From IMG/VR virus record IMGVR_UViG_3300017739_000073, positions 1 through 29,003 of that record: 29,003 nt of DNA; one strand, written 5' to 3'. Shown here in pieces: positions 1 through 29,003 of the stretch. The translations under genes were made by a program, and so were the position numbers. The notes beneath the pieces are model-generated. The model was not told the origin of the DNA. It saw nothing but the letters and a program-made list of their open reading frames with translations, and ran no database searches. Positions within the stretch are counted from its first letter, which is position 1; every line of letters begins with the position of its first letter. The stretch comes from a virus.

Positions 1-155
1 CAGTCACCGCAGTTGCAACAACAGATTTTGTAGATTATGCAAACCAAGACTATCGAATTCGCAGAGACTCTGCACTTTACAAGAAAGCCGGAGCAGGCAG
101 TATGAATATGGGTGCGATCCAAAACGAAGATTTTGAGTTTGTTTCAGTTTCCTAA
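1..155 (+). CDS. C-terminal fragment of a probable beta-helix tail/fibre protein (partial)
   Basis: An open frame enters from the left edge (first full codon at base 3) and stops at TAA 153-155. The visible 50 residues end with DYRI-RRDSALYKKAGAGS-MNMGAIQ and a short acidic tail. The pattern D-[YF]-R-[IL]...S-A/P-x...AG...GA is typical of the last rung and end of right-handed parallel beta-helix proteins, often seen in phage fibres and surface depolymerases. That family reading is inference from a short fragment; the catalytic part, if any, lies outside the window. Its stop codon lies inside a CTAAATA box that precedes the next gene. Confidence 0.5.
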   Translation, partial: VTAVATTDFVDYANQDYRIRRDSALYKKAGAGSMNMGAIQNEDFEFVSVS

Positions 156-158
156 ATA
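152..158 (+). promoter_or_regulatory. CTAAATA late-promoter-like box
   Basis: CTAAATA overlaps the stop codon of the upstream gene and lies 15 nt before the ATG at 174. The same heptamer occurs only four times in the window (both strands, scanned by eye), each time just before a start codon. CTAAATA is the late-promoter -10 motif described for T4-like marine phages. An AGGAG ribosome binding site follows at 163-167. Confidence 0.55.
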
Positions 159-173
159 GGATAGGAGAATCAC

Positions 174-632
174 ATGGCTACCGAATACACTATCAATCAT
201 GATAAAGGCACAACTTTTAAACTTTTTGCTTTGTATAAAGATTCATCTGGATCGGTGATTGACCTCAACAATTACACTGCGAGGATGCAAGTTCGTCGTA
301 GTCCAAACGACTCTGGCGTTGCCCTTTTTATTACTGGTGCAACCATGAACGGAGTCAGTGGAGTGGTTCACAGTGGCGGAGTGACTGGGGGTGGCTCTAC
401 CGGAGAGTTTACAATCGGCTCTGGTGTCGGAGGCACTGGTGATATCAAACTGAACGCATCCTCCACAGGTGCAACCGGAACCTCGGGTGGTATTTTTATT
501 CAATTTGATCCTGTAACATCTGCGAATCTTCCGTCTGGTAGAAACTTTTATGATTTAGAATTGATCACGGGTGACACGATTACAAGGTTAATCGAGGGTC
601 CATTCAGAGCAAGAGAAAACGTAACACGATGA
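174..632 (+). CDS. Small beta-rich phage structural-type protein, 152 aa
   Basis: ATG at 174 follows AGGAG with a 6-nt spacer and a CTAAATA box. The N-terminal half (TTFKLFALYKDSSGSVIDL then NYTARMQVRRSP) resembles a family of small phage proteins found beside tail-fibre genes, in which a polar beta strand is followed by 'dLtgYtarmqvR' and the protein closes with 'FYDLEL...G..TRLIEG.F'. That closing pattern is also present here (FYDLELITGDTITRLIEGPF). The middle is Gly/Ser/Thr rich and probably a loop. The role is likely virion or baseplate associated (inference); no catalytic motif is seen. It overlaps the next gene by 4 nt (ATGA). Confidence 0.6.
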   Translation: MATEYTINHDKGTTFKLFALYKDSSGSVIDLNNYTARMQVRRSPNDSGVALFITGATMNGVSGVVHSGGVTGGGSTGEFTIGSGVGGTGDIKLNASSTGATGTSGGIFIQFDPVTSANLPSGRNFYDLELITGDTITRLIEGPFRARENVTR

Positions 633-853
633 ATCTACTGAGTATAGAAACTCTGGTTGATTCAACAATCACAGGATTAGACTCAAACAATATCTTGGAG
701 ATAGAAGATCCTGTTGATGTGGTTGTAAGCGGCGATCAAGAAAATTTAGTAATACAAAAATCAGATGATTCGAAGATTACAGTTTACTTACAGGAACCAC
801 AGACTATAATTATTCAGAAGAGTGCAGATACAACAGAAACTCTTCAAGTTTAA
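629..853 (+). CDS. Hypothetical acidic small protein, 74 aa
   Basis: It starts at the ATG of an ATGA overlap with the preceding gene, so it is probably translationally coupled to it. The product is short, acidic and rich in Val/Ile/Thr alternation (for example VDVVVSGDQENLVIQKSDD), which suggests beta strands. No transmembrane segment, cysteine or known motif is visible. The context is the end of a tail-fibre or structural block. I do not recognise a family. Confidence 0.5.
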   Translation: MNLLSIETLVDSTITGLDSNNILEIEDPVDVVVSGDQENLVIQKSDDSKITVYLQEPQTIIIQKSADTTETLQV

Positions 854-867
854 GGATTATTTTTATT

Positions 868-1332
868 ATGAATGCAGTGATCAAATTTCCCCAAAATGTT
901 GGGTGTTTTAAACTATCTGAAAAGGCAAAACTTCCATACCAAGCAACAGCAGGAGCGGCTTGTTATGATCTTTATGCTTGCGTCGATAAACCCTTAAAAT
1001 TGAATCCAAAAGAGCGGGTACTTGTTCCCACGGGACTAATTATGGATATCCCCGAGGGTTATTCCGTTCGCATCCACACACGTTCGTCATGGGCTGCGAT
1101 AAAAGGTATTGGGTTGTCTGTCTCTGAGGGCATTATTGACTCTGATTACGTTAAAGAGGTTTTTGTGCCGATGGTTAATAATACCGATAAAATTTTTCAT
1201 ATCAACGACGGTGATAGAGTGGCACAGTGTGAACTCTTGAAAAATCTCTCAACTGACTTTACCGAGGTCAATGAAGCCCCACAGGAAAAAACTAGTCGCA
1301 AAGGTGGGTTTGGAAGCACGGGTATTGGATGA
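868..1332 (+). CDS. dut: dUTP diphosphatase (trimeric dUTPase)
   Basis: This enzyme hydrolyses dUTP to dUMP and PPi, keeping uracil out of DNA and supplying dUMP for thymidylate synthesis (ThyX is encoded at 12348). All five motifs of the trimeric family are present in order in 154 aa: AGAACYDLYA, HTRSSWA, GIIDSDYVKEVFVPM, GDRVAQC and the C-terminal RKGGFGSTG that closes over the active site. The length is normal. TAAGGAT lies 10-16 nt upstream of the ATG. Its stop overlaps the start of the glycosyltransferase by 4 nt, so it heads the long plus-strand operon. Confidence 0.95.
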   Translation: MNAVIKFPQNVGCFKLSEKAKLPYQATAGAACYDLYACVDKPLKLNPKERVLVPTGLIMDIPEGYSVRIHTRSSWAAIKGIGLSVSEGIIDSDYVKEVFVPMVNNTDKIFHINDGDRVAQCELLKNLSTDFTEVNEAPQEKTSRKGGFGSTGIG

Positions 1333-2132
1333 AAAAAATCGTAGGTAGGTTGAAAAGAGGTGTTTATCCAGATCATTTTGGATTGGCAAACCAAATGTTT
1401 CAAATTTCTATGGCGTATGCGTATGCCAAGAGAAACAATTTGAAGCCAGTTTTTCCTGAACTAAGACAAACCAATGTTTGCGGTCCTTACCTTGAAACTG
1501 TTTTTAGAAATCTTGATACCTCTGGAATGATTGCCGATTTTGAAGGAAGGCATGTCAAACAAAACGAGACTGACTTTCAGTTGATGGACATCCCCGATGG
1601 TCTAGAGCAGTTTATGTTTGATGGATATTGGCAGTCTGAGCATTATTTTAAAGATTGTGCTAGTGAAATCAAAGAATTATTTTGTGCTGATCCACAAACT
1701 GAAAAAAGAATCAAAGAAAAATATGGAGAAGAGTTATCTAAACCCTGTTGCTCTATTCACATGCGGCGAGGGGACTATCTCAACTACAAGGATGTTTTTG
1801 TCAATTTAGTGGAAACTAATTACTACCAAGACGCAGTAAATGAGTCCAACGCTGAAACATTTTTTGTGATGAGTAATGACGTTGACTTTGCCACTGAGTG
1901 GTTCGCGTCGAACTTCCCAGAAAAAAATATGATTTTTCCAAACGATGATGAGGTATTTGAAATGTATCTCATGTCAATGTGCGATGAGGTTATCATGGCA
2001 AACAGTTCTTTTTCATGGTGGGGATCATATCTTGGCAAAGAGAAAAAAACATTTGCACCAAAAGAGTGGTTCATGCCAAACTCTATCGTAAACTATGAAA
2101 GCATTTATCGAGATGATTGGAGGGTTCTGTGA
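1329..2132 (+). CDS. Alpha-1,2-fucosyltransferase-like glycosyltransferase (GT11)
   Basis: The family transfers L-fucose, or in relatives L-colitose, from a GDP-sugar to a glycan. The protein is 267 aa with the GT11 signatures: an N-terminal 'LANQMFQISMAYAYAKRN' segment, the donor-binding H-x-R-R-G-D-Y (HMRRGDY, about residue 143) and the C-terminal 'ANSSFSWWGSYL'. It has no signal peptide or membrane segment, so it is probably cytosolic. It overlaps the dUTPase by 4 nt, and its stop overlaps the GTG start of the next gene. It is followed by two GDP-deoxysugar enzymes, so the three probably form one cassette acting on a phage or host glycan. The acceptor is unknown. Confidence 0.85.
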   Translation: MKKIVGRLKRGVYPDHFGLANQMFQISMAYAYAKRNNLKPVFPELRQTNVCGPYLETVFRNLDTSGMIADFEGRHVKQNETDFQLMDIPDGLEQFMFDGYWQSEHYFKDCASEIKELFCADPQTEKRIKEKYGEELSKPCCSIHMRRGDYLNYKDVFVNLVETNYYQDAVNESNAETFFVMSNDVDFATEWFASNFPEKNMIFPNDDEVFEMYLMSMCDEVIMANSSFSWWGSYLGKEKKTFAPKEWFMPNSIVNYESIYRDDWRVL

Positions 2133-3046
2133 GTATTCCAGAAGAAAGTATTTTTATCACCGGCGGTAATGGTTTGGTTGGTTCTTGTGTTAAAGGGAAG
2201 CACAGACCCAGATCATTAGAAGTTAACTTACTAAACTTTGATCAAACTCTTGAATACATGAGGGACAATAAGATTAAAAATGTTGTTCATTGTGCAGCAA
2301 GAGTTGGTGGTGTCCAAGAAAACATGGACAAGTTGGGTGAGTTTTTCTATGAAAACATGCAGATGACTCTAAACATTATCGAGGCATCTCGTCTGTGTGG
2401 TGTCGAGAAAATTGTTTGCCTTTTGTCAACTTGTATCTTCCCAGACAAGGCAACGTATCCACTGACAACAGATCAAATCCATATGGGTGAACCACATCAG
2501 TCAAACTATGGTTATGGCTACGCAAAACGTATGACAGAAATCAACGCAAGATCCTATCGAGATCAGTACGGGATGAAAATTGTAAACATTGTTCCGTGTA
2601 ATGTGTATGGAATCGGTGACAACTATAATCTTAAAAGTTCACATGTCATTCCCGGTCTGATTCACAAATGTCATATTGCAAAACAATATGAAGGGGATCT
2701 TGAAGTTTGGGGTGATGGACTCGCTCTGCGTGAGTTTATCTACAATAAAGACTTGGGTAAAATTATTGATTGGACTTTGGAAAACTACGAAGATGATGAG
2801 GCACTAATTGTTTCACCAGATAAGGAACACTCAATCGTGGAAGCAGTTAATTATATTACAAAAGCGTTTGACTTAAACGGAAGTATCGTGTACGATTCTA
2901 CTAAGCCGAGAGGTCAGCACAGAAAGCCATCAGACAACTCTAAGTTCAAAAGTCTTTTGCCAAATTTTCAGTTTACACAACTTGAGGATGGCATCAAAGA
3001 AACAGTTGACTGGTTTAGAAAAAATTATGGAGATGTCAGAAAATGA
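2129..3046 (+). CDS. GDP-L-fucose synthase / ColC-like epimerase-reductase
   Basis: This is a short-chain dehydrogenase of the GDP-4-keto-6-deoxymannose 3,5-epimerase-4-reductase family (Fcl/WcaG; the colitose enzyme ColC is a close relative). A Rossmann motif GGNGLVGS lies near residue 12 and CAARVGG near residue 55. Y129-x-x-x-K133 is the catalytic pair. C102 (in STCIFP) and H172 (in SSHVIP) match the Cys/His epimerisation pair of E. coli GDP-fucose synthase. I place the start at GTG 2129, which overlaps the previous TGA (GTGA) and follows GGAGG 2119-2123 with a 5-nt spacer; a TTG at 2117 would be 4 codons longer but would include the SD. Usual family length is about 310-320 aa; this is 305. 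Confidence 0.88.
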   Translation: MSIPEESIFITGGNGLVGSCVKGKHRPRSLEVNLLNFDQTLEYMRDNKIKNVVHCAARVGGVQENMDKLGEFFYENMQMTLNIIEASRLCGVEKIVCLLSTCIFPDKATYPLTTDQIHMGEPHQSNYGYGYAKRMTEINARSYRDQYGMKIVNIVPCNVYGIGDNYNLKSSHVIPGLIHKCHIAKQYEGDLEVWGDGLALREFIYNKDLGKIIDWTLENYEDDEALIVSPDKEHSIVEAVNYITKAFDLNGSIVYDSTKPRGQHRKPSDNSKFKSLLPNFQFTQLEDGIKETVDWFRKNYGDVRK

Positions 3047-4224
3047 AGTCTTGGAAACTAATGAACAATGCGATTACTCCTGCCCAACGACAACGTTTGT
3101 CGGACTTTGTTTTGTTGGCAGATCGCTTTTCTCAAGGTGACGAAGTTCGTAGATTCGAAGAGCAGTGGAGTGAGTGGCAAGGTTGTAAGTATTCCGTATT
3201 TTGTAATTCTGGTTCGTCCGCAAACTTTCTGATCGTACAGGCAATGAAAGAGTTACATAGCAATACGAATCATCTTTGGCTCGCACCTGCGACAACTTGG
3301 GCAACCACGGTATCTCCCATCATGATGGCAGGGCAGGAACTTCAATTGTGTGATGTGACGATTCCGAATATGAATCTGTGTCTTGATAGTTTCAAGGAGA
3401 TTTTGTTACAACACAAAAGATCTTTTGGAGCAAGACCTAAGTTTCTTTTTCTTGCACACCTTCTTGGCTTCAACTCTATGAGTGACCAACTTATTCATCT
3501 GTGTGATGAAAACAATATTACTATTCTTGAGGATTGCTGTGAATCGCATGGTGCGACTTTCAGCGGCAAAAAGATTGGCAACTTCGGACGGGCTTCATCA
3601 TTCTCCTTTTATTATGGTCATCACATGACCACGATTGAGGGTGGTATGGTTTGCACAGATGACGAAGAGGTATATGAAAAACTTCTTTTGATTCGCTCAC
3701 ATGGCTTGCTGAGAGAGTTGCCACCATACTTGCAGACAAAGTATAAAGATCAAAAGGTTGATGAAAACTTTACCTTCATGGTTCCGGGTTACAACATGAG
3801 ATCAACTGATTTTAATGCTGTGCTTGGTCAAATGCAGTTGAGACAACTGGATAAACATAACGACATTCGCAGAAAGAACTTTGAAGTGTTTGCAAAAGGT
3901 CTGAGCAAAGATAAATTTTACGCAGACTTTAAACTTGAAGGTAACAGTAGTTTCTGCTTTCCCGTAATCACAAAGACAACGCGAGAAGACACACTCTCAC
4001 TTAGAAAATATCTTGAGTCTCAGGGTGTCGAAACGCGACCAATCATCGCAGGTAATCTGTACGAACATCCATTCATGGATCGTGTGAATCAGTATCGACA
4101 TGATAAAAATGCAAAACTGATTCATCAAAATGGATTTTACATCGGCAATAATCATGCAGTTGATATTGGAAATGTAACTTGGCTTATCGAAAGACTAAAC
4201 GCATGGGAACGGGGTGAAAAGTGA
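3043..4224 (+). CDS. PLP-dependent sugar 3-dehydrase, ColD/E1-like (His in place of the PLP lysine)
   Basis: A 393-aa DegT/DnrJ/EryC1-fold protein. The lysine that normally carries PLP is replaced by histidine: the segment reads S-F-Y-Y-G-H193-H194-M-T-T-I-E-G-G. This His-His is diagnostic of the 3-dehydrases ColD (GDP-4-keto-6-deoxymannose 3-dehydrase) and E1/RfbH, which remove the C3 hydroxyl instead of transaminating. Length fits ColD, and I see no C-terminal Cys cluster like the iron-sulphur site of E1. PLP-pocket landmarks SGSSAN, EDCCESHGA and VPGYNMRSTDFNAVLG are present. It overlaps the previous gene by 4 nt and the next by 4 nt. Next to a GDP-fucose-synthase-like gene it suggests a 3,6-dideoxyhexose (colitose-type) pathway. 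Confidence 0.85.
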   Translation: MKSWKLMNNAITPAQRQRLSDFVLLADRFSQGDEVRRFEEQWSEWQGCKYSVFCNSGSSANFLIVQAMKELHSNTNHLWLAPATTWATTVSPIMMAGQELQLCDVTIPNMNLCLDSFKEILLQHKRSFGARPKFLFLAHLLGFNSMSDQLIHLCDENNITILEDCCESHGATFSGKKIGNFGRASSFSFYYGHHMTTIEGGMVCTDDEEVYEKLLLIRSHGLLRELPPYLQTKYKDQKVDENFTFMVPGYNMRSTDFNAVLGQMQLRQLDKHNDIRRKNFEVFAKGLSKDKFYADFKLEGNSSFCFPVITKTTREDTLSLRKYLESQGVETRPIIAGNLYEHPFMDRVNQYRHDKNAKLIHQNGFYIGNNHAVDIGNVTWLIERLNAWERGEK

Positions 4225-4523
4225 AATTGAACCTCTACTATGTCTGCGACAGTCAGGGATATCTCAAAGAGAAAGTTAATGCCCATACGCTGATAAACGA
4301 AATACAACCAGATGGAAAAATGGTGTGGACTTTGAAGTACGTTTATGGATACAACAACCATCGCACAGAAAAAAGCAGTGAAATGTTCTGTCATGAGGAT
4401 TGTTGGGTAGATCCTGATGCAAAATTCTCAGACAAGATCCGTGAAGGACGAGAAGAAGAGTTTGAATTCTTTTTAGAAAATGGTTATCATATGCCGCGAA
4501 ATACAGGAAGGGACGCAAGATAA
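4221..4523 (+). CDS. Hypothetical protein, 100 aa
   Basis: GTG start at 4221 overlaps the previous TGA (GTGA). The product has an N-terminal strand-rich part (KLNLYYVCDSQGYLKEKVN), the segment MFCHEDCWVDPDAKFSDKI and a charged C-terminus (EGREEEFEFFLENGYHMP). Two Cys in a CHEDC arrangement could bind metal, but no second pair is visible. It sits between the sugar cassette and DUF1599 and overlaps the latter by one base. I do not recognise a family. Confidence 0.6.
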   Translation: MKLNLYYVCDSQGYLKEKVNAHTLINEIQPDGKMVWTLKYVYGYNNHRTEKSSEMFCHEDCWVDPDAKFSDKIREGREEEFEFFLENGYHMPRNTGRDAR

Positions 4524-4843
4524 TGACTCGGGATGAATTACTAAAAAATCATGAAACTATTTGTCAAGAAGCCCGTAATCTTATGGAATTGAAAAACAAA
4601 GATTATGCAGGCAATGGTGGCACTGAGCCTTTCGCAAATTTTACGCGATGTGAGGCGATGGGTGTTTGCACCACAGAGCAAGGATTCCTTGTTCGCATTG
4701 TTGATAAAATGTCAAGAATGAGTTCTTTTATTGAATCTGGAACCATGCACGTTGAAAATGAATCTTTTCATGACTCCTGTGTTGATATTATTAATTACAT
4801 GGTGCTACTTTCATCTTATGTCGGGGACAAAGAATCTGATTGA
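4523..4843 (+). CDS. DUF1599 / nucleotide-modification-associated domain protein
   Basis: The 106 aa carry the pattern of this family: LKNKDYAGNGG-x-PFANF, then VRIVDKMSRMSSFIE, then ESFHDSCVDIINYMVLL. The family occurs widely in phages and was named after its association with phage base-modification and nucleotide-pool genes; a direct biochemical role is not established. The DK..R and HD..D residues resemble all-alpha NTP pyrophosphatase-like metal sites (inference). Here it sits directly before the DNA polymerase, among dUTPase, ThyX and ribonucleotide reductase, consistent with a nucleotide role. The ATG overlaps the preceding TAA by one base. Confidence 0.75.
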   Translation: MTRDELLKNHETICQEARNLMELKNKDYAGNGGTEPFANFTRCEAMGVCTTEQGFLVRIVDKMSRMSSFIESGTMHVENESFHDSCVDIINYMVLLSSYVGDKESD

Positions 4844-4873
4844 CTTTGACCCATGCGGAGGTAGAATACTCGT

Positions 4874-7372
4874 ATGAGTCGGTTCTACACAAATGTAAAT
4901 ATTCGTGGAGAGAAGATCCTCTATCGAGGATATGAGAATGGCAAAAGAGTTGAGGGTGGTATTGATTATCACCCCACTCTTTTTGTCTCGTCCAACAAAT
5001 CATCAAAATACCATACTCTTCACGGTCACTCGGTCGAGCCAATCAAACCGGGATTGATGTCCGATTGTAGAGATTTTATTGATCGTCATGAAAGTGTCAC
5101 GGGATTCCAGATCTACGGCAACACAGATTATATTTACCAATTTATCGGTGACAAGTTTCCAGATGAAGTAAACTATGATAAGAATACTGTCAAGGTCGCG
5201 TATCTTGATATCGAAACAACCAGTGAGTATGGTTTCCCTCAAGTCACAAATCCAAACGAAACAGTAAACGTGATCACACTGGTCGTGGATGGGAAAACTT
5301 ATGTGTTTGGCTTGGGTGAGTTTGAACTCGACGAAAGTATTGATGCCCGAAAGTTTGATGATGAAAGATCTCTTTTACTTGATTTTCTTGAGGTCTGGAA
5401 AGAGGTTGATCCCGATATTGTCACGGGCTGGAACGTAAAGTTTTTTGATATCCCATATCTCTTCTGTCGCATGGACAGAATCATCGAGCGGCGTGCGCAG
5501 GAACTTTCGCCGTGGCGTTGGGTTCGTAAGAGAGACATCCAAACACAAGCGGGTGATCGTATCGCATATGAAATGGTTGGCATCACCATCCTTGACTACT
5601 TTGACTTGTATCAAAAGTTTACTTATGTGAATCAAGAGTCTTACAAGTTGGATCATATCGCTTTTGTTGAACTTGGGGAAAGAAAGTTGGAGAGTGGCTT
5701 TGATCACTTCAAAGACTTTTATACTAACGACTTTCAGAGATTCGTTGAATATAATGTTCAAGATGTCCGTCTAATCGAAAAACTTGAAAAGAAACTTGGT
5801 CTTCTGGAACTGGCACTTGCCTTGGCGTACACGGCAAAGGTTAATCTTGCCGATGTGTTTTCTCAGGTTCGAACTTGGGATCAAATCATCTATCACCATC
5901 TTCGGGCAAAAGATATTGTCATCCCACGAAAGAAACTCGGAGGGAAAAAAGAAAACCAAATCATTGGTGCGTATGTAAAAGAACCGATCACTGGTCGTCA
6001 CGAATGGGTTGTGTCCTTCGACCTCAATAGTCTGTATCCGCACCTCATCATGCAATATAATATCTCTCCTGATACAAAAATGAAACCAGATGGGTTTCCA
6101 AAAAATCCATGTGTGAGCGTTGATGGTGTTCTTGATGGCACGGATTTATGCGAAAAGAATATCAAAAAACTAAAGGAGAAAAACTTTTCCGTCGCCGCAA
6201 ACGGTGTGTGCTTCCGAAAAGATAAACTTGGATTCATGCCAGAACTAATGGAAAAGTTTTACGCAGAACGTAAGCACTATAAGAAGTTGATGATTCAGGC
6301 ACAAAAAAGAAAGCAAAAGAATCCTGATGATGAAAGCATCGACTATGAAATTTCAAAATATCATAACTTTCAACTGGTGCGAAAGATTCAACTAAACTCA
6401 GCCTATGGTGCGATGGGTAACCAATACTTTCGATACTTTGATATCAATCTGGCGGAGGCGATTACGACTTCGGGTCAACTGTCGATTCAGTATATCGCAA
6501 ACAAACTAAACGCTTTTTTAAACAAAACACTAAACACAGGAGACTATGATTATGTTGTCGCAAGTGATACTGACTCTGTTTATCTTCGGCTTGGGAATCT
6601 TGTCGGGGCTACTGTTAAAGGGAAGACCAAAGAAGAGATCGTACGATTTCTTGACAAATCCTGCAAAGAGGTCATTGAACCGTTCATCAACAAATGCTAC
6701 GAAACCCTAGCAGTAAAAATGAACGCATATTCCAACAAGATGGTGATGGAACGAGAGGTCATTGCCGATGTTGGAGTCTGGACTGCCAAGAAACGATACA
6801 TGCTTAACGTGCATAACTCAGAGGGCGTGCAATACGATGAACCCAAGATGAAGATCATGGGCATCGAAACCACACGGTCATCGACACCGCAGGTCGTTCG
6901 GCAAAAGTTAAAGGACGCGATCAAGTTGGTGTTGACGGGAACCGAAGATCAAGTGATTGACTTCATTGCAAACTTCAAGAAAGAGTTTTCCACTTACTCA
7001 CCAGAGGAGATCGCGTTCCCCCGTGGATGTAATAATTTACACACCTATCAAGACACGACAAATATTTACAGAAAAGGCACACCGATTGCTGTAAAAGGTG
7101 CTTTGATCTATAATCACTTTCTGCAAAATTTGAAACTCGAAAACAAGTATTACAAAGTGAACGAGGGGGATAAAGTAAAGTTTTTGTATCTAAAAGCACC
7201 AAACCCTTTCCACAACACAGTAATATCTTTTCCCGGCACTGCTCCATCGGAGTTTGAACTTAATGATTTTGCCGACTACAACAAACAGTTCGCAGTTTCT
7301 TTTCTTGAACCGTTGAAAAATATTCTGGAAAAGGTAGGATGGGACTATGAACGAAGGGCGACATTGTTTTGA
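4874..7372 (+). CDS. 43: Family B DNA polymerase, T4 gp43-like
   Basis: Replicative polymerase with 3'-5' proofreading, 832 aa. Exonuclease motifs: LDIE (D112, E114), GWNVKFFDIP near residue 186 and Y-N-V-Q-D near 293. Polymerase motifs: A as FDLNSLYP near 381, B as KIQLNSAYG near 503, C as SDTDS near 563, and KKRY downstream. All catalytic aspartates are present, so the enzyme should be active. It is a little shorter than T4 gp43 (898 aa) but similar to marine T4-like polymerases. GGAGGT at 4857-4862 precedes the ATG with a rather long 11-nt spacer. The stop overlaps the TTG start of the next gene. It works with UvsX, helicase and primase encoded downstream. Confidence 0.97.
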   Translation: MSRFYTNVNIRGEKILYRGYENGKRVEGGIDYHPTLFVSSNKSSKYHTLHGHSVEPIKPGLMSDCRDFIDRHESVTGFQIYGNTDYIYQFIGDKFPDEVNYDKNTVKVAYLDIETTSEYGFPQVTNPNETVNVITLVVDGKTYVFGLGEFELDESIDARKFDDERSLLLDFLEVWKEVDPDIVTGWNVKFFDIPYLFCRMDRIIERRAQELSPWRWVRKRDIQTQAGDRIAYEMVGITILDYFDLYQKFTYVNQESYKLDHIAFVELGERKLESGFDHFKDFYTNDFQRFVEYNVQDVRLIEKLEKKLGLLELALALAYTAKVNLADVFSQVRTWDQIIYHHLRAKDIVIPRKKLGGKKENQIIGAYVKEPITGRHEWVVSFDLNSLYPHLIMQYNISPDTKMKPDGFPKNPCVSVDGVLDGTDLCEKNIKKLKEKNFSVAANGVCFRKDKLGFMPELMEKFYAERKHYKKLMIQAQKRKQKNPDDESIDYEISKYHNFQLVRKIQLNSAYGAMGNQYFRYFDINLAEAITTSGQLSIQYIANKLNAFLNKTLNTGDYDYVVASDTDSVYLRLGNLVGATVKGKTKEEIVRFLDKSCKEVIEPFINKCYETLAVKMNAYSNKMVMEREVIADVGVWTAKKRYMLNVHNSEGVQYDEPKMKIMGIETTRSSTPQVVRQKLKDAIKLVLTGTEDQVIDFIANFKKEFSTYSPEEIAFPRGCNNLHTYQDTTNIYRKGTPIAVKGALIYNHFLQNLKLENKYYKVNEGDKVKFLYLKAPNPFHNTVISFPGTAPSEFELNDFADYNKQFAVSFLEPLKNILEKVGWDYERRATLF

Positions 7373-7869
7373 TTGAATTTGATTACACACTAGACTTTGA
7401 TAATATTGATTATCGCATTAATCCCGAGTTGTATATCATCGGTCGGGGAGAACAAGGAGTATTGCTCTGTGAACCATACAAATCAGAAATCTGCAAGCAC
7501 TGGCGATTCCGAACACCGGAAATTGCGTATAAATCAGCGAATACTATTGCTGCTATGTTCAATGGGTATTTGGATGTGGGTAATTTTGTTGGGGCTGATA
7601 TGTGTCGCAAGTTTCTTATGATGGGCTGGACACGCGCACGCAGGTATGCCAATCATCGTGACGGTAAGAAGTATGATGACGGTGGAAAAATCAAACCACA
7701 AGAAAAAGATCACTTTACTTGTGATAAAGCAGAATCGGCACGCATCTTCAAGCGTGTATATGACGCAGCACGAACAAACAAAACATATAGAAACATGGTT
7801 CGTGAGTGGCGAAAAAAGGAGGAAGACAGATGGACTCAAAAGAATCCAACATTGTTCTTGAAGCGTTGA
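7369..7869 (+). CDS. DUF4385 family protein
   Basis: A 166-aa protein matching the DUF4385 family known from T4-like marine phages and some bacteria. Recognised landmarks are FDYTLDFDNIDYR, PELYIIGRGEQGVLLCEPYKSE, HWRFRTPEIA, FVGADMCRKFLMMGWTRARRYANH and a C-terminal KAESARIFKRVYDAAR. The function is unknown. The only start that keeps the conserved N-terminus is TTG 7369, whose last two bases are shared with the polymerase stop TGA. The nearest SD-like sequence (AAGGG) is further upstream than usual, so translation is probably coupled to that of the polymerase. Confidence 0.8.
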   Translation: MIEFDYTLDFDNIDYRINPELYIIGRGEQGVLLCEPYKSEICKHWRFRTPEIAYKSANTIAAMFNGYLDVGNFVGADMCRKFLMMGWTRARRYANHRDGKKYDDGGKIKPQEKDHFTCDKAESARIFKRVYDAARTNKTYRNMVREWRKKEEDRWTQKNPTLFLKR

Positions 7870-8006
7870 AGTGTCTTCGCTATGATACTGAACGTGTAGA
7901 AAGACTGGTATTGAAAACAAAGTCAGCAACGACTAATGATCATAATGAAGTCATTGATAAACTAAAAACTATCGATGAACTTATCAAGAAATGGAGCAAT
8001 AATTAA
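7830..8006 (+). CDS. Small helical protein, 58 aa
   Basis: ATG 7830 is preceded by AAGGAGG with a 7-nt spacer and lies 40 nt inside the end of the DUF4385 gene. An in-frame GTG at 7806 would be longer but lacks a ribosome site. The product is charged and probably all helical: LEALKCLRYDTERVERLVLK followed by NDHNEVIDKLKTIDELIKK, a likely coiled coil. The stop TAA shares its last base with the uvsX ATG (TAATG). The position before uvsX suggests a replication or recombination accessory, but I recognise no family. Confidence 0.65.
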   Translation: MDSKESNIVLEALKCLRYDTERVERLVLKTKSATTNDHNEVIDKLKTIDELIKKWSNN

Positions 8007-9058
8007 TGAATAACTTTTTGAACAATTTGGTTGAGGTATCTGGAAATGAAAACGCTACTTCTGTTGACAGTGGTTTGGTTTCTGATATCAAAGGATTCAT
8101 CAGCACGGGTTCATACACACTGAACGCATTGTTGTCTGGATCTTTGTATGGCGGGATTCCAAACAACAAGATTACGGCACTGGCTGGCGAACAGGCGACT
8201 GGTAAAACTTTCTTCTGTTTCAACATTCTGAAAACTTTTCTTGATGATAACCCAGAGGGTGTCGTGCTTTACTTTGACTCAGAGCAAGCGATTACCTCAC
8301 AGATGTTTGAAGAGCGTGGTATCGACTCTGCCCGTGTCGCAGTCTTCCCTGTTTCGACCATCGAAGAGTTTCGACATCAGATGATTCAGGTTGCCGATAC
8401 TTATCGTGCAGAGAAAGACAAGAAGCCCATTCTTGTGATTCTCGACTCGCTCGGCAACTTGTCTACTCTGAAAGAAATGGAAGACACTGCAAGCGGTAAG
8501 AATGTTCGTGACATGACCAAAGCCCAAGCGTTGAAGGCAACTTTCCGAACGCTCACCGTCAAGTGTGGATCGGCTGGCATTCCGCTTCTGATCACAAACC
8601 ACACCTACGATGTTGTCGGTTCTTATGTCCCGATGAAAGAAATGTCCGGTGGCTCCGGTCTGAAATACAACGCAGGCACAATCGTGTTCCTATCCAAGAA
8701 GAAAGTCAAGGACGGCACAGATGTGGTTGGCAACATCATCAAGTGTAAACTACACAAGTCTAGGGTCACCAAGGAAAACTCTTTGGCAGAAACTTTGTTG
8801 AACTATGAATCTGGTCTTTCGCCTTATTATGGACTGACCGATATCGCAGTGAAGTATGGAGTGTTCAAGAAAGTATCGACTCGTATCGAACTTCCTGATG
8901 GTCGTAAAGTTTTTGAAAAAAATATCAACGACAAGCCCGAAGATTTCTATACGGATGAAATCATGGAGCAACTTGAAGTAGCCGTTGGTAAAGAATTCAA
9001 GTATGGTTCGTCTGTAGAAGATCTTTCTGAAATAGGAGTTGAGGATGATGAATCCTAA
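8006..9058 (+). CDS. uvsX: UvsX-like RecA recombinase
   Basis: Strand-exchange recombinase for recombination-dependent replication and repair in T4-type phages, 350 aa. Walker A GEQATGKT covers residues 61-68, YFDSEQA near 89 follows, and Walker B PILVILDSLG ends near 150 with D147. A later SGGSGLKYNAGTIVFLSKK matches the L2/DNA-binding neighbourhood of RecA-fold proteins. The C-terminus is acidic (EDLSEIGVEDDES), as in other UvsX/RecA proteins. It starts at the TAATG overlap with the small gene before it and its end overlaps the next small gene. It should act with the gp41-like helicase and gp43-like polymerase. Confidence 0.93.
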   Translation: MNNFLNNLVEVSGNENATSVDSGLVSDIKGFISTGSYTLNALLSGSLYGGIPNNKITALAGEQATGKTFFCFNILKTFLDDNPEGVVLYFDSEQAITSQMFEERGIDSARVAVFPVSTIEEFRHQMIQVADTYRAEKDKKPILVILDSLGNLSTLKEMEDTASGKNVRDMTKAQALKATFRTLTVKCGSAGIPLLITNHTYDVVGSYVPMKEMSGGSGLKYNAGTIVFLSKKKVKDGTDVVGNIIKCKLHKSRVTKENSLAETLLNYESGLSPYYGLTDIAVKYGVFKKVSTRIELPDGRKVFEKNINDKPEDFYTDEIMEQLEVAVGKEFKYGSSVEDLSEIGVEDDES

Positions 9059-9356
9059 GTATACATTCGTTGAAGGAAAAGAATCTGGAGAATCTGCTTG
9101 CATAATCGATGAAGGGGTGTATAAAGGAGTTGTCTTCAAGTATGGAGAGGTAGATTTCAATGAAATGGAAGATGAACAATTAAAGTTATCATTTAACTAC
9201 TATGTGTTCAATGGAATCGATTTAATTAAAGATGAAAAAGATTTCAAACAAGTTGCGGGTAATATTCTGGTTAACTTGTTGGATAATCATTTGAGTGAAG
9301 GTATTGATGATGGAAACGATAGAGACAATAATTCTACGGAACTTGGTACAGACTGA
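9045..9356 (+). CDS. Conserved phage protein between uvsX and helicase, about 103 aa
   Basis: AGGAG 9034-9038 precedes ATG 9045 (an ATG at 9048 is almost as good); a TTG at 9039 would begin inside the SD spacer. The sequence reads GVYKGVVFKYGEVDF, then LKLSFNYYVFNG, then FKQVAGNILVNLLDNHL. Small proteins of this pattern lie between uvsX and the helicase gene in other T4-like marine phages; their function is unknown. It overlaps uvsX by 14 nt and the helicase by about 47 nt. No catalytic or metal site is seen. Confidence 0.7.
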   Translation: MMNPKYTFVEGKESGESACIIDEGVYKGVVFKYGEVDFNEMEDEQLKLSFNYYVFNGIDLIKDEKDFKQVAGNILVNLLDNHLSEGIDDGNDRDNNSTELGTD

Positions 9357-10734
9357 CGATTACACTCGCAGGGTTGTGCCATTTCTTGATGAAGAATATT
9401 TTAAAGATAGAAACGAACGGGTAATTTTTACACTTATTCGTGATCATATTCACAAGTATAATAGACCCCCGAACTCTGACTCACTCAGCATCGCTCTTGA
9501 AAATCGAGGCGGGCTTAGTGAGCAAGGATATAAAAATTGCACAATTATCATCAAGACCATCACTGAGCCGTCTGCCGATATCGATAAAGATTGGCTGTAT
9601 GATCAAACTGAAAAGTTTTGTAAAGATAAAGCGGTTTACAATGCGATTATTCGCTCCATTGAAATTATTGACGGAAAGTCAAAGAATGAAACAAAAAATG
9701 CCATTCCAAATATTTTGTCTGACGCTTTGGCTGTGTCCTTTGATGAACAAATTGGACACGACTACATTGTTGATTCTGATGAGCGGTATGACTTCTACCA
9801 TAAAGTAGAACACAAAACTCCGTTTGATCTTGACTTGTTTAATCAGATAACAAATGGCGGTGTTCCCAACAAAACTTTGAATGTGATTCTTGCAGGGACG
9901 GGTGTAGGCAAGTCGCTGTTCATGTGTCATCATGCAGCCTCTTGTTACGCATCTAATTTGAACGTTCTTTACATTACTTGTGAGATGGCGGAGGAAAGAA
10001 TTGCAGAGAGAATCGATGCAAACCTAATGGATATAACAATGGATGATCTCCGTCATCTGCCAAAAGTAAGTTATGATAAAAAGTTGGGAAGAATAACAAA
10101 AGATATCAAATCAACGATGGTGGTAAAGGAGTATCCTACCGCGACTGCAAATGTTAATCATTTTAGACACTTGCTTGAAGAGTTGAAACTTAAGAAAAAT
10201 TTTAAGCCTGATGTAATCTTCATTGATTATTTGAACATTTGTTCCTCGGCTAGATTTAAGGCTGGAGCCAACACAAACTCTTACATGTATATCAAGTCGA
10301 TTGCAGAAGAACTCCGTGGTCTGGCGGTGGAGTGGGATGTCCCGATCTTTACAGCCACACAGACGAACCGAACTGGCTTTGCGTCTAATGACTTTGGCTT
10401 GGAGGACACCTCTGAATCTTTCGGTTTGCCTGCGACTGCTGACCTGATGTTTGGTCTTATCTCCACCGAGGAGTTGGAGGAACAAGGCAAAATTATGGTA
10501 AAACAATTGAAAAATCGATATAATGATGTTGCGACAAATCGAAAGTTTGTCGTTGGGATAAATAGAGGAAAGATGAAGTTATTTGATGTTAGTAACTCTG
10601 ATATCAATCTACAAAATGCTGGACAAGAGGCAGATGTCTTGGTAGACTCTGCTGGTTATGATGGAAAGAACTTCGATGAAAAGTTTCGTGGTTCTAGAAA
10701 AAAGTTTAACGAATTGAGGTTTGAAGATGTCTGA
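9310..10734 (+). CDS. 41: Replicative DnaB-like helicase, T4 gp41-like
   Basis: Hexameric 5'-3' helicase that unwinds DNA at the fork and recruits primase. The likely start is ATG 9310, 7 nt after GAAGGT; ATG 9307 or GTG 9295 are alternatives. In 474 aa it has an N-terminal helical domain, Walker A LAGTGVGKS (about residues 194-202), CEMAEERIAERI, Walker B DVIFIDYLN, the sensor-like TATQTNRTGF, and KQLKNRYND carrying the arginine-finger region. All helicase core motifs are intact. It overlaps the preceding gene by about 47 nt and the following small gene by 8 nt, so the block uvsX-helicase-primase is probably co-transcribed and translationally coupled. Confidence 0.94.
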   Translation: METIETIILRNLVQTDDYTRRVVPFLDEEYFKDRNERVIFTLIRDHIHKYNRPPNSDSLSIALENRGGLSEQGYKNCTIIIKTITEPSADIDKDWLYDQTEKFCKDKAVYNAIIRSIEIIDGKSKNETKNAIPNILSDALAVSFDEQIGHDYIVDSDERYDFYHKVEHKTPFDLDLFNQITNGGVPNKTLNVILAGTGVGKSLFMCHHAASCYASNLNVLYITCEMAEERIAERIDANLMDITMDDLRHLPKVSYDKKLGRITKDIKSTMVVKEYPTATANVNHFRHLLEELKLKKNFKPDVIFIDYLNICSSARFKAGANTNSYMYIKSIAEELRGLAVEWDVPIFTATQTNRTGFASNDFGLEDTSESFGLPATADLMFGLISTEELEEQGKIMVKQLKNRYNDVATNRKFVVGINRGKMKLFDVSNSDINLQNAGQEADVLVDSAGYDGKNFDEKFRGSRKKFNELRFEDV

Positions 10735-10909
10735 AAGAAAAAATAATCGTAGGTATGACCCATTCAAAGACTCTCGTAATCATCTTCGCGGCATGGATCG
10801 TGAAGAGTTGGACGAGTGGCGTAGATGGGCTGATGACTGGAAACGTTCTGGCAGCCGAAAGGTTCTTCGTGAGAGCGTGAAGAAGTCACGAAATGACCGT
10901 CTACATTGA
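10727..10909 (+). CDS. Hypothetical very basic/charged small protein, 60 aa
   Basis: ATG 10727 has GAGG 10715-10718 upstream; a TTG at 10721 lies too close to it. The product is highly charged (RKNNRRYDPFKDSRNH, EELDEWRRWADDWKRSGSR, VLRESVKKSRNDR) and rich in Arg and Trp, without a hydrophobic core. This suits a nucleic-acid-binding or protein-binding peptide. It lies between helicase and primase genes and overlaps both, which suggests a role linked to the primosome (inference). No family recognised. Confidence 0.6.
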   Translation: MSERKNNRRYDPFKDSRNHLRGMDREELDEWRRWADDWKRSGSRKVLRESVKKSRNDRLH

Positions 10910-11912
10910 CAAAAAATTTATAAATCTTCTTTCACCACAATTGGATAAGTTTGGCTGGCAGAGAGCAACACTGGCTAACTGTAGATGTCCGTTGTGTGGT
11001 GACTCAAAGAAGAATCCTAATAAAAAGCGTGGGTTTTTCTACGAAAGATCTGGTCGCTATTATTACAAGTGCCACAACTGTGGTGCAGCGATGTCCTTGT
11101 CGAGACTTCTTGAGCAAGTTAGTCCAGCACTTCACTCGGAGTTTAGAATCGAGTGGTTGAAGGAAAAAAATGGAAACTCAAATATTTCTGGTATTACATC
11201 AACTGGCGTAAACCAAAAACTACAAAAAGTTTCAGTAAAGTCAGAGGCACTTGCGGGTGTTTGTAAAATTACGTCATTAGATAAATGCCATCATGCGAGA
11301 GCATATTTGGAAAATAGAATGATGCCGCAAGAAAAAATGGATGATCTCTTTTACACAGATGACTTTGGCTCCGTGGCAAAACAAATCAATAAAAAAATTC
11401 ATCTTGAAAAGGAGCCTAGAATCGTGATTCCTTTTCATGACGAAAACGGAAACATCATCGGTGTGCAGGGTAGATCTCTTTCGAATGGCGGTTTACGTTA
11501 CATCACAATCAAAGCGGAGGGTCATGAAAGACTTTTTTACAACCTTCATAAAGTAAATGCAAATGAAACCATTTATGTCACCGAGGGTCCGTTTGATTCA
11601 ATGTTTCTTCCTAATGCGATTGCGATGGTCGGTGCTTCTAGATCTGTGAGACTACCCGAAAAGTTGTCTCAATCAAACGTTGTATTTGTCATGGACAATG
11701 AGCCTCGTAGTGTTGAAATCGTTAACATGCTTAGAGGTTTGATCGAAGACGAACAAACAGTTTTTATTCCTGATCGCCTTGAACACAAAGACATCAATGA
11801 AATGATTTTATCTGGAAATACCAGTGATAATATTGTTGAATATATTGATGAACACACTTATACTGGCATCCTTGCTCAAGCAGCATTAAATCAATGGAAA
11901 AAAATATCGTGA
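10893..11912 (+). CDS. 61: DNA primase, T4 gp61-like
   Basis: Synthesises RNA primers for lagging-strand synthesis together with the gp41-like helicase. The 339 aa begin with a zinc-binding domain: C32-x2-C35 (CPLC) and C60-x2-C63 (CHNC), with an extra C30. A TOPRIM core follows: YVTEGPFDSMF near residue 229 gives the catalytic Glu, and VVFVMDNEPRS gives the acidic metal-binding pair. The length is close to T4 gp61. It overlaps the small charged gene before it by 17 nt and the SprT-like gene after it. Confidence 0.92.
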   Translation: MTVYIDKKFINLLSPQLDKFGWQRATLANCRCPLCGDSKKNPNKKRGFFYERSGRYYYKCHNCGAAMSLSRLLEQVSPALHSEFRIEWLKEKNGNSNISGITSTGVNQKLQKVSVKSEALAGVCKITSLDKCHHARAYLENRMMPQEKMDDLFYTDDFGSVAKQINKKIHLEKEPRIVIPFHDENGNIIGVQGRSLSNGGLRYITIKAEGHERLFYNLHKVNANETIYVTEGPFDSMFLPNAIAMVGASRSVRLPEKLSQSNVVFVMDNEPRSVEIVNMLRGLIEDEQTVFIPDRLEHKDINEMILSGNTSDNIVEYIDEHTYTGILAQAALNQWKKIS

Positions 11913-12295
11913 TAAATGACATGAAAACAAATATTGAACATGGAATCTATAATGTTGACCACACGATTCTTCATCGACAAATTGTTGAGGTGGCAACAGA
12001 TTGGTTTCTAGACAAGTACCACATGCAGAATCCCGACACGACAATTAAGATTGATCTAACTGATTACAAAACATTGAACTGTTGGGGTGAATCATACAAG
12101 CAAGACGAAAATTTTTATGTTATTAGTGTAGCCACCGACCAATATCTTCGTGATTTCGTCGCAACACTGATGCACGAACTTATTCACGTTTGGCAGTGGG
12201 AGCGTGGTGAGTGGGATGACGATGGTGAGAGTGAAGCCGAGGACAAACAATATGAACTCACAGATGAGTTTTGGAAGGAAGGATTGGTCCGATGA
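11894..12295 (+). CDS. SprT-like zinc metalloprotease-type protein
   Basis: The 133 aa carry H94-E95-L-I-H98 (MHELIHVWQW), the zinc and catalytic motif of SprT/Spartan-type proteins, followed by an acidic stretch (GESEAEDKQYE) that can supply a third ligand. Spartan-type enzymes cut proteins crosslinked to DNA, so a phage homologue could clear the path for replication (inference). Its position after the primase fits. The start is uncertain: ATG 11894 overlaps the primase by 19 nt, while GTG 11909 shares bases with the primase TGA, as do other starts in this operon. No zinc-ribbon domain follows, so it is a minimal version. Confidence 0.75.
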   Translation: MEKNIVINDMKTNIEHGIYNVDHTILHRQIVEVATDWFLDKYHMQNPDTTIKIDLTDYKTLNCWGESYKQDENFYVISVATDQYLRDFVATLMHELIHVWQWERGEWDDDGESEAEDKQYELTDEFWKEGLVR

Positions 12296-12357
12296 TTAGT
12301 AAAATTTTATGGACAATTGTTAATTTTATGAGATGTGGTAAATCCGAATGTATGTAA
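12292..12357 (+). CDS. Possible 21-residue peptide between sprT-like gene and thyX
   Basis: ATG 12292 overlaps the preceding TGA (ATGA), and the frame runs 21 codons to TAA 12355-12357, 10 nt inside thyX. It fills what would otherwise be a 52-nt gap in an operon where nearly all genes overlap. The peptide has a hydrophobic stretch (ILWTIVNFM) and two Cys. It may be a real micro-gene, a coupling device that brings ribosomes to thyX, or chance. There is no independent support. Confidence 0.25.
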   Translation: MISKILWTIVNFMRCGKSECM

Positions 12358-13088
12358 TTGGTGAAGGAAAAGTTGATCTAATTGATTATATGGGATCTGA
12401 TCTTACAGTGGTAAACGCTGCCAGAGTCTCATTTAACAAAGAATCACAGTGGACGATTGATGTTGAGGCTGAGAATCGTCTAAAGGAATCTGAGTGTCAC
12501 TTCACTTCAGATATGATCCAAAAACTTGACGAAAAAGATGAAAAGTTGATTCGGTATCTTGCCAAGCACAAGCACTGGACTCCATTCTCCCACCCGCAGA
12601 TTACTCTTCGTGTCAAGGCTCCCGTGTCGATTCGCACGCAGTTGTTCAAGCACAAAGTTGGACTCACAGAAAACGAGGTGTCTCGTCGTTATGTGAAAGA
12701 TGATCCAACCTTTTATATTCCGCACTGGAGAACACAGCCACTCGGTGGTGCAAAACAGGGTAGCGAAAATTTTATGGAAGACAAAAAGAAAGTTGAATTC
12801 TATGATGAACAAATGCAAAATCTTTGTAGATATTCTTTTGACTTGTATAGAGAACTTATAGATAATGGCATCGCTCCTGAACAAGCACGCTTCGCACTTC
12901 CGCAAGCAATGTTCACTGAGTGGTACTGGACGGGAAGCCTTGCGGCGTTCGCAAGAGTCTGTAATCTTCGTCTAGACGAACATGCTCAATGGGAAGTGAG
13001 ACAATATGCGATGGCGATTGGCAATATCGTCCAGCCATTGTTCCCAGCGAGTTGGAAATATCTTTGCCCCAGAGAGGAAAACGCATGA
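12348..13088 (+). CDS. thyX: Flavin-dependent thymidylate synthase ThyX
   Basis: Makes dTMP from dUMP using FAD, NADPH and methylene-tetrahydrofolate. The 246 aa show the ThyX signature in the form F-K-H-K-V-G-L-T-E-N-E-V-S-R-R-Y: the usual R-H-R is K-H-K here, a conservative variant, while the downstream S and R-R-Y are kept. Other family regions are HKHWTPFSHPQITLRVKAPVSIRTQ, PEQARFALPQAM and the C-terminal AFARVCNLRLDEHAQWEVRQYA. Together with dUTPase and the class II reductase it completes a phage-encoded dNTP supply. A weak ribosome site and the overlapping 21-codon frame suggest coupled translation. Confidence 0.93.
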   Translation: MYVIGEGKVDLIDYMGSDLTVVNAARVSFNKESQWTIDVEAENRLKESECHFTSDMIQKLDEKDEKLIRYLAKHKHWTPFSHPQITLRVKAPVSIRTQLFKHKVGLTENEVSRRYVKDDPTFYIPHWRTQPLGGAKQGSENFMEDKKKVEFYDEQMQNLCRYSFDLYRELIDNGIAPEQARFALPQAMFTEWYWTGSLAAFARVCNLRLDEHAQWEVRQYAMAIGNIVQPLFPASWKYLCPREENA

Positions 13089-15031
13089 GCCTACCAACGC
13101 TTTATCAAGACTTTATTCACCTCTCCCGTTACTCAAGATGGTTACCAGAAGAAAACCGTCGAGAGACATGGGAGGAAACCGTTCGCCGTTACTTTGATTT
13201 TTTTGAAGAACATCTCAAAGAAAAGCACGGATATCGAGTTTCAAAAAGTGATCGTAAGGAACTTGAAGAGGCAGTGTTGAATCTTGAAATCATGCCATCG
13301 ATGCGAGCGTTGATGACGGCAGGCGAGGCACTAAAACGTGATAATGTTGCAGGATACAACTGCTCATTCGTGGCAGTGAATCGTCTTCGTGCTTTTGATG
13401 AGATCCTTTATGTTTTGATGTGTGGTACTGGTGTTGGCTTTTCTGTTGAGCGTCGAGAGGTTGACCAACTACCAATCATCGCAGAGGAGTTTCATTCAAC
13501 TGAGACAACTATTGTTGTTGCAGACTCCAAAATTGGTTGGGCAAAAGCCTACAAAGAACTAGTTTCGCTTTTGGCAAATGGTCAAATCCCAACTTGGGAT
13601 GTAAGTAAAGTCCGTGAGGCTGGAGCGAGACTTAAAACTTTTGGTGGTCGTGCATCCGGTCCTGAACCCCTTGTTGATCTTTTTGAATTTACGATTGAAA
13701 CTTTTAAGAAAGCAGCGGGTCGCAGACTAACCTCGGCAGAGTGTCATGATGTTGTTTGTAAAGTTGCAGAAATCGTTGTGGTTGGTGGCGTTCGTCGCTC
13801 GGCTTTGATTTCACTTTCATCTTTGCAGGATGATAGAATGCGTGATGCCAAATCTGGACAGTGGTGGGTGACAAATCCGCAGCGTGCCTTAGCAAACAAC
13901 TCAGCGGTTTATGACGGACCTGTAGAACCCGGACAGTTTATGGAAGAGTGGCTTGCTCTGTATAAGTCTAAGAGCGGCGAACGAGGCATCTTCAATCGTG
14001 TCGCAGCACGGAAGGGTATTGAGCGTAACACGCAGCACAGAGGCAAGGAAGACCGGCAACGGGAAGTTGAACATAACTTCGGAACAAATCCCTGCTCAGA
14101 AATTATTTTGAAAGATTGTGAATTCTGCAACCTGACTGAAATGGTCGTTCGGGCAGATGACACCCGAGAGTCTTTGATGAAAAAAGCAAGATTGGCTACG
14201 ATCCTTGGAACTTGGCAATCTACCATGACAGATTTTAGATATATTTCATCCTCATGGAAAAAAAATTGTGAGGACGAAAGATTACTCGGCGTTTCGATGA
14301 CTGGTATCATGGACTGTGAACTTACCAATGGAAAAGAAGCAGGACTTGAAACTTTACTTTATGATTTACGAGAAGAAGTCGTAAAAGTTAATAAAAAGTT
14401 TGCAAAAAATATCGGTGTTGAGCAATCTGTGGCTACCACCTGCGTGAAGCCCTCTGGAACAGTCTCACAACTCGTTGACGCTGCTTCCGGCATCCACGCT
14501 CGACACAACCCGTATTACATTCGCACCGTCAGAGCGGACAATAAAGACCCCCTCTGCACGTTTATGAAAGAAAAAGGTTTCCCGCACGAAGCATGTGTAA
14601 TGAAGCCCGACAATGTTACTGTTTTCTCTTTCCCAATCAAGGCTCCAGAAAATTCTGTTTTTAGAACCGATCTTTCTGCCGAAGAACAACTTGACTTGTG
14701 GTTGAAGTACCAGTATCATTGGTGCGAACATAAGCCATCCGTCACCATCTCAGTCAAAGAAGAAGAATGGGTTGGTGTCGGTGCTTGGGTTTGGAATCAT
14801 CTAGATAGTATCTCAGGGATTTCATTCCTACCGTTTAGTGATCATACTTATAGGCAGGCTCCATATCAGGATTGTACGAAAGAGGAGTATCAGGAAATGG
14901 TTTCCAAACTGCCAAATGAAATCGACTGGTCTGAACTTGCAAACTATGAAGTTGAAGACCAGACATCCGGCACACAAACTTTTGCGTGTTCGGGTGACAG
15001 TTGTGAAGTCGTGGATCTGACTTCACAATAA
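13085..15031 (+). CDS. nrdJ: Class II (adenosylcobalamin-dependent) ribonucleotide reductase, monomeric RTPR type
   Basis: Reduces ribonucleotides to deoxyribonucleotides using coenzyme B12, with no separate radical subunit and no oxygen need. The start is ATG 13085, overlapping the thyX TGA (ATGA); an upstream frame to 12989 is inside thyX. In 648 aa: SRYSRWLPEE and RRETWEETV near the N-terminus, C93 (YNCSF) and C348 (CEFCNLTE) as the redox pair, C337 and E339 (NPCSEI) as the thiyl-radical Cys and Glu, and the C-terminal shuttle pair C635/C640 (ACSGDSCEV). This matches the Lactobacillus leichmannii type, which is somewhat longer. Activity would depend on host cobalamin. No thioredoxin or glutaredoxin gene is seen nearby. 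Confidence 0.92.
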   Translation: MSLPTLYQDFIHLSRYSRWLPEENRRETWEETVRRYFDFFEEHLKEKHGYRVSKSDRKELEEAVLNLEIMPSMRALMTAGEALKRDNVAGYNCSFVAVNRLRAFDEILYVLMCGTGVGFSVERREVDQLPIIAEEFHSTETTIVVADSKIGWAKAYKELVSLLANGQIPTWDVSKVREAGARLKTFGGRASGPEPLVDLFEFTIETFKKAAGRRLTSAECHDVVCKVAEIVVVGGVRRSALISLSSLQDDRMRDAKSGQWWVTNPQRALANNSAVYDGPVEPGQFMEEWLALYKSKSGERGIFNRVAARKGIERNTQHRGKEDRQREVEHNFGTNPCSEIILKDCEFCNLTEMVVRADDTRESLMKKARLATILGTWQSTMTDFRYISSSWKKNCEDERLLGVSMTGIMDCELTNGKEAGLETLLYDLREEVVKVNKKFAKNIGVEQSVATTCVKPSGTVSQLVDAASGIHARHNPYYIRTVRADNKDPLCTFMKEKGFPHEACVMKPDNVTVFSFPIKAPENSVFRTDLSAEEQLDLWLKYQYHWCEHKPSVTISVKEEEWVGVGAWVWNHLDSISGISFLPFSDHTYRQAPYQDCTKEEYQEMVSKLPNEIDWSELANYEVEDQTSGTQTFACSGDSCEVVDLTSQ

Positions 15032-15052
15032 GCCAACATAAGGAGAAATTAT

Positions 15053-15250
15053 ATGGCTACTAAAACCCCTAACGAATGCCCCGTCACTGGCGGCGGCTGC
15101 GACTGTGTTAGTAAAGTTCTTTGTAAGATCGGCATTTGCCGTTCTACTTTGGTGACCCTTGCTCTCGTTCCCTTTGCATGGGACGGTGTGCTTTGGTTCG
15201 CGGACGCTGTACGTTCGCTCTTCGATCTGATTTCGGGAGTCGGAGGCTAA
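15053..15250 (+). CDS. Small Cys-rich membrane protein, 65 aa
   Basis: ATG 15053 follows AAGGAG with a 7-nt spacer. The first 30 residues hold six Cys (CPVTGGGCDC, VLCKIGIC), followed by one likely transmembrane helix (STLVTLALVPFAWDGVLWFA) and an amphipathic end (DAVRSLFDLISGVGG). There is no cleavable signal peptide. The stop overlaps the ribosome site of the porin-like gene directly after it, so the two probably form a unit. Function unknown; the Cys cluster could bind metal or form disulphides. Small one-helix phage proteins are often membrane effectors or holin-like, but nothing here decides. Confidence 0.65.
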   Translation: MATKTPNECPVTGGGCDCVSKVLCKIGICRSTLVTLALVPFAWDGVLWFADAVRSLFDLISGVGG

Positions 15251-15251
15251 A

Positions 15252-16022
15252 ATGTTTCCGGCAAGCGTACTGTGTCTCACTGCCCTTACCGCAGCAGGAG
15301 ATATTGAATTTAGCGGTGTAGGTCAAACTGCCGTGACCTCAATCGACGGCGTTGAGACTCTTGATACTCGTTTGGTGCTTGGTGCATACGGCGAGTCTGA
15401 GGGAGCCGTTTATGGTTTTGCTTTTGAAACCAATGACGATCTTGACGAAGTTGAATTGTATGATGCTCATGTTGGAGCAGACTTCGGCATGTTTGATGTC
15501 ACCGTTGGATACTTCAAGCGTCATTTCTCTCACGAAATGACAACCACCAAGGGAGGTTACGGTCTTGGATTGACTCGATCTTCCACAAGCGGACTTATTG
15601 AAAGCCGTGCTGGTGGGGCATCGATTGGTTTTGATGTCGGTGAAGTTTCCTTTGATTTTGACATCGTTGGCGATGATGTTTTTGATGGCGACACCGTGAC
15701 CTACGGTGGTCGTGTGGAACTTGGAGCCTTGGGCTTCGGGTTTGTCGGTGAAGAAATGGATCTGTGGACTGTGGACATCTCTGATGGATACAACTACCTT
15801 TCCTACACTGACAACAACGGCGATTGGACTGCCGTTGGTCAAAGCGTTTTGTTTACCGTTGAAGATACCTTCTCCGGTTATGGTCGTGTCGAGTACGATC
15901 ACCTTGATGAAACCACATTTGCCGTAGGTGCAGTATGTGAGTTCCAAGAAGGTGTCTCTGCTCTGGTTGAGTATGATGATCGGGACGAAGGTATTCGTGC
16001 CGGTTTGCGATTCTCGTTTTGA
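15252..16022 (+). CDS. Outer-membrane beta-barrel (porin-like) protein
   Basis: A 256-aa protein with a short hydrophobic N-terminus (MFPASVLCLTALTAAG, likely signal peptide). Alternating polar/apolar strands follow almost to the end, for example GAVYGFAFETND, MFDVTVGYFKRHF, EVSFDFDIVGDD, SGYGRVEYDHL and SALVEYDDRD. It ends in AGLRFSF with a terminal Phe, the signal recognised by the BAM machinery. Acidic loops and one internal Cys are present. I read it as a small porin-like barrel placed in the host outer membrane (inference from pattern). GGAG just upstream overlaps the previous stop. A strong terminator follows 24 nt downstream. Possible roles are receptor masking, superinfection exclusion or altered permeability. 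It could instead be a virion protein. Confidence 0.65.
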   Translation: MFPASVLCLTALTAAGDIEFSGVGQTAVTSIDGVETLDTRLVLGAYGESEGAVYGFAFETNDDLDEVELYDAHVGADFGMFDVTVGYFKRHFSHEMTTTKGGYGLGLTRSSTSGLIESRAGGASIGFDVGEVSFDFDIVGDDVFDGDTVTYGGRVELGALGFGFVGEEMDLWTVDISDGYNYLSYTDNNGDWTAVGQSVLFTVEDTFSGYGRVEYDHLDETTFAVGAVCEFQEGVSALVEYDDRDEGIRAGLRFSF

Positions 16023-16045
16023 CACGCAACAACAATCCTGATAGA

Positions 16046-16078
16046 AACAGCCCACCGAAAGGTGGGTTGTTTTTTTTA
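16046..16078 (+). terminator. Rho-independent terminator
   Basis: An 11-bp stem AACAGCCCACC / GGTGGGTTGTT (one G-T pair) with a GAAA tetraloop is followed by a run of T to 16077. It closes the long plus-strand operon after the porin-like gene. Confidence 0.92.
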
Positions 16079-16116
16079 TACAACTTAATAAAACTATAAC
16101 AGAATATTTACTAATC

Positions 16117-16122
16117 TATAAT
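16117..16122 (+). promoter_or_regulatory. Possible sigma70-type -10 box before the transporter gene
   Basis: A perfect TATAAT lies 39 nt before the ATG at 16162, directly downstream of a terminator, so a promoter is expected here. No convincing -35 hexamer is present at 16-18 nt spacing. The nearby 11-mer AAACTATAACA (16091-16101) recurs upstream of the minus-strand gene starting at 28424 and may be an alternative element. Confidence 0.4.
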
Positions 16123-16161
16123 TGATGTGAACATAACTATTTTTGATTCAGGGAGTATACC

Positions 16162-17109
16162 ATGAGTGATATTACTATTTGGATGTGGACTGGCTTTCTT
16201 CTCGCTGCTTACAGCGTCATCGCAAATGATTCGATTCAGACGCTTGGAACTTGGATTGCGAGCAATAGAAAAATAAACTGGAAGATCATGTGGGGATATG
16301 CCTCTGCGGTTCTTCTCTTTGCAGTTTGGTATGGATGGTGGGCATACGATGGTGACATCTCATACGGAAGACTCAACAAGATTCCGTTTGAGGGAGTAGA
16401 GTGGTATCAAGCACTCGCACCAGCAGTCCTATTGCTGCTCACTCGTTTTGGTATTCCTGTATCAACTTCATTCCTTGTGCTTTCTGCATTCGCATCAACT
16501 CTTGTTTTACAAAAAGTTTTGATGAAGTCTATGCTAGGATATGCCGTGGCTGGCGTTGCTGCCTATCTGATCTGGTTTGCCCTGACCCGTGTGATTGACG
16601 AGGGTAAGTCGATCAAGGACTCACACAAGAAGTGGTGGTCGATTGGACAGTGGATTACGACAGGCTTCCTGTGGTGGACTTGGTTGAGTCACGACATGGC
16701 AAACATCGCCGTGTTTATGCCGAGACAGATTCCCGTGGAGGTCATGGTGATCATCTCCACCGTCTTCGTCGCTGGTCTTGCGTGGATGCTACAAAAGCGT
16801 GGTGGCAAGATTCAGGAAATCGTCATACAAAAAAGAAATACAAAGTATGTTCGGTCGGCAACTCTGATTGACCTGTTCTACTTTATCGTTCTTTACATCT
16901 TCAAAGAAATGAACGACATTCCGATGTCAACGACTTGGGTGTTTGTCGGACTTCTCACTGGACGAGAACTTGCGGTTGCATCGTTCAGACAAAAGGACAG
17001 TGTGAAAAAAGTGTTCCCGATGGTCAGTCGAGACTTCCTGAAACTGATGGTTGGTCTTGCGGCATCTGTGGTGATTGTGCTTCTGGTTCAATACGCTAAG
17101 AGTTGCTAG
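16162..17109 (+). CDS. Putative Pho4/PiT-like phosphate (anion) transporter
   Basis: A 315-aa integral membrane protein with about eight hydrophobic segments. Two inverted-repeat-like signatures of the PiT family can be traced: N-terminal V-I-A-N-D-S-I-Q-T-L-G-T with IPVSTSFLVLSAFAS, and C-terminal S-H-D-M-A-N-I-A-V with IPMSTTWVFVGLLTG. In PiT proteins the N-D and P-x-S-T motifs line the phosphate and cation site. It is shorter than typical bacterial PiT (about 400-500 aa). AGGGAG precedes the ATG. It is a single-gene unit between a terminator and the next gene, so it is likely regulated apart from replication genes. Phosphate uptake would be a plausible auxiliary role in marine hosts. Another ion as substrate is possible. 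Confidence 0.55.
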   Translation: MSDITIWMWTGFLLAAYSVIANDSIQTLGTWIASNRKINWKIMWGYASAVLLFAVWYGWWAYDGDISYGRLNKIPFEGVEWYQALAPAVLLLLTRFGIPVSTSFLVLSAFASTLVLQKVLMKSMLGYAVAGVAAYLIWFALTRVIDEGKSIKDSHKKWWSIGQWITTGFLWWTWLSHDMANIAVFMPRQIPVEVMVIISTVFVAGLAWMLQKRGGKIQEIVIQKRNTKYVRSATLIDLFYFIVLYIFKEMNDIPMSTTWVFVGLLTGRELAVASFRQKDSVKKVFPMVSRDFLKLMVGLAASVVIVLLVQYAKSC

Positions 17110-17116
17110 TCCGTAT

Positions 17117-17138
17117 CTCCACCTAAATACTGGTGGAG
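17117..17138 (+). promoter_or_regulatory. Hairpin covering a ribosome binding site, with CTAAATA in its loop
   Basis: CTCCACC (17117-17123) and GGTGGAG (17132-17138) are perfect reverse complements around the 8-nt loop TAAATACT. The right arm includes GGAG of the SD GGAGGT (17135-17140) for the ATG at 17147. The CTAAATA late box (17123-17129) spans the loop. In T4, genes e, soc and I-TevI use this design: early read-through mRNA hides the SD, and late mRNA starting inside the hairpin exposes it. Confidence 0.6.
17123..17129 (+). promoter_or_regulatory. CTAAATA late-promoter-like box
   Basis: The heptamer lies 17 nt before ATG 17147. Initiation about 6-7 nt downstream would start the transcript near 17135, right at the SD. 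It is one of four copies in the window, all just upstream of starts. Confidence 0.55.
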
Positions 17139-17146
17139 GTATTATT

Positions 17147-17389
17147 ATGAAAATGGATACATCGTGGATGCCTAACAAGATGAAAAAGCGTCTTGCAAAC
17201 AAAGGACTTGGTGATTTTGTAAAGTTGGCTATAGATACTGTCACCTTTGGTGTGATGGAAGGTAGCAAATGTAGCGGTTGTCAAAAACGAAAAGATTTTT
17301 TGAATAATGTTGCAAGATTTTCAACCACAGGTGAAGTCCCCTGCCTAGATTGTTTGGAGAAAAACTCAGATGATCGTGGCAGGAATTGA
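17147..17389 (+). CDS. Small protein with two Cys pairs, 80 aa
   Basis: ATG 17147 follows GGAGGT with a 6-nt spacer. The product has a basic N-terminus (MPNKMKKRLANKGLGDFVKLAI), a first pair KCSGCQKRKDFLN and a second pair VPCLDCLEKN, giving C-x2-C...C-x2-C that could hold one zinc ion. The segment C-x-G-C-x-x-R-x-x-x-L-N recurs in small phage and bacterial proteins of unknown function. Its expression may be controlled by the hairpin and late box directly upstream. It overlaps the RuvC-like gene by 20 nt. Confidence 0.65.
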   Translation: MKMDTSWMPNKMKKRLANKGLGDFVKLAIDTVTFGVMEGSKCSGCQKRKDFLNNVARFSTTGEVPCLDCLEKNSDDRGRN

Positions 17390-17942
17390 TTACTCTCTGA
17401 ACGGACCCTGTGTTTGCGTTTATCAAAGTCGAGAGGATAAAGATTTTGACTTCAAACAATGCTCTTTTTATTATTTGACAAATATTAAAAGTCTTGCTGG
17501 AGTTTTTGAATATAGATTTTACGGCGAACTCTTTAACGAATTTAATCATGAGTGTCAACGATATGACTCAATCTCTGATTGGGCAGTGGATAAAGTTTTG
17601 GGCTGTGATTATGTTGGTCTTGAGGGCTATGCTTATGGTGCGTCTGGTCGTGCCATTTTTCAGATCGCAGAAAACTGCGGACTTCTAAAATACAAATTGT
17701 GGGAAGCCGGTATCGCGGTTGATGTGATCGCACCAACAAAAATAAAGAAAGATGCCACAGGTAAAGGAAACGCAGACAAACGTAAAATGGTCGATGCGTT
17801 TGAACTTGACACTGGTATAAATTTACAAAAACTCATAACGCCAAAACGGGCAACCATTGGGTCACCCGTTTCGGACATTGCTGACGCTTACTTTATTTGT
17901 AAGGCTGCTTATGAGGCTTACGCAAAAATTCAAACCAGATAA
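17370..17942 (+). CDS. RuvC-like Holliday-junction resolvase / RNase H-fold nuclease
   Basis: The 190 aa open with VAGIDYSLNGPCVCVY (catalytic Asp on the first strand), continue with DYVGLEGYAYGASG (second acidic residue, Glu) and IAPTKIKKDATGKGNADKRKMVDAF, and end with SPVSDIADAYFICKAA (final Asp pair). This order of D, E, K-rich helix and D-x-x-D is that of RuvC-type resolvases. The likely role is to resolve branched DNA before packaging, the job done by endonuclease VII (gp49) in T4, for which no gene is seen here. It is the last plus-strand gene before a two-way terminator. Confidence 0.75.
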   Translation: MIVAGIDYSLNGPCVCVYQSREDKDFDFKQCSFYYLTNIKSLAGVFEYRFYGELFNEFNHECQRYDSISDWAVDKVLGCDYVGLEGYAYGASGRAIFQIAENCGLLKYKLWEAGIAVDVIAPTKIKKDATGKGNADKRKMVDAFELDTGINLQKLITPKRATIGSPVSDIADAYFICKAAYEAYAKIQTR

Positions 17943-17997
17943 AAAACCCCACCGCTAGTATACTAAGTAGTACCAGTGTGGGGCTAAGGGTTTTTTT
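17941..17997. terminator. Bidirectional terminator between convergent operons
   Basis: CCCCAC (from 17947) pairs with GTGGGG (to 17983). An outer AAAAAACCC/GGGTTTTTTT pairing supplies T runs on both strands. It lies between the RuvC-like gene (+) and the lipoprotein gene (-). The minus-strand lipoprotein stop (17957-17955) and its last codons fall inside the stem-loop, so the structure is partly coding. Confidence 0.75.
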
Positions 17998-18191
17998 GAG
18001 GATTCGATCTCCTGAAGAGTTTGATATCCCAAAGCATCACCTGCACCAAGTGTATTTCTGACTGGCTCAGATGCCGAGTCTAAAGTGTGAATGATTTGTG
18101 GCTGACCATCGATGCCAATATCAACAAATGGTTGCTTGACATTTTTTACGCTTGCACATCCCGCTAACAACATAATAAAAAGATATCTCAT
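17955..18191 (-). CDS. Small lipoprotein, candidate outer-membrane spanin (o-spanin)
   Basis: A 78-aa product with a lipoprotein signal peptide: M-R-Y-L-F-I-M-L-L-A-G-C12, where LLAGC is a lipobox cut by signal peptidase II. The mature part is about 67 residues, hydrophilic, with Pro and Tyr near the end. It is encoded directly after a one-helix membrane protein and overlaps it by 4 nt, the arrangement of i-spanin/o-spanin pairs that fuse inner and outer membranes in the last step of lysis. The spanin role is inference from topology and order; sequence families of spanins are too diverse to recognise. It ends inside the two-way terminator. Confidence 0.6.
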   Translation of the reverse strand: MRYLFIMLLAGCASVKNVKQPFVDIGIDGQPQIIHTLDSASEPVRNTLGAGDALGYQTLQEIESSKKPLAPHWYYLVY

Positions 18192-18427
18192 CGTGGCACT
18201 CTCTCCTTTGGTGTTTCCGTTCGCTGCATATGCTCACGAAGTTTTTTTCGTCTCTCTCTTTTTTCAAGAAGAACAGGCTTCTCGGATTGCTTCATCAATC
18301 TATCGTGCATACGCACCGTGTGTTCGGTAAACCCAAACTTATAGCCACCGACAAATCCGATTACTACACCCAAAATAAAGATACAGATTCTTTTTAGAAT
18401 CACACACTCATGTTTACATTCTGACAT
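18188..18427 (-). CDS. One-helix membrane protein, candidate inner-membrane spanin (i-spanin)
   Basis: The 79 aa start with a short Cys-containing cytoplasmic segment (MSECKHECVILKR), one transmembrane helix (ICIFILGVVIGFVGGYKFGF) and a strongly charged helical tail (KQSEKPVLLEKRERRKKLREHMQRTE). This N-in/C-out topology fits an i-spanin with a periplasmic coiled coil. AGGAAAG precedes the ATG. The start lies directly after the stop of the putative holin, and its end overlaps the lipoprotein gene by 4 nt. Alternative: an unrelated membrane peptide. Confidence 0.55.
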   Translation of the reverse strand: MSECKHECVILKRICIFILGVVIGFVGGYKFGFTEHTVRMHDRLMKQSEKPVLLEKRERRKKLREHMQRTETPKERVPR

Positions 18428-18874
18428 TTACTTTCCTCTCACGGCAGTGCCGAAGTAGAATCCTACAATAGTTACGAGGATTTGTCTATTCTCTTCTGTA
18501 TACAAATATCCCTCAACCGGGGTATATGTCCTCACGTTCTCAGTGCCGAACAAACCGAGCAAGTCCCATGGCTTGTAGGTGGTCATTTCATGCTCAACCA
18601 CGGTGGTGATGCCGTCGCTGTAGGCGATGATGAATGGTGCGATGATCGTGCCAAACATAATGCAAAGAACAATGAATCGACGAACCAGTTTGCCAGCATC
18701 GATAGAGACGCGGTTAAGGGCAGCATCGGCGTGTTCATTTTCCTTTTCCGCTTTTCCCATCGCCATCTTGAATCGCTCTTGATCCTGTGCGCGACGTTCT
18801 GCCATCGCTTTGAAAAGAAAGCCGGTTGCGGAACCAGCCATCAACGAAAGAAAATCGGGTGATAAAAAATCCAT
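18428..18874 (-). CDS. Putative holin-like protein, 148 aa
   Basis: Features in order are a moderately hydrophobic N-terminus (SPDFLSLMAGSATGFLFKAMAE), a charged helical stretch (RRAQDQERFKMAMGKAEKENEH), a strong transmembrane helix (FIVLCIMFGTIIAPFIIAY) and a final one (ILVTIVGFYFGTAVRGK). The layout, with a final G-F-Y-F-G-x-x-x-R-G-K after the last helix, resembles the three-helix holins of gene-transfer-agent type. It starts with AGGAG-led ATG and is followed at once by the spanin-like pair, so the three genes look like a lysis cassette. No endolysin gene is recognised in the window. Confidence 0.55.
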   Translation of the reverse strand: MDFLSPDFLSLMAGSATGFLFKAMAERRAQDQERFKMAMGKAEKENEHADAALNRVSIDAGKLVRRFIVLCIMFGTIIAPFIIAYSDGITTVVEHEMTTYKPWDLLGLFGTENVRTYTPVEGYLYTEENRQILVTIVGFYFGTAVRGK

Positions 18875-19656
18875 TAGTCGCTCCTGTTGTGTTTCAAGCG
18901 TGAGTCATTATATCTGCGACGAAGAATCGCTCTTTCACCAGTCTCAGCGTCTTGAACAACAACAGGGCTTGTCGTGTTTCTCAGAGAATAGTTTTTAATG
19001 GCAATGATATGATCACTGTCACCATCTTCTTCGATATAATCACTCCATCTTGAGTATCTTTCTCTTCCCTCTTTCATTCTTCTAAACATAGAAGAAGGGA
19101 TTTTAAAAACTTTACCTTTATACTTCTTGAGTTCTTTTCTATTCTTTCCAAAAAGAAGTTTATCAAAACCGGCAACGGTATCAAAACTCCCGTCTGTATC
19201 TGTAAACTGTCCACCAGTCGGAGTGGGTGCTACGCTTGTCTCTTCATAAACGACCATGTAACCACTTTCGACGTAAGTTGGCAATTCCTCACGCTTGATA
19301 ATGATCGCCTCTTTTTTCATTTGATTGTAAACAACAGATTCATCTGGCTTTTTGACATCTTTAAGTCTAAGAACCTGATCTCTAATCGCTGGCTCTATGG
19401 AACCCTCAAATCCTATTTGGTCAGAATCAATGCTAGATGCGGCATATGTTCTTGGCATGGGATACAAAGCGGGAGGACCGTATCCATAAAATGGAAATTC
19501 CTCAAAAATACCGCCTTGTTTTGTGTAGTTGTCGTGAGCCTCACATAGATCTTTTGATTCATTCAAAGACTTTGTAAAAGAATCTTGGTCAATCGGCTGT
19601 TGCCTTGACTCCTCCATCACAATTAGTCTTTGTTTCAAAAGTTCGTATGAGATCAT
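18874..19656 (-). CDS. Hypothetical protein, 260 aa
   Basis: ATG 19656 follows GGAG and overlaps the preceding gene end by 4 nt. The sequence starts ISYELLKQRLIVMEESRQQ and continues with a Pro/Tyr-rich part (EEFPFYGYGPPALYPMPRTYA), a middle with AIIIKREELPTYVESGYMVVYEE, and a basic end (RAILRRRYNDSRLKHNRSD). There is no membrane segment. The N-terminal helix resembles the capsid-targeting-like starts of neighbouring genes but lacks a clean [LI]-x-E at the right place (V-M-E instead). Its location before the lysis genes and among virion-type genes suggests a structural or internal protein, which is not proven. Confidence 0.6.
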   Translation of the reverse strand: MISYELLKQRLIVMEESRQQPIDQDSFTKSLNESKDLCEAHDNYTKQGGIFEEFPFYGYGPPALYPMPRTYAASSIDSDQIGFEGSIEPAIRDQVLRLKDVKKPDESVVYNQMKKEAIIIKREELPTYVESGYMVVYEETSVAPTPTGGQFTDTDGSFDTVAGFDKLLFGKNRKELKKYKGKVFKIPSSMFRRMKEGRERYSRWSDYIEEDGDSDHIIAIKNYSLRNTTSPVVVQDAETGERAILRRRYNDSRLKHNRSD

Positions 19657-20036
19657 TTTAGGCTCCGTAAAATACTTACAATTTTTGTGTCAAGTGGGAC
19701 ACTAATAATATTTATTCCATCGAACTTTTCTTCTGGGCAAAAATTAAGATAAGTCAAAAATGTCTTAAGTATTGGATACTGTTTCTTTTCAATCCTGTTG
19801 AAAAACATTCTTGTACCAGCGGGTATGCCAAACACATTGTAAAAAGTTATGATGTGATTTAAAATCAAACGTTCACGAAGAACGCCAGTTGTCTCATAAC
19901 GATTAAACAGTCTTTTGACGTATTTTATTCTATTAAAATCCTCTTGAAATTCCTCAATGTTTTTACAAGAGGGATTATTATAGTTTTTCATTGCAAAGTT
20001 GACGATATTATCGTCGTTTAGTTCACGAAATAACAT
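19653..20036 (-). CDS. Conserved T4-like phage protein (DUF7207-like), 127 aa
   Basis: The pattern ELNDDNIVNFAMKNYNNPSC, EEFQEDFNRIKYVKRLFNRY, GVLRERLILNHIITFYNVFG, LKTFLTYLNFCPEE and a final DTKIVSILRSL matches a small helical family that I recall from T4-like cyanophages and related marine phages, where the function is unknown. The protein is all-helical in appearance with no membrane segment. It starts one base after the stop of the 173-aa gene and overlaps the 260-aa gene by 4 nt, so it belongs to the same operon. Confidence 0.7.
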   Translation of the reverse strand: MLFRELNDDNIVNFAMKNYNNPSCKNIEEFQEDFNRIKYVKRLFNRYETTGVLRERLILNHIITFYNVFGIPAGTRMFFNRIEKKQYPILKTFLTYLNFCPEEKFDGINIISVPLDTKIVSILRSLK

Positions 20037-20037
20037 A

Positions 20038-20559
20038 TCATGCGAAGTTTACATTAATTTTGTATCCAGTGCCGCTGCTCTCAAACGTAAACACAACGTC
20101 AGTTTTTGGAAGTGATGCTTCGAACGGAACACCCTCTACCTCGGGCAAAGCCTGATCAGGCTCTTGATCAATTGCATCTGATACATTTTTATTATCGCCA
20201 AGTGGCTGATCACCAAAAGTGACTTCGGTGGTATACTCGGTTCCGTTCATGGCAGCGTTTCTCATCGCGGCAGGATCAATGTGAAAAGAAAGTCCGGTGG
20301 CGTTGAATTTTGCTCTCGCTCTGGTAACAGCATCGACAACATCTTCATACACTCCTCCGAGAGCGGATTGAAGTCCTTTAGACATAAGACCCATGTTTGA
20401 AGATGTTGGATATGGTTTATTTGCACCGCCCTTTTGAACAGAGCCAAGATCTGTTCCGGCGATATCCCCAACATTAGTCCTATCACCACCTGCATAGGCA
20501 GTTGGTCCGTCGTAATATTCTTCGGTAAGTTTAGAGCGAATGTCCTTAAAAGATTTCAT
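20038..20559 (-). CDS. Hypothetical protein with capsid-targeting-like N-terminus, 173 aa
   Basis: The start M-K-S-F-K-D-I-R-S-K-L-T-E-E resembles the shared N-terminus of the cargo-type genes at 23.6-27.8 kb, with an L-T-E13 cleavage-type site three residues later than the usual position 10. The rest is low-complexity and acidic (GPTAYAGGDRTNVGDIAG; DQEPDQALPEVEGVPF) and ends in alternating residues (VVFTFESSGTGYKINVNFA) that suggest a beta strand. There is no catalytic motif or transmembrane segment. It lies directly downstream of the 104-aa gene. Possible internal or structural virion protein (inference). Confidence 0.6.
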   Translation of the reverse strand: MKSFKDIRSKLTEEYYDGPTAYAGGDRTNVGDIAGTDLGSVQKGGANKPYPTSSNMGLMSKGLQSALGGVYEDVVDAVTRARAKFNATGLSFHIDPAAMRNAAMNGTEYTTEVTFGDQPLGDNKNVSDAIDQEPDQALPEVEGVPFEASLPKTDVVFTFESSGTGYKINVNFA

Positions 20560-20874
20560 TTACTTCCCCAATCTATTCATCACTGCCTTTTCAAAAGCAG
20601 CGACATTTTGACTTGTTACATCCCCTTCGACACCCATTTTGTCAAAGTGAGTTTTTACAATTTTATTCTTATCCTCAATAGTTCTAGCATTTGTCAGGAT
20701 ATCTTCAGCCGTCGCGTCAACGATATCTTGAGTAACTTCTTTTGGCATAGCATTGTGATTTCCACGGTTCATTACTTGATTTACCGCATCAATCGCATTT
20801 TTAAGACCATCTGATTCACCACCACTAAAAGGACCGGCAGAGTCAAATCCACTACTAACATTATCTGATTCCAT
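20560..20874 (-). CDS. Hypothetical protein, 104 aa
   Basis: ATG 20874 follows GGAG with a 7-nt spacer and overlaps the stop of the fusion gene by one base. The N-terminus is Ser/Gly/Asp rich and probably disordered. A helical part follows (LKNAIDAVNQVMNRG, VTQDIVDATAEDILTNARTIEDKNKIVKTHFDKMG, AAFEKAVMNRLGK). No membrane segment, Cys or known motif is present. It is transcribed with the fusion gene and the 173-aa gene; role unknown. Confidence 0.6.
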   Translation of the reverse strand: MESDNVSSGFDSAGPFSGGESDGLKNAIDAVNQVMNRGNHNAMPKEVTQDIVDATAEDILTNARTIEDKNKIVKTHFDKMGVEGDVTSQNVAAFEKAVMNRLGK

Positions 20875-23135
20875 TATGAATCTCCTTTAAAGTATGTATC
20901 TGCAATTTCATTTACCTGTCCGGGTGTCATTCTTTTTCTTTTTCTTGTAAGAGCAGTCGTTCCCTCCAGATCATCATCTGAATATTCCTCTTCTCTTGCC
21001 TTTTTCTTAGCCATGTTTGTCGCAGTGCCGAAAATGACATCCTCATAATCATCTCCATATCGATTTTTAAAACCTTTTGCTCGTTTCTTCAAATCTTTAG
21101 CAAATTTGTCTCTAAGTTTTATTTCTTGTTTTGTCAAAACCTCTTCTTTAAGTTTTGTGGTCTTAATAAACTTCTTGCCCGGATCAACAACAATATGGAA
21201 TTCTTTCATGAAAGGGACACCAATCAAAACAGGAGTTCCCTTTTTGCTTCTATCATCTAAGGTGAATCTTCGTTTAACATACTTTTTATCAAGAAATTCT
21301 ATATCCAATTCAATCACATAGCGTTTTTCTTCATGTGCGCCGATGCCGCCCTCAAGAATAGTAAACTCATCGACAATTTTGTTCTTGAATTTTTTACCTT
21401 TGTGTGTCCATGAGATAGTTTTTCCATTTATTTTCATGGTATCCGCATGAATTGAGTTGACCGCCGTGTTACCAGTATCAAACTTTGCCTCGATGGGACC
21501 GATGCCCTCTACTGATATGACTTCTTTCCTACCAACAATTGTTGGGGGGTAATCCCAGTTATTTTTGTCGGTAATATATTTAACAAAAGTTTGCATCACG
21601 TTTCCAGATGAAACCTTTTCAATGCCCTCTGATCCCGGTGATGCGTTTACTTCAATAACATAAGGCTTTCTTCTACCTTTAGTAACAGCGATATCTACAC
21701 CGACAAAGTATCCACCCACCGCCTTTGCAGTTCTGAGGGCAAGTTTTTTGATCTCATCACTAATCTTTACTTGTTTGATAGATCCACCGAGAGAAAAGTT
21801 TGTTCTAAAATCGCCTTTGACTTTACTTCTCTCCATGACAGCGACAATTTGACCATCAAGAACAACGATGCGAAGATCCCCGTTAATATTAAGATACTCT
21901 TGGATAATCAACTCTTGTGAGTCATCAACTTTAAGAATAGCATCGAGTGTTGATTTTAGTGATTGTTCACTCTCAAGAATAAACACTCCCTTTCCCTTAG
22001 AGCCTGTGATTGTTTTTACAACCACTGGATAATTACCACCAACTTGCTTATGGGCATCCATTACATTTTCAGGGTCGGTAATCAACGCCGTTCTTGGTGT
22101 AGGAAGACCAGCCTCAACAAGTGTGAGTGCGGAGCGATACTTATCGTTGCAAATTTCGATTGAGTCCCTAGAGTTAATCACAAAGAATCCACTCTTTTCG
22201 AACGCCGAAACCATATCGAGAGTCGCGTTATTTTCTTGAGCAGCACCACGAACAATTACAACAGTGTCATGCCGATTTGCCACAAATTCTTTACCATCTT
22301 TATTGATAACTGTACGAGTCCCATCTGCATTTTTCACAGATCGGGCAAAGGGGACGAACGCGACGAAACACTCGACTCCGATTTTTTGTGCCTCTTCTTT
22401 GATTCGCTTCGCAGTTCTCATTAAGTTGTCTTTATTTTCTTCGCTATATCCAGAAAAAACTAGTAACTTAATTTTATCTCTAGAGACTTCTGCCTCCTCG
22501 GTGATAGTCCCACCGACAACGCCCATTCCTTTACGAACATCGTCAAAAAGTTTACGAGCCTGTCTATCTGATCCCGTGGTTGGGACACCTTGACGAAACG
22601 ACTTGAAGTCACCCTCGGCTGCTGCTGCTCTCATCTTTGATGCCGACATGCCAACAATACCCTCTGCATCAGGATCGCGTCTACCGGCACTAACGACCTC
22701 AAATGTGTTTAGATCTAAAGATTTATCTGGATCAGGATGATTGATATATGGTCTAACGGTTCTTTCAAACTCATCGGTTCTATCGCCGCCAACAACGACA
22801 GTAACATCCGTATATCCTTCATCAGCAAGATATCCCAAAGCCTCAAAAATCGTGCGAATCGAGGTGTTATACATAATATTAGCCTTCTTGAAAAAGGTTC
22901 GCATGTGCTTTGTTTTTGTTCTTGAATCTAGAGGATTCTTTTTCTTATCTTGGGAGTGGCTGGCAAAGATAAAATTGTCAGCGGATCTTTTTCTTGCTTC
23001 CTGTAAAACTTTGTTTACCAGTAGTTCATGACCAGATGTGGGTGGGTTGAAACGTCCAAACGTAAGAACCGCTTTCTTATTTCGACGCTCTTCCACGATG
23101 ACATTACGCCTCACTCCATTGTAGTGTGGTTTCAT
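20874..23135 (-). CDS. Three-domain fusion: nucleotidyltransferase + RimK-like ATP-grasp ligase + RimB-like aspartic protease
   Basis: Residues 21-200 form a cytidylyltransferase-type (HIGH-superfamily) domain: TFGRFNPPTSGH (25-36), VVVGGDRTDEF and GMSASKMR (162-169). Residues about 222-530 form an ATP-grasp ligase like RimK: VIVRGAAQENN, CNDKY, VVVKTITGSKGKGV with K374, QEYLNINGDLRIVV and VIEVNASPGSEG (493-503). Residues about 535-660 resemble the retropepsin-like 'ATP-dependent zinc protease'/RimB family (PF05618): EAKFDTGNTAVNS with D553-T-G, and VLIGVPFM (636-643). The C-terminus (665-753) is charged. RimK adds glutamates to ribosomal protein S6, and RimB modulates this in Pseudomonas. 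The N-terminus (I-V-E15) resembles a capsid-targeting sequence. Its SD is exceptionally complete, and a 25-nt inverted repeat flanks its start. Confidence 0.85.
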   Translation of the reverse strand: MKPHYNGVRRNVIVEERRNKKAVLTFGRFNPPTSGHELLVNKVLQEARKRSADNFIFASHSQDKKKNPLDSRTKTKHMRTFFKKANIMYNTSIRTIFEALGYLADEGYTDVTVVVGGDRTDEFERTVRPYINHPDPDKSLDLNTFEVVSAGRRDPDAEGIVGMSASKMRAAAAEGDFKSFRQGVPTTGSDRQARKLFDDVRKGMGVVGGTITEEAEVSRDKIKLLVFSGYSEENKDNLMRTAKRIKEEAQKIGVECFVAFVPFARSVKNADGTRTVINKDGKEFVANRHDTVVIVRGAAQENNATLDMVSAFEKSGFFVINSRDSIEICNDKYRSALTLVEAGLPTPRTALITDPENVMDAHKQVGGNYPVVVKTITGSKGKGVFILESEQSLKSTLDAILKVDDSQELIIQEYLNINGDLRIVVLDGQIVAVMERSKVKGDFRTNFSLGGSIKQVKISDEIKKLALRTAKAVGGYFVGVDIAVTKGRRKPYVIEVNASPGSEGIEKVSSGNVMQTFVKYITDKNNWDYPPTIVGRKEVISVEGIGPIEAKFDTGNTAVNSIHADTMKINGKTISWTHKGKKFKNKIVDEFTILEGGIGAHEEKRYVIELDIEFLDKKYVKRRFTLDDRSKKGTPVLIGVPFMKEFHIVVDPGKKFIKTTKLKEEVLTKQEIKLRDKFAKDLKKRAKGFKNRYGDDYEDVIFGTATNMAKKKAREEEYSDDDLEGTTALTRKRKRMTPGQVNEIADTYFKGDS
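23021..23045. repeat. Inverted repeat, arm 1 (inside the fusion gene)
   Basis: The 25 bases are the exact reverse complement of 23176-23200. This arm codes for residues about 31-38 of the fusion protein (around PTSGHELL). The 130-nt interval between the arms holds the start codon and SD. Confidence 0.95.
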
Positions 23136-23140
23136 AAGTC

Positions 23141-23151
23141 GATCACCTCCT
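23141..23151 (-). promoter_or_regulatory. Near-maximal Shine-Dalgarno for the fusion gene
   Basis: Read on the minus strand, AGGAGGTGATC matches the bacterial 16S rRNA 3' end (GATCACCTCCT) over 11 bases, 5 nt before the ATG at 23135. It is far stronger than other SDs in the window and sits in the loop of the 25-bp inverted repeat. Confidence 0.8.
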
Positions 23152-23175
23152 CGGTCTGGTTATTGTGTATGGTCA

Positions 23176-23200
23176 CCACCCACATCTGGTCATGAACTAC
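23176..23200. repeat. Inverted repeat, arm 2 (intergenic)
   Basis: It lies between the stop of the 40-residue gene (23204) and the fusion gene start (23135). It is the perfect reverse complement of 23021-23045. In the minus-strand mRNA the two arms would form a 25-bp stem enclosing SD, start codon and the first 30 or so codons. Confidence 0.95.
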
Positions 23201-23203
23201 AGT

Positions 23204-23326
23204 TTACTTATTCCACGGGAGATAAGTTCTGAGCCATTCAAACATGGGTTTGCCGATTAAAGCACCTAGTGTAAAACTAATAAGTGTGTGAGCGATAAAT
23301 CCGTAAGTGGTTGTTACAAAATCCAT
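23204..23326 (-). CDS. 40-residue membrane peptide
   Basis: This gene is short but well supported: ATG 23326 has AAGGAG with a 6-nt spacer, a CTAAATA box lies 36 nt upstream, and TAA is at 23206-23204. The product has one hydrophobic segment (VTTTYGFIAHTLISFTLGALIG) followed by KPMFEWLRTYLPWNK, a basic/aromatic end. It looks like a single-helix inner-membrane peptide. It is the first gene of the second minus-strand operon, upstream of the fusion gene and, much further on, the lysis cassette. It could be holin- or antiholin-like; no family recognised. Confidence 0.65.
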   Translation of the reverse strand: MDFVTTTYGFIAHTLISFTLGALIGKPMFEWLRTYLPWNK

Positions 23327-23361
23327 TTGATTCTCCTTGTGCTTTGGTCGGCGTGACCTCT

Positions 23362-23598
23362 TTATTTAGTAGATGTTTTCTTCTTAGATGTGACTTTTTT
23401 ACGAGCCTTTTTTACTGGTTGTGGTTTCGGTGCTGGCTTAGTTTCCTCAACGAACCAACAAAGCCCTTTCCAGACAAGTTTAAATGCATTTCCTACTCTC
23501 ACGATAAATCTCCCTAAAAATCCGCAGATAAGAAGAAGAGCATCTCTCAAATCATCTTGAAACTTTTCTTCAAACCTTCTACCATCACCTTTTTTCAT
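23362..23598 (-). CDS. Small amphipathic, Lys-rich protein, 78 aa
   Basis: ATG 23598 overlaps the stop of the previous gene (ATGA) and has AAGGA upstream; a TTG at 23607 would add three codons. The N-terminal half has a hydrophobic/amphipathic helix (ALLLICGFLGRFIVRVGNAF, KLVWKGLCWFVEE). A Pro-Lys linker (KPAPKPQPVKK) leads to a very basic end (ARKKVTSKKKTSTK). The basic tail could bind DNA or membrane phosphates. It closes the cargo operon, and its stop codon lies in the CTAAATA box of the next operon. Confidence 0.6.
   Translation of the reverse strand: MKKGDGRRFEEKFQDDLRDALLLICGFLGRFIVRVGNAFKLVWKGLCWFVEETKPAPKPQPVKKARKKVTSKKKTSTK
23363..23369 (-). promoter_or_regulatory. CTAAATA late-promoter-like box (minus strand)
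   Basis: Read 23369 to 23363 it is CTAAATA, overlapping the stop of the Lys-rich gene and leaving a 36-nt leader before the ATG at 23326. It probably drives the operon from the 40-residue gene through the lysis cassette. Confidence 0.6.
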
Positions 23599-24791
23599 TT
23601 TGTCCAATCCTTTGCTACGTTAAAGTTTGCTCGGGAAAACTCCATACGATCTACGAGTTTTACGGCTTTTCCCGACCTATCAATTGCAACAAACCCTTCG
23701 GGGTCGGTCACTTTATATCCTGTGCTTGTTTTGATAAACGACGGCATGGTATTCAAAGCCTGTAATTTTTTTAATATAAGCATTTTAGCCCTTGCCAATT
23801 CATAGTGAGCAGTAAACAGTCCGTTTAGATCACGACTCATACCCCTCAACTCTTTTAACAAAATTTCCTTTTCTTCTTCGACACGCTCTTTCGCTTTTTC
23901 TGTTTTGAGTTTTTTAATCTTCAAATCAAATCGTGTCATAATAAATCCAGCAAAACTTTTAGTTGTCCCCCTATCAACACCTTCACGAACATTCGCATTG
24001 AGGTAAATTTTTATCAAATCTTTCAAGTCACTACTTACAATTTGTCTCAAAGTTTTTTTAGACTTTGCGATATTCTTTTCAGTAATATCAATTAATTTTT
24101 TCATCCTTGCTTCTTCGGTTGATGTAAGAGTCGCCCTACCAGAAACATCTTTGTAAGACGCATCTTGATACCAAACTTTTCTAGACGCTTTCAAACCAGA
24201 AACATCTGCACCGAAAGATGCTTTAAGATTTTCTATTGTGTCACCGTTGTAAGTGGTGTGAAAAACGATCCCCATTTTTGAAGTGTTTATTTTACTCGCC
24301 AGATCACTTCCAGCAGGAACAGCGTATGTAATCGTGTTCGGAGTAAATGACACCATCGACTCACCATCAATGGTCTGTGCGGATAGATCGTCTTTCGTGT
24401 AAAGCATATCTCCCTGCAAAACACCAGTAATGCCCAAATCCTTTAGGTTTGCAAGTGCGACTTTTAACTTATCTGCCAACCCTCCACTGTGGTTGGCATC
24501 AATATCAGCATTTGTGTAATTGATCTTCGGTATTTTGTTAAACAAAGATTTTGTCGCCACGAAAAACTTTCCATTCTCTGGATTGATTCCTGTGAACAAG
24601 GCTGGTGCGCCGTCCCACTTTACTGTAACGTTCACTGGGCTTTTTGCATTTCCTTTGAGCATTTCCGCCAAAGATTTGATAAATGCAATAGCCTCTTTGA
24701 CACCCACCTCGCCACGATTGAACATCTCATCTTCAAGATGCTCAAGGTGCAAGTTTTTTTGCTCTGTGAGGAAGGTGGTAAAAGTTCTCAT
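23595..24791 (-). CDS. KxDG nucleotidyltransferase-like protein (DUF6267-like) with capsid-targeting-like N-terminus
   Basis: A 398-aa protein of a family common in T4-like marine phages. V-K58-W-D60-G61-A-P-A has the K-x-D-G form of the AMP-accepting motif I of DNA/RNA ligases. It is followed by KFFVATKSLFNK (75-86), VLQGDML (124-130, motif III-like), ITYAVPAGSD and MGIVFHTTYNG (173-183, motif IV-like). A ligase or capping-type nucleotidyl transfer is therefore possible; activity in this family is not established to my knowledge. The second half is helical with charged stretches (KIKKLKTEKAKERVEEEKE). The N-terminus M-R-T-F-T-T-F-L-T-E10 fits the shared capsid-targeting-like peptide. It overlaps both neighbours by 4 nt. 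Confidence 0.75.
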   Translation of the reverse strand: MRTFTTFLTEQKNLHLEHLEDEMFNRGEVGVKEAIAFIKSLAEMLKGNAKSPVNVTVKWDGAPALFTGINPENGKFFVATKSLFNKIPKINYTNADIDANHSGGLADKLKVALANLKDLGITGVLQGDMLYTKDDLSAQTIDGESMVSFTPNTITYAVPAGSDLASKINTSKMGIVFHTTYNGDTIENLKASFGADVSGLKASRKVWYQDASYKDVSGRATLTSTEEARMKKLIDITEKNIAKSKKTLRQIVSSDLKDLIKIYLNANVREGVDRGTTKSFAGFIMTRFDLKIKKLKTEKAKERVEEEKEILLKELRGMSRDLNGLFTAHYELARAKMLILKKLQALNTMPSFIKTSTGYKVTDPEGFVAIDRSGKAVKLVDRMEFSRANFNVAKDWTK

Positions 24792-25897
24792 ACAGATGCC
24801 GCCAAGTCGTCAAGGTATTTTCCATTTTCGACATAGAATCTAACTCGTGGTCTATACGCAGTTTTTTGTCTATTGATCGGGTCCGAATCATAACGGAATC
24901 GCAAAGAAAAAAGTTCAGTTCCGTTAGCAAAGAACCCAATCTTTGGATTTGATCCACCCATCGGTCGCCACTCAACGTTACCATTTTTTGCCGCGTCAAC
25001 AACCAATTCTGAAATTTTGTCAAAAGTCTTTTTATCAAATGAAACCGCCGTGCGAATCAGTTCGATATCATCCTCTGTGCCTTTATTAGCCTTCAACAAT
25101 CCACCAAGAATTTTCTTTGCGTTTGCTGCGTTAGCGACATATCTTTTGTCAAACTTTCGAATCACATCAGTAAACAAACTTTGCACGGCTCCGAACATGA
25201 GAGTTTTGTCGCCAGCGATCTTGGGGTCATTTCTTGATTCATAAGGTGCGGAAAGACCACCGGATGCATCACGAACTTTTCGCAACCCAGAAAAACTTTT
25301 GATGTCCATACCAAAAGATGCAAAAGCATCAATCAAGTTTTTGCTTGCGTCAACACCAGCAAACTGTCCGGCTTGTTTTGTTCCGGCATACTTCACAGAG
25401 AAACCTACTTTTCGCTGCACTCTGTCGTTGACGAAAACATCAACATCTGATTTCGTAGCCATCTGACCTGTGGTTCCCCCACAACGAATCTCAACTTCAT
25501 CACGTTTTCCGTTTGTAATCACATCATTGGAAAGTGCGGTTAGTGATCGGTTTTTATTTACGGCTGCGATTGCATCTTTAATCATTTTTTGAACAATCGG
25601 ACCAGAGCGAAGTCTTGCATCATTCAAGGCAGACATGACTTCGGGCGGAAGACCCCCACCATCAAACTCCACAACATCGATCTCATCGTCACCCTCCTCA
25701 ACTTCCCACATGCGATTAAGTGCAAAATATTGTTTCATTACATCCTCAACAGATGCAGGTGTGAGAGATTGTGGCGAACCATCGTTGAAGCGATCAGTAA
25801 ACCGAGCAACCATCGCGGCTGCAAGGACAAACTCATATGCGTGTCCTTGATTTACTGGGAATGCCTCTTCTATGATAAATCGTTTAAAGGTTTTCAT
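24788..25897 (-). CDS. Putative PD-(D/E)XK-type nuclease with capsid-targeting-like N-terminus
   Basis: The 369 aa start M-K-T-F-K-R-F-I-I-E10. A conserved-looking helix follows (NQGHAYEFVLAAAMVARF, E22), then a basic/acidic strand set D-E-V-E-I-R-C-G-G, K-S-D151-V-D153-V-F-V and K-V-G-F-S-V-K169-Y. The spacing and the D...S-x-K form resemble the cores of phage and restriction PD-(D/E)XK nucleases, where S-[LV]-K may replace E-x-K. The C-terminal half has a strand-rich end (IGFFANGTELFSLRFRYDSD). The nuclease call is inference from motif shape. If packaged, it could act on host DNA early or on packaged DNA ends. It overlaps neighbours by 4 nt on each side. Confidence 0.5.
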   Translation of the reverse strand: MKTFKRFIIEEAFPVNQGHAYEFVLAAAMVARFTDRFNDGSPQSLTPASVEDVMKQYFALNRMWEVEEGDDEIDVVEFDGGGLPPEVMSALNDARLRSGPIVQKMIKDAIAAVNKNRSLTALSNDVITNGKRDEVEIRCGGTTGQMATKSDVDVFVNDRVQRKVGFSVKYAGTKQAGQFAGVDASKNLIDAFASFGMDIKSFSGLRKVRDASGGLSAPYESRNDPKIAGDKTLMFGAVQSLFTDVIRKFDKRYVANAANAKKILGGLLKANKGTEDDIELIRTAVSFDKKTFDKISELVVDAAKNGNVEWRPMGGSNPKIGFFANGTELFSLRFRYDSDPINRQKTAYRPRVRFYVENGKYLDDLAASV

Positions 25898-26124
25898 GCT
25901 GCGACCGTATCTACTACTTCGTAGTCCTTTCGTTCAAGTTTTCTGATTTCACTTCTGTTTTCTGCAAATTTGAAGTCACCTTCTTTTGTGTGTTGCATTA
26001 TTGTAATCATTTTACCAAGTTTCCGTGCGAGTTCCATTGCTTTTTTTGAAGCGTCTTTGAATTGACCCATGATTTCCTGTAACTCCTGATCATTTTCTAC
26101 GATATATTGTTTGAAAGTTTTCAT
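25894..26124 (-). CDS. Small helical protein with capsid-targeting-like N-terminus, 76 aa
   Basis: The start M-K-T-F-K-Q-Y-I-V-E10-N is almost the same as that of the downstream 369-aa protein, yet the rest is unrelated. After the proposed cut the protein is a charged helix (DQELQEIMGQFKDASKKAMELARKLGKM) with a mixed tail ending in VVDTVAA. It is about the size of small T4 internal proteins. It overlaps both flanking genes by 4 nt. Function unknown; a packaged internal protein is the simplest reading. Confidence 0.65.
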   Translation of the reverse strand: MKTFKQYIVENDQELQEIMGQFKDASKKAMELARKLGKMITIMQHTKEGDFKFAENRSEIRKLERKDYEVVDTVAA

Positions 26125-26357
26125 TTCTTACCTAACTTTCCTTTTTTCTTTTCACCAGATGATCTTTTGATCATGCCCCTCGCGGAAAGACGAGCGGCAA
26201 GTGTGGCTCCAACAACTTTCATCGCCTTTCCATAGTCAACATCATCTAAAGATCCATACTTGTCAATAAGTTTTTTCTTTGCCTTATCGAGATGGTCTTT
26301 CATTTCTTTGCCTTTGAATTTGAGGTCAGATTCAACCAGTCTTTTATCAAGTTTCAT
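26121..26357 (-). CDS. Small basic protein with capsid-targeting-like N-terminus, 78 aa
   Basis: ATG 26357 follows GGAGGG with a 6-nt spacer and shares a base with the previous TGA; a TTG one codon earlier is less likely. The start M-K-L-D-K-R-L-V-E9-S-D is a diverged form of the shared peptide. The remainder is helical and basic (KGKEMKDHLDKAKKKLIDKYG; LAARLSARGMIKRSSGEKKKGKLGKK), suitable for binding DNA inside a head. No catalytic motif is seen. Confidence 0.6.
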   Translation of the reverse strand: MKLDKRLVESDLKFKGKEMKDHLDKAKKKLIDKYGSLDDVDYGKAMKVVGATLAARLSARGMIKRSSGEKKKGKLGKK

Positions 26358-27058
26358 CAATATCCCTCCATTCCATACACAGGCGCAGGCAAGTCTTTGT
26401 ATCGAAGTTGTTTTACTTCTTCCTCTTTTGGTGGCTCTTGTGTGATATATCTATCAATCAATTGCTTAGAAAAGTCTCTGCCAGCCTCAACATCCTCTGG
26501 AAAGTGAACACCAAGACTGATACGAGACTGTGCGTTGTCCTCTGCAACTTTATCGAGTGCTTCCTTTTTATCGGGGTGGCGACGAGAGAGAACATCTGCG
26601 ATGACATAACCGACTGCTGCATGATTGCTTGGGTAACTGGGGGTGTCAACACGAACATGTGGGATTAGAACTTTACCATAAAATTTTGCAGTTTCGCGTG
26701 GTCTTAGTCTATTGAAGTGATATTTTTTTCTTAAGGTCAAGGTGTCAATTTGTCTTTTAAGTTCACCAATAAGTGCAACATCAAAATCACCTCGACCCAC
26801 AATATCTTTCATCATATCCATGAAATCTTCGTCGAGTTTAACTTCATATTTGAGTCTCTCTGGTGACATGATCATCGAGTCCATGACCTCTTGAAGTTCC
26901 ATCTGAGTTTCTTTAGATGAAAGTTTTGCAGGAGTTGGTAGAGACAGACCCTCAACGTCTTTGAAATATGGCGTTGGTCGTTTCATATGAATGCGGTGTT
27001 TTTGTGTTGCACTTTCATGCAATACTTTTGCATTTTTAAAATCTTTAAACTTCATCAT
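26357..27058 (-). CDS. PAP2-superfamily acid phosphatase with capsid-targeting-like N-terminus
   Basis: All three PAP2/haloperoxidase phosphatase motifs are present in 233 aa: K112-x6-R119-P120 (KYHFNRLRP), P143-S-N-H146 (SYPSNHA) and S178-R179-x5-H185-x3-D189 (SRISLGVHFPEDVEAG). The two His and the Arg residues needed for phosphoryl transfer are intact, so phosphatase activity is likely; the substrate is unknown. Unlike lipid phosphatases of this group it has no obvious membrane helices. The first residues (M-M-K-F-K-D-F...V-L-H-E15) are a longer form of the shared N-terminal peptide. AAGGAG precedes the double ATG at 27058; its end overlaps the next gene. Confidence 0.85.
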   Translation of the reverse strand: MMKFKDFKNAKVLHESATQKHRIHMKRPTPYFKDVEGLSLPTPAKLSSKETQMELQEVMDSMIMSPERLKYEVKLDEDFMDMMKDIVGRGDFDVALIGELKRQIDTLTLRKKYHFNRLRPRETAKFYGKVLIPHVRVDTPSYPSNHAAVGYVIADVLSRRHPDKKEALDKVAEDNAQSRISLGVHFPEDVEAGRDFSKQLIDRYITQEPPKEEEVKQLRYKDLPAPVYGMEGY

Positions 27059-27774
27059 TTCAAAAACTCCTTTAACAATTGTACCTGAACATCAGCCCTT
27101 TCCGCAAGCGGAAACCCACCTCCCGCTGGCGTTTCTGTGGTCATCGATGGTTTAACACCGATAGTTGCAAGGTAATCTCCTAACATACCCTGTCGATCTC
27201 TTTCGATTTTACCATTGATAGCGTGATTGGGTGGAAATGGACTGTGTAAAAGTGAATATTTGTCTCCGATGATGTTCACCATACGGTCGCCCAGACCCCC
27301 TACGTCGCTCCAGACGAACATATACCCCTTGTCCCTGTTCGGATCTTCGTGGAGGTCTACAAAGCCATCACGGGCGAGTGGAAGCCATCTGTCAAGGATA
27401 TCAAGAAGCCTCTTCATTTCTCGGGAAGGATTGTTTGGAATATTGTTATTTGGGTTTATATCCATGTCATCATTGTGTTTTCCAGATCGGTAAGATTCTT
27501 TGGAAACGATGGGAAGATATGTTACATTTACTTCTGTCGGTTTATTTTCTTTAACATATTTCAACAAACCAACAGGTCCGGCTGGTTCATCGCCTTGAAG
27601 ATTTGAAGCAACAAGTTTATTAGGTTTGTCACCAAACTTTAAAGGGATAAAGAAAGTGTGTCCATTTTCATCAAATCTTTTATGTGTTGAAGAAACAGCA
27701 TCTTCGAACTCTCGAAAATACTGTTCGACAGAATCATCAGATTCTTCAACTAGAAATTTACGAAAAGACTTCAT
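27055..27774 (-). CDS. M14-like zinc carboxypeptidase-type protein with capsid-targeting-like N-terminus
   Basis: The 239 aa start M-K-S-F-R-K-F-L-V-E10. A fold typical of M14 peptidases and succinylglutamate desuccinylase-like enzymes can be traced. N-L-Q60-G-D-E63-P-A-G stands where H-x-x-E is usual. R97 and DINPNN (105-110) match the R...D-x-N-R region, VDLH142 the third zinc ligand, and T-T-E214-T-P the catalytic Glu. The first zinc His is Gln (codon CAA), so the protein may bind metal differently or be inactive. It is the first gene after a CTAAATA box and overlaps the PAP2 gene by 4 nt. A peptidase delivered with DNA could act on the envelope or on cytoplasmic peptides (inference). Confidence 0.6.
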   Translation of the reverse strand: MKSFRKFLVEESDDSVEQYFREFEDAVSSTHKRFDENGHTFFIPLKFGDKPNKLVASNLQGDEPAGPVGLLKYVKENKPTEVNVTYLPIVSKESYRSGKHNDDMDINPNNNIPNNPSREMKRLLDILDRWLPLARDGFVDLHEDPNRDKGYMFVWSDVGGLGDRMVNIIGDKYSLLHSPFPPNHAINGKIERDRQGMLGDYLATIGVKPSMTTETPAGGGFPLAERADVQVQLLKEFLK

Positions 27775-27779
27775 GCCTT

Positions 27780-27786
27780 TATTTAG
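27780..27786 (-). promoter_or_regulatory. CTAAATA late-promoter-like box (minus strand)
   Basis: Read 27786 to 27780 it is CTAAATA, overlapping the stop codon of the PEP-CTERM-like gene. It lies only 5 nt before the ATG at 27774, so a transcript from it would be almost leaderless; this copy is less certain than the other three. Confidence 0.4.
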
Positions 27787-28424
27787 GCTCTACGTCTTCT
27801 CCCGCCCATCAGCACACCCATGCCCCCGATTGCCAACGCACCCGGAGCAGGGATAATAATAGAATCAAAGTCTGGCACAAAGGATTCAAAAACTGCCACG
27901 CCACCATCCCCTTGAAGAACTGCTGGGGAGGTAGTGTAATCCTCTGCCCATGCCACGATCCAAACGGTTGCCGACTCGCCGGGGGCTAAAGAATCTGTGG
28001 TCGTATCGTCTGAGAAGCCCCAGTCCCATGAGAACAGACCTGTCTCGTATGCAAAATCCACATAGTCCGGGGCGTTGTAAAAAGGATCAAAAATTCTATC
28101 TTTGTCTGGATTGTCAAAAAAGTATCCGGGCATCACAAGAGCGGCGATCTCGGATGTGCTTTCTCCAACATAAATGTCGAGGTCTTCGATTGCTAGCATT
28201 GACTCCGCATCGTTCTCAACGCTGATTGTCACTAGCATTGCACCCTCGGGAAGACCTACAATATCTTGTTGCTCGGGTTCGGTATAGACTGCTGAAGAAA
28301 CTGTTGCCGCATAGAATCCCTCTTCGCTCTGTGACCAAACTTCATATGACATATAATCCGTTGGGTCACCAATGATATCCCCAAACGCAGCCGTTGTTAT
28401 AAGAAACGCTAATGGTTTATGCAT
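27783..28424 (-). CDS. Secreted protein with PEP-CTERM-like sorting tail
   Basis: I place the start at ATG 28424, after AGGGG with a 7-nt spacer; upstream in-frame codons run through a terminator. The 213 aa have a signal peptide (MHKPLAFLITTAAFG), an acidic, aromatic-rich secreted domain (DIYVGESTSEIAAL, GLFSWDWGFSDD, ATVWIVAWAED) and a C-terminal tripartite tail: I-P-A-P-G, a hydrophobic span (ALAIGGMGVLMGG) and R-R-R-R-A. This is the PEP-CTERM layout read by exosortase in Gram-negative bacteria; P-A-P-G variants are common in planctomycetes. The gene looks host-derived and would act at the host envelope. It has its own promoter region and lies between a terminator and the cargo operon. Confidence 0.75.
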   Translation of the reverse strand: MHKPLAFLITTAAFGDIIGDPTDYMSYEVWSQSEEGFYAATVSSAVYTEPEQQDIVGLPEGAMLVTISVENDAESMLAIEDLDIYVGESTSEIAALVMPGYFFDNPDKDRIFDPFYNAPDYVDFAYETGLFSWDWGFSDDTTTDSLAPGESATVWIVAWAEDYTTSPAVLQGDGGVAVFESFVPDFDSIIIPAPGALAIGGMGVLMGGRRRRA

Positions 28425-28444
28425 ACTATATCCCCTGATAATTG

Positions 28445-28473
28445 TGTTATAGTTTTTGTCTTTACCTAAAGAC
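28445..28473 (-). promoter_or_regulatory. Operator-like dyad next to a possible -10 element
   Basis: 28458-28473 is GTCTTTA-CC-TAAAGAC, a 7+2+7 perfect inverted repeat. Directly downstream on the minus strand is AAACTATAACA (28455-28445), an 11-mer also found at 16091-16101 before the transporter gene. TATAAC could be a -10 box. It lies between the Hsp20 terminator and the PEP-CTERM-like gene. Confidence 0.4.
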
Positions 28474-28483
28474 ATAGTATGTA

Positions 28484-28520
28484 TAAAAAAGACAACGGGA
28501 GCCTTTCGACCCCCGCTGCC
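28484..28520 (-). terminator. Rho-independent terminator after hsp20
   Basis: On the minus strand GGCAGCGGGGG pairs with CTCCCGTTGTC (11 pairs including G-T) around an 8-nt loop, followed by TTTTTT (28490-28485). It ends the Hsp20 transcript 24 nt after the stop. Confidence 0.85.
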
Positions 28521-28543
28521 GTCCAAAACAGAGAATATTTTTT

Positions 28544-28951
28544 TTAAGAAATCTCAATAACTTTTGGTTTCTTTTCGTCTGGAATAATTTTATGTAGATT
28601 CACATAGAGGATTCCGTCTTCGCAGTATGCTCCTGTGACGTTCCAATCTTCGGTGAGAGGGAGTCGAGAGCGGAAACTGCGACCAGCGATTCCTCGATGC
28701 TCGTAAGTGGCTTCCTCTTCGGTAGGTTCACGATCAGAACTAACTTCCAAAACCTTATAGTTTTGAGGATGGGGATGAACAACAATTTCAATATCATCTT
28801 TCTTATACCCCGCTACTGCAAACTCTACGGTTGCGTTTTCTTCGTCATGACGAATAATGTTGTAAGGTGGGAAACTTGTTCCTGCGTCAATATTTCGTTC
28901 AATTTCGTTAATGTGATCCCAAAACTTTTCGATACCTAGACTCGTAATCAT
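28544..28951 (-). CDS. hsp20: Small heat-shock protein (Hsp20/alpha-crystallin)
   Basis: ATP-independent chaperone that holds unfolded proteins, 135 aa. The alpha-crystallin domain is evident: YNIIRHDEENATVEFAVAGYKKDDIEI, YEHRGIAGRSFRSRLPLTEDWNVTGAYCEDGILYVNL, then a short C-terminal extension PKVIEI containing the I-x-I motif that mediates oligomers. Hsp20 genes are common in T4-like marine phages. AAGGAG precedes ATG 28951 in a sequence (ACATAAGGAGAAA) that also stands before the gene at 15053. It is a single-gene unit on the visible side, with a terminator after it. The 52 bases beyond its start, to the window edge, hold no clear promoter. Confidence 0.93.
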   Translation of the reverse strand: MITSLGIEKFWDHINEIERNIDAGTSFPPYNIIRHDEENATVEFAVAGYKKDDIEIVVHPHPQNYKVLEVSSDREPTEEEATYEHRGIAGRSFRSRLPLTEDWNVTGAYCEDGILYVNLHKIIPDEKKPKVIEIS

Positions 28952-29003
28952 ATTTTTCTCCTTATGTAAGCGAGTGGTTGTGGAGTCCCAACTTAGGCAA
29001 CTC

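Follow-up and report, generated by a model that had tools for sequence, protein, structure and literature searches.

Colitose is a rare sugar that occurs in the O-antigens of a few Gram-negative bacteria and in the coats of some gut bacteria. The cassette of Escherichia coli O55 comprises the gene pair colC-colD together with the GT11 glycosyltransferase WbgN and gmd. Its 3-dehydrase ColD lacks the [2Fe-2S] cysteine motif, unlike E1 and SpnQ, and the mechanism of ColD has been described (PMC8987622). Fucose and LPS genes of cyanophages have also been described already (PMC9602691), and our literature search found nothing on phage-encoded synthesis of colitose or of 3,6-dideoxyhexoses.

Here, we present a window of 29,003 nucleotides (the whole stretch of viral DNA that was analysed) from a marine-type, T4-like phage with a three-gene sugar block. 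We consider it rather likely that this block is a colitose-type cassette that makes and attaches colitose, a reading built on gene identities, catalytic residues, gene order, co-occurrence with gmd and purifying selection as they can be read from the sequence. All features of the window mentioned below lie on its plus strand. The upstream cassette edge is a dUTPase gene (868–1332; PF00692, 77.6 bits), the stop of which overlaps the start of the GT11 glycosyltransferase gene (1329–2132; PF01531, phrog_2644) by 4 nt (ATGA). Next come an epimerase/reductase gene of the GDP-L-fucose synthase (GFS) family with a GTG start (2129–3046), for which a ColC-like role is proposed, and a gene for a predicted ColD-type PMP/PLP-dependent GDP-4-keto-6-deoxymannose 3-dehydratase (3043–4224), here called dehydrase. 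All three are intact and chained by 4-nt start/stop overlaps. Chance resemblance is excluded because the matches reach 68.8 bits for GT11, 155 bits for Pfam Epimerase, 201 bits for the Pfam DegT profile and 208 bits (E 1.5e-60) for ColD. With dN/dS values of 0.02–0.09 the cassette genes are under strong purifying selection. They are followed by an ORF of 100 amino acids with no assigned function (4221–4523), which gave no match in Pfam or in PHROGs, and by a conserved phage gene (MTRDELL..., 4523–4843), equally with no assigned function, that forms the downstream cassette edge and is 99% identical in the sibling phage L006 and 92–100% identical in L002–L005 and L007.

The classification of the last cassette gene as a 3-dehydrase of the ColD type, and not of the E1 type, is well supported by sequence comparison and by the predicted structure. 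The best match in the PDB is ColD (2gms), although identity with the E. coli O55 enzyme amounts to only 34%. The initial annotation had seen a His193-His194 pair (codons 3619–3624) at the position of the PLP lysine and had proposed a ColD/E1-type 3-dehydrase; both points hold, and the second can now be narrowed to ColD. H193 aligns exactly with the catalytic H188 of E. coli ColD, the residue altered in PDB entries 3b8x (H188N) and 2r0t, where aminotransferases have the PLP lysine. Histidine is invariant at this position in all 128 full-length homologues aligned, a collection in which one seed held the HH motif and homologues reached via a different gene carry HH as well. The predicted model (pLDDT 93) finds ColD 3b8x as top fold match (Z 49.8, rmsd 2.2 over 378 residues). 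The initial annotation had named a phylogeny placing the protein away from ColD and E1 as an outcome that would speak against its proposal. Our tree does not show this: ColD and the phage dehydrases form one clade (support 96/96), in which ColD branches apart from the phage lineage. A virus-only dehydrase clade comprises 40 rows (support 98).

The expectation of the initial annotation that gmd would come from elsewhere is supported, with copies inside the cassettes of sibling and cyanophage loci. None is present in the 29 kb of the window, and the 74-kb record of the relative L004 has no convincing copy, two points that weigh against the colitose reading. In L006, the polymerase of which is 97% identical to that of the window, the order is GT11-GFS-ColD-gmd, with gmd directly after the dehydrase gene in the slot occupied here by the 100-aa ORF. 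The cyanophage isolates ACG-2014f and S-CAM7 have a contiguous gmd-GFS-ColD-GT11 cassette, annotated as “epimerases”, “aminotransferase” and “glycosyltransferase”. Among 50 virus records with the dehydrase, gmd scores above the cut-off in nine and exceeds 350 bits in about 20.

The assignment of the first cassette gene to GT11 stands, both by its Pfam match and by its fold. The motif HxRRGDY occurs as HMRRGDY, NSSFSWWG is found as well, and residues H144, R146, D149 and Y150 are conserved. The AlphaFold model (pLDDT 85) gives GDP-fucose fucosyltransferases as all top folds (NodZ, FUT8, POFUT1), and WbgN of E. coli O55 shares 32% identity over about 150 amino acids. The predicted activity of the enzyme is transfer of either L-colitose or L-fucose, with the GDP-linked sugar as donor; to our knowledge no feature is known that tells GDP-colitose from GDP-fucose donors in GT11.

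The initial annotation had seen a GDP-fucose-synthase-like reductase directly upstream of the dehydrase and had likened it to ColC. Family and position are borne out, and all catalytic residues, mapped on E. coli Fcl, are present (S100, C102, Y129, K133, H172). The identity with ColC is not: the best PDB match is human GDP-L-fucose synthase (4e5y, 254 bits), ColC (31% identity to that of E. coli O55) and Fcl score almost alike at 149 and 145 bits, and the tree places the reductase beside fucose synthases of the human type and apart from E. coli ColC, which itself falls among Fcl-like enzymes. GFS genes linked to a dehydrase are spread over several lineages of this tree. Alignment revealed no diagnostic residue that separates ColC from Fcl; Gly128 before the catalytic Tyr was considered as a ColC marker and discarded, as it is common to ColC and the phage copies but human GFS has it too. 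The lineage appears to make mostly fucose because, in 89 GFS loci collected by an alignment-based search seeded mostly from close phage relatives of the window reductase, gmd lies nearby in 72 and any 3-dehydrase-like gene in only 20. The reductase thus falls among phage fucose synthases that usually have gmd as their only partner, and therefore colitose rather than fucose is a putative end product, and the ColC role a proposed one. One could also imagine two products, with reductase and GT11 forming a fucose branch and the dehydrase feeding GDP-4-keto-3,6-dideoxymannose to another reductase or aminotransferase encoded elsewhere in the phage or the host. Most relatives of the window GFS do belong to fucose-type gmd-GFS pairs without a dehydrase, and in several phages a perosamine-synthase-like aminotransferase stands directly beside the dehydrase in place of GFS. 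Against this, the GFS-family enzyme is the only sugar reductase recognised in the window, with no second one among the ORFs scanned, and of 56 viral loci left after dereplication, 27 have a GFS-family gene directly upstream of the dehydrase, mostly with a 4-nt overlap, the same arrangement as here and as colC-colD in E. coli O55. We regard such a split as unlikely.

Far less probable is that the DegT-fold protein works as a normal sugar aminotransferase, or is a relative without activity, in a cassette that makes only fucose. PHROGs and the cyanophage records do use the label “aminotransferase”, and the fold is common to aminotransferases with the catalytic lysine (Z up to 45.6). But the PLP lysine is replaced by the invariant histidine in every homologue, which disfavours this reading, whereas the perosamine-synthase-like neighbours keep lysine at the ColD-188 position in 20 of 20 cases; the other PLP-pocket residues (equivalents of ColD D159, S183 and N248) are invariant in the homologue alignment, the dehydrase sits in the ColD clade, and the low dN/dS speaks against a dead gene. 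An E1-type dehydrase on a CDP-glucose route (to paratose, abequose, tyvelose or ascarylose) is rejected as highly improbable: E1 has HH too and is the next-best match (107 bits), and the S-CAM7 copy is annotated as CDP-4-keto-6-deoxy-D-glucose-3-dehydrase, but the cysteine motif of E1 (CxC...C...C) is absent from the window dehydrase as from ColD when the three are aligned, no E3 reductase was seen, CDP-glucose 4,6-dehydratase passes the cut-off in none of the 50 dehydrase-bearing virus records (best 101 of 278 bits), and the AU test rejects an E1+phage grouping (p-AU 0.014).

For the colitose-type cassette we infer substrate, end sugar, GT11 donor, acceptor and biological role as follows. The starting compound GDP-4-keto-6-deoxymannose would be supplied by a GDP-mannose 4,6-dehydratase encoded either by the host or by the phage genome beyond the window. 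The dehydrase would hold PMP without a lysine anchor and, with H193 as acid/base, strip the C3 hydroxyl, free ammonia and restore PMP from glutamate like ColD. The reductase would then perform C5 epimerisation and C4 reduction with NADPH, yielding GDP-L-colitose, and GT11 would move the sugar onto a glycan, probably the LPS of the host or a glycan on the virion. Since the complete predicted pathway occurs in related phages, phages may put colitose on themselves or on their hosts. If so, they could modify the very sugar of the cell surface on which adsorption of phages and grazing depend, or cover their own fibres with colitose. As the cultured ACG-2014f and S-CAM7 already hold the whole predicted pathway, the question is directly testable on isolates. 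More tentatively, and with somewhat less than even confidence, we suggest that T4-like environmental phages have long been a large reservoir of a separate ColD-type lineage, the virus-only clade above, in which a 3-dehydrase added to a fucose cassette leads to GDP-L-colitose, the module is swapped between the dUTPase and polymerase genes, the rare dideoxysugar is displayed on virions or infected hosts, and phages with a perosamine-synthase-like neighbour make 3-deoxyperosamine instead.

Among known systems, the E. coli O55 cassette shares with the window the enzyme classes, the colC-colD order and the 4-nt overlap, and its ColD has both the catalytic His and the absence of Fe-S cysteines in common with the window dehydrase; the window cassette differs in being phage-borne, in having no gmd within the window and in a reductase that is not the nearest kin of ColC. 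Yersinia E1 (CDP-6-deoxy-4-hexulose 3-dehydrase) resembles the window dehydrase in its aminotransferase fold and in having His for Lys, but it carries the [2Fe-2S] cysteine motif, depends on a reductase and works on CDP-glucose sugars. GDP-perosamine synthase has the same fold and the GDP-4-keto-6-deoxymannose substrate family predicted here, in contrast with its catalytic Lys and C4 transamination. In the glycan islands of the T4-like phages ACG-2014f and S-CAM7, the four genes stand beside tail-fibre genes, although their dehydrase is 37–41% identical, their reductase is of another GFS lineage and the gene order is rearranged. The phage fucose cassettes (gmd-GFS) of S-SCSM1, P-SSM2 and S-SKS1 share the GDP-mannose precursor route and the GFS family (PMC9602691) and stop at fucose because they are without a 3-dehydrase. 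The window cassette is probably such a fucose cassette (GFS-gmd-GT11) with a 3-dehydrase added, and would illustrate how a single extra enzyme is enough to make a cassette for a rare sugar out of one for fucose.

The window, a fragment of 29,003 bases from a single virus record, contains a T4-like phage gene set with family B DNA polymerase, UvsX, DnaB-like helicase, primase, ThyX, ribonucleotide reductase, RuvC-like nuclease and Hsp20. The sugar cassette is flanked by dUTPase (868-1332) on one side and by a conserved gene upstream of the DNA polymerase (MTRDELL, 4523-4843) on the other, and comprises a GT11 transferase (1329-2132), a reductase of the GDP-L-fucose synthase (GFS) family (2129-3046), a dehydrase (3043-4224) and a 100-aa ORF (4221-4523). 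Overlaps of 1 to 4 nt link these six genes, which therefore probably represent one translationally coupled unit. The ORF gave neither Pfam nor PHROG match; it is kept with 78-86% identity in relatives L003-L005 and L007, has a 65% homologue at L031 8235-8507 and occupies the slot of GDP-mannose 4,6-dehydratase (gmd) in the sibling phage L006.

The dehydrase is of the ColD (GDP-4-keto-6-deoxymannose 3-dehydratase) type. H193, the first residue of the His-His pair (HH) that the initial annotation had placed at the PLP-lysine position, indeed corresponds in the alignment to E. coli ColD H188, which is altered in PDB entries 3b8x and 2r0t. In a homologue collection seeded with one HH-motif peptide, and hence biased toward HH proteins, this His is invariant across 128 sequences, as are the PLP-pocket residues D159, S183 and N248 (ColD numbering); HH is also present in homologues found via the reductase instead of this peptide. 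Twenty perosamine-synthase-like neighbours carry Lys at the His position. ColD is both the best PDB sequence match (208 bits; E1, 107; all others at most 99) and the closest fold to the AlphaFold model (pLDDT 93; Z 49.8, rmsd 2.2, 378 residues), followed by E1 (Z 46.2) and lysine aminotransferases (Z at most 45.6). E1, the CDP-6-deoxy-4-hexulose 3-dehydrase, is distinguished by [2Fe-2S] cysteines (PMC8987622), which are present in E1 but absent from the window dehydrase and from ColD. Rather than falling away from ColD and E1, an outcome that the initial annotation had named as counting against its reading, the phage dehydrases join ColD at 96/96 in a careful tree. Grouping of the phage proteins with E1 was rejected (p-AU 0.014) and grouping of ColD with E1 was not (p 0.19).

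Other variants were seen in phage loci. Some cyanophages, such as Synechococcus phage S-H68 (L141 5926-7221), encode an E1-like 3-dehydrase that has an Fe-S-type CYC stretch and lies near rml-like genes; phages may thus possess a second 3-deoxysugar route. In GFS-gmd loci of phages (L186 7220-8323, L199, L201, L205), the DegT protein is of a third type, with 'SFYASHVITAGG' at the PLP-lysine position and thus SH where others carry HH or K. Additionally, a Lys-bearing perosamine-synthase-like aminotransferase lies directly upstream of an HH 3-dehydrase, often overlapping it, in L024 (1382-3624), L025 (8837-11125), L029 (8910-11134), L031 (8886-11149), L038 (8871-11149), L041 (8893-11137), L079 and L080. 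The L038 copy best matches GDP-perosamine synthase 3bn1 (E 7e-71), and the product of such pairs could be GDP-3-deoxyperosamine, which is named in PDB entry 3dr7 and to our knowledge is known solely as an in vitro product.

The reductase was expected to be GDP-fucose-synthase-like and akin to ColC (GDP-L-colitose synthase); the former holds, with complete catalytic residues, but the tree places it with human-type GFS and phage relatives, apart from E. coli ColC. Human GFS is its closest PDB match at 254 bits, compared with 132 bits for E. coli GFS, and its scores against E. coli ColC (149 bits) and Fcl (145 bits) do not really differ. At least three distinct lineages of the tree contain GFS genes linked to a dehydrase (E. 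coli ColC, cyanophage and window type). Among 89 loci from searches seeded with the reductase's own close phage relatives, gmd is found near GFS in 72 and any 3-dehydrase-like gene in only 20, in nine of them directly downstream. The pattern suggests a fucose cassette, widespread in phages, that has gained a ColD-type enzyme more than once.

The GT11 assignment of the transferase was confirmed by PF01531 and the family motifs. Best folds of its model are the GDP-fucose-dependent transferases NodZ, FUT8 and POFUT1, with modest TM-scores of about 0.4-0.5.

In dereplicated viral dehydrase loci GFS lies directly upstream of the dehydrase in 27 of 56 and directly downstream in 5, gmd is present in 25 and GT11 in 21. 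The sibling L006 (97% identity in polymerase, 95% in dehydrase, 99% in GT11) has gmd immediately after the dehydrase, replacing the 100-aa ORF, and the next genes are the same; the order GFS-ColD-gmd recurs in L008 and L014. Matches to gmd exceeded the cut-off in 9 of 50 records (more than 350 bits in about 20), whereas CDP-glucose 4,6-dehydratase reached it in 0 of 50, which points to use of the GDP-mannose route by these cassettes.

In unsaturated comparisons with close relatives dN/dS of the dehydrase is 0.02-0.09; the gene is therefore maintained. Synonymous divergence from L006 differs gene by gene (GT11 0.13, GFS and polymerase 0.46, dehydrase 1.05). In the dehydrase, L003 is much nearer to the window (0.19). 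This pattern indicates that recombination has shuffled the cassette by exchange of its parts. A swap site lies between dUTPase and the MTRDELL gene (window 868-4843 compared with L003, L004 and L006).

Elsewhere in the window, 20874-23135 (minus strand) encodes a single 753-aa protein with nucleotidyltransferase-like, RimK ATP-grasp and 'putative ATP-dependent zinc protease' domains. Two proteins have neither Pfam nor PHROG match: a hydrophobic, transporter-like one of 315 aa (16162-17109), perhaps phosphate-permease-like, and one of 256 aa (15252-16022) that reads as a porin-like outer-membrane beta-barrel with aromatic C-terminus. The end of the 27783-28526 protein (minus strand), 'IIPAPGALAIGGMGVLMGGRRRRA', resembles a PEP-CTERM sorting tail, which is unusual for a phage and might point to the host.

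ColD joins PMP to the 4-keto sugar through a Schiff base; its His deprotonates the cofactor, the C3 hydroxyl departs, and hydrolysis frees the 4-keto dideoxy sugar and ammonia, PMP being restored by glutamate (PMC8987622). The phage dehydrase would work likewise; the reductase, provided that it takes the 3-deoxy substrate, would complete GDP-L-colitose, and GT11 would move its sugar onto an acceptor. Host LPS and a virion glycan are both candidates for the acceptor, and the tail-fibre-related genes beside the block (window 5' end; L006 5950-7590) are suggestive in this respect.

This kind of pathway is already known from bacteria. In the colitose-producing E. coli O55 (L144) colC precedes colD with a 4-nt overlap as in the window, and the cluster also contains gmd and a GT11 gene; its GT11 member WbgN is 32% identical to the phage transferase over the catalytic half. 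Cyanophages ACG-2014f and S-CAM7 possess contiguous gmd-GFS-ColD-GT11 adjoining further glycosyltransferases and tail-fibre genes. Fucose genes are known in phages (PMC9602691), and the limited literature searched contained no paper on phage-encoded colitose. The product is a prediction that can be tested on existing phage isolates. Compared with the bacterial pathway and with the phage fucose genes, the phage dehydrase lineage, the recruited fucose-type reductase and the mobile cassette are new.

What the first reader, a model, noticed from the sequence alone, without database searches (positions are those of the whole stretch)
20038..27774. A set of unrelated enzymes sharing a T4-type capsid-targeting N-terminus
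Six consecutive minus-strand proteins with different folds begin with variants of M-K-[ST]-F-K-x-[FY]-[IL]-x-E: MKSFRKFLVE, MMKFKDF...VLHE, MKLDKRLVE, MKTFKQYIVE, MKTFKRFIIE, MRTFTTFLTE. Two more in the next operon have MKSFKDIRSKLTE and MKPHYN...VIVE. T4 internal proteins start with a closely similar peptide (for example MKTYQEFIAE in IPIII) that targets them into the prohead and is cut by gp21 after [LI]-x-E. The E is at residue 9 or 10 in five of the eight. The cargo includes a PAP2 phosphatase, an M14-like peptidase, a PD-(D/E)XK-like nuclease and a ligase-like nucleotidyltransferase. I infer a head-packaged, co-injected enzyme set that may act on host DNA, nucleotides or envelope at once on entry.
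Basis: partly seen in the sequence, partly recalled or inferred. Interest (0 to 1): 0.87.

Follow-up and report, generated by a model that had tools for sequence, protein, structure and literature searches.

The report
Head-packaging address tags on phage enzymes
A marine relative of phage T4 puts the same ten-residue address label on several unrelated enzymes, almost certainly so that they are packed inside the virus head and delivered with the DNA, and published protein lists of related virus particles contain the enzymes that carry the label.

Summary
Six adjacent minus-strand proteins (23595-27774) and two more (20038, 20874) start M-K/R and have [LI]-x-E within 16 residues: 8/8, against 0/30 other window genes. 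Four (g30, g31, g32, g35) match a strict profile trained only on the N-termini of one marine protein family (DUF6267). The same profile ranks T4 internal proteins II and III first among all T4 ORFs. Its conserved positions 4, 7, 8 and 10 are those mapped genetically in T4 as targeting (4, 7) and gp21 processing (8, 10). In relatives the tag occurs on about 30 unrelated families, and the major capsid protein's own maturation site aligns with the end of the tag. The test the finding asked for exists in published proteomes. In S-CREM2 the only four annotated proteins scoring at least 9 (NMNAT-like cytidylyltransferase, kinase, SAM hydrolase, a 78-aa protein) are all in the virion (p=0.003). The virion cytidylyltransferases of S-SM1, S-SCSM1 and S-SZBM1 are tagged too. 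This extends a known T4 mechanism to marine phages, with enzymes as cargo, perhaps for counter-defence on entry.

The parts
27745..27774 (-). strict tag on g35: MKSFRKFLVE
   Evidence: held-out profile score 14.5; conserved in the L002 orthologue MRNFKSYLFE
27055..27774 (-). g35, 239 aa, M14/aminoacylase-like (N-acetylornithine deacetylase model 6e-12, below curated cut-off)
27014..27058 (-). diverged tag on g34: MMKFKDFKNAKVLHE
   Evidence: profile 3.1; PAP2 homologues in L010/L015 begin MKSFK[TS]YISL[EQ]E
26357..27058 (-). g34, PAP2-superfamily phosphatase
   Evidence: PF01569 E=1.8e-7
26331..26357 (-). diverged short tag on g33: MKLDKRLVE
   Evidence: score 0.8
26121..26357 (-). g33, 78 aa basic protein of unknown function
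26095..26124 (-). strict tag on g32: MKTFKQYIVE
   Evidence: held-out profile score 17.1
25894..26124 (-). g32, 76 aa; weak match to an 'internal virion protein' PHROG (E=0.08)
25868..25897 (-). strict tag on g31: MKTFKRFIIE
   Evidence: held-out profile score 14.2; orthologues keep [LI]-x-E just before the domain
24788..25897 (-). g31, 369 aa, possible PD-(D/E)XK-like nuclease (invariant D153, S167, K169, Q175)
   Evidence: model too poor to test the fold
24762..24791 (-). strict tag on g30: MRTFTTFLTE
   Evidence: E10 invariant in 31 aligned homologues; residues 1-14 predicted disordered
23595..24791 (-). g30, DUF6267, RNA-ligase-like covalent nucleotidyltransferase
   Evidence: PF19782 7e-112; invariant KWDGAP; best structural neighbours are RNA and DNA ligases, Z up to 8.8
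23091..23135 (-). diverged tag on g29: MKPHYNGVRRNVIVE
   Evidence: orthologues keep [LI]-x-E-E-R at this place
20874..23135 (-). g29, NMNAT-like cytidylyltransferase + RimK ATP-grasp + Zn_protease (PF05618)-type domain
   Evidence: tagged stand-alone homologues of the first two domains exist
20521..20559 (-). long-form tag on g27: MKSFKDIRSKLTE
   Evidence: conserved as M-K-[STA]-F-K-x-[IL]-[RK]-x-x-[LIV]-[TNS]-E in L002, L003, L004, L007
20038..20559 (-). g27, 173 aa, unknown function

Best explanation
The shared N-terminus is a capsid targeting sequence of the T4 kind: M-K-[ST]-F-x-x-[FY]-[LI]-x-E, with longer or eroded forms. It brings unrelated enzymes into the assembling prohead core through residues 4 and 7. 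The phage's gp21-type prohead protease then cuts after the glutamate through residues 8 and 10, leaving the mature enzyme inside the head with the DNA, to be ejected into the host at infection. Shown here: the tag, its non-random spread over many unrelated families, its match to the T4 determinants, the matching maturation site in the capsid protein of relatives, gp21 genes in tagged relatives, and the presence of tagged homologues in published virion proteomes. Inferred: packaging of the window's own proteins, cleavage, and injection. Most likely use of the cargo (inferred, about 0.4): repair or counter-defence at once on entry, for example an RNA-ligase-like enzyme, NAD-type nucleotide synthesis, and SAM hydrolysis in S-CREM2.
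For: Held-out profile hits in the window. T4 control: IPIII and IPII rank 1-2 of 1116 starts. Conserved columns 4, 7, 8 and 10 equal the T4 IPIII targeting and processing residues (PMC9026906). gp23 maturation site aligned to T4 FLTE|A (E65): FLGE, FLSE, ILTE, LLTE, and YLKE|A in a contig of the window's own kind, which also encodes gp21. Tag enriched next to DUF6267 on the same strand: 40/342 against 1/160 on the opposite strand and 0.0002 in shuffles. About 30 unrelated families carry it. Synonymous-codon diversity shows selection on protein, not DNA. S-CREM2: all four annotated proteins scoring at least 9 are in the virion, p=0.003. Tagged virion cytidylyltransferases in S-SM1, S-SCSM1, S-SZBM1. 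Tagged S-CRM01 kinase, reported in its virion.
Against: No virion data for this phage or any close relative; the window has no gp21 (it is a fragment). Four of the eight tags are weak under the strict profile. The tag is neither necessary (most virion proteins lack it) nor perfectly specific: an internal start of an HTVC008M carbamoyltransferase scores 16.9. The authors of the proteomes allow for co-purified contaminants. No neo-N-terminal peptide has been seen. The profile detects only one CTS style; T4 Alt, gp67 and gp68 score low.
Confidence: 0.86

Rival explanations
1. The tag docks these enzymes to another phage complex during infection (replisome, membrane or host machinery). Virion detection then reflects carry-over of abundant proteins.
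For: In the window and most relatives the genes lie beside gp43/uvsX/gp41/gp61. The proteome authors allow for carry-over.
Against: The tag equals T4 CTS residues with known packaging function. The glutamate is invariant in DUF6267 and the motif end matches the gp23 maturation site. Replication proteins such as the primase gp162 and UvsY gp148 are untagged and absent from the S-CREM2 virion list. S-SZBM1 DUF6267 lacks the tag and is not in that virion list, while its tagged neighbour is.
Confidence: 0.07
2. The proteins are minor core or scaffold components of the prohead that stay in the head by assembly, with no delivery or enzymatic role in the next host.
For: T4 gp67, gp68 and gp22 are cleaved core proteins that mostly leave the head; IPIII mutants show head-assembly defects (PMC9026906).
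Against: Cargo keeps catalytic motifs (KWDGAP, PAP2, RimK), varies widely between relatives as delivered cargo would, and T4 Ip1-Ip3 are injected restriction inhibitors.
Confidence: 0.06
3. The similar N-termini are chance, composition or hitch-hiking of DNA around the start codon.
For: MK[ST]F starts are not rare; UvsX (MNNFLNNLVE) and an HTVC008M internal start resemble the tag.
Against: Shuffle rate 0.0002 against 0.12 in the operon; 8/8 against 0/30 in the window; codons at positions 4, 7, 8 and 10 vary synonymously; the known internal proteins rank top in T4.
Confidence: 0.01

Closest known systems
T4 capsid targeting sequence (IPI, IPII, IPIII) and gp21 prohead protease
   Same: Ten-residue N-terminal peptide; aromatic residues at 4 and 7, [LI]-x-E at 8-10; carried by unrelated proteins; same cut-site motif in gp23; gp21 homologue in relatives.
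   Different: T4 cargo is small restriction inhibitors; here cargo is enzymes (RNA-ligase-like, NMNAT-like, PAP2, RimK). The commonest residues differ: F4 and L8-T9 here, Y4 and I8-A9 in IPIII. The genes lie in or near the gp41-gp61 region.
Virion-associated NMNAT/cytidylyltransferase, kinase and SAM hydrolase of cyanophages S-SM1, S-SZBM1, S-SCSM1, S-CREM2, S-CRM01
   Same: The cytidylyltransferases are homologues of g29's first domain. Those of S-SM1, S-SZBM1, S-SCSM1 and S-CREM2 are tagged (12.6-19.4) and in virion proteomes.
   Different: Reported as unexplained or possible contaminants. In the one held paper that mentions both 'capsid targeting sequence' and 'cyanophage', the latter is only in a cited title.
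Giant-phage head propeptides (phiKZ gp175, SPN3US gp245 substrates)
   Same: Head proteins, several ejected, cut after a short motif ending in E.
   Different: Propeptides mostly long (111-254 aa), two of 20-24 aa; no shared ten-residue address on unrelated enzymes is described in the passages read.

Membership tests
T4-type capsid targeting sequence | Targeting determinants at residues 4 and 7 (aromatic) | tested here: met
   g30, g31, g32, g35 have F4 and F/Y7; the trained column for residue 4 is F/Y in 42 of 48 and for residue 7 Y/F in 45 of 48. g27 has F4 but I7; g29, g33 and g34 deviate.
T4-type capsid targeting sequence | Processing site [LI]-x-E at residues 8-10 (up to 19 in IPI) | tested here: met
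   8/8 have [LI]-x-E ending at residue 9-15; E10 invariant in 31 DUF6267
T4-type capsid targeting sequence | Same peptide on otherwise unrelated proteins of one phage | tested here: met
   40 clusters after removing the tag; g30, g31, g32 and g35 fall in different ones
T4-type capsid targeting sequence | gp21-type prohead protease in the same phage | tested here: inconclusive
   Not in the 29-kb fragment; present on 5 of 8 longer tagged contigs including the window-like G003
T4-type capsid targeting sequence | Capsid protein maturation site of the same motif | tested here: met
   In relatives only: FLGE, FLSE, ILTE, LLTE aligned to T4 E65; YLKE in G003
T4-type capsid targeting sequence | Tagged protein is in the mature virion | tested here: met
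   For homologues or tagged proteins of related phages, from published MS; not testable for the window's proteins
T4-type capsid targeting sequence | Cleavage after E and injection into the host | not testable with these tools
   needs spectra or experiment
RNA ligase / covalent nucleotidyltransferase superfamily (g30, DUF6267) | Motif I KxDG with catalytic lysine | tested here: met
   K58-W-D-G-A-P invariant in 31 sequences
RNA ligase / covalent nucleotidyltransferase superfamily (g30, DUF6267) | Nucleotidyltransferase fold | tested here: inconclusive
   Nearly all listed VIA-align rows are ligases, best Z 8.8, rmsd 3.7, 183 aligned, but Foldseek E is 0.2 or more and no sequence match in PDB
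PAP2 superfamily (g34) | PF01569 above gathering score | tested here: met
   31.4 bits against 27.2
PD-(D/E)XK nuclease (g31) | D ... (D/E)xK active site and fold | tested here: inconclusive
   D153 and K169 invariant but the (D/E) position is S167; model pLDDT 31-45 there
M14-like peptidase/aminoacylase (g35) | Family model above cut-off | tested here: inconclusive
   NF052223 E=6e-12 but 45 bits against a cut-off of 400; no Pfam hit

The most novel reading that the evidence does not exclude
Marine T4-like phages use a modular head-targeting tag to load a swappable kit of enzymes (RNA ligase with kinase/phosphatase partners, NMNAT, RimK-type ligases, SAM hydrolase, protein kinases) that act in the first minutes after injection to undo host defences based on RNA cutting, NAD loss or restriction. 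The tag lets the cargo be read directly from genomes.
Probability: 0.4. Interest if true: 0.92.

Novelty: new variant of a known kind. Interest (0 to 1): 0.82.

Why it matters
It offers an answer to a standing doubt in the cyanophage literature: whether the non-structural enzymes repeatedly seen in purified virions are packaged or contaminants. The tag gives a sequence rule that predicts head cargo in uncultivated marine phages, among the most abundant viruses on Earth. It points to many unknown families, including the conserved DUF6267, as injected effectors, and gives concrete peptides to look for in existing spectra.

Tried and rejected
Chance and composition: rejected. DNA-level conservation: rejected by synonymous codon diversity. 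Late-promoter support: HTAAATA occurs 7 times against 13 expected, so not informative, although one copy (27780-27786-) lies just upstream of g35. g31 and g34: no relatives by tblastn in the annotated phages; g34 none by the viral-contig scan. g31 structure: model too poor for a fold search. YerA41 RimK homologue as virion evidence: annotated 'structural protein', and the paper marks a 'ribosomal protein modification protein' as particle-associated, but that preparation also held replication and transcription enzymes, so little weight is given. Supplementary Table S8 of PMC3037559 could not be read; only its main text was used. Profile false positives: S-CREM2 gp1 (no E at the site), an HTVC008M internal start and probably Melnitz 135759-136067.

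Full report
WHAT IS THERE. The window is a 29-kb fragment of a T4-like marine phage: gp43, UvsX, gp41, gp61, ThyX and NrdJ genes on the plus strand (named from sequence) and a long minus-strand operon from 17.9 to 27.8 kb. Its polymerase is about 51% identical to those of Synechococcus T4-like phages. M-K/R start plus [LI]-x-E ending at residues 8-16 occurs in 8/8 of them and 0/30 other window genes.

UNBIASED TEST OF THE MOTIF. I fetched 80 IMG/VR relatives of g30 (DUF6267). Most begin M-x-x-F-x-x-[FY]-[LI]-x-E just before the conserved K-N-x-H-[LM]-E-H, with a variable insert after the E. In a 31-sequence alignment E10 is invariant, and AlphaFold leaves residues 1-14 at low confidence, as for a disordered tail. 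A profile built only from these N-termini was then applied to everything else. In the window, g31, g32 and g35 score 14.2, 17.1 and 14.5; every gene outside the strict set (these three and the trained family's g30) scores at most 6.6. In T4, of 1116 candidate starts, the top three are IPIII, IPII and gp61.1. In IMG/VR contigs, same-strand neighbours of DUF6267 within three genes reach 12 or more in 40/342 cases, opposite-strand ORFs in 1/160 and shuffled N-termini in 0.0002. After removing the tag, the collected proteins fall into 40 clusters, about 30 of them unrelated tagged marine families. Cargo includes adenylate kinase, zeta-toxin-like P-loop kinase, nucleotidyltransferases and a HAD protein resembling polynucleotide kinase-phosphatase. 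Codons at positions 4, 7, 8 and 10 vary synonymously (TTT/TTC/TAT/TAC, TTA/CTA/CTT/ATT, GAA/GAG), so selection is on the peptide.

MATCH TO THE T4 MECHANISM. In T4 IPIII the first ten residues suffice for packaging; residues 4 and 7 govern targeting, 8 and 10 govern processing; gp21 cuts after [L/I]-x-E; IP propeptides are 10-19 residues (PMC9026906). The marine tag is conserved at exactly these four columns. The maturation site of gp23 (T4 FLTE|A, E65) aligns with FLGE|I in HTVC008M, FLSE|A in Melnitz, ILTE|T in S-SM1 and LLTE|A in S-CREM2, and YLKE|A occurs in contig G003. G003 carries homologues of g25, g26, g29 and g34 and a gp21 gene (E=2e-40). So protease and site exist in phages of this kind; the window itself is too short to hold them.

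VIRION EVIDENCE FROM RELATIVES. S-CREM2 has a published virion proteome of 52 proteins (PMC10665884). Genome-wide, the three best tag scores belong to gp154 (cytidylyltransferase, MKNFSSFLTE, 19.4), gp14 (kinase, MKRFDAFLTE, 12.9) and gp6 (SAM hydrolase, MKDFDSFLEE, 11.0), and gp13 (MKDLHSFLTE) scores 9.5. All four are in the virion; no other annotated start reaches 9 (p=0.003). The fourth non-lytic enzyme in that virion, gp12, has a shifted form (LRFASFMAEA). In S-SM1 the single top hit of 1777 starts is the cytidylyltransferase T4-GC190, named in the main text of PMC3037559 as found in the virion. The S-SCSM1 NMNAT (MKSFLQFLKE, 17.5) and S-SZBM1 cytidylyltransferase (MRFRQFIIE, 17.0) are tagged and in their virions. 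In S-SZBM1 the adjacent DUF6267 lacks the tag and is not in the virion list. The S-CRM01 kinase, reported in its virion, starts MISFDQFLSE (18.7); its cytidylyltransferase scores only 4.8. The S-CREM2 and S-SCSM1 authors allow for contamination. The only held paper that mentions both 'capsid targeting sequence' and 'cyanophage' has the latter only in a cited title.

THE WEAKER FOUR. g27 is a long form kept in orthologues (MKSFKDIKNYITE, MKTFKEIRQNVSE, MKTFKELRSQVNE, MKAFKQIRKTLNE), comparable to T4 IPI, whose 95 residues minus the 76-residue mature form leave a 19-residue propeptide. g29 orthologues keep [LI]-x-E-E-R; stand-alone relatives of its domains are tagged, NMNAT in cyanophages and RimK in Melnitz (MTQKFSQFITE, 19.9). 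PAP2 homologues of g34 begin MKSFK[TS]YISL[EQ]E in L010 and L015. g33 remains uncertain.

CARGO. g30 is a covalent nucleotidyltransferase by its invariant KWDGAP motif, with RNA and DNA ligases filling nearly all structural neighbours (best Z 8.8), although Foldseek E-values are not significant. g34 is PAP2. g35 resembles M14-type aminoacylases below cut-off. g31 has an invariant D...SxK...Q core, so PD-(D/E)XK is possible but unproven. g29 joins NMNAT-like, RimK ATP-grasp and a Zn_protease-type domain.

HOW IT MOST LIKELY WORKS. Tag into the prohead core, gp21 cut after E, mature enzyme enclosed with DNA, ejection at infection. The last two steps are inferred from T4, whose Ip1-Ip3 are injected restriction inhibitors sharing only the leader (PMC12373910). 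A counter-defence or rapid-takeover role for the marine cargo is a hypothesis.

NOVELTY. The mechanism is known in T-even phages, where internal-protein genes were found by this signal. New here, as far as the held library shows, are its use by marine T4-like phages, the wide enzymatic cargo, and the link between tag and virion detection.

Noticed in passing
L088:18966-19130 (T4 gene 61.1): T4 gp61.1 (54 aa, MKTFKEFIKE) scores 14.7, beside IPII and IPIII, so it may be an unrecognised capsid-targeted T4 protein; its body also matches the C-terminus of a longer PHROG family.
   Followed up: partly
L092, L097, L103, L113, L129: A second module of about 40 residues (A-x-x-L-[GN]-L-x-x-x-G-[FYH]-G-x-[YW]-x-D-x-x-G) follows the tag in several virion enzymes: kinases, NMNAT-like and gp12-like proteins. 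It also occurs inside very large untagged proteins.
   Followed up: partly
L097:7704-10313: S-CREM2 gp12, deposited as 'CRISPR-associated endonuclease Cas9', has no Pfam match at E<=0.01; the name looks unsupported.
   Followed up: no
L061, L065, L052 and neighbours of DUF6267: Tagged HAD phosphatases and P-loop kinases sit next to DUF6267 in relatives, which would make a kinase-phosphatase-ligase nucleic-acid repair set.
   Followed up: partly
20874-23135: g29 fuses NMNAT-like, RimK ATP-grasp and Zn_protease (PF05618) domains; relatives carry versions up to 1160 aa.
   Followed up: partly
window 1329-4224: Plus-strand surface-type genes: a fucosyltransferase-like protein, an NAD-dependent epimerase and an aminotransferase (from sequence; not searched).
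   Followed up: no

What the first reader, a model, noticed from the sequence alone, without database searches (positions are those of the whole stretch)
20874..23135. Nucleotidyltransferase-RimK-RimB triple fusion in a phage
One 753-residue protein joins a HIGH-type nucleotidyltransferase, an ATP-grasp ligase resembling RimK (glutamate ligase for ribosomal protein S6) and a retropepsin-like D-T-G domain resembling RimB/PF05618. In Pseudomonas, RimK and RimB are separate proteins that together tune ribosome modification. A phage version in one chain suggests reversible peptide tagging (add by ATP-grasp, remove or limit by protease) of a host target, perhaps ribosomes, coupled to a nucleotide transfer. 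The target and nucleotide are not known.
Basis: partly seen in the sequence, partly recalled or inferred. Interest (0 to 1): 0.82.

Follow-up and report, generated by a model that had tools for sequence, protein, structure and literature searches.

The report
Phage-packaged ribosome-tagging enzyme polyprotein
A marine T4-like phage encodes a nucleotidyltransferase, a RimK-type amino-acid ligase and a RimB-type protease in one chain; address tags and cut sites shared with its relatives suggest these enzymes are packed in the virus head, cut apart by the phage's head protease, and injected into the host at the start of infection.

Summary
A 753-aa ORF (20874-23135, MINUS strand) joins an HxGH-type nucleotidyltransferase, a RimK ATP-grasp ligase with its catalytic residues, and a PF05618/RimB retropepsin with its DTG. 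The interpretation changes in three ways. (1) RimK-RimB in this order is a common viral protein (at least 578 matching stretches in IMG/VR). Of 61 sampled phage copies, 55 begin with a textbook T4 capsid-targeting sequence plus prohead-protease site (F..[FY][ILV].E), against 1 of 68 cellular RimK relatives and 0.15% of internal windows. In the Mosig genome it is the only clear carrier among 154 genes tested. (2) The nucleotidyltransferase belongs to the cyanophage T4-GC190 family, already detected in virions; many copies carry the same tag. (3) In the triple protein, [ILV]xE sites lie at the leader and both domain junctions in all seven sequences, in regions AlphaFold leaves disordered. Extra modules are inserted there, and in L151/L158 the two halves are separate neighbouring genes. 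Best reading: virion-packaged, injected enzymes, probably separated by the prohead protease, with RimK-RimB adding short glutamate tails to a host protein. Packaging is well supported; cleavage of the triple chain, target and nucleotide are inferred.

The parts
20874..23135 (-). Whole ORF, 753 aa: leader - nucleotidyltransferase - RimK - RimB - helical tail
23146..23152 (-). Shine-Dalgarno-like GAGGAGG upstream of the ATG
23091..23135 (-). Residues 1-15: disordered leader ending in predicted prohead-protease site IVE15|E16; [ILV]xE at this place in all seven relatives
22512..23078 (-). Residues 20-208: nucleotidyltransferase (GRFNPPTSGH; GMSASKMR), adenylyltransferase-type fold (CoaD/NadD)
22497..22505 (-). 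Residues 211-213 (ITE|E): predicted prohead-protease site between nucleotidyltransferase and RimK; aligns with the capsid-targeting cleavage site of stand-alone RimK-RimB
21552..22478 (-). Residues 220-528: RimK-type ATP-grasp ligase; K374, E413, R422, F443, T445, N446, D481, E495, N497 match RimK K141, E178, R189, F210, S212, N213, D248, E260, N262
21159..21533 (-). Residues 535-659: PF05618/RimB retropepsin-like domain
21471..21479 (-). D553-T-G: predicted catalytic aspartate motif (D31 in P. fluorescens RimB)
21144..21152 (-). Residues 662-664 (LKE|E): predicted prohead-protease site between RimB and tail
20877..21143 (-). Residues 665-753: helical tail (weak PHROG 12788), possible C-terminal propeptide as in T4 Alt
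23595..24791 (-). DUF6267 protein with canonical capsid-targeting N-terminus MRTFTTFLTE|Q; contains KWDGAP (ligase-like motif I by eye, not tested)
24788..25897 (-). Neighbour with canonical capsid-targeting N-terminus MKTFKRFIIE|EA; resembles a PD-(D/E)XK nuclease by eye only
25894..26124 (-). Small protein with capsid-targeting N-terminus MKTFKQYIVE|N
27055..27774 (-). Protein with capsid-targeting N-terminus MKSFRKFLVE|ES
20038..20559 (-). Downstream protein with leader MKSFKDIRSKLTE|EY (prohead-protease-type site)

Best explanation
The gene encodes head-packaged enzymes of a T4-like phage, carried in the virion and released into the host with the DNA. Steps. (1) The precursor is drawn into the prohead, as the capsid-targeting sequences of its stand-alone relatives indicate [inferred; for the triple chain itself the targeting residues are not canonical]. 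(2) The gp21-type prohead protease removes the leader and cuts at the junctions after E15, E213 and E664, so the mature head holds a free nucleotidyltransferase, a RimK-RimB enzyme and a discarded tail [inferred from conserved sites; not shown]. (3) On infection they enter the cell before any phage gene is expressed [inferred from T4 internal proteins and Alt]. (4) RimK ligates glutamates onto the C-terminus of a host protein, most likely ribosomal protein S6 or another translation component, and the linked RimB trims them. A fixed 1:1 ratio would favour short tails of about four residues on many molecules, the state reported to change translation in Pseudomonas [inferred by analogy]. (5) The nucleotidyltransferase acts separately, as an adenylyl- or cytidylyl-transferase on a small molecule (NMN is the usual guess) [substrate unknown].
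For: Packaging: 55 of 61 phage RimK-RimB proteins with intact N-terminus carry F..[FY][ILV].E in the first 24 residues, against 0.15% of internal windows and 1 of 68 cellular RimK relatives. It holds in 12 of 15 sequence-distinct lineages, with conservation peaking at -6 F, -3 F/Y, -2 I/L and 0 E; these are T4 CTS residues 4 and 7 (targeting) and 8 and 10 (processing) (PMC9026906). In the Mosig genome only this gene, plus one chance loose match, carries it among 154 CDS; its MCP has FLSE|A and its gp21 starts MKLISE|E. Virion detection: cytidylyltransferase T4-GC190 in S-SM1 (PMC3037559), S-CREM2 ORF154 (PMC10665884), NMNAT-like in S-SCSM1 (PMC9602691), and YerA41 g112 'ribosomal protein modification protein', which I take to be the RimK-RimB gene (PMC7354516). 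Polyprotein: [ILV]xE at all three junctions of seven triples, with extra modules inserted there; pLDDT<50 at 1-17, 213-219, 654-665; the first junction aligns with the stand-alone CTS site; split genes in L151/L158. Active sites intact. Chain-length logic: PMC7343187.
Against: The triple's own N-terminus lacks the aromatic residues at CTS positions 4 and 7; only the processing site is kept. [IL]xE is a short motif: placing the ten sites of this protein on random Glu hits all three disordered segments in 4.8% of trials, so in one sequence it is weak; the strength is in the comparison. The record is a 29-kb fragment without gp21 or gp23, so the protease was not seen in this phage. YerA41 virion preparations also held polymerases, so contamination is possible; the S-CREM2 authors voice the same doubt. 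The RimK part fails the S6-ligase equivalog model (129 against 331 bits), so S6 as target is only a guess.
Confidence: 0.6

Rival explanations
1. One intact tri-functional enzyme made after infection: the nucleotidyltransferase, ligase and protease act together on one host target.
For: One unbroken ORF kept in at least seven sequences; the nucleotidyltransferase and RimK-RimB are neighbours even when split, so some functional link exists.
Against: Split genes with their own capsid-targeting or protease-type leaders; protease-type sites and disorder at each junction; the nucleotidyltransferase alone in 77 and RimK-RimB alone in 78 of the loci searched.
Confidence: 0.2
2. Packaged in the head, but the chain stays whole apart from the leader; the E-rich junctions are ordinary flexible linkers.
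For: E-rich linkers are common; linker-shuffle expectations for a single junction are often 0.3-0.5; T4 Alt stays one enzyme after trimming at both ends.
Against: All junctions in all lineages keep [ILV]xE although the rest of the linker diverges, and inserted modules are bounded by the same motif.
Confidence: 0.3
3. The RimK-RimB unit does not act on ribosomes but on another substrate: a LysX/ArgX-like carrier protein, a peptide, a metabolite, or a phage head protein.
For: The structure is as close to ArgX and LysX as to RimK (Z 31.4, 30.8, 30.9); it fails the S6-ligase equivalog cut-off; RimB can cleave internal poly-Glu in other proteins (PMC11957791).
Against: At family level TIGR00768 (RimK) is the best model, and the partner domain is RimB, which is known to act on RimK products.
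Confidence: 0.45
4. Catalytically dead structural proteins that use these folds as head filler.
For: Many phage internal proteins have no known activity (general knowledge).
Against: ATP, metal and DTG residues are conserved across lineages sharing only 30-40% identity.
Confidence: 0.05

Closest known systems
RimBK hybrid of Desulfotalea psychrophila (Little et al. 2025, PMC11957791)
   Same: RimK and RimB domains in one chain; the RimB domain is proteolytically active there on polyglutamylated RpsF
   Different: Order is RimB-RimK in the bacterium and RimK-RimB here; no capsid-targeting leader is described there, and no nucleotidyltransferase
T4 internal proteins IPI-IPIII and the ejected ADP-ribosyltransferase Alt
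   Same: Virion-packaged, prohead-protease-processed proteins injected to alter the host; Alt is cut at both ends (ITE-6, LTE-619)
   Different: Unrelated enzymes; in T4 the protease trims ends, whereas here it may separate several enzymes of one chain
Cyanophage core cytidylyltransferase T4-GC190 / NMNAT-like virion protein
   Same: Same PHROG families (3041, 395); detected in purified virions; several carry the capsid-targeting N-terminus
   Different: Not fused to RimK-RimB there
Pelagibacter phage Mosig gene 5 and Yersinia phage YerA41 gene 66
   Same: RimK-RimB in the same order, 38% and 30% identical over the shared part; YerA41_066 is annotated as a structural protein
   Different: No nucleotidyltransferase; annotated as glutathione synthetase or structural protein
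Pseudomonas RimABK system
   Same: Ligase plus retropepsin acting on poly-Glu tails
   Different: Separate cellular proteins controlled by RimA and cyclic-di-GMP; no RimA seen here

Membership tests
RimK family alpha-L-glutamate ligase | Family model TIGR00768 above its cut-off | tested here: met
   189.2 bits against 143.4
RimK family alpha-L-glutamate ligase | ADP/metal residues K141, E178, F210, N213, D248, E260, N262 | tested here: met
   K374, E413, F443, N446, D481, E495, N497 by the alignment and residue list; S212 is Thr
Ribosomal protein S6-L-glutamate ligase (equivalog) | NF007764 above its cut-off | tested here: not met
   129.4 bits against 331
RimB / PF05618 retropepsin-like protease | PF05618 above cut-off and DTG motif | tested here: met
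   42.5 bits against 27; DTG invariant in the alignments; profile matches 9g58, 9g59, 2pma
RimB / PF05618 retropepsin-like protease | Dimer with two catalytic Asp; cleavage of poly-Glu | not testable with these tools
   needs purified protein
RimBK hybrid (Little 2025) | RimB domain N-terminal to RimK | tested here: not met
   order is RimK (241-521) then RimB (535-659)
T4-type CTS-bearing internal head protein | Aromatic targeting residues (T4 positions 4 and 7) at the N-terminus | tested here: not met
   triple's leaders MKPHYNGVRRNVIVE etc. lack them; met in 55 of 61 phage RimK-RimB proteins
T4-type CTS-bearing internal head protein | Prohead-protease site L/I-x-E | tested here: met
   IVE15, ITE213, LKE664; a Val variant of the leader site in L003
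T4-type CTS-bearing internal head protein | Presence in virion and ejection | not testable with these tools
   only literature on relatives
Cyanophage T4-GC190 cytidylyltransferase | Match to the phage cytidyltransferase PHROG families | tested here: met
   phrog_3041 E 1.5e-52, phrog_395 E 4.9e-48; S-SSM7_194, labelled T4-GC190, is among the relatives
NMNAT / NadD / CoaD adenylyltransferase | Fold and (H/T)xGH motif | tested here: met
   VIA Z 14.7 (rmsd 2.5, 146 aligned) to CoaD, 13.2 to NadD; TSGH at residues 33-36
NMNAT / NadD / CoaD adenylyltransferase | Substrate specificity (NMN, NaMN, phosphopantetheine) | tested here: inconclusive
   CoaD and NadD matches within about 1.5 Z; no sequence match to a solved NMNAT

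The most novel reading that the evidence does not exclude
A phage polyprotein of injected effectors: several enzymes are strung in one chain with prohead-protease sites at every junction, modules are swapped in at those sites, and the head protease frees them inside the capsid before injection, delivering a ready-made host-protein glutamylation enzyme at the first moment of infection across marine T4-like phages and some giant gut phages.
Probability: 0.45. Interest if true: 0.85.

Novelty: new variant of a known kind. Interest (0 to 1): 0.7.

Why it matters
RimK-RimB fusions are common in ocean phages but are annotated as glutathione synthetase or left unnamed. Reading them as virion-borne enzymes makes a testable prediction: marine T4-like phages modify a host protein, perhaps the ribosome, before expressing any gene. 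The capsid-targeting motif is a cheap genome-wide marker for injected proteins in this phage group, and the same gene cluster shows several other unknown proteins with it. If the junctions are cut, it would be an uncommon example of a phage using a protease-cut polyprotein for its effectors.

Tried and rejected
Plus-strand reading of the coordinates: full of stops. Chance or artefact ORF: rejected by full-length relatives. First RimK-RimB alignment call failed on coordinates. Sequence-profile search of the nucleotidyltransferase against the PDB gave nothing significant; fold search was needed. No identification of the nucleotide: CoaD and NadD matches are close. Looked for gp23 in the relatives' contigs to show the prohead machinery: only the L015 contig among seven, because most are fragments. 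Searched for cellular chromosomes with the RimK-RimB order: the full-length matches examined lie in MAG contigs, most with phage-like leaders, and for one (L189) the matching assembly carries gp23 and gp21 on its contig 1, taken to be the same 400-kb contig. The list was limited to the best 80, so a cellular case is not excluded. Literature search for capsid-targeting sequences in marine phages found none in the held library; subscription papers are missing. YerA41 RimK-RimB has no canonical leader, so the motif is not universal. The VIA list for the whole model was filled by the ATP-grasp domain, so it says nothing about the other parts.

Full report
What is there. The ORF at 20874-23135 lies on the minus strand and encodes 753 residues. 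It contains a nucleotidyltransferase (PHROG 3041/395), a RimK ATP-grasp ligase (TIGR00768 above cut-off), a PF05618/RimB retropepsin domain and a helical tail. Pfam's general CTP_transf_like model falls just short of its cut-off, but an AlphaFold model of this domain (pLDDT 85) matches CoaD and NadD adenylyltransferases at Z 13-14.7. Model residues 222-528 match RimK, ArgX and LysX at Z about 31. RimK residues that bind ADP and metal are present, with one conservative change (S212 to Thr), and the retropepsin DTG is invariant across relatives.

Setting. The plus strand carries replication genes of a T4-like phage: DNA polymerase, UvsX, helicase, primase, ThyX, ribonucleotide reductase. The minus-strand block holds the target gene. 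Four of its 16 genes begin with a capsid-targeting sequence such as MKTFKRFIIE or MRTFTTFLTE; none of 18 plus-strand genes does. Published T4 work gives the rule: residues 4 and 7 of the leader target the protein to the prohead, residues 8 and 10 allow cutting, and gp21 cuts after L/I-x-E (PMC9026906).

Relatives. Triple fusions were found in L001-L003, L012-L014 and L091. A scan with the RimK-RimB part gave at least 578 related stretches in viral contigs. Of 61 sampled proteins with an intact start, 55 carry the strict capsid-targeting motif. Clustering leaves 15 distinct lineages, 12 with the motif, and conservation peaks exactly at the T4 positions. Controls: internal windows 0.15%; other ORFs in the same loci 6%, and most of those listed are genes of this same cluster type; cellular RimK relatives 1 of 68, that one on a 3.3-kb MAG contig; whole Mosig genome 1 clear case of 154 CDS, the RimK-RimB gene itself. 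The nucleotidyltransferase family carries the motif in 20 of 80 loci (loose form), and its cyanophage members have been found in virions.

The triple chain. All seven triple proteins keep [ILV]xE at the leader, at the nucleotidyltransferase/RimK junction and at the RimB/tail junction, although the surrounding linker differs. These places coincide with three low-confidence segments of the model. In this one protein the coincidence alone would arise in about 5% of random placements, so the argument rests on the comparison. Extra modules sit at the same junctions in L003, L012 and L013, bounded by the same or a similar motif. The first junction aligns with the cleavage site of stand-alone RimK-RimB at nearly the same distance from the first RimK strand. 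In L151 and L158 the two halves are separate adjacent genes; in L151 they lie downstream of the same DUF6267 and nuclease-like genes, and the nucleotidyltransferase starts MNKTYQQFLKEN, close to the T4 IPIII leader (the IPIII sequence is from my own knowledge). I conclude that the fused gene most likely arose from such neighbours and may still be separated by the head protease. That last step is inferred.

Mechanism. In Pseudomonas, RimK adds glutamates to ribosomal protein S6 and RimB trims them; the ratio sets tail length, tending to about four (PMC7343187). A covalent 1:1 pair would fix that ratio. RimB also stimulates RimK and can cut internal poly-Glu (PMC11957791). The phage enzyme does not pass the S6-ligase equivalog model, so the target is open; S6 is the leading guess only because of the RimB partner. 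For the nucleotidyltransferase, published authors suggest NAD synthesis; the fold is compatible but does not decide between NMN and other substrates.

Limits. The window record is a 29-kb fragment with no head genes. No experiment was done. YerA41 and cyanophage virion proteomes may contain carried-over enzymes, as one of those papers says. Equating YerA41 g112 with the annotated RimK-RimB gene 66 rests on the product name and on its place after ribonucleotide reductase. The triple's own leader keeps only the cutting site, not the targeting residues. The literature library holds only open-licence papers.

Noticed in passing
window 15030-17104: A 2.1-kb stretch (outer-membrane-protein-like gene and a phosphate-transporter-like membrane protein, weak PHO4) is 91-93% identical in DNA to L002/L003, while most other genes compared share only 45-84% protein identity: looks recently exchanged or strongly constrained.
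   Followed up: partly
window 27783-28526 (-): Secreted-looking protein ending PAPGALAIGGMGVLMGGRRRR, like planctomycete PEP-CTERM proteins; suggests a planctomycete host.
   Followed up: no
L002 4161-6251 and 11465-14385: Several long proteins, some with leaders such as MKSFKRFLKEE, with dockerin-like DYNGDGIIGYND repeats, not seen in the window; L002 10-747 also ends in a dockerin-like motif.
   Followed up: no
window 23595-24791 (-): DUF6267 protein contains KWDGAPA and EGFVAI...VKLVD, resembling ligase motifs I and V; apparently fused to the nucleotidyltransferase in L051, L060, L066, L070, L072. Possibly a packaged nucleic-acid ligase.
   Followed up: no
window 26357-27058 (-): PAP2-superfamily phosphatase (31.4 bits, over cut-off) in the same cluster of leader-bearing genes.
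   Followed up: no
L015 3329-6040: 904-aa chain: nucleotidyltransferase, DUF192 and HNH endonuclease modules in one protein, another mixed chain of the same family.
   Followed up: partly
L178, L189 (contigs of 400-410 kb in MAGs): RimK-RimB genes with MRTFDEFLKN-type leaders; the assembly of L189 has gp23 and gp21 on its contig 1, so this MAG contig is probably a giant phage binned as a bacterium.
   Followed up: partly
window 1329-4224 (+): Family 11 glycosyltransferase (fucosyltransferase-type), NAD-dependent sugar epimerase and DegT aminotransferase upstream of the DNA polymerase: a sugar-modification cassette.
   Followed up: no

Follow-up and report, generated by a model that had tools for sequence, protein, structure and literature searches.

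A perfect inverted repeat that has one of its copies within a coding sequence and the other just behind the stop codon of the preceding gene raises the question as to whether it forms a control element in the mRNA or is the trace of an accident during DNA replication. Such a repeat is present in the 29,003-nt stretch of viral DNA analysed here (IMG/VR record IMGVR_UViG_3300017739_000073, positions 1 to 29,003; hereafter the window). A sequence-only reading of the window had described two perfectly matching arms of 25 nt, one of them coding and the other past the stop of a gene for a 40-residue protein, with an 11-base Shine-Dalgarno (SD) sequence and an ATG in the loop between them; both the coordinates and this placement are confirmed (Table 1).

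The inverted repeat and its locus

The two arms are exact reverse complements over 25/25 nt and are spaced 130 nt apart. A chance match of this kind had been judged very unlikely in 29 kb, and the computed expectation for the 29-kb window amounts to ~8e-9. No second perfect repeat of a comparable kind is present within the window. RNA folding of 351 nt predicts that the stem forms (-100.7 kcal/mol, z -3.5). None of the Rfam covariance models matches the element, and an intrinsic terminator was rejected, the loop being 130 nt long and a T-run being absent after the 3' arm.

Table 1 Features of the locus, with positions in the window
Feature	Position	Strand	Remarks
Late-promoter-like motif ACTAAATAA	23362..23370	-	36-44 nt upstream of the small gene
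Gene for the 40-aa small protein (MDFVTTTYGFIAHTLISFTLGALIGKPMFEWLRTYLPWNK)	23204..23326	-	Stop codon 23204-23206; membrane location predicted from sequence
5' noncoding stem arm GTAGTTCATGACCAGATGTGGGTGG	23176..23200	-	Begins 3 nt past the small-gene stop codon
Extended Shine-Dalgarno sequence AGGAGGTGATC, in the loop	23141..23151	-	Same in 8/8 E-type loci; 11 nt that we take to be complementary to the 16S rRNA 3' end
ATG start of the fusion gene, within the loop	23133..23135	-	
3' coding stem arm, codons 31-39 (PPTSGHEL + 1 base) of the fusion gene	23021..23045	-	In nucleotidyltransferase motif GRFNPPTSGHELL
753-aa fusion gene: cytidylyltransferase-like, RimK-like ATP-grasp and RimB-like protease domains	20874..23135	-	Pfam and PHROG matches

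The RimB-like part of the fusion protein is a retropepsin-type domain, and a RimB-RimK hybrid enzyme is known from bacteria (PMC11957791). Relatives of the fusion gene are variable in length and in their middle regions, that of L197, for example, encoding 1047 aa. PHROG 455 matches the products of both 23595-24791 and 20874-23135 (both minus strand), over profile positions 22-341 and 420-629, and the two genes may therefore equal one protein elsewhere; in the window, two small genes and the hairpin lie between them. The 40-aa protein itself has no match in Pfam or PHROG. A family of probable membrane proteins of 38-44 aa with a C-terminal PWNK is conserved across the phage clade that carries the element. 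For comparison with the motif upstream of the small gene, the T4/cyanophage late promoter reads NATAAATA/TATAAATA (PMC2984593).

Pairing between the arms in related loci

The exact 25-mer occurs in one further viral contig (L004/L038; protein 98% and DNA ~95% identical), in which both arms and the whole stretch from ~45 nt before the end of the small gene to about codon 25 of the fusion gene are identical to the window. Over ~196 nt the two contigs have 0 substitutions, synonymous sites of the loop included, and the flanking DNA is ~5% different. An assembly fold-back is thus ruled out, since this independent contig carries the unchanged repeat and distant relatives carry altered yet pairing versions. 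At 72% protein identity (L005/L039 and L006/L040), the arms still match over 25/25 nt, reading ACAGTTCGTGACC... in place of GTAGTTCATGACC..., with three pairs altered on both sides relative to the window. AAAGTTCATGACCGG-GGTGGGTGG is kept in L042, L043 and L190 with a one-base bulge, and in L041 with bulges. Pairing is retained even in distant loci with differing arm sequences (L044, L045, L212, L192, L194, L198 and L204), in four of which (L044, L045, L212 and L204) the distance between the SD-like sequence and the ATG is too great for a normal SD.

The sequence-only reading had proposed a search of relatives for compensatory changes between the arms, and these are indeed present. In a plain MAFFT alignment of 15 loci, made from sequence only and not fitted to the structure, 89.2% of the cells in the 25 named pairs are paired, and 42 cells, spread over 11 pairs, are altered on both sides. 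This number compares with a mean of 16.4 after shuffling (0/500 shuffles reach 42) and with 5-10 for slid partners; likewise, the covariation score is 0.305 vs. 0.103 for shuffled and at most 0.090 for slid partners. The shuffles ignore relatedness, whereas the slid-partner control retains it. The E-type loci alone are 96.9% paired, with 13 compensated cells. Among the non-Watson-Crick cells, 17 are G.U vs. 25 A.C in the unfitted alignment, and about 6 vs. 2 in the core helices as read by eye.

RNAduplex scores of the upstream region against the motif range from z -3.5 to -11.2 in stem loci and are near 0 for most of the ~125 other cytidylyltransferase loci (mononucleotide shuffles); a few non-stem loci reach z -2 to -5, including L286 (-4.7) and L211 (-3.1), with no credible helix by Watson-Crick alignment. 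Six distinct perfect inverted repeats of at least 15 nt with loops of 30-330 nt were retrieved from 1.15 Mb of related loci, and each of them is the element or its noncoding counterpart.

It had been suggested that only one of the arms, the coding one, is constrained. This is wrong: mean identity among six E-type lineages is 79% in the noncoding arm, almost that of the coding arm (85%) and far above the adjoining spacer (38%); the SD is 100% identical. Strong synonymous constraint on the coding arm was not found in the E-type loci, where identical synonymous codons make up 55% of the arm vs. 53% of the rest; for non-stem pairs the values are 35% and 45%. Conservation at synonymous sites of the coding arm is just mildly above expectation.

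Distribution, gene arrangement and alternative hairpins

Only uncultured T4-like phages of one clade have the element. This clade (support 100/96; 28 of 140 tree rows) contains every stem locus, as well as loci with the small gene but without the stem, and loci with an alternative hairpin. The small gene lies directly 5' of the element in all stem loci, preceded in 14/15 by a TAAATA late-promoter-like motif at 35-56 nt, and the helix base is located about 0-11 nt past the small-gene stop codon in stem and alternative-hairpin loci alike. In most cases the loop of the element contains an extended SD. No stem is present in L206, L207, L211, L220, L221, L246 and L231, where the small gene runs directly up to the start of the cytidylyltransferase gene. 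Records of cultured phages gave no convincing match to the small gene, the sole match being a tape-measure protein, by chance (E 3), and 0 of 444 cytidylyltransferase records reach 60% identity; the stem scan covered part of the cultured loci.

Four relatives (L213, L214, L215 and L248) have a different, fully noncoding hairpin directly after the small gene (e.g. L248:2841-2916, with arms AACCCCACCGATTTTCAT and ATGAAAATCGGTGGGGTT). Paired changes in its stem separate L214 from L213, L215 and L248. The loop contains AAGGAGGTGGTCC, a near-complete complement of the 16S 3' end, after which a start codon at the usual distance is lacking. Between this hairpin and the cytidylyltransferase gene lie a terminator-like hairpin, which has a T-run, and a late-promoter-like motif. 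Its position and loop sequence suggest that the alternative hairpin is related to the stem element.

Proposed function and competing explanations

The compensatory changes in relatives indicate that the pairing is maintained and argue against a recent copying accident. Selection on the pairing is well supported by this comparison of loci, and the hairpin is very probably a working control element. The sequence-only reading had offered regulation of translation or RNA decay, an action in transcription and the trace of a template switch as explanations; to these, the compensatory changes add that the pairing is maintained, and they single out no one function. We favour, at a probability of roughly 0.58, a conserved cis-acting mRNA hairpin that marks off two cistrons of a late phage mRNA from each other. 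It likely acts as RNA, in the sense transcript.

With RNA polymerase past about codon 40 of the fusion gene, codons 31-39 would pair with the segment behind the small-gene stop, and the paired arms would close a loop around the ribosome-binding site, the start codon and the first 30 codons of the fusion gene. The folded hairpin would set a 25-bp duplex ahead of elongating ribosomes, which could be opened by translation of the small gene up to its stop codon and by active translation of the fusion gene. The fusion gene may thereby be translated only from newly made or already ribosome-loaded mRNA, and the helix may couple its translation to that of the small gene, which ends with its stop codon at the helix base. 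It may also protect the mRNA of the small gene or direct its processing, for example by RNase III, for which a 25-bp duplex is of sufficient length, and might define an mRNA end. In the helix-less relatives, the close stop/start junction would serve instead.

A different and less probable account holds that the noncoding arm arose by template switching between the inverted arms as the DNA was replicated, and that such switching keeps it matched to the coding arm, which would make a function unnecessary. There is precedent for this: perfect stems and compensatory changes are among the reported products of template switching (PMC8794818), as is homogenisation of the arms of inverted repeats (PMC8604942), and the element resembles the inverted repeats and RNA hairpins of those studies in its perfect stems and in multi-base compensatory change between the arms. 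The nearly normal synonymous rate of the coding arm, with a noncoding arm that tracks its changes, would fit, as would L044/L045, where the mirrored stretch extends over ~60 nt, with gaps, as expected of an inverted copy. Unlike in template-switch repeats, however, one arm is protein-coding and the ends of the helix are fixed, the inner end being constant across E-type lineages (after the codon before Pro31) with unmatched flanks. Moreover, bulges and one-sided changes persist across lineages without repair (L042/L043/L190 and L044/L045/L212), the four relatives with the alternative hairpin have it at the equivalent place without a coding arm, and the element is clade-specific and linked to gene arrangement. 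No ancestral state that has the spacer and lacks the arm was found. Taken by its parts, template switching is probably the origin of the noncoding arm, and it may help to keep the stem perfect.

The hairpin might instead have its main role in the mRNA of the small gene, where it would protect the 3' end or be a processing site for RNase III, its overlap with the fusion-gene start being incidental. The existence of the alternative hairpins argues that the small gene has a share in the function: they sit away from the fusion-gene start, separated from it by the terminator-like hairpin and late-promoter-like motif, and the base of the helix is never beyond about 11 nt from the small-gene stop. 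As the whole explanation this is unlikely, given that in the stem loci the 3' arm is placed within the following gene, 87-101 nt separating the SD-like sequence from the nucleotidyltransferase motif, a costly arrangement for a plain 3' protector.

More doubtful still is a ribosome-presenting RNA element, the loop of which would show a near-complete complement of the 16S rRNA 3' end and dock the 30S subunit for a purpose other than plain initiation, such as stabilising late mRNA or sensing ribosomes on which the RimK/RimB-like protein, a product of some of these genes, has acted. Near-complete complements are present in the loops of L194 (AAGGAGGTGATCCAG) and L215 (AAGGAGGTGGTCCAG, with no gene behind it). 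Finally, the start region lies between two perfect 25-bp inverted sites, at which recombination could invert the DNA and so turn the ribosome-binding site and start codon around as a switch, but this is very improbable, as all loci read have the loop in one orientation only, the arms have bulges and lineage-specific sequences, and no site-specific recombinase was found among the window genes scanned.

Relation to known systems and significance

Long-distance interactions of the MS2 type control translation of phage genes. The proposed cistron-boundary hairpin resembles them in that coding sequence of a phage mRNA pairs over a long range with a leader or other upstream segment, a pairing that ribosomes and co-transcriptional folding would open. 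It differs in belonging to the late transcript of a DNA phage, in enclosing the SD without covering it, and in being known from sequence alone. In the icaR mRNA of S. aureus, a long-range duplex between the 5' and 3' UTRs at the ribosome-binding region is an RNase III substrate (PMC3868564). Both are intramolecular long-range mRNA duplexes near a ribosome-binding region; however, icaR pairs the SD region itself, with the 3' UTR, whereas the phage hairpin has a coding-region partner and leaves the SD unpaired in the loop. An SD-sequestering hairpin like that of icaR was rejected on these grounds, the predicted accessibility of the SD and AUG showing no consistent change with the stem. The literature on long-range pairing at start regions, as far as it was covered, contains no matching element. 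Thus, control of translation by long-range mRNA pairing is known; what is new is that the SD is enclosed instead of paired, and that one strand lies in the coding sequence of a catalytic motif.

Starting from a single sequence, the analysis adds to uncultured T4-like phages a new RNA structure with comparatively good support. Because one strand of the helix encodes part of an enzyme's conserved catalytic motif, constraints on protein and RNA fall on identical bases. The element is also well suited to asking whether perfect stems are kept up by selection or by template switching. The clade offers three natural solutions at one gene junction (the stem, a noncoding hairpin and a direct stop/start junction), and with these natural alternatives the question as to whether long-range pairing can replace translational coupling becomes testable.

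Follow-up and report, generated by a model that had tools for sequence, protein, structure and literature searches.

A T4-like marine phage, probably one that infects Phycisphaerales, appears to encode a secreted protein with a PEP-CTERM-type tail of the kind used by its host, by which the protein would be sorted to the cell surface; we consider this reading, drawn from sequence comparisons, likely to be correct. The gene lies near one end of the window, which is the whole stretch of DNA analysed, a complete IMG/VR virus record of 29,003 bases that is possibly a fragment of a phage genome. The window encodes a DNA polymerase (phrog_262) that is 51% identical to those of Synechococcus T4-like phages, as well as UvsX, and these T4-type replication genes bear out the initial annotation of the record as a T4-like phage. 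The features of the gene and its upstream region are as follows.

27783..28424, minus strand: PEP-CTERM-type secreted protein gene (213 aa; ATG at 28424, stop codon 27783-27785)
28380..28424, minus strand: predicted Sec signal peptide, residues 1-15 (MHKPLAFLITTAAFG), with a conserved A-x-A/G cleavage site
27861..28379, minus strand: mature body, residues 16-188, acidic (∼20% D+E)
27840..27851, minus strand: PAPG motif, residues 192-195, a PAP variant of the PEP-type recognition motif
27801..27842, minus strand: hydrophobic span of 14 residues (GALAIGGMGVLMGG)
27789..27800, minus strand: basic C-terminal cluster RRRR (the protein ends RRRRA)
28491..28520, minus strand: intrinsic terminator between the HSP20 gene and the PEP-CTERM-type gene; relatives have this element ahead of their dockerin gene
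28544..28951, minus strand: HSP20-family small heat-shock protein (phrog_432), which adjoins the cassette in relatives

The start codon is preceded by an RBS-like AGGGGA, and the 213-aa product begins with MHKPLAFLITTAAFGDI and ends with IIIPAPGALAIGGMGVLMGGRRRRA. The signal peptide was called by inspection and by its conservation among homologues, with cleavage predicted between MHKPLAFLITTAAFG and D; in relatives the cleavage site is ALA, AMA or AFA followed by D, and a mature start of D(I/L) is kept. Lysine and arginine make up only 1.2% of the body, compared with 12.8% in the long ORFs of the window, and cysteine is absent; PEP-CTERM proteins are likewise poor in basic residues and low in cysteine (Haft et al. 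2006, PMC1569441). With the substrates of the PEP-CTERM/exosortase (EpsH) system (TIGR02595, PF07589; PMC1569441) the protein thus shares a signal peptide, a P-x-P motif, a hydrophobic span, a basic C-terminus, a low basic content, the lack of cysteine, no further evident membrane span and a body without known homologues, the body having no match in Pfam, PHROG or, by profile search, the PDB. It differs from them in being phage-encoded, in having PAP in place of the near-invariant PEP, in scoring below the curated cut-offs and in relying on an exosortase from the host. The complete exosortase-substrate layout that the initial annotation had claimed (signal peptide, PAPG, hydrophobic span and RRRR) is present, and it is kept in all complete homologues.

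The tail scored 9.7 bits with PF07589 (curated cut-off 20.7) and 12.9 bits with an NCBIfam model (cut-off 15.85), although most Phycisphaerales tails also fall under the PF07589 cut-off. The best NCBIfam match (E 0.13) was to MYXO-CTERM / GC_trans_RRR (TIGR03382, TIGR03901), with which the protein shares a glycine-rich span followed by RRR; however, it falls below that cut-off too, and its P-A-P ahead of the span is as in PEP-CTERM. Pro-Glu-Pro itself is absent, being replaced by Pro-Ala-Pro in the window protein and by Pro-Thr-Pro in one homologue (L049), and the collected Phycisphaerales tails mostly have Pro-Ala-Pro as well. The window protein also lacks the conserved cysteine of MYXO-CTERM. 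Because the curated PEP-CTERM and MYXO-CTERM models all scored the tail below cut-off, we ran a shuffle test of chance. A profile built from 32 protein tails of marine Phycisphaerales (Planctomycetota), with no phage sequences, scored the window protein at 25.6 bits (E 1e-6 in 4,702 viral ORFs), and its top score among shuffled proteins (n=47,020) was 9.7 bits. Across the same 4,702 ORFs this profile picked up all complete family members and almost nothing besides.

Homologues of the protein, with phage genes as neighbours, were found on 11 other IMG/VR contigs at 72-84% identity, together with divergent homologues at 40-46% identity. Close and divergent homologues have the signal peptide, P-x-P, hydrophobic span and basic end in common, and P-A/T-P is retained in every complete homologue while the remaining sequence drifts. 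With dN/dS at 0.126 for the body and 0.173 for the tail, the sequence is under purifying selection, and the gene is therefore a real, selected one. The initial annotation had also suggested that the phage recruited the protein from its host. For the tail this holds up, since it matches the tails of Phycisphaerales proteins, but not for the body, which has no homologue in genome_contigs and whose relatives have so far come only from viral contigs. When the body alone was compared with host PEP-CTERM proteins, the best match was a single, collinear and marginal one (E 0.0056 among 84 preselected proteins), and we do not claim body homology to host proteins. INPHARED contained nothing related to the PEP-CTERM-type, dockerin or barrel proteins.

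The host is most probably a member of the marine Phycisphaerales (Planctomycetota), as judged from tails, dockerin modules and exosortases. When genome_contigs was scanned with dockerin-tailed phage proteins encoded beside the homologues, seven of the nine confirmed loci belonged to planctomycetes, and six of these seven carried the label Phycisphaerae, Phycisphaeraceae, Phycisphaerales or Phycisphaera. Six of the seven planctomycete MAGs found through the dockerin tail contained an exosortase, and each had several PEP-CTERM-type proteins; tails read in the planctomycete genomes were VPAPGALALLGLAGLGRRRRG and close variants, which is nearly the phage tail. Across the class Phycisphaerae, 291 of 298 genomes encoded an exosortase. 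The profile of the phage family matched proteins in 61 of 151 Phycisphaerales genomes and in none of 60 Flavobacteriales genomes, with the Phycisphaerales matches almost all C-terminal (profile positions about 110-206 of 207, mostly 160-206). A dockerin profile matched in 61 of 201 Phycisphaerales genomes, typically through to the C-terminus (WG.C), as opposed to weaker matches, mostly short of the C-terminus, in 10 of 60 Flavobacteriales genomes. A Flavobacteriales host was rejected, given these weak and short dockerin matches, the lack of a tail match and only weak exosortase-like matches. The GC content of the phage (0.41, against 0.53-0.69 in the planctomycete loci) counts against the assignment to planctomycetes, and no CRISPR-spacer or prophage link to a Phycisphaerales genome emerged. 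With Flavobacteriales as the comparison group sampled in this way, the assignment is well supported and stops short of proof. The planctomycete clue of the initial annotation is nonetheless strongly supported, and its concern that the true host might lack an exosortase does not apply to the host proposed here, in whose class the enzyme is nearly universal.

A tail-only scan found PEP-CTERM-type tails on unrelated bodies in L202 and L203 (136-137 aa), L207 and L208, the tail in L207 exceeding the TIGR02595 cut-off. Within 5 kb, the L208 record has at least three PEP-CTERM-type proteins and a type I dockerin protein, the latter exceeding the Pfam Dockerin_1 (PF00404) cut-off; the records of L202 (123 kb) and L208 (120 kb) both have genes for T4 gp23 and terminase. 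This reuse on dissimilar bodies is the best evidence that the tail, and not the body, is what the phages would need for addressing. One alternative is that the tail is a plain C-terminal anchor, so that the exported protein remains anchored in the inner membrane, on its periplasmic side, without exosortase processing, for example as a lysis or envelope-modifying protein. A signal peptide, a C-terminal hydrophobic span and a basic end would suffice for this without a sortase, and in L071, L099 and L100 the dockerin gene is followed by one for a coiled-coil membrane protein whose tail is loosely similar. However, the span of the window protein is short, glycine-rich and a poor anchor, and in length and pattern it agrees with host exosortase tails (14 residues with a KD of 1.52, compared with 13.2 ± 1.4 residues and 1.83 ± 0.48 in the host). 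The constancy of P-A/T-P among complete homologues and the same motif on unrelated bodies also speak against a plain anchor, which we regard as rather unlikely.

In relatives, the PEP-CTERM-type gene has between one and three genes directly upstream whose secreted products end in a dockerin-like module (consensus D.NEDG.VGF.DLLQVL...LSEWG.C). The ends of these neighbours (D.N.DG.V...DLL...WG.C) resemble those of Phycisphaerales proteins, although the models for GC-type dockerin domain-anchored proteins (NF041540) and type I dockerins (PF00404) fail to recognise them. Dockerin-tailed proteins occur on at least 95 viral contigs; 80 dockerin loci were kept, 20 of which also hold a member of the PEP-CTERM family, in every case (20 of 20) directly downstream of the dockerin gene. 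The 29,003-base window has no dockerin gene, but it retains the HSP20 terminator and the following TACTA that are seen before the dockerin gene in relatives, so loss of this gene in the window lineage is likely. A separate family of phage proteins, often encoded straight after a dockerin gene (L071, L079, L083, L099, L100, L103 and L208:2732-3424), combines an N-terminus that is either Cys-rich or coiled-coil with a single membrane span and a tail of the P..G, hydrophobic, R/K-rich kind, which in L079 reads VPAPG..RRRRR.

The regulatory region of its own that the initial annotation had ascribed to the gene is only partly evident in the window. The terminator at 28491-28520 parts the gene from HSP20, and in three relatives the T4 late-promoter octamer TATAAATA occurs in exact form 44 nt ahead of the start (expected 0.004 per site), but the window has no exact TATAAATA. 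In L072, a record for which gp23 and terminase were confirmed, the dockerin/PEP-CTERM pair comes after putative portal, protease, scaffold and capsid genes. Given this context and the octamer in three relatives, late expression of the PEP-CTERM-type gene is likely.

The same gene order could point to a virion-associated protein that decorates the particle, with the tail serving assembly. The initial annotation had treated homologues found only in phages, together with virion localisation, as grounds against a surface role; homologues of the body do come only from viral contigs, and in L072 the gene follows capsid genes, but the predicted signal peptide argues against a virion role. T4 head and tail parts assemble in the cytoplasm, and neither a signal peptide nor a host-type sorting tail would be expected of them. 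Moreover, the gene is placed elsewhere in some relatives, for example before HSP20, dut and DNA polymerase genes, and we consider a virion role improbable. That the gene is a host fragment, owing to a binning or assembly error or to recent capture of a host gene of no use to the phage, would fit the host-type tail but is already contradicted by conservation and synteny (the same gene with phage neighbours in 11 further contigs, a dN/dS of 0.13 and a body absent from genome_contigs) and is hardly credible.

Passage from signal peptide to membrane retention, exosortase and surface is the established route for PEP-CTERM proteins. On the favoured reading of a phage protein sorted by its host, the signal peptide would direct the protein through Sec, and the hydrophobic span and RRRR would retain it in the inner membrane. 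The host exosortase would then recognise PAP and release or transfer the protein outward, so that the acidic body would end up on the surface or in the matrix of the infected cell. No exosortase was found among the viral ORFs collected, and sorting would therefore depend on the host. In relatives, the PEP-CTERM-type and dockerin-tailed secreted proteins may be made together as a surface cassette, probably late. As to purpose, we favour, less firmly, that an altered or masked surface would exclude superinfecting phages or stop progeny from sticking. The gene itself, its layout and conservation, the tail match and the exosortase in the proposed host class are shown directly; we infer host identity, cleavage, surface location, timing and purpose alike. 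The lipoprotein Llp of phage T5 is placed in the host envelope for superinfection exclusion. As a comparison of working principle only, both are phage-encoded exported proteins destined for the host envelope; Llp uses lipoprotein sorting, whereas the phage protein here would use an exosortase tail.

More broadly, there may well be, with about even chances, a large group of marine Phycisphaerales phages, T4-like and others, whose surface cassettes are addressed by PEP-CTERM and dockerin tails. Unrelated bodies would have gained such tails on several occasions, and the phages would use the cassettes to gain control of the host surface, for instance to exclude rival phages. In the open-licence PMC literature we found no report of a phage-encoded exosortase substrate or of T4-like phages assigned to Phycisphaerales, and the papers there that pair PEP-CTERM with phage, as far as their accessible text goes, concern bacterial genes. 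If such a group exists, the sorting tail would be a host label readable from sequence, with which no fewer than 95 orphan viral contigs could be placed in a little-studied class of marine planctomycetes, and it would be a case of a virus exploiting the surface-sorting machinery of its host. The roles of exosortase substrates are mostly obscure, and a phage that keeps one under selection would offer a handle on what they may be.

Other genes in the window and in L014 were also noted. At least six neighbouring proteins encoded on the minus strand at 19656-27774 have MK(S/T)FK.F(L/I).E-like N-termini: 27055-27774 (deacetylase-like), 26357-27058 (PAP2), 25894-26124, 24788-25897, 23595-24791 and 20038-20559. 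These N-termini resemble the capsid-targeting sequences of T4, which have an (L/I)xE protease site (PMC9026906), and this makes the proteins, some of them enzyme-like, candidates for being packaged and injected. Two proteins in L014 (13366-15456) have the N-termini MKSFKRFLKEE/D and weak EF-hand or dockerin-like repeats (NGDG, ..LLQILSDWG). The plus strand of the window encodes a secreted beta-barrel-like protein (15252-16022) whose end, RAGLRFSF, is an outer-membrane-type C-terminus; INPHARED contained nothing related to it, and with 0 matches among 121 Phycisphaerales genomes it was dropped as a host marker. Also on this strand are a multi-span membrane protein (16162-17109) whose match to phosphate transporters stays below threshold (PHO4, E 0.003) and, at 1329-4224, a row of surface-sugar genes comprising a glycosyltransferase of family 11, an epimerase-like gene and a DegT aminotransferase.
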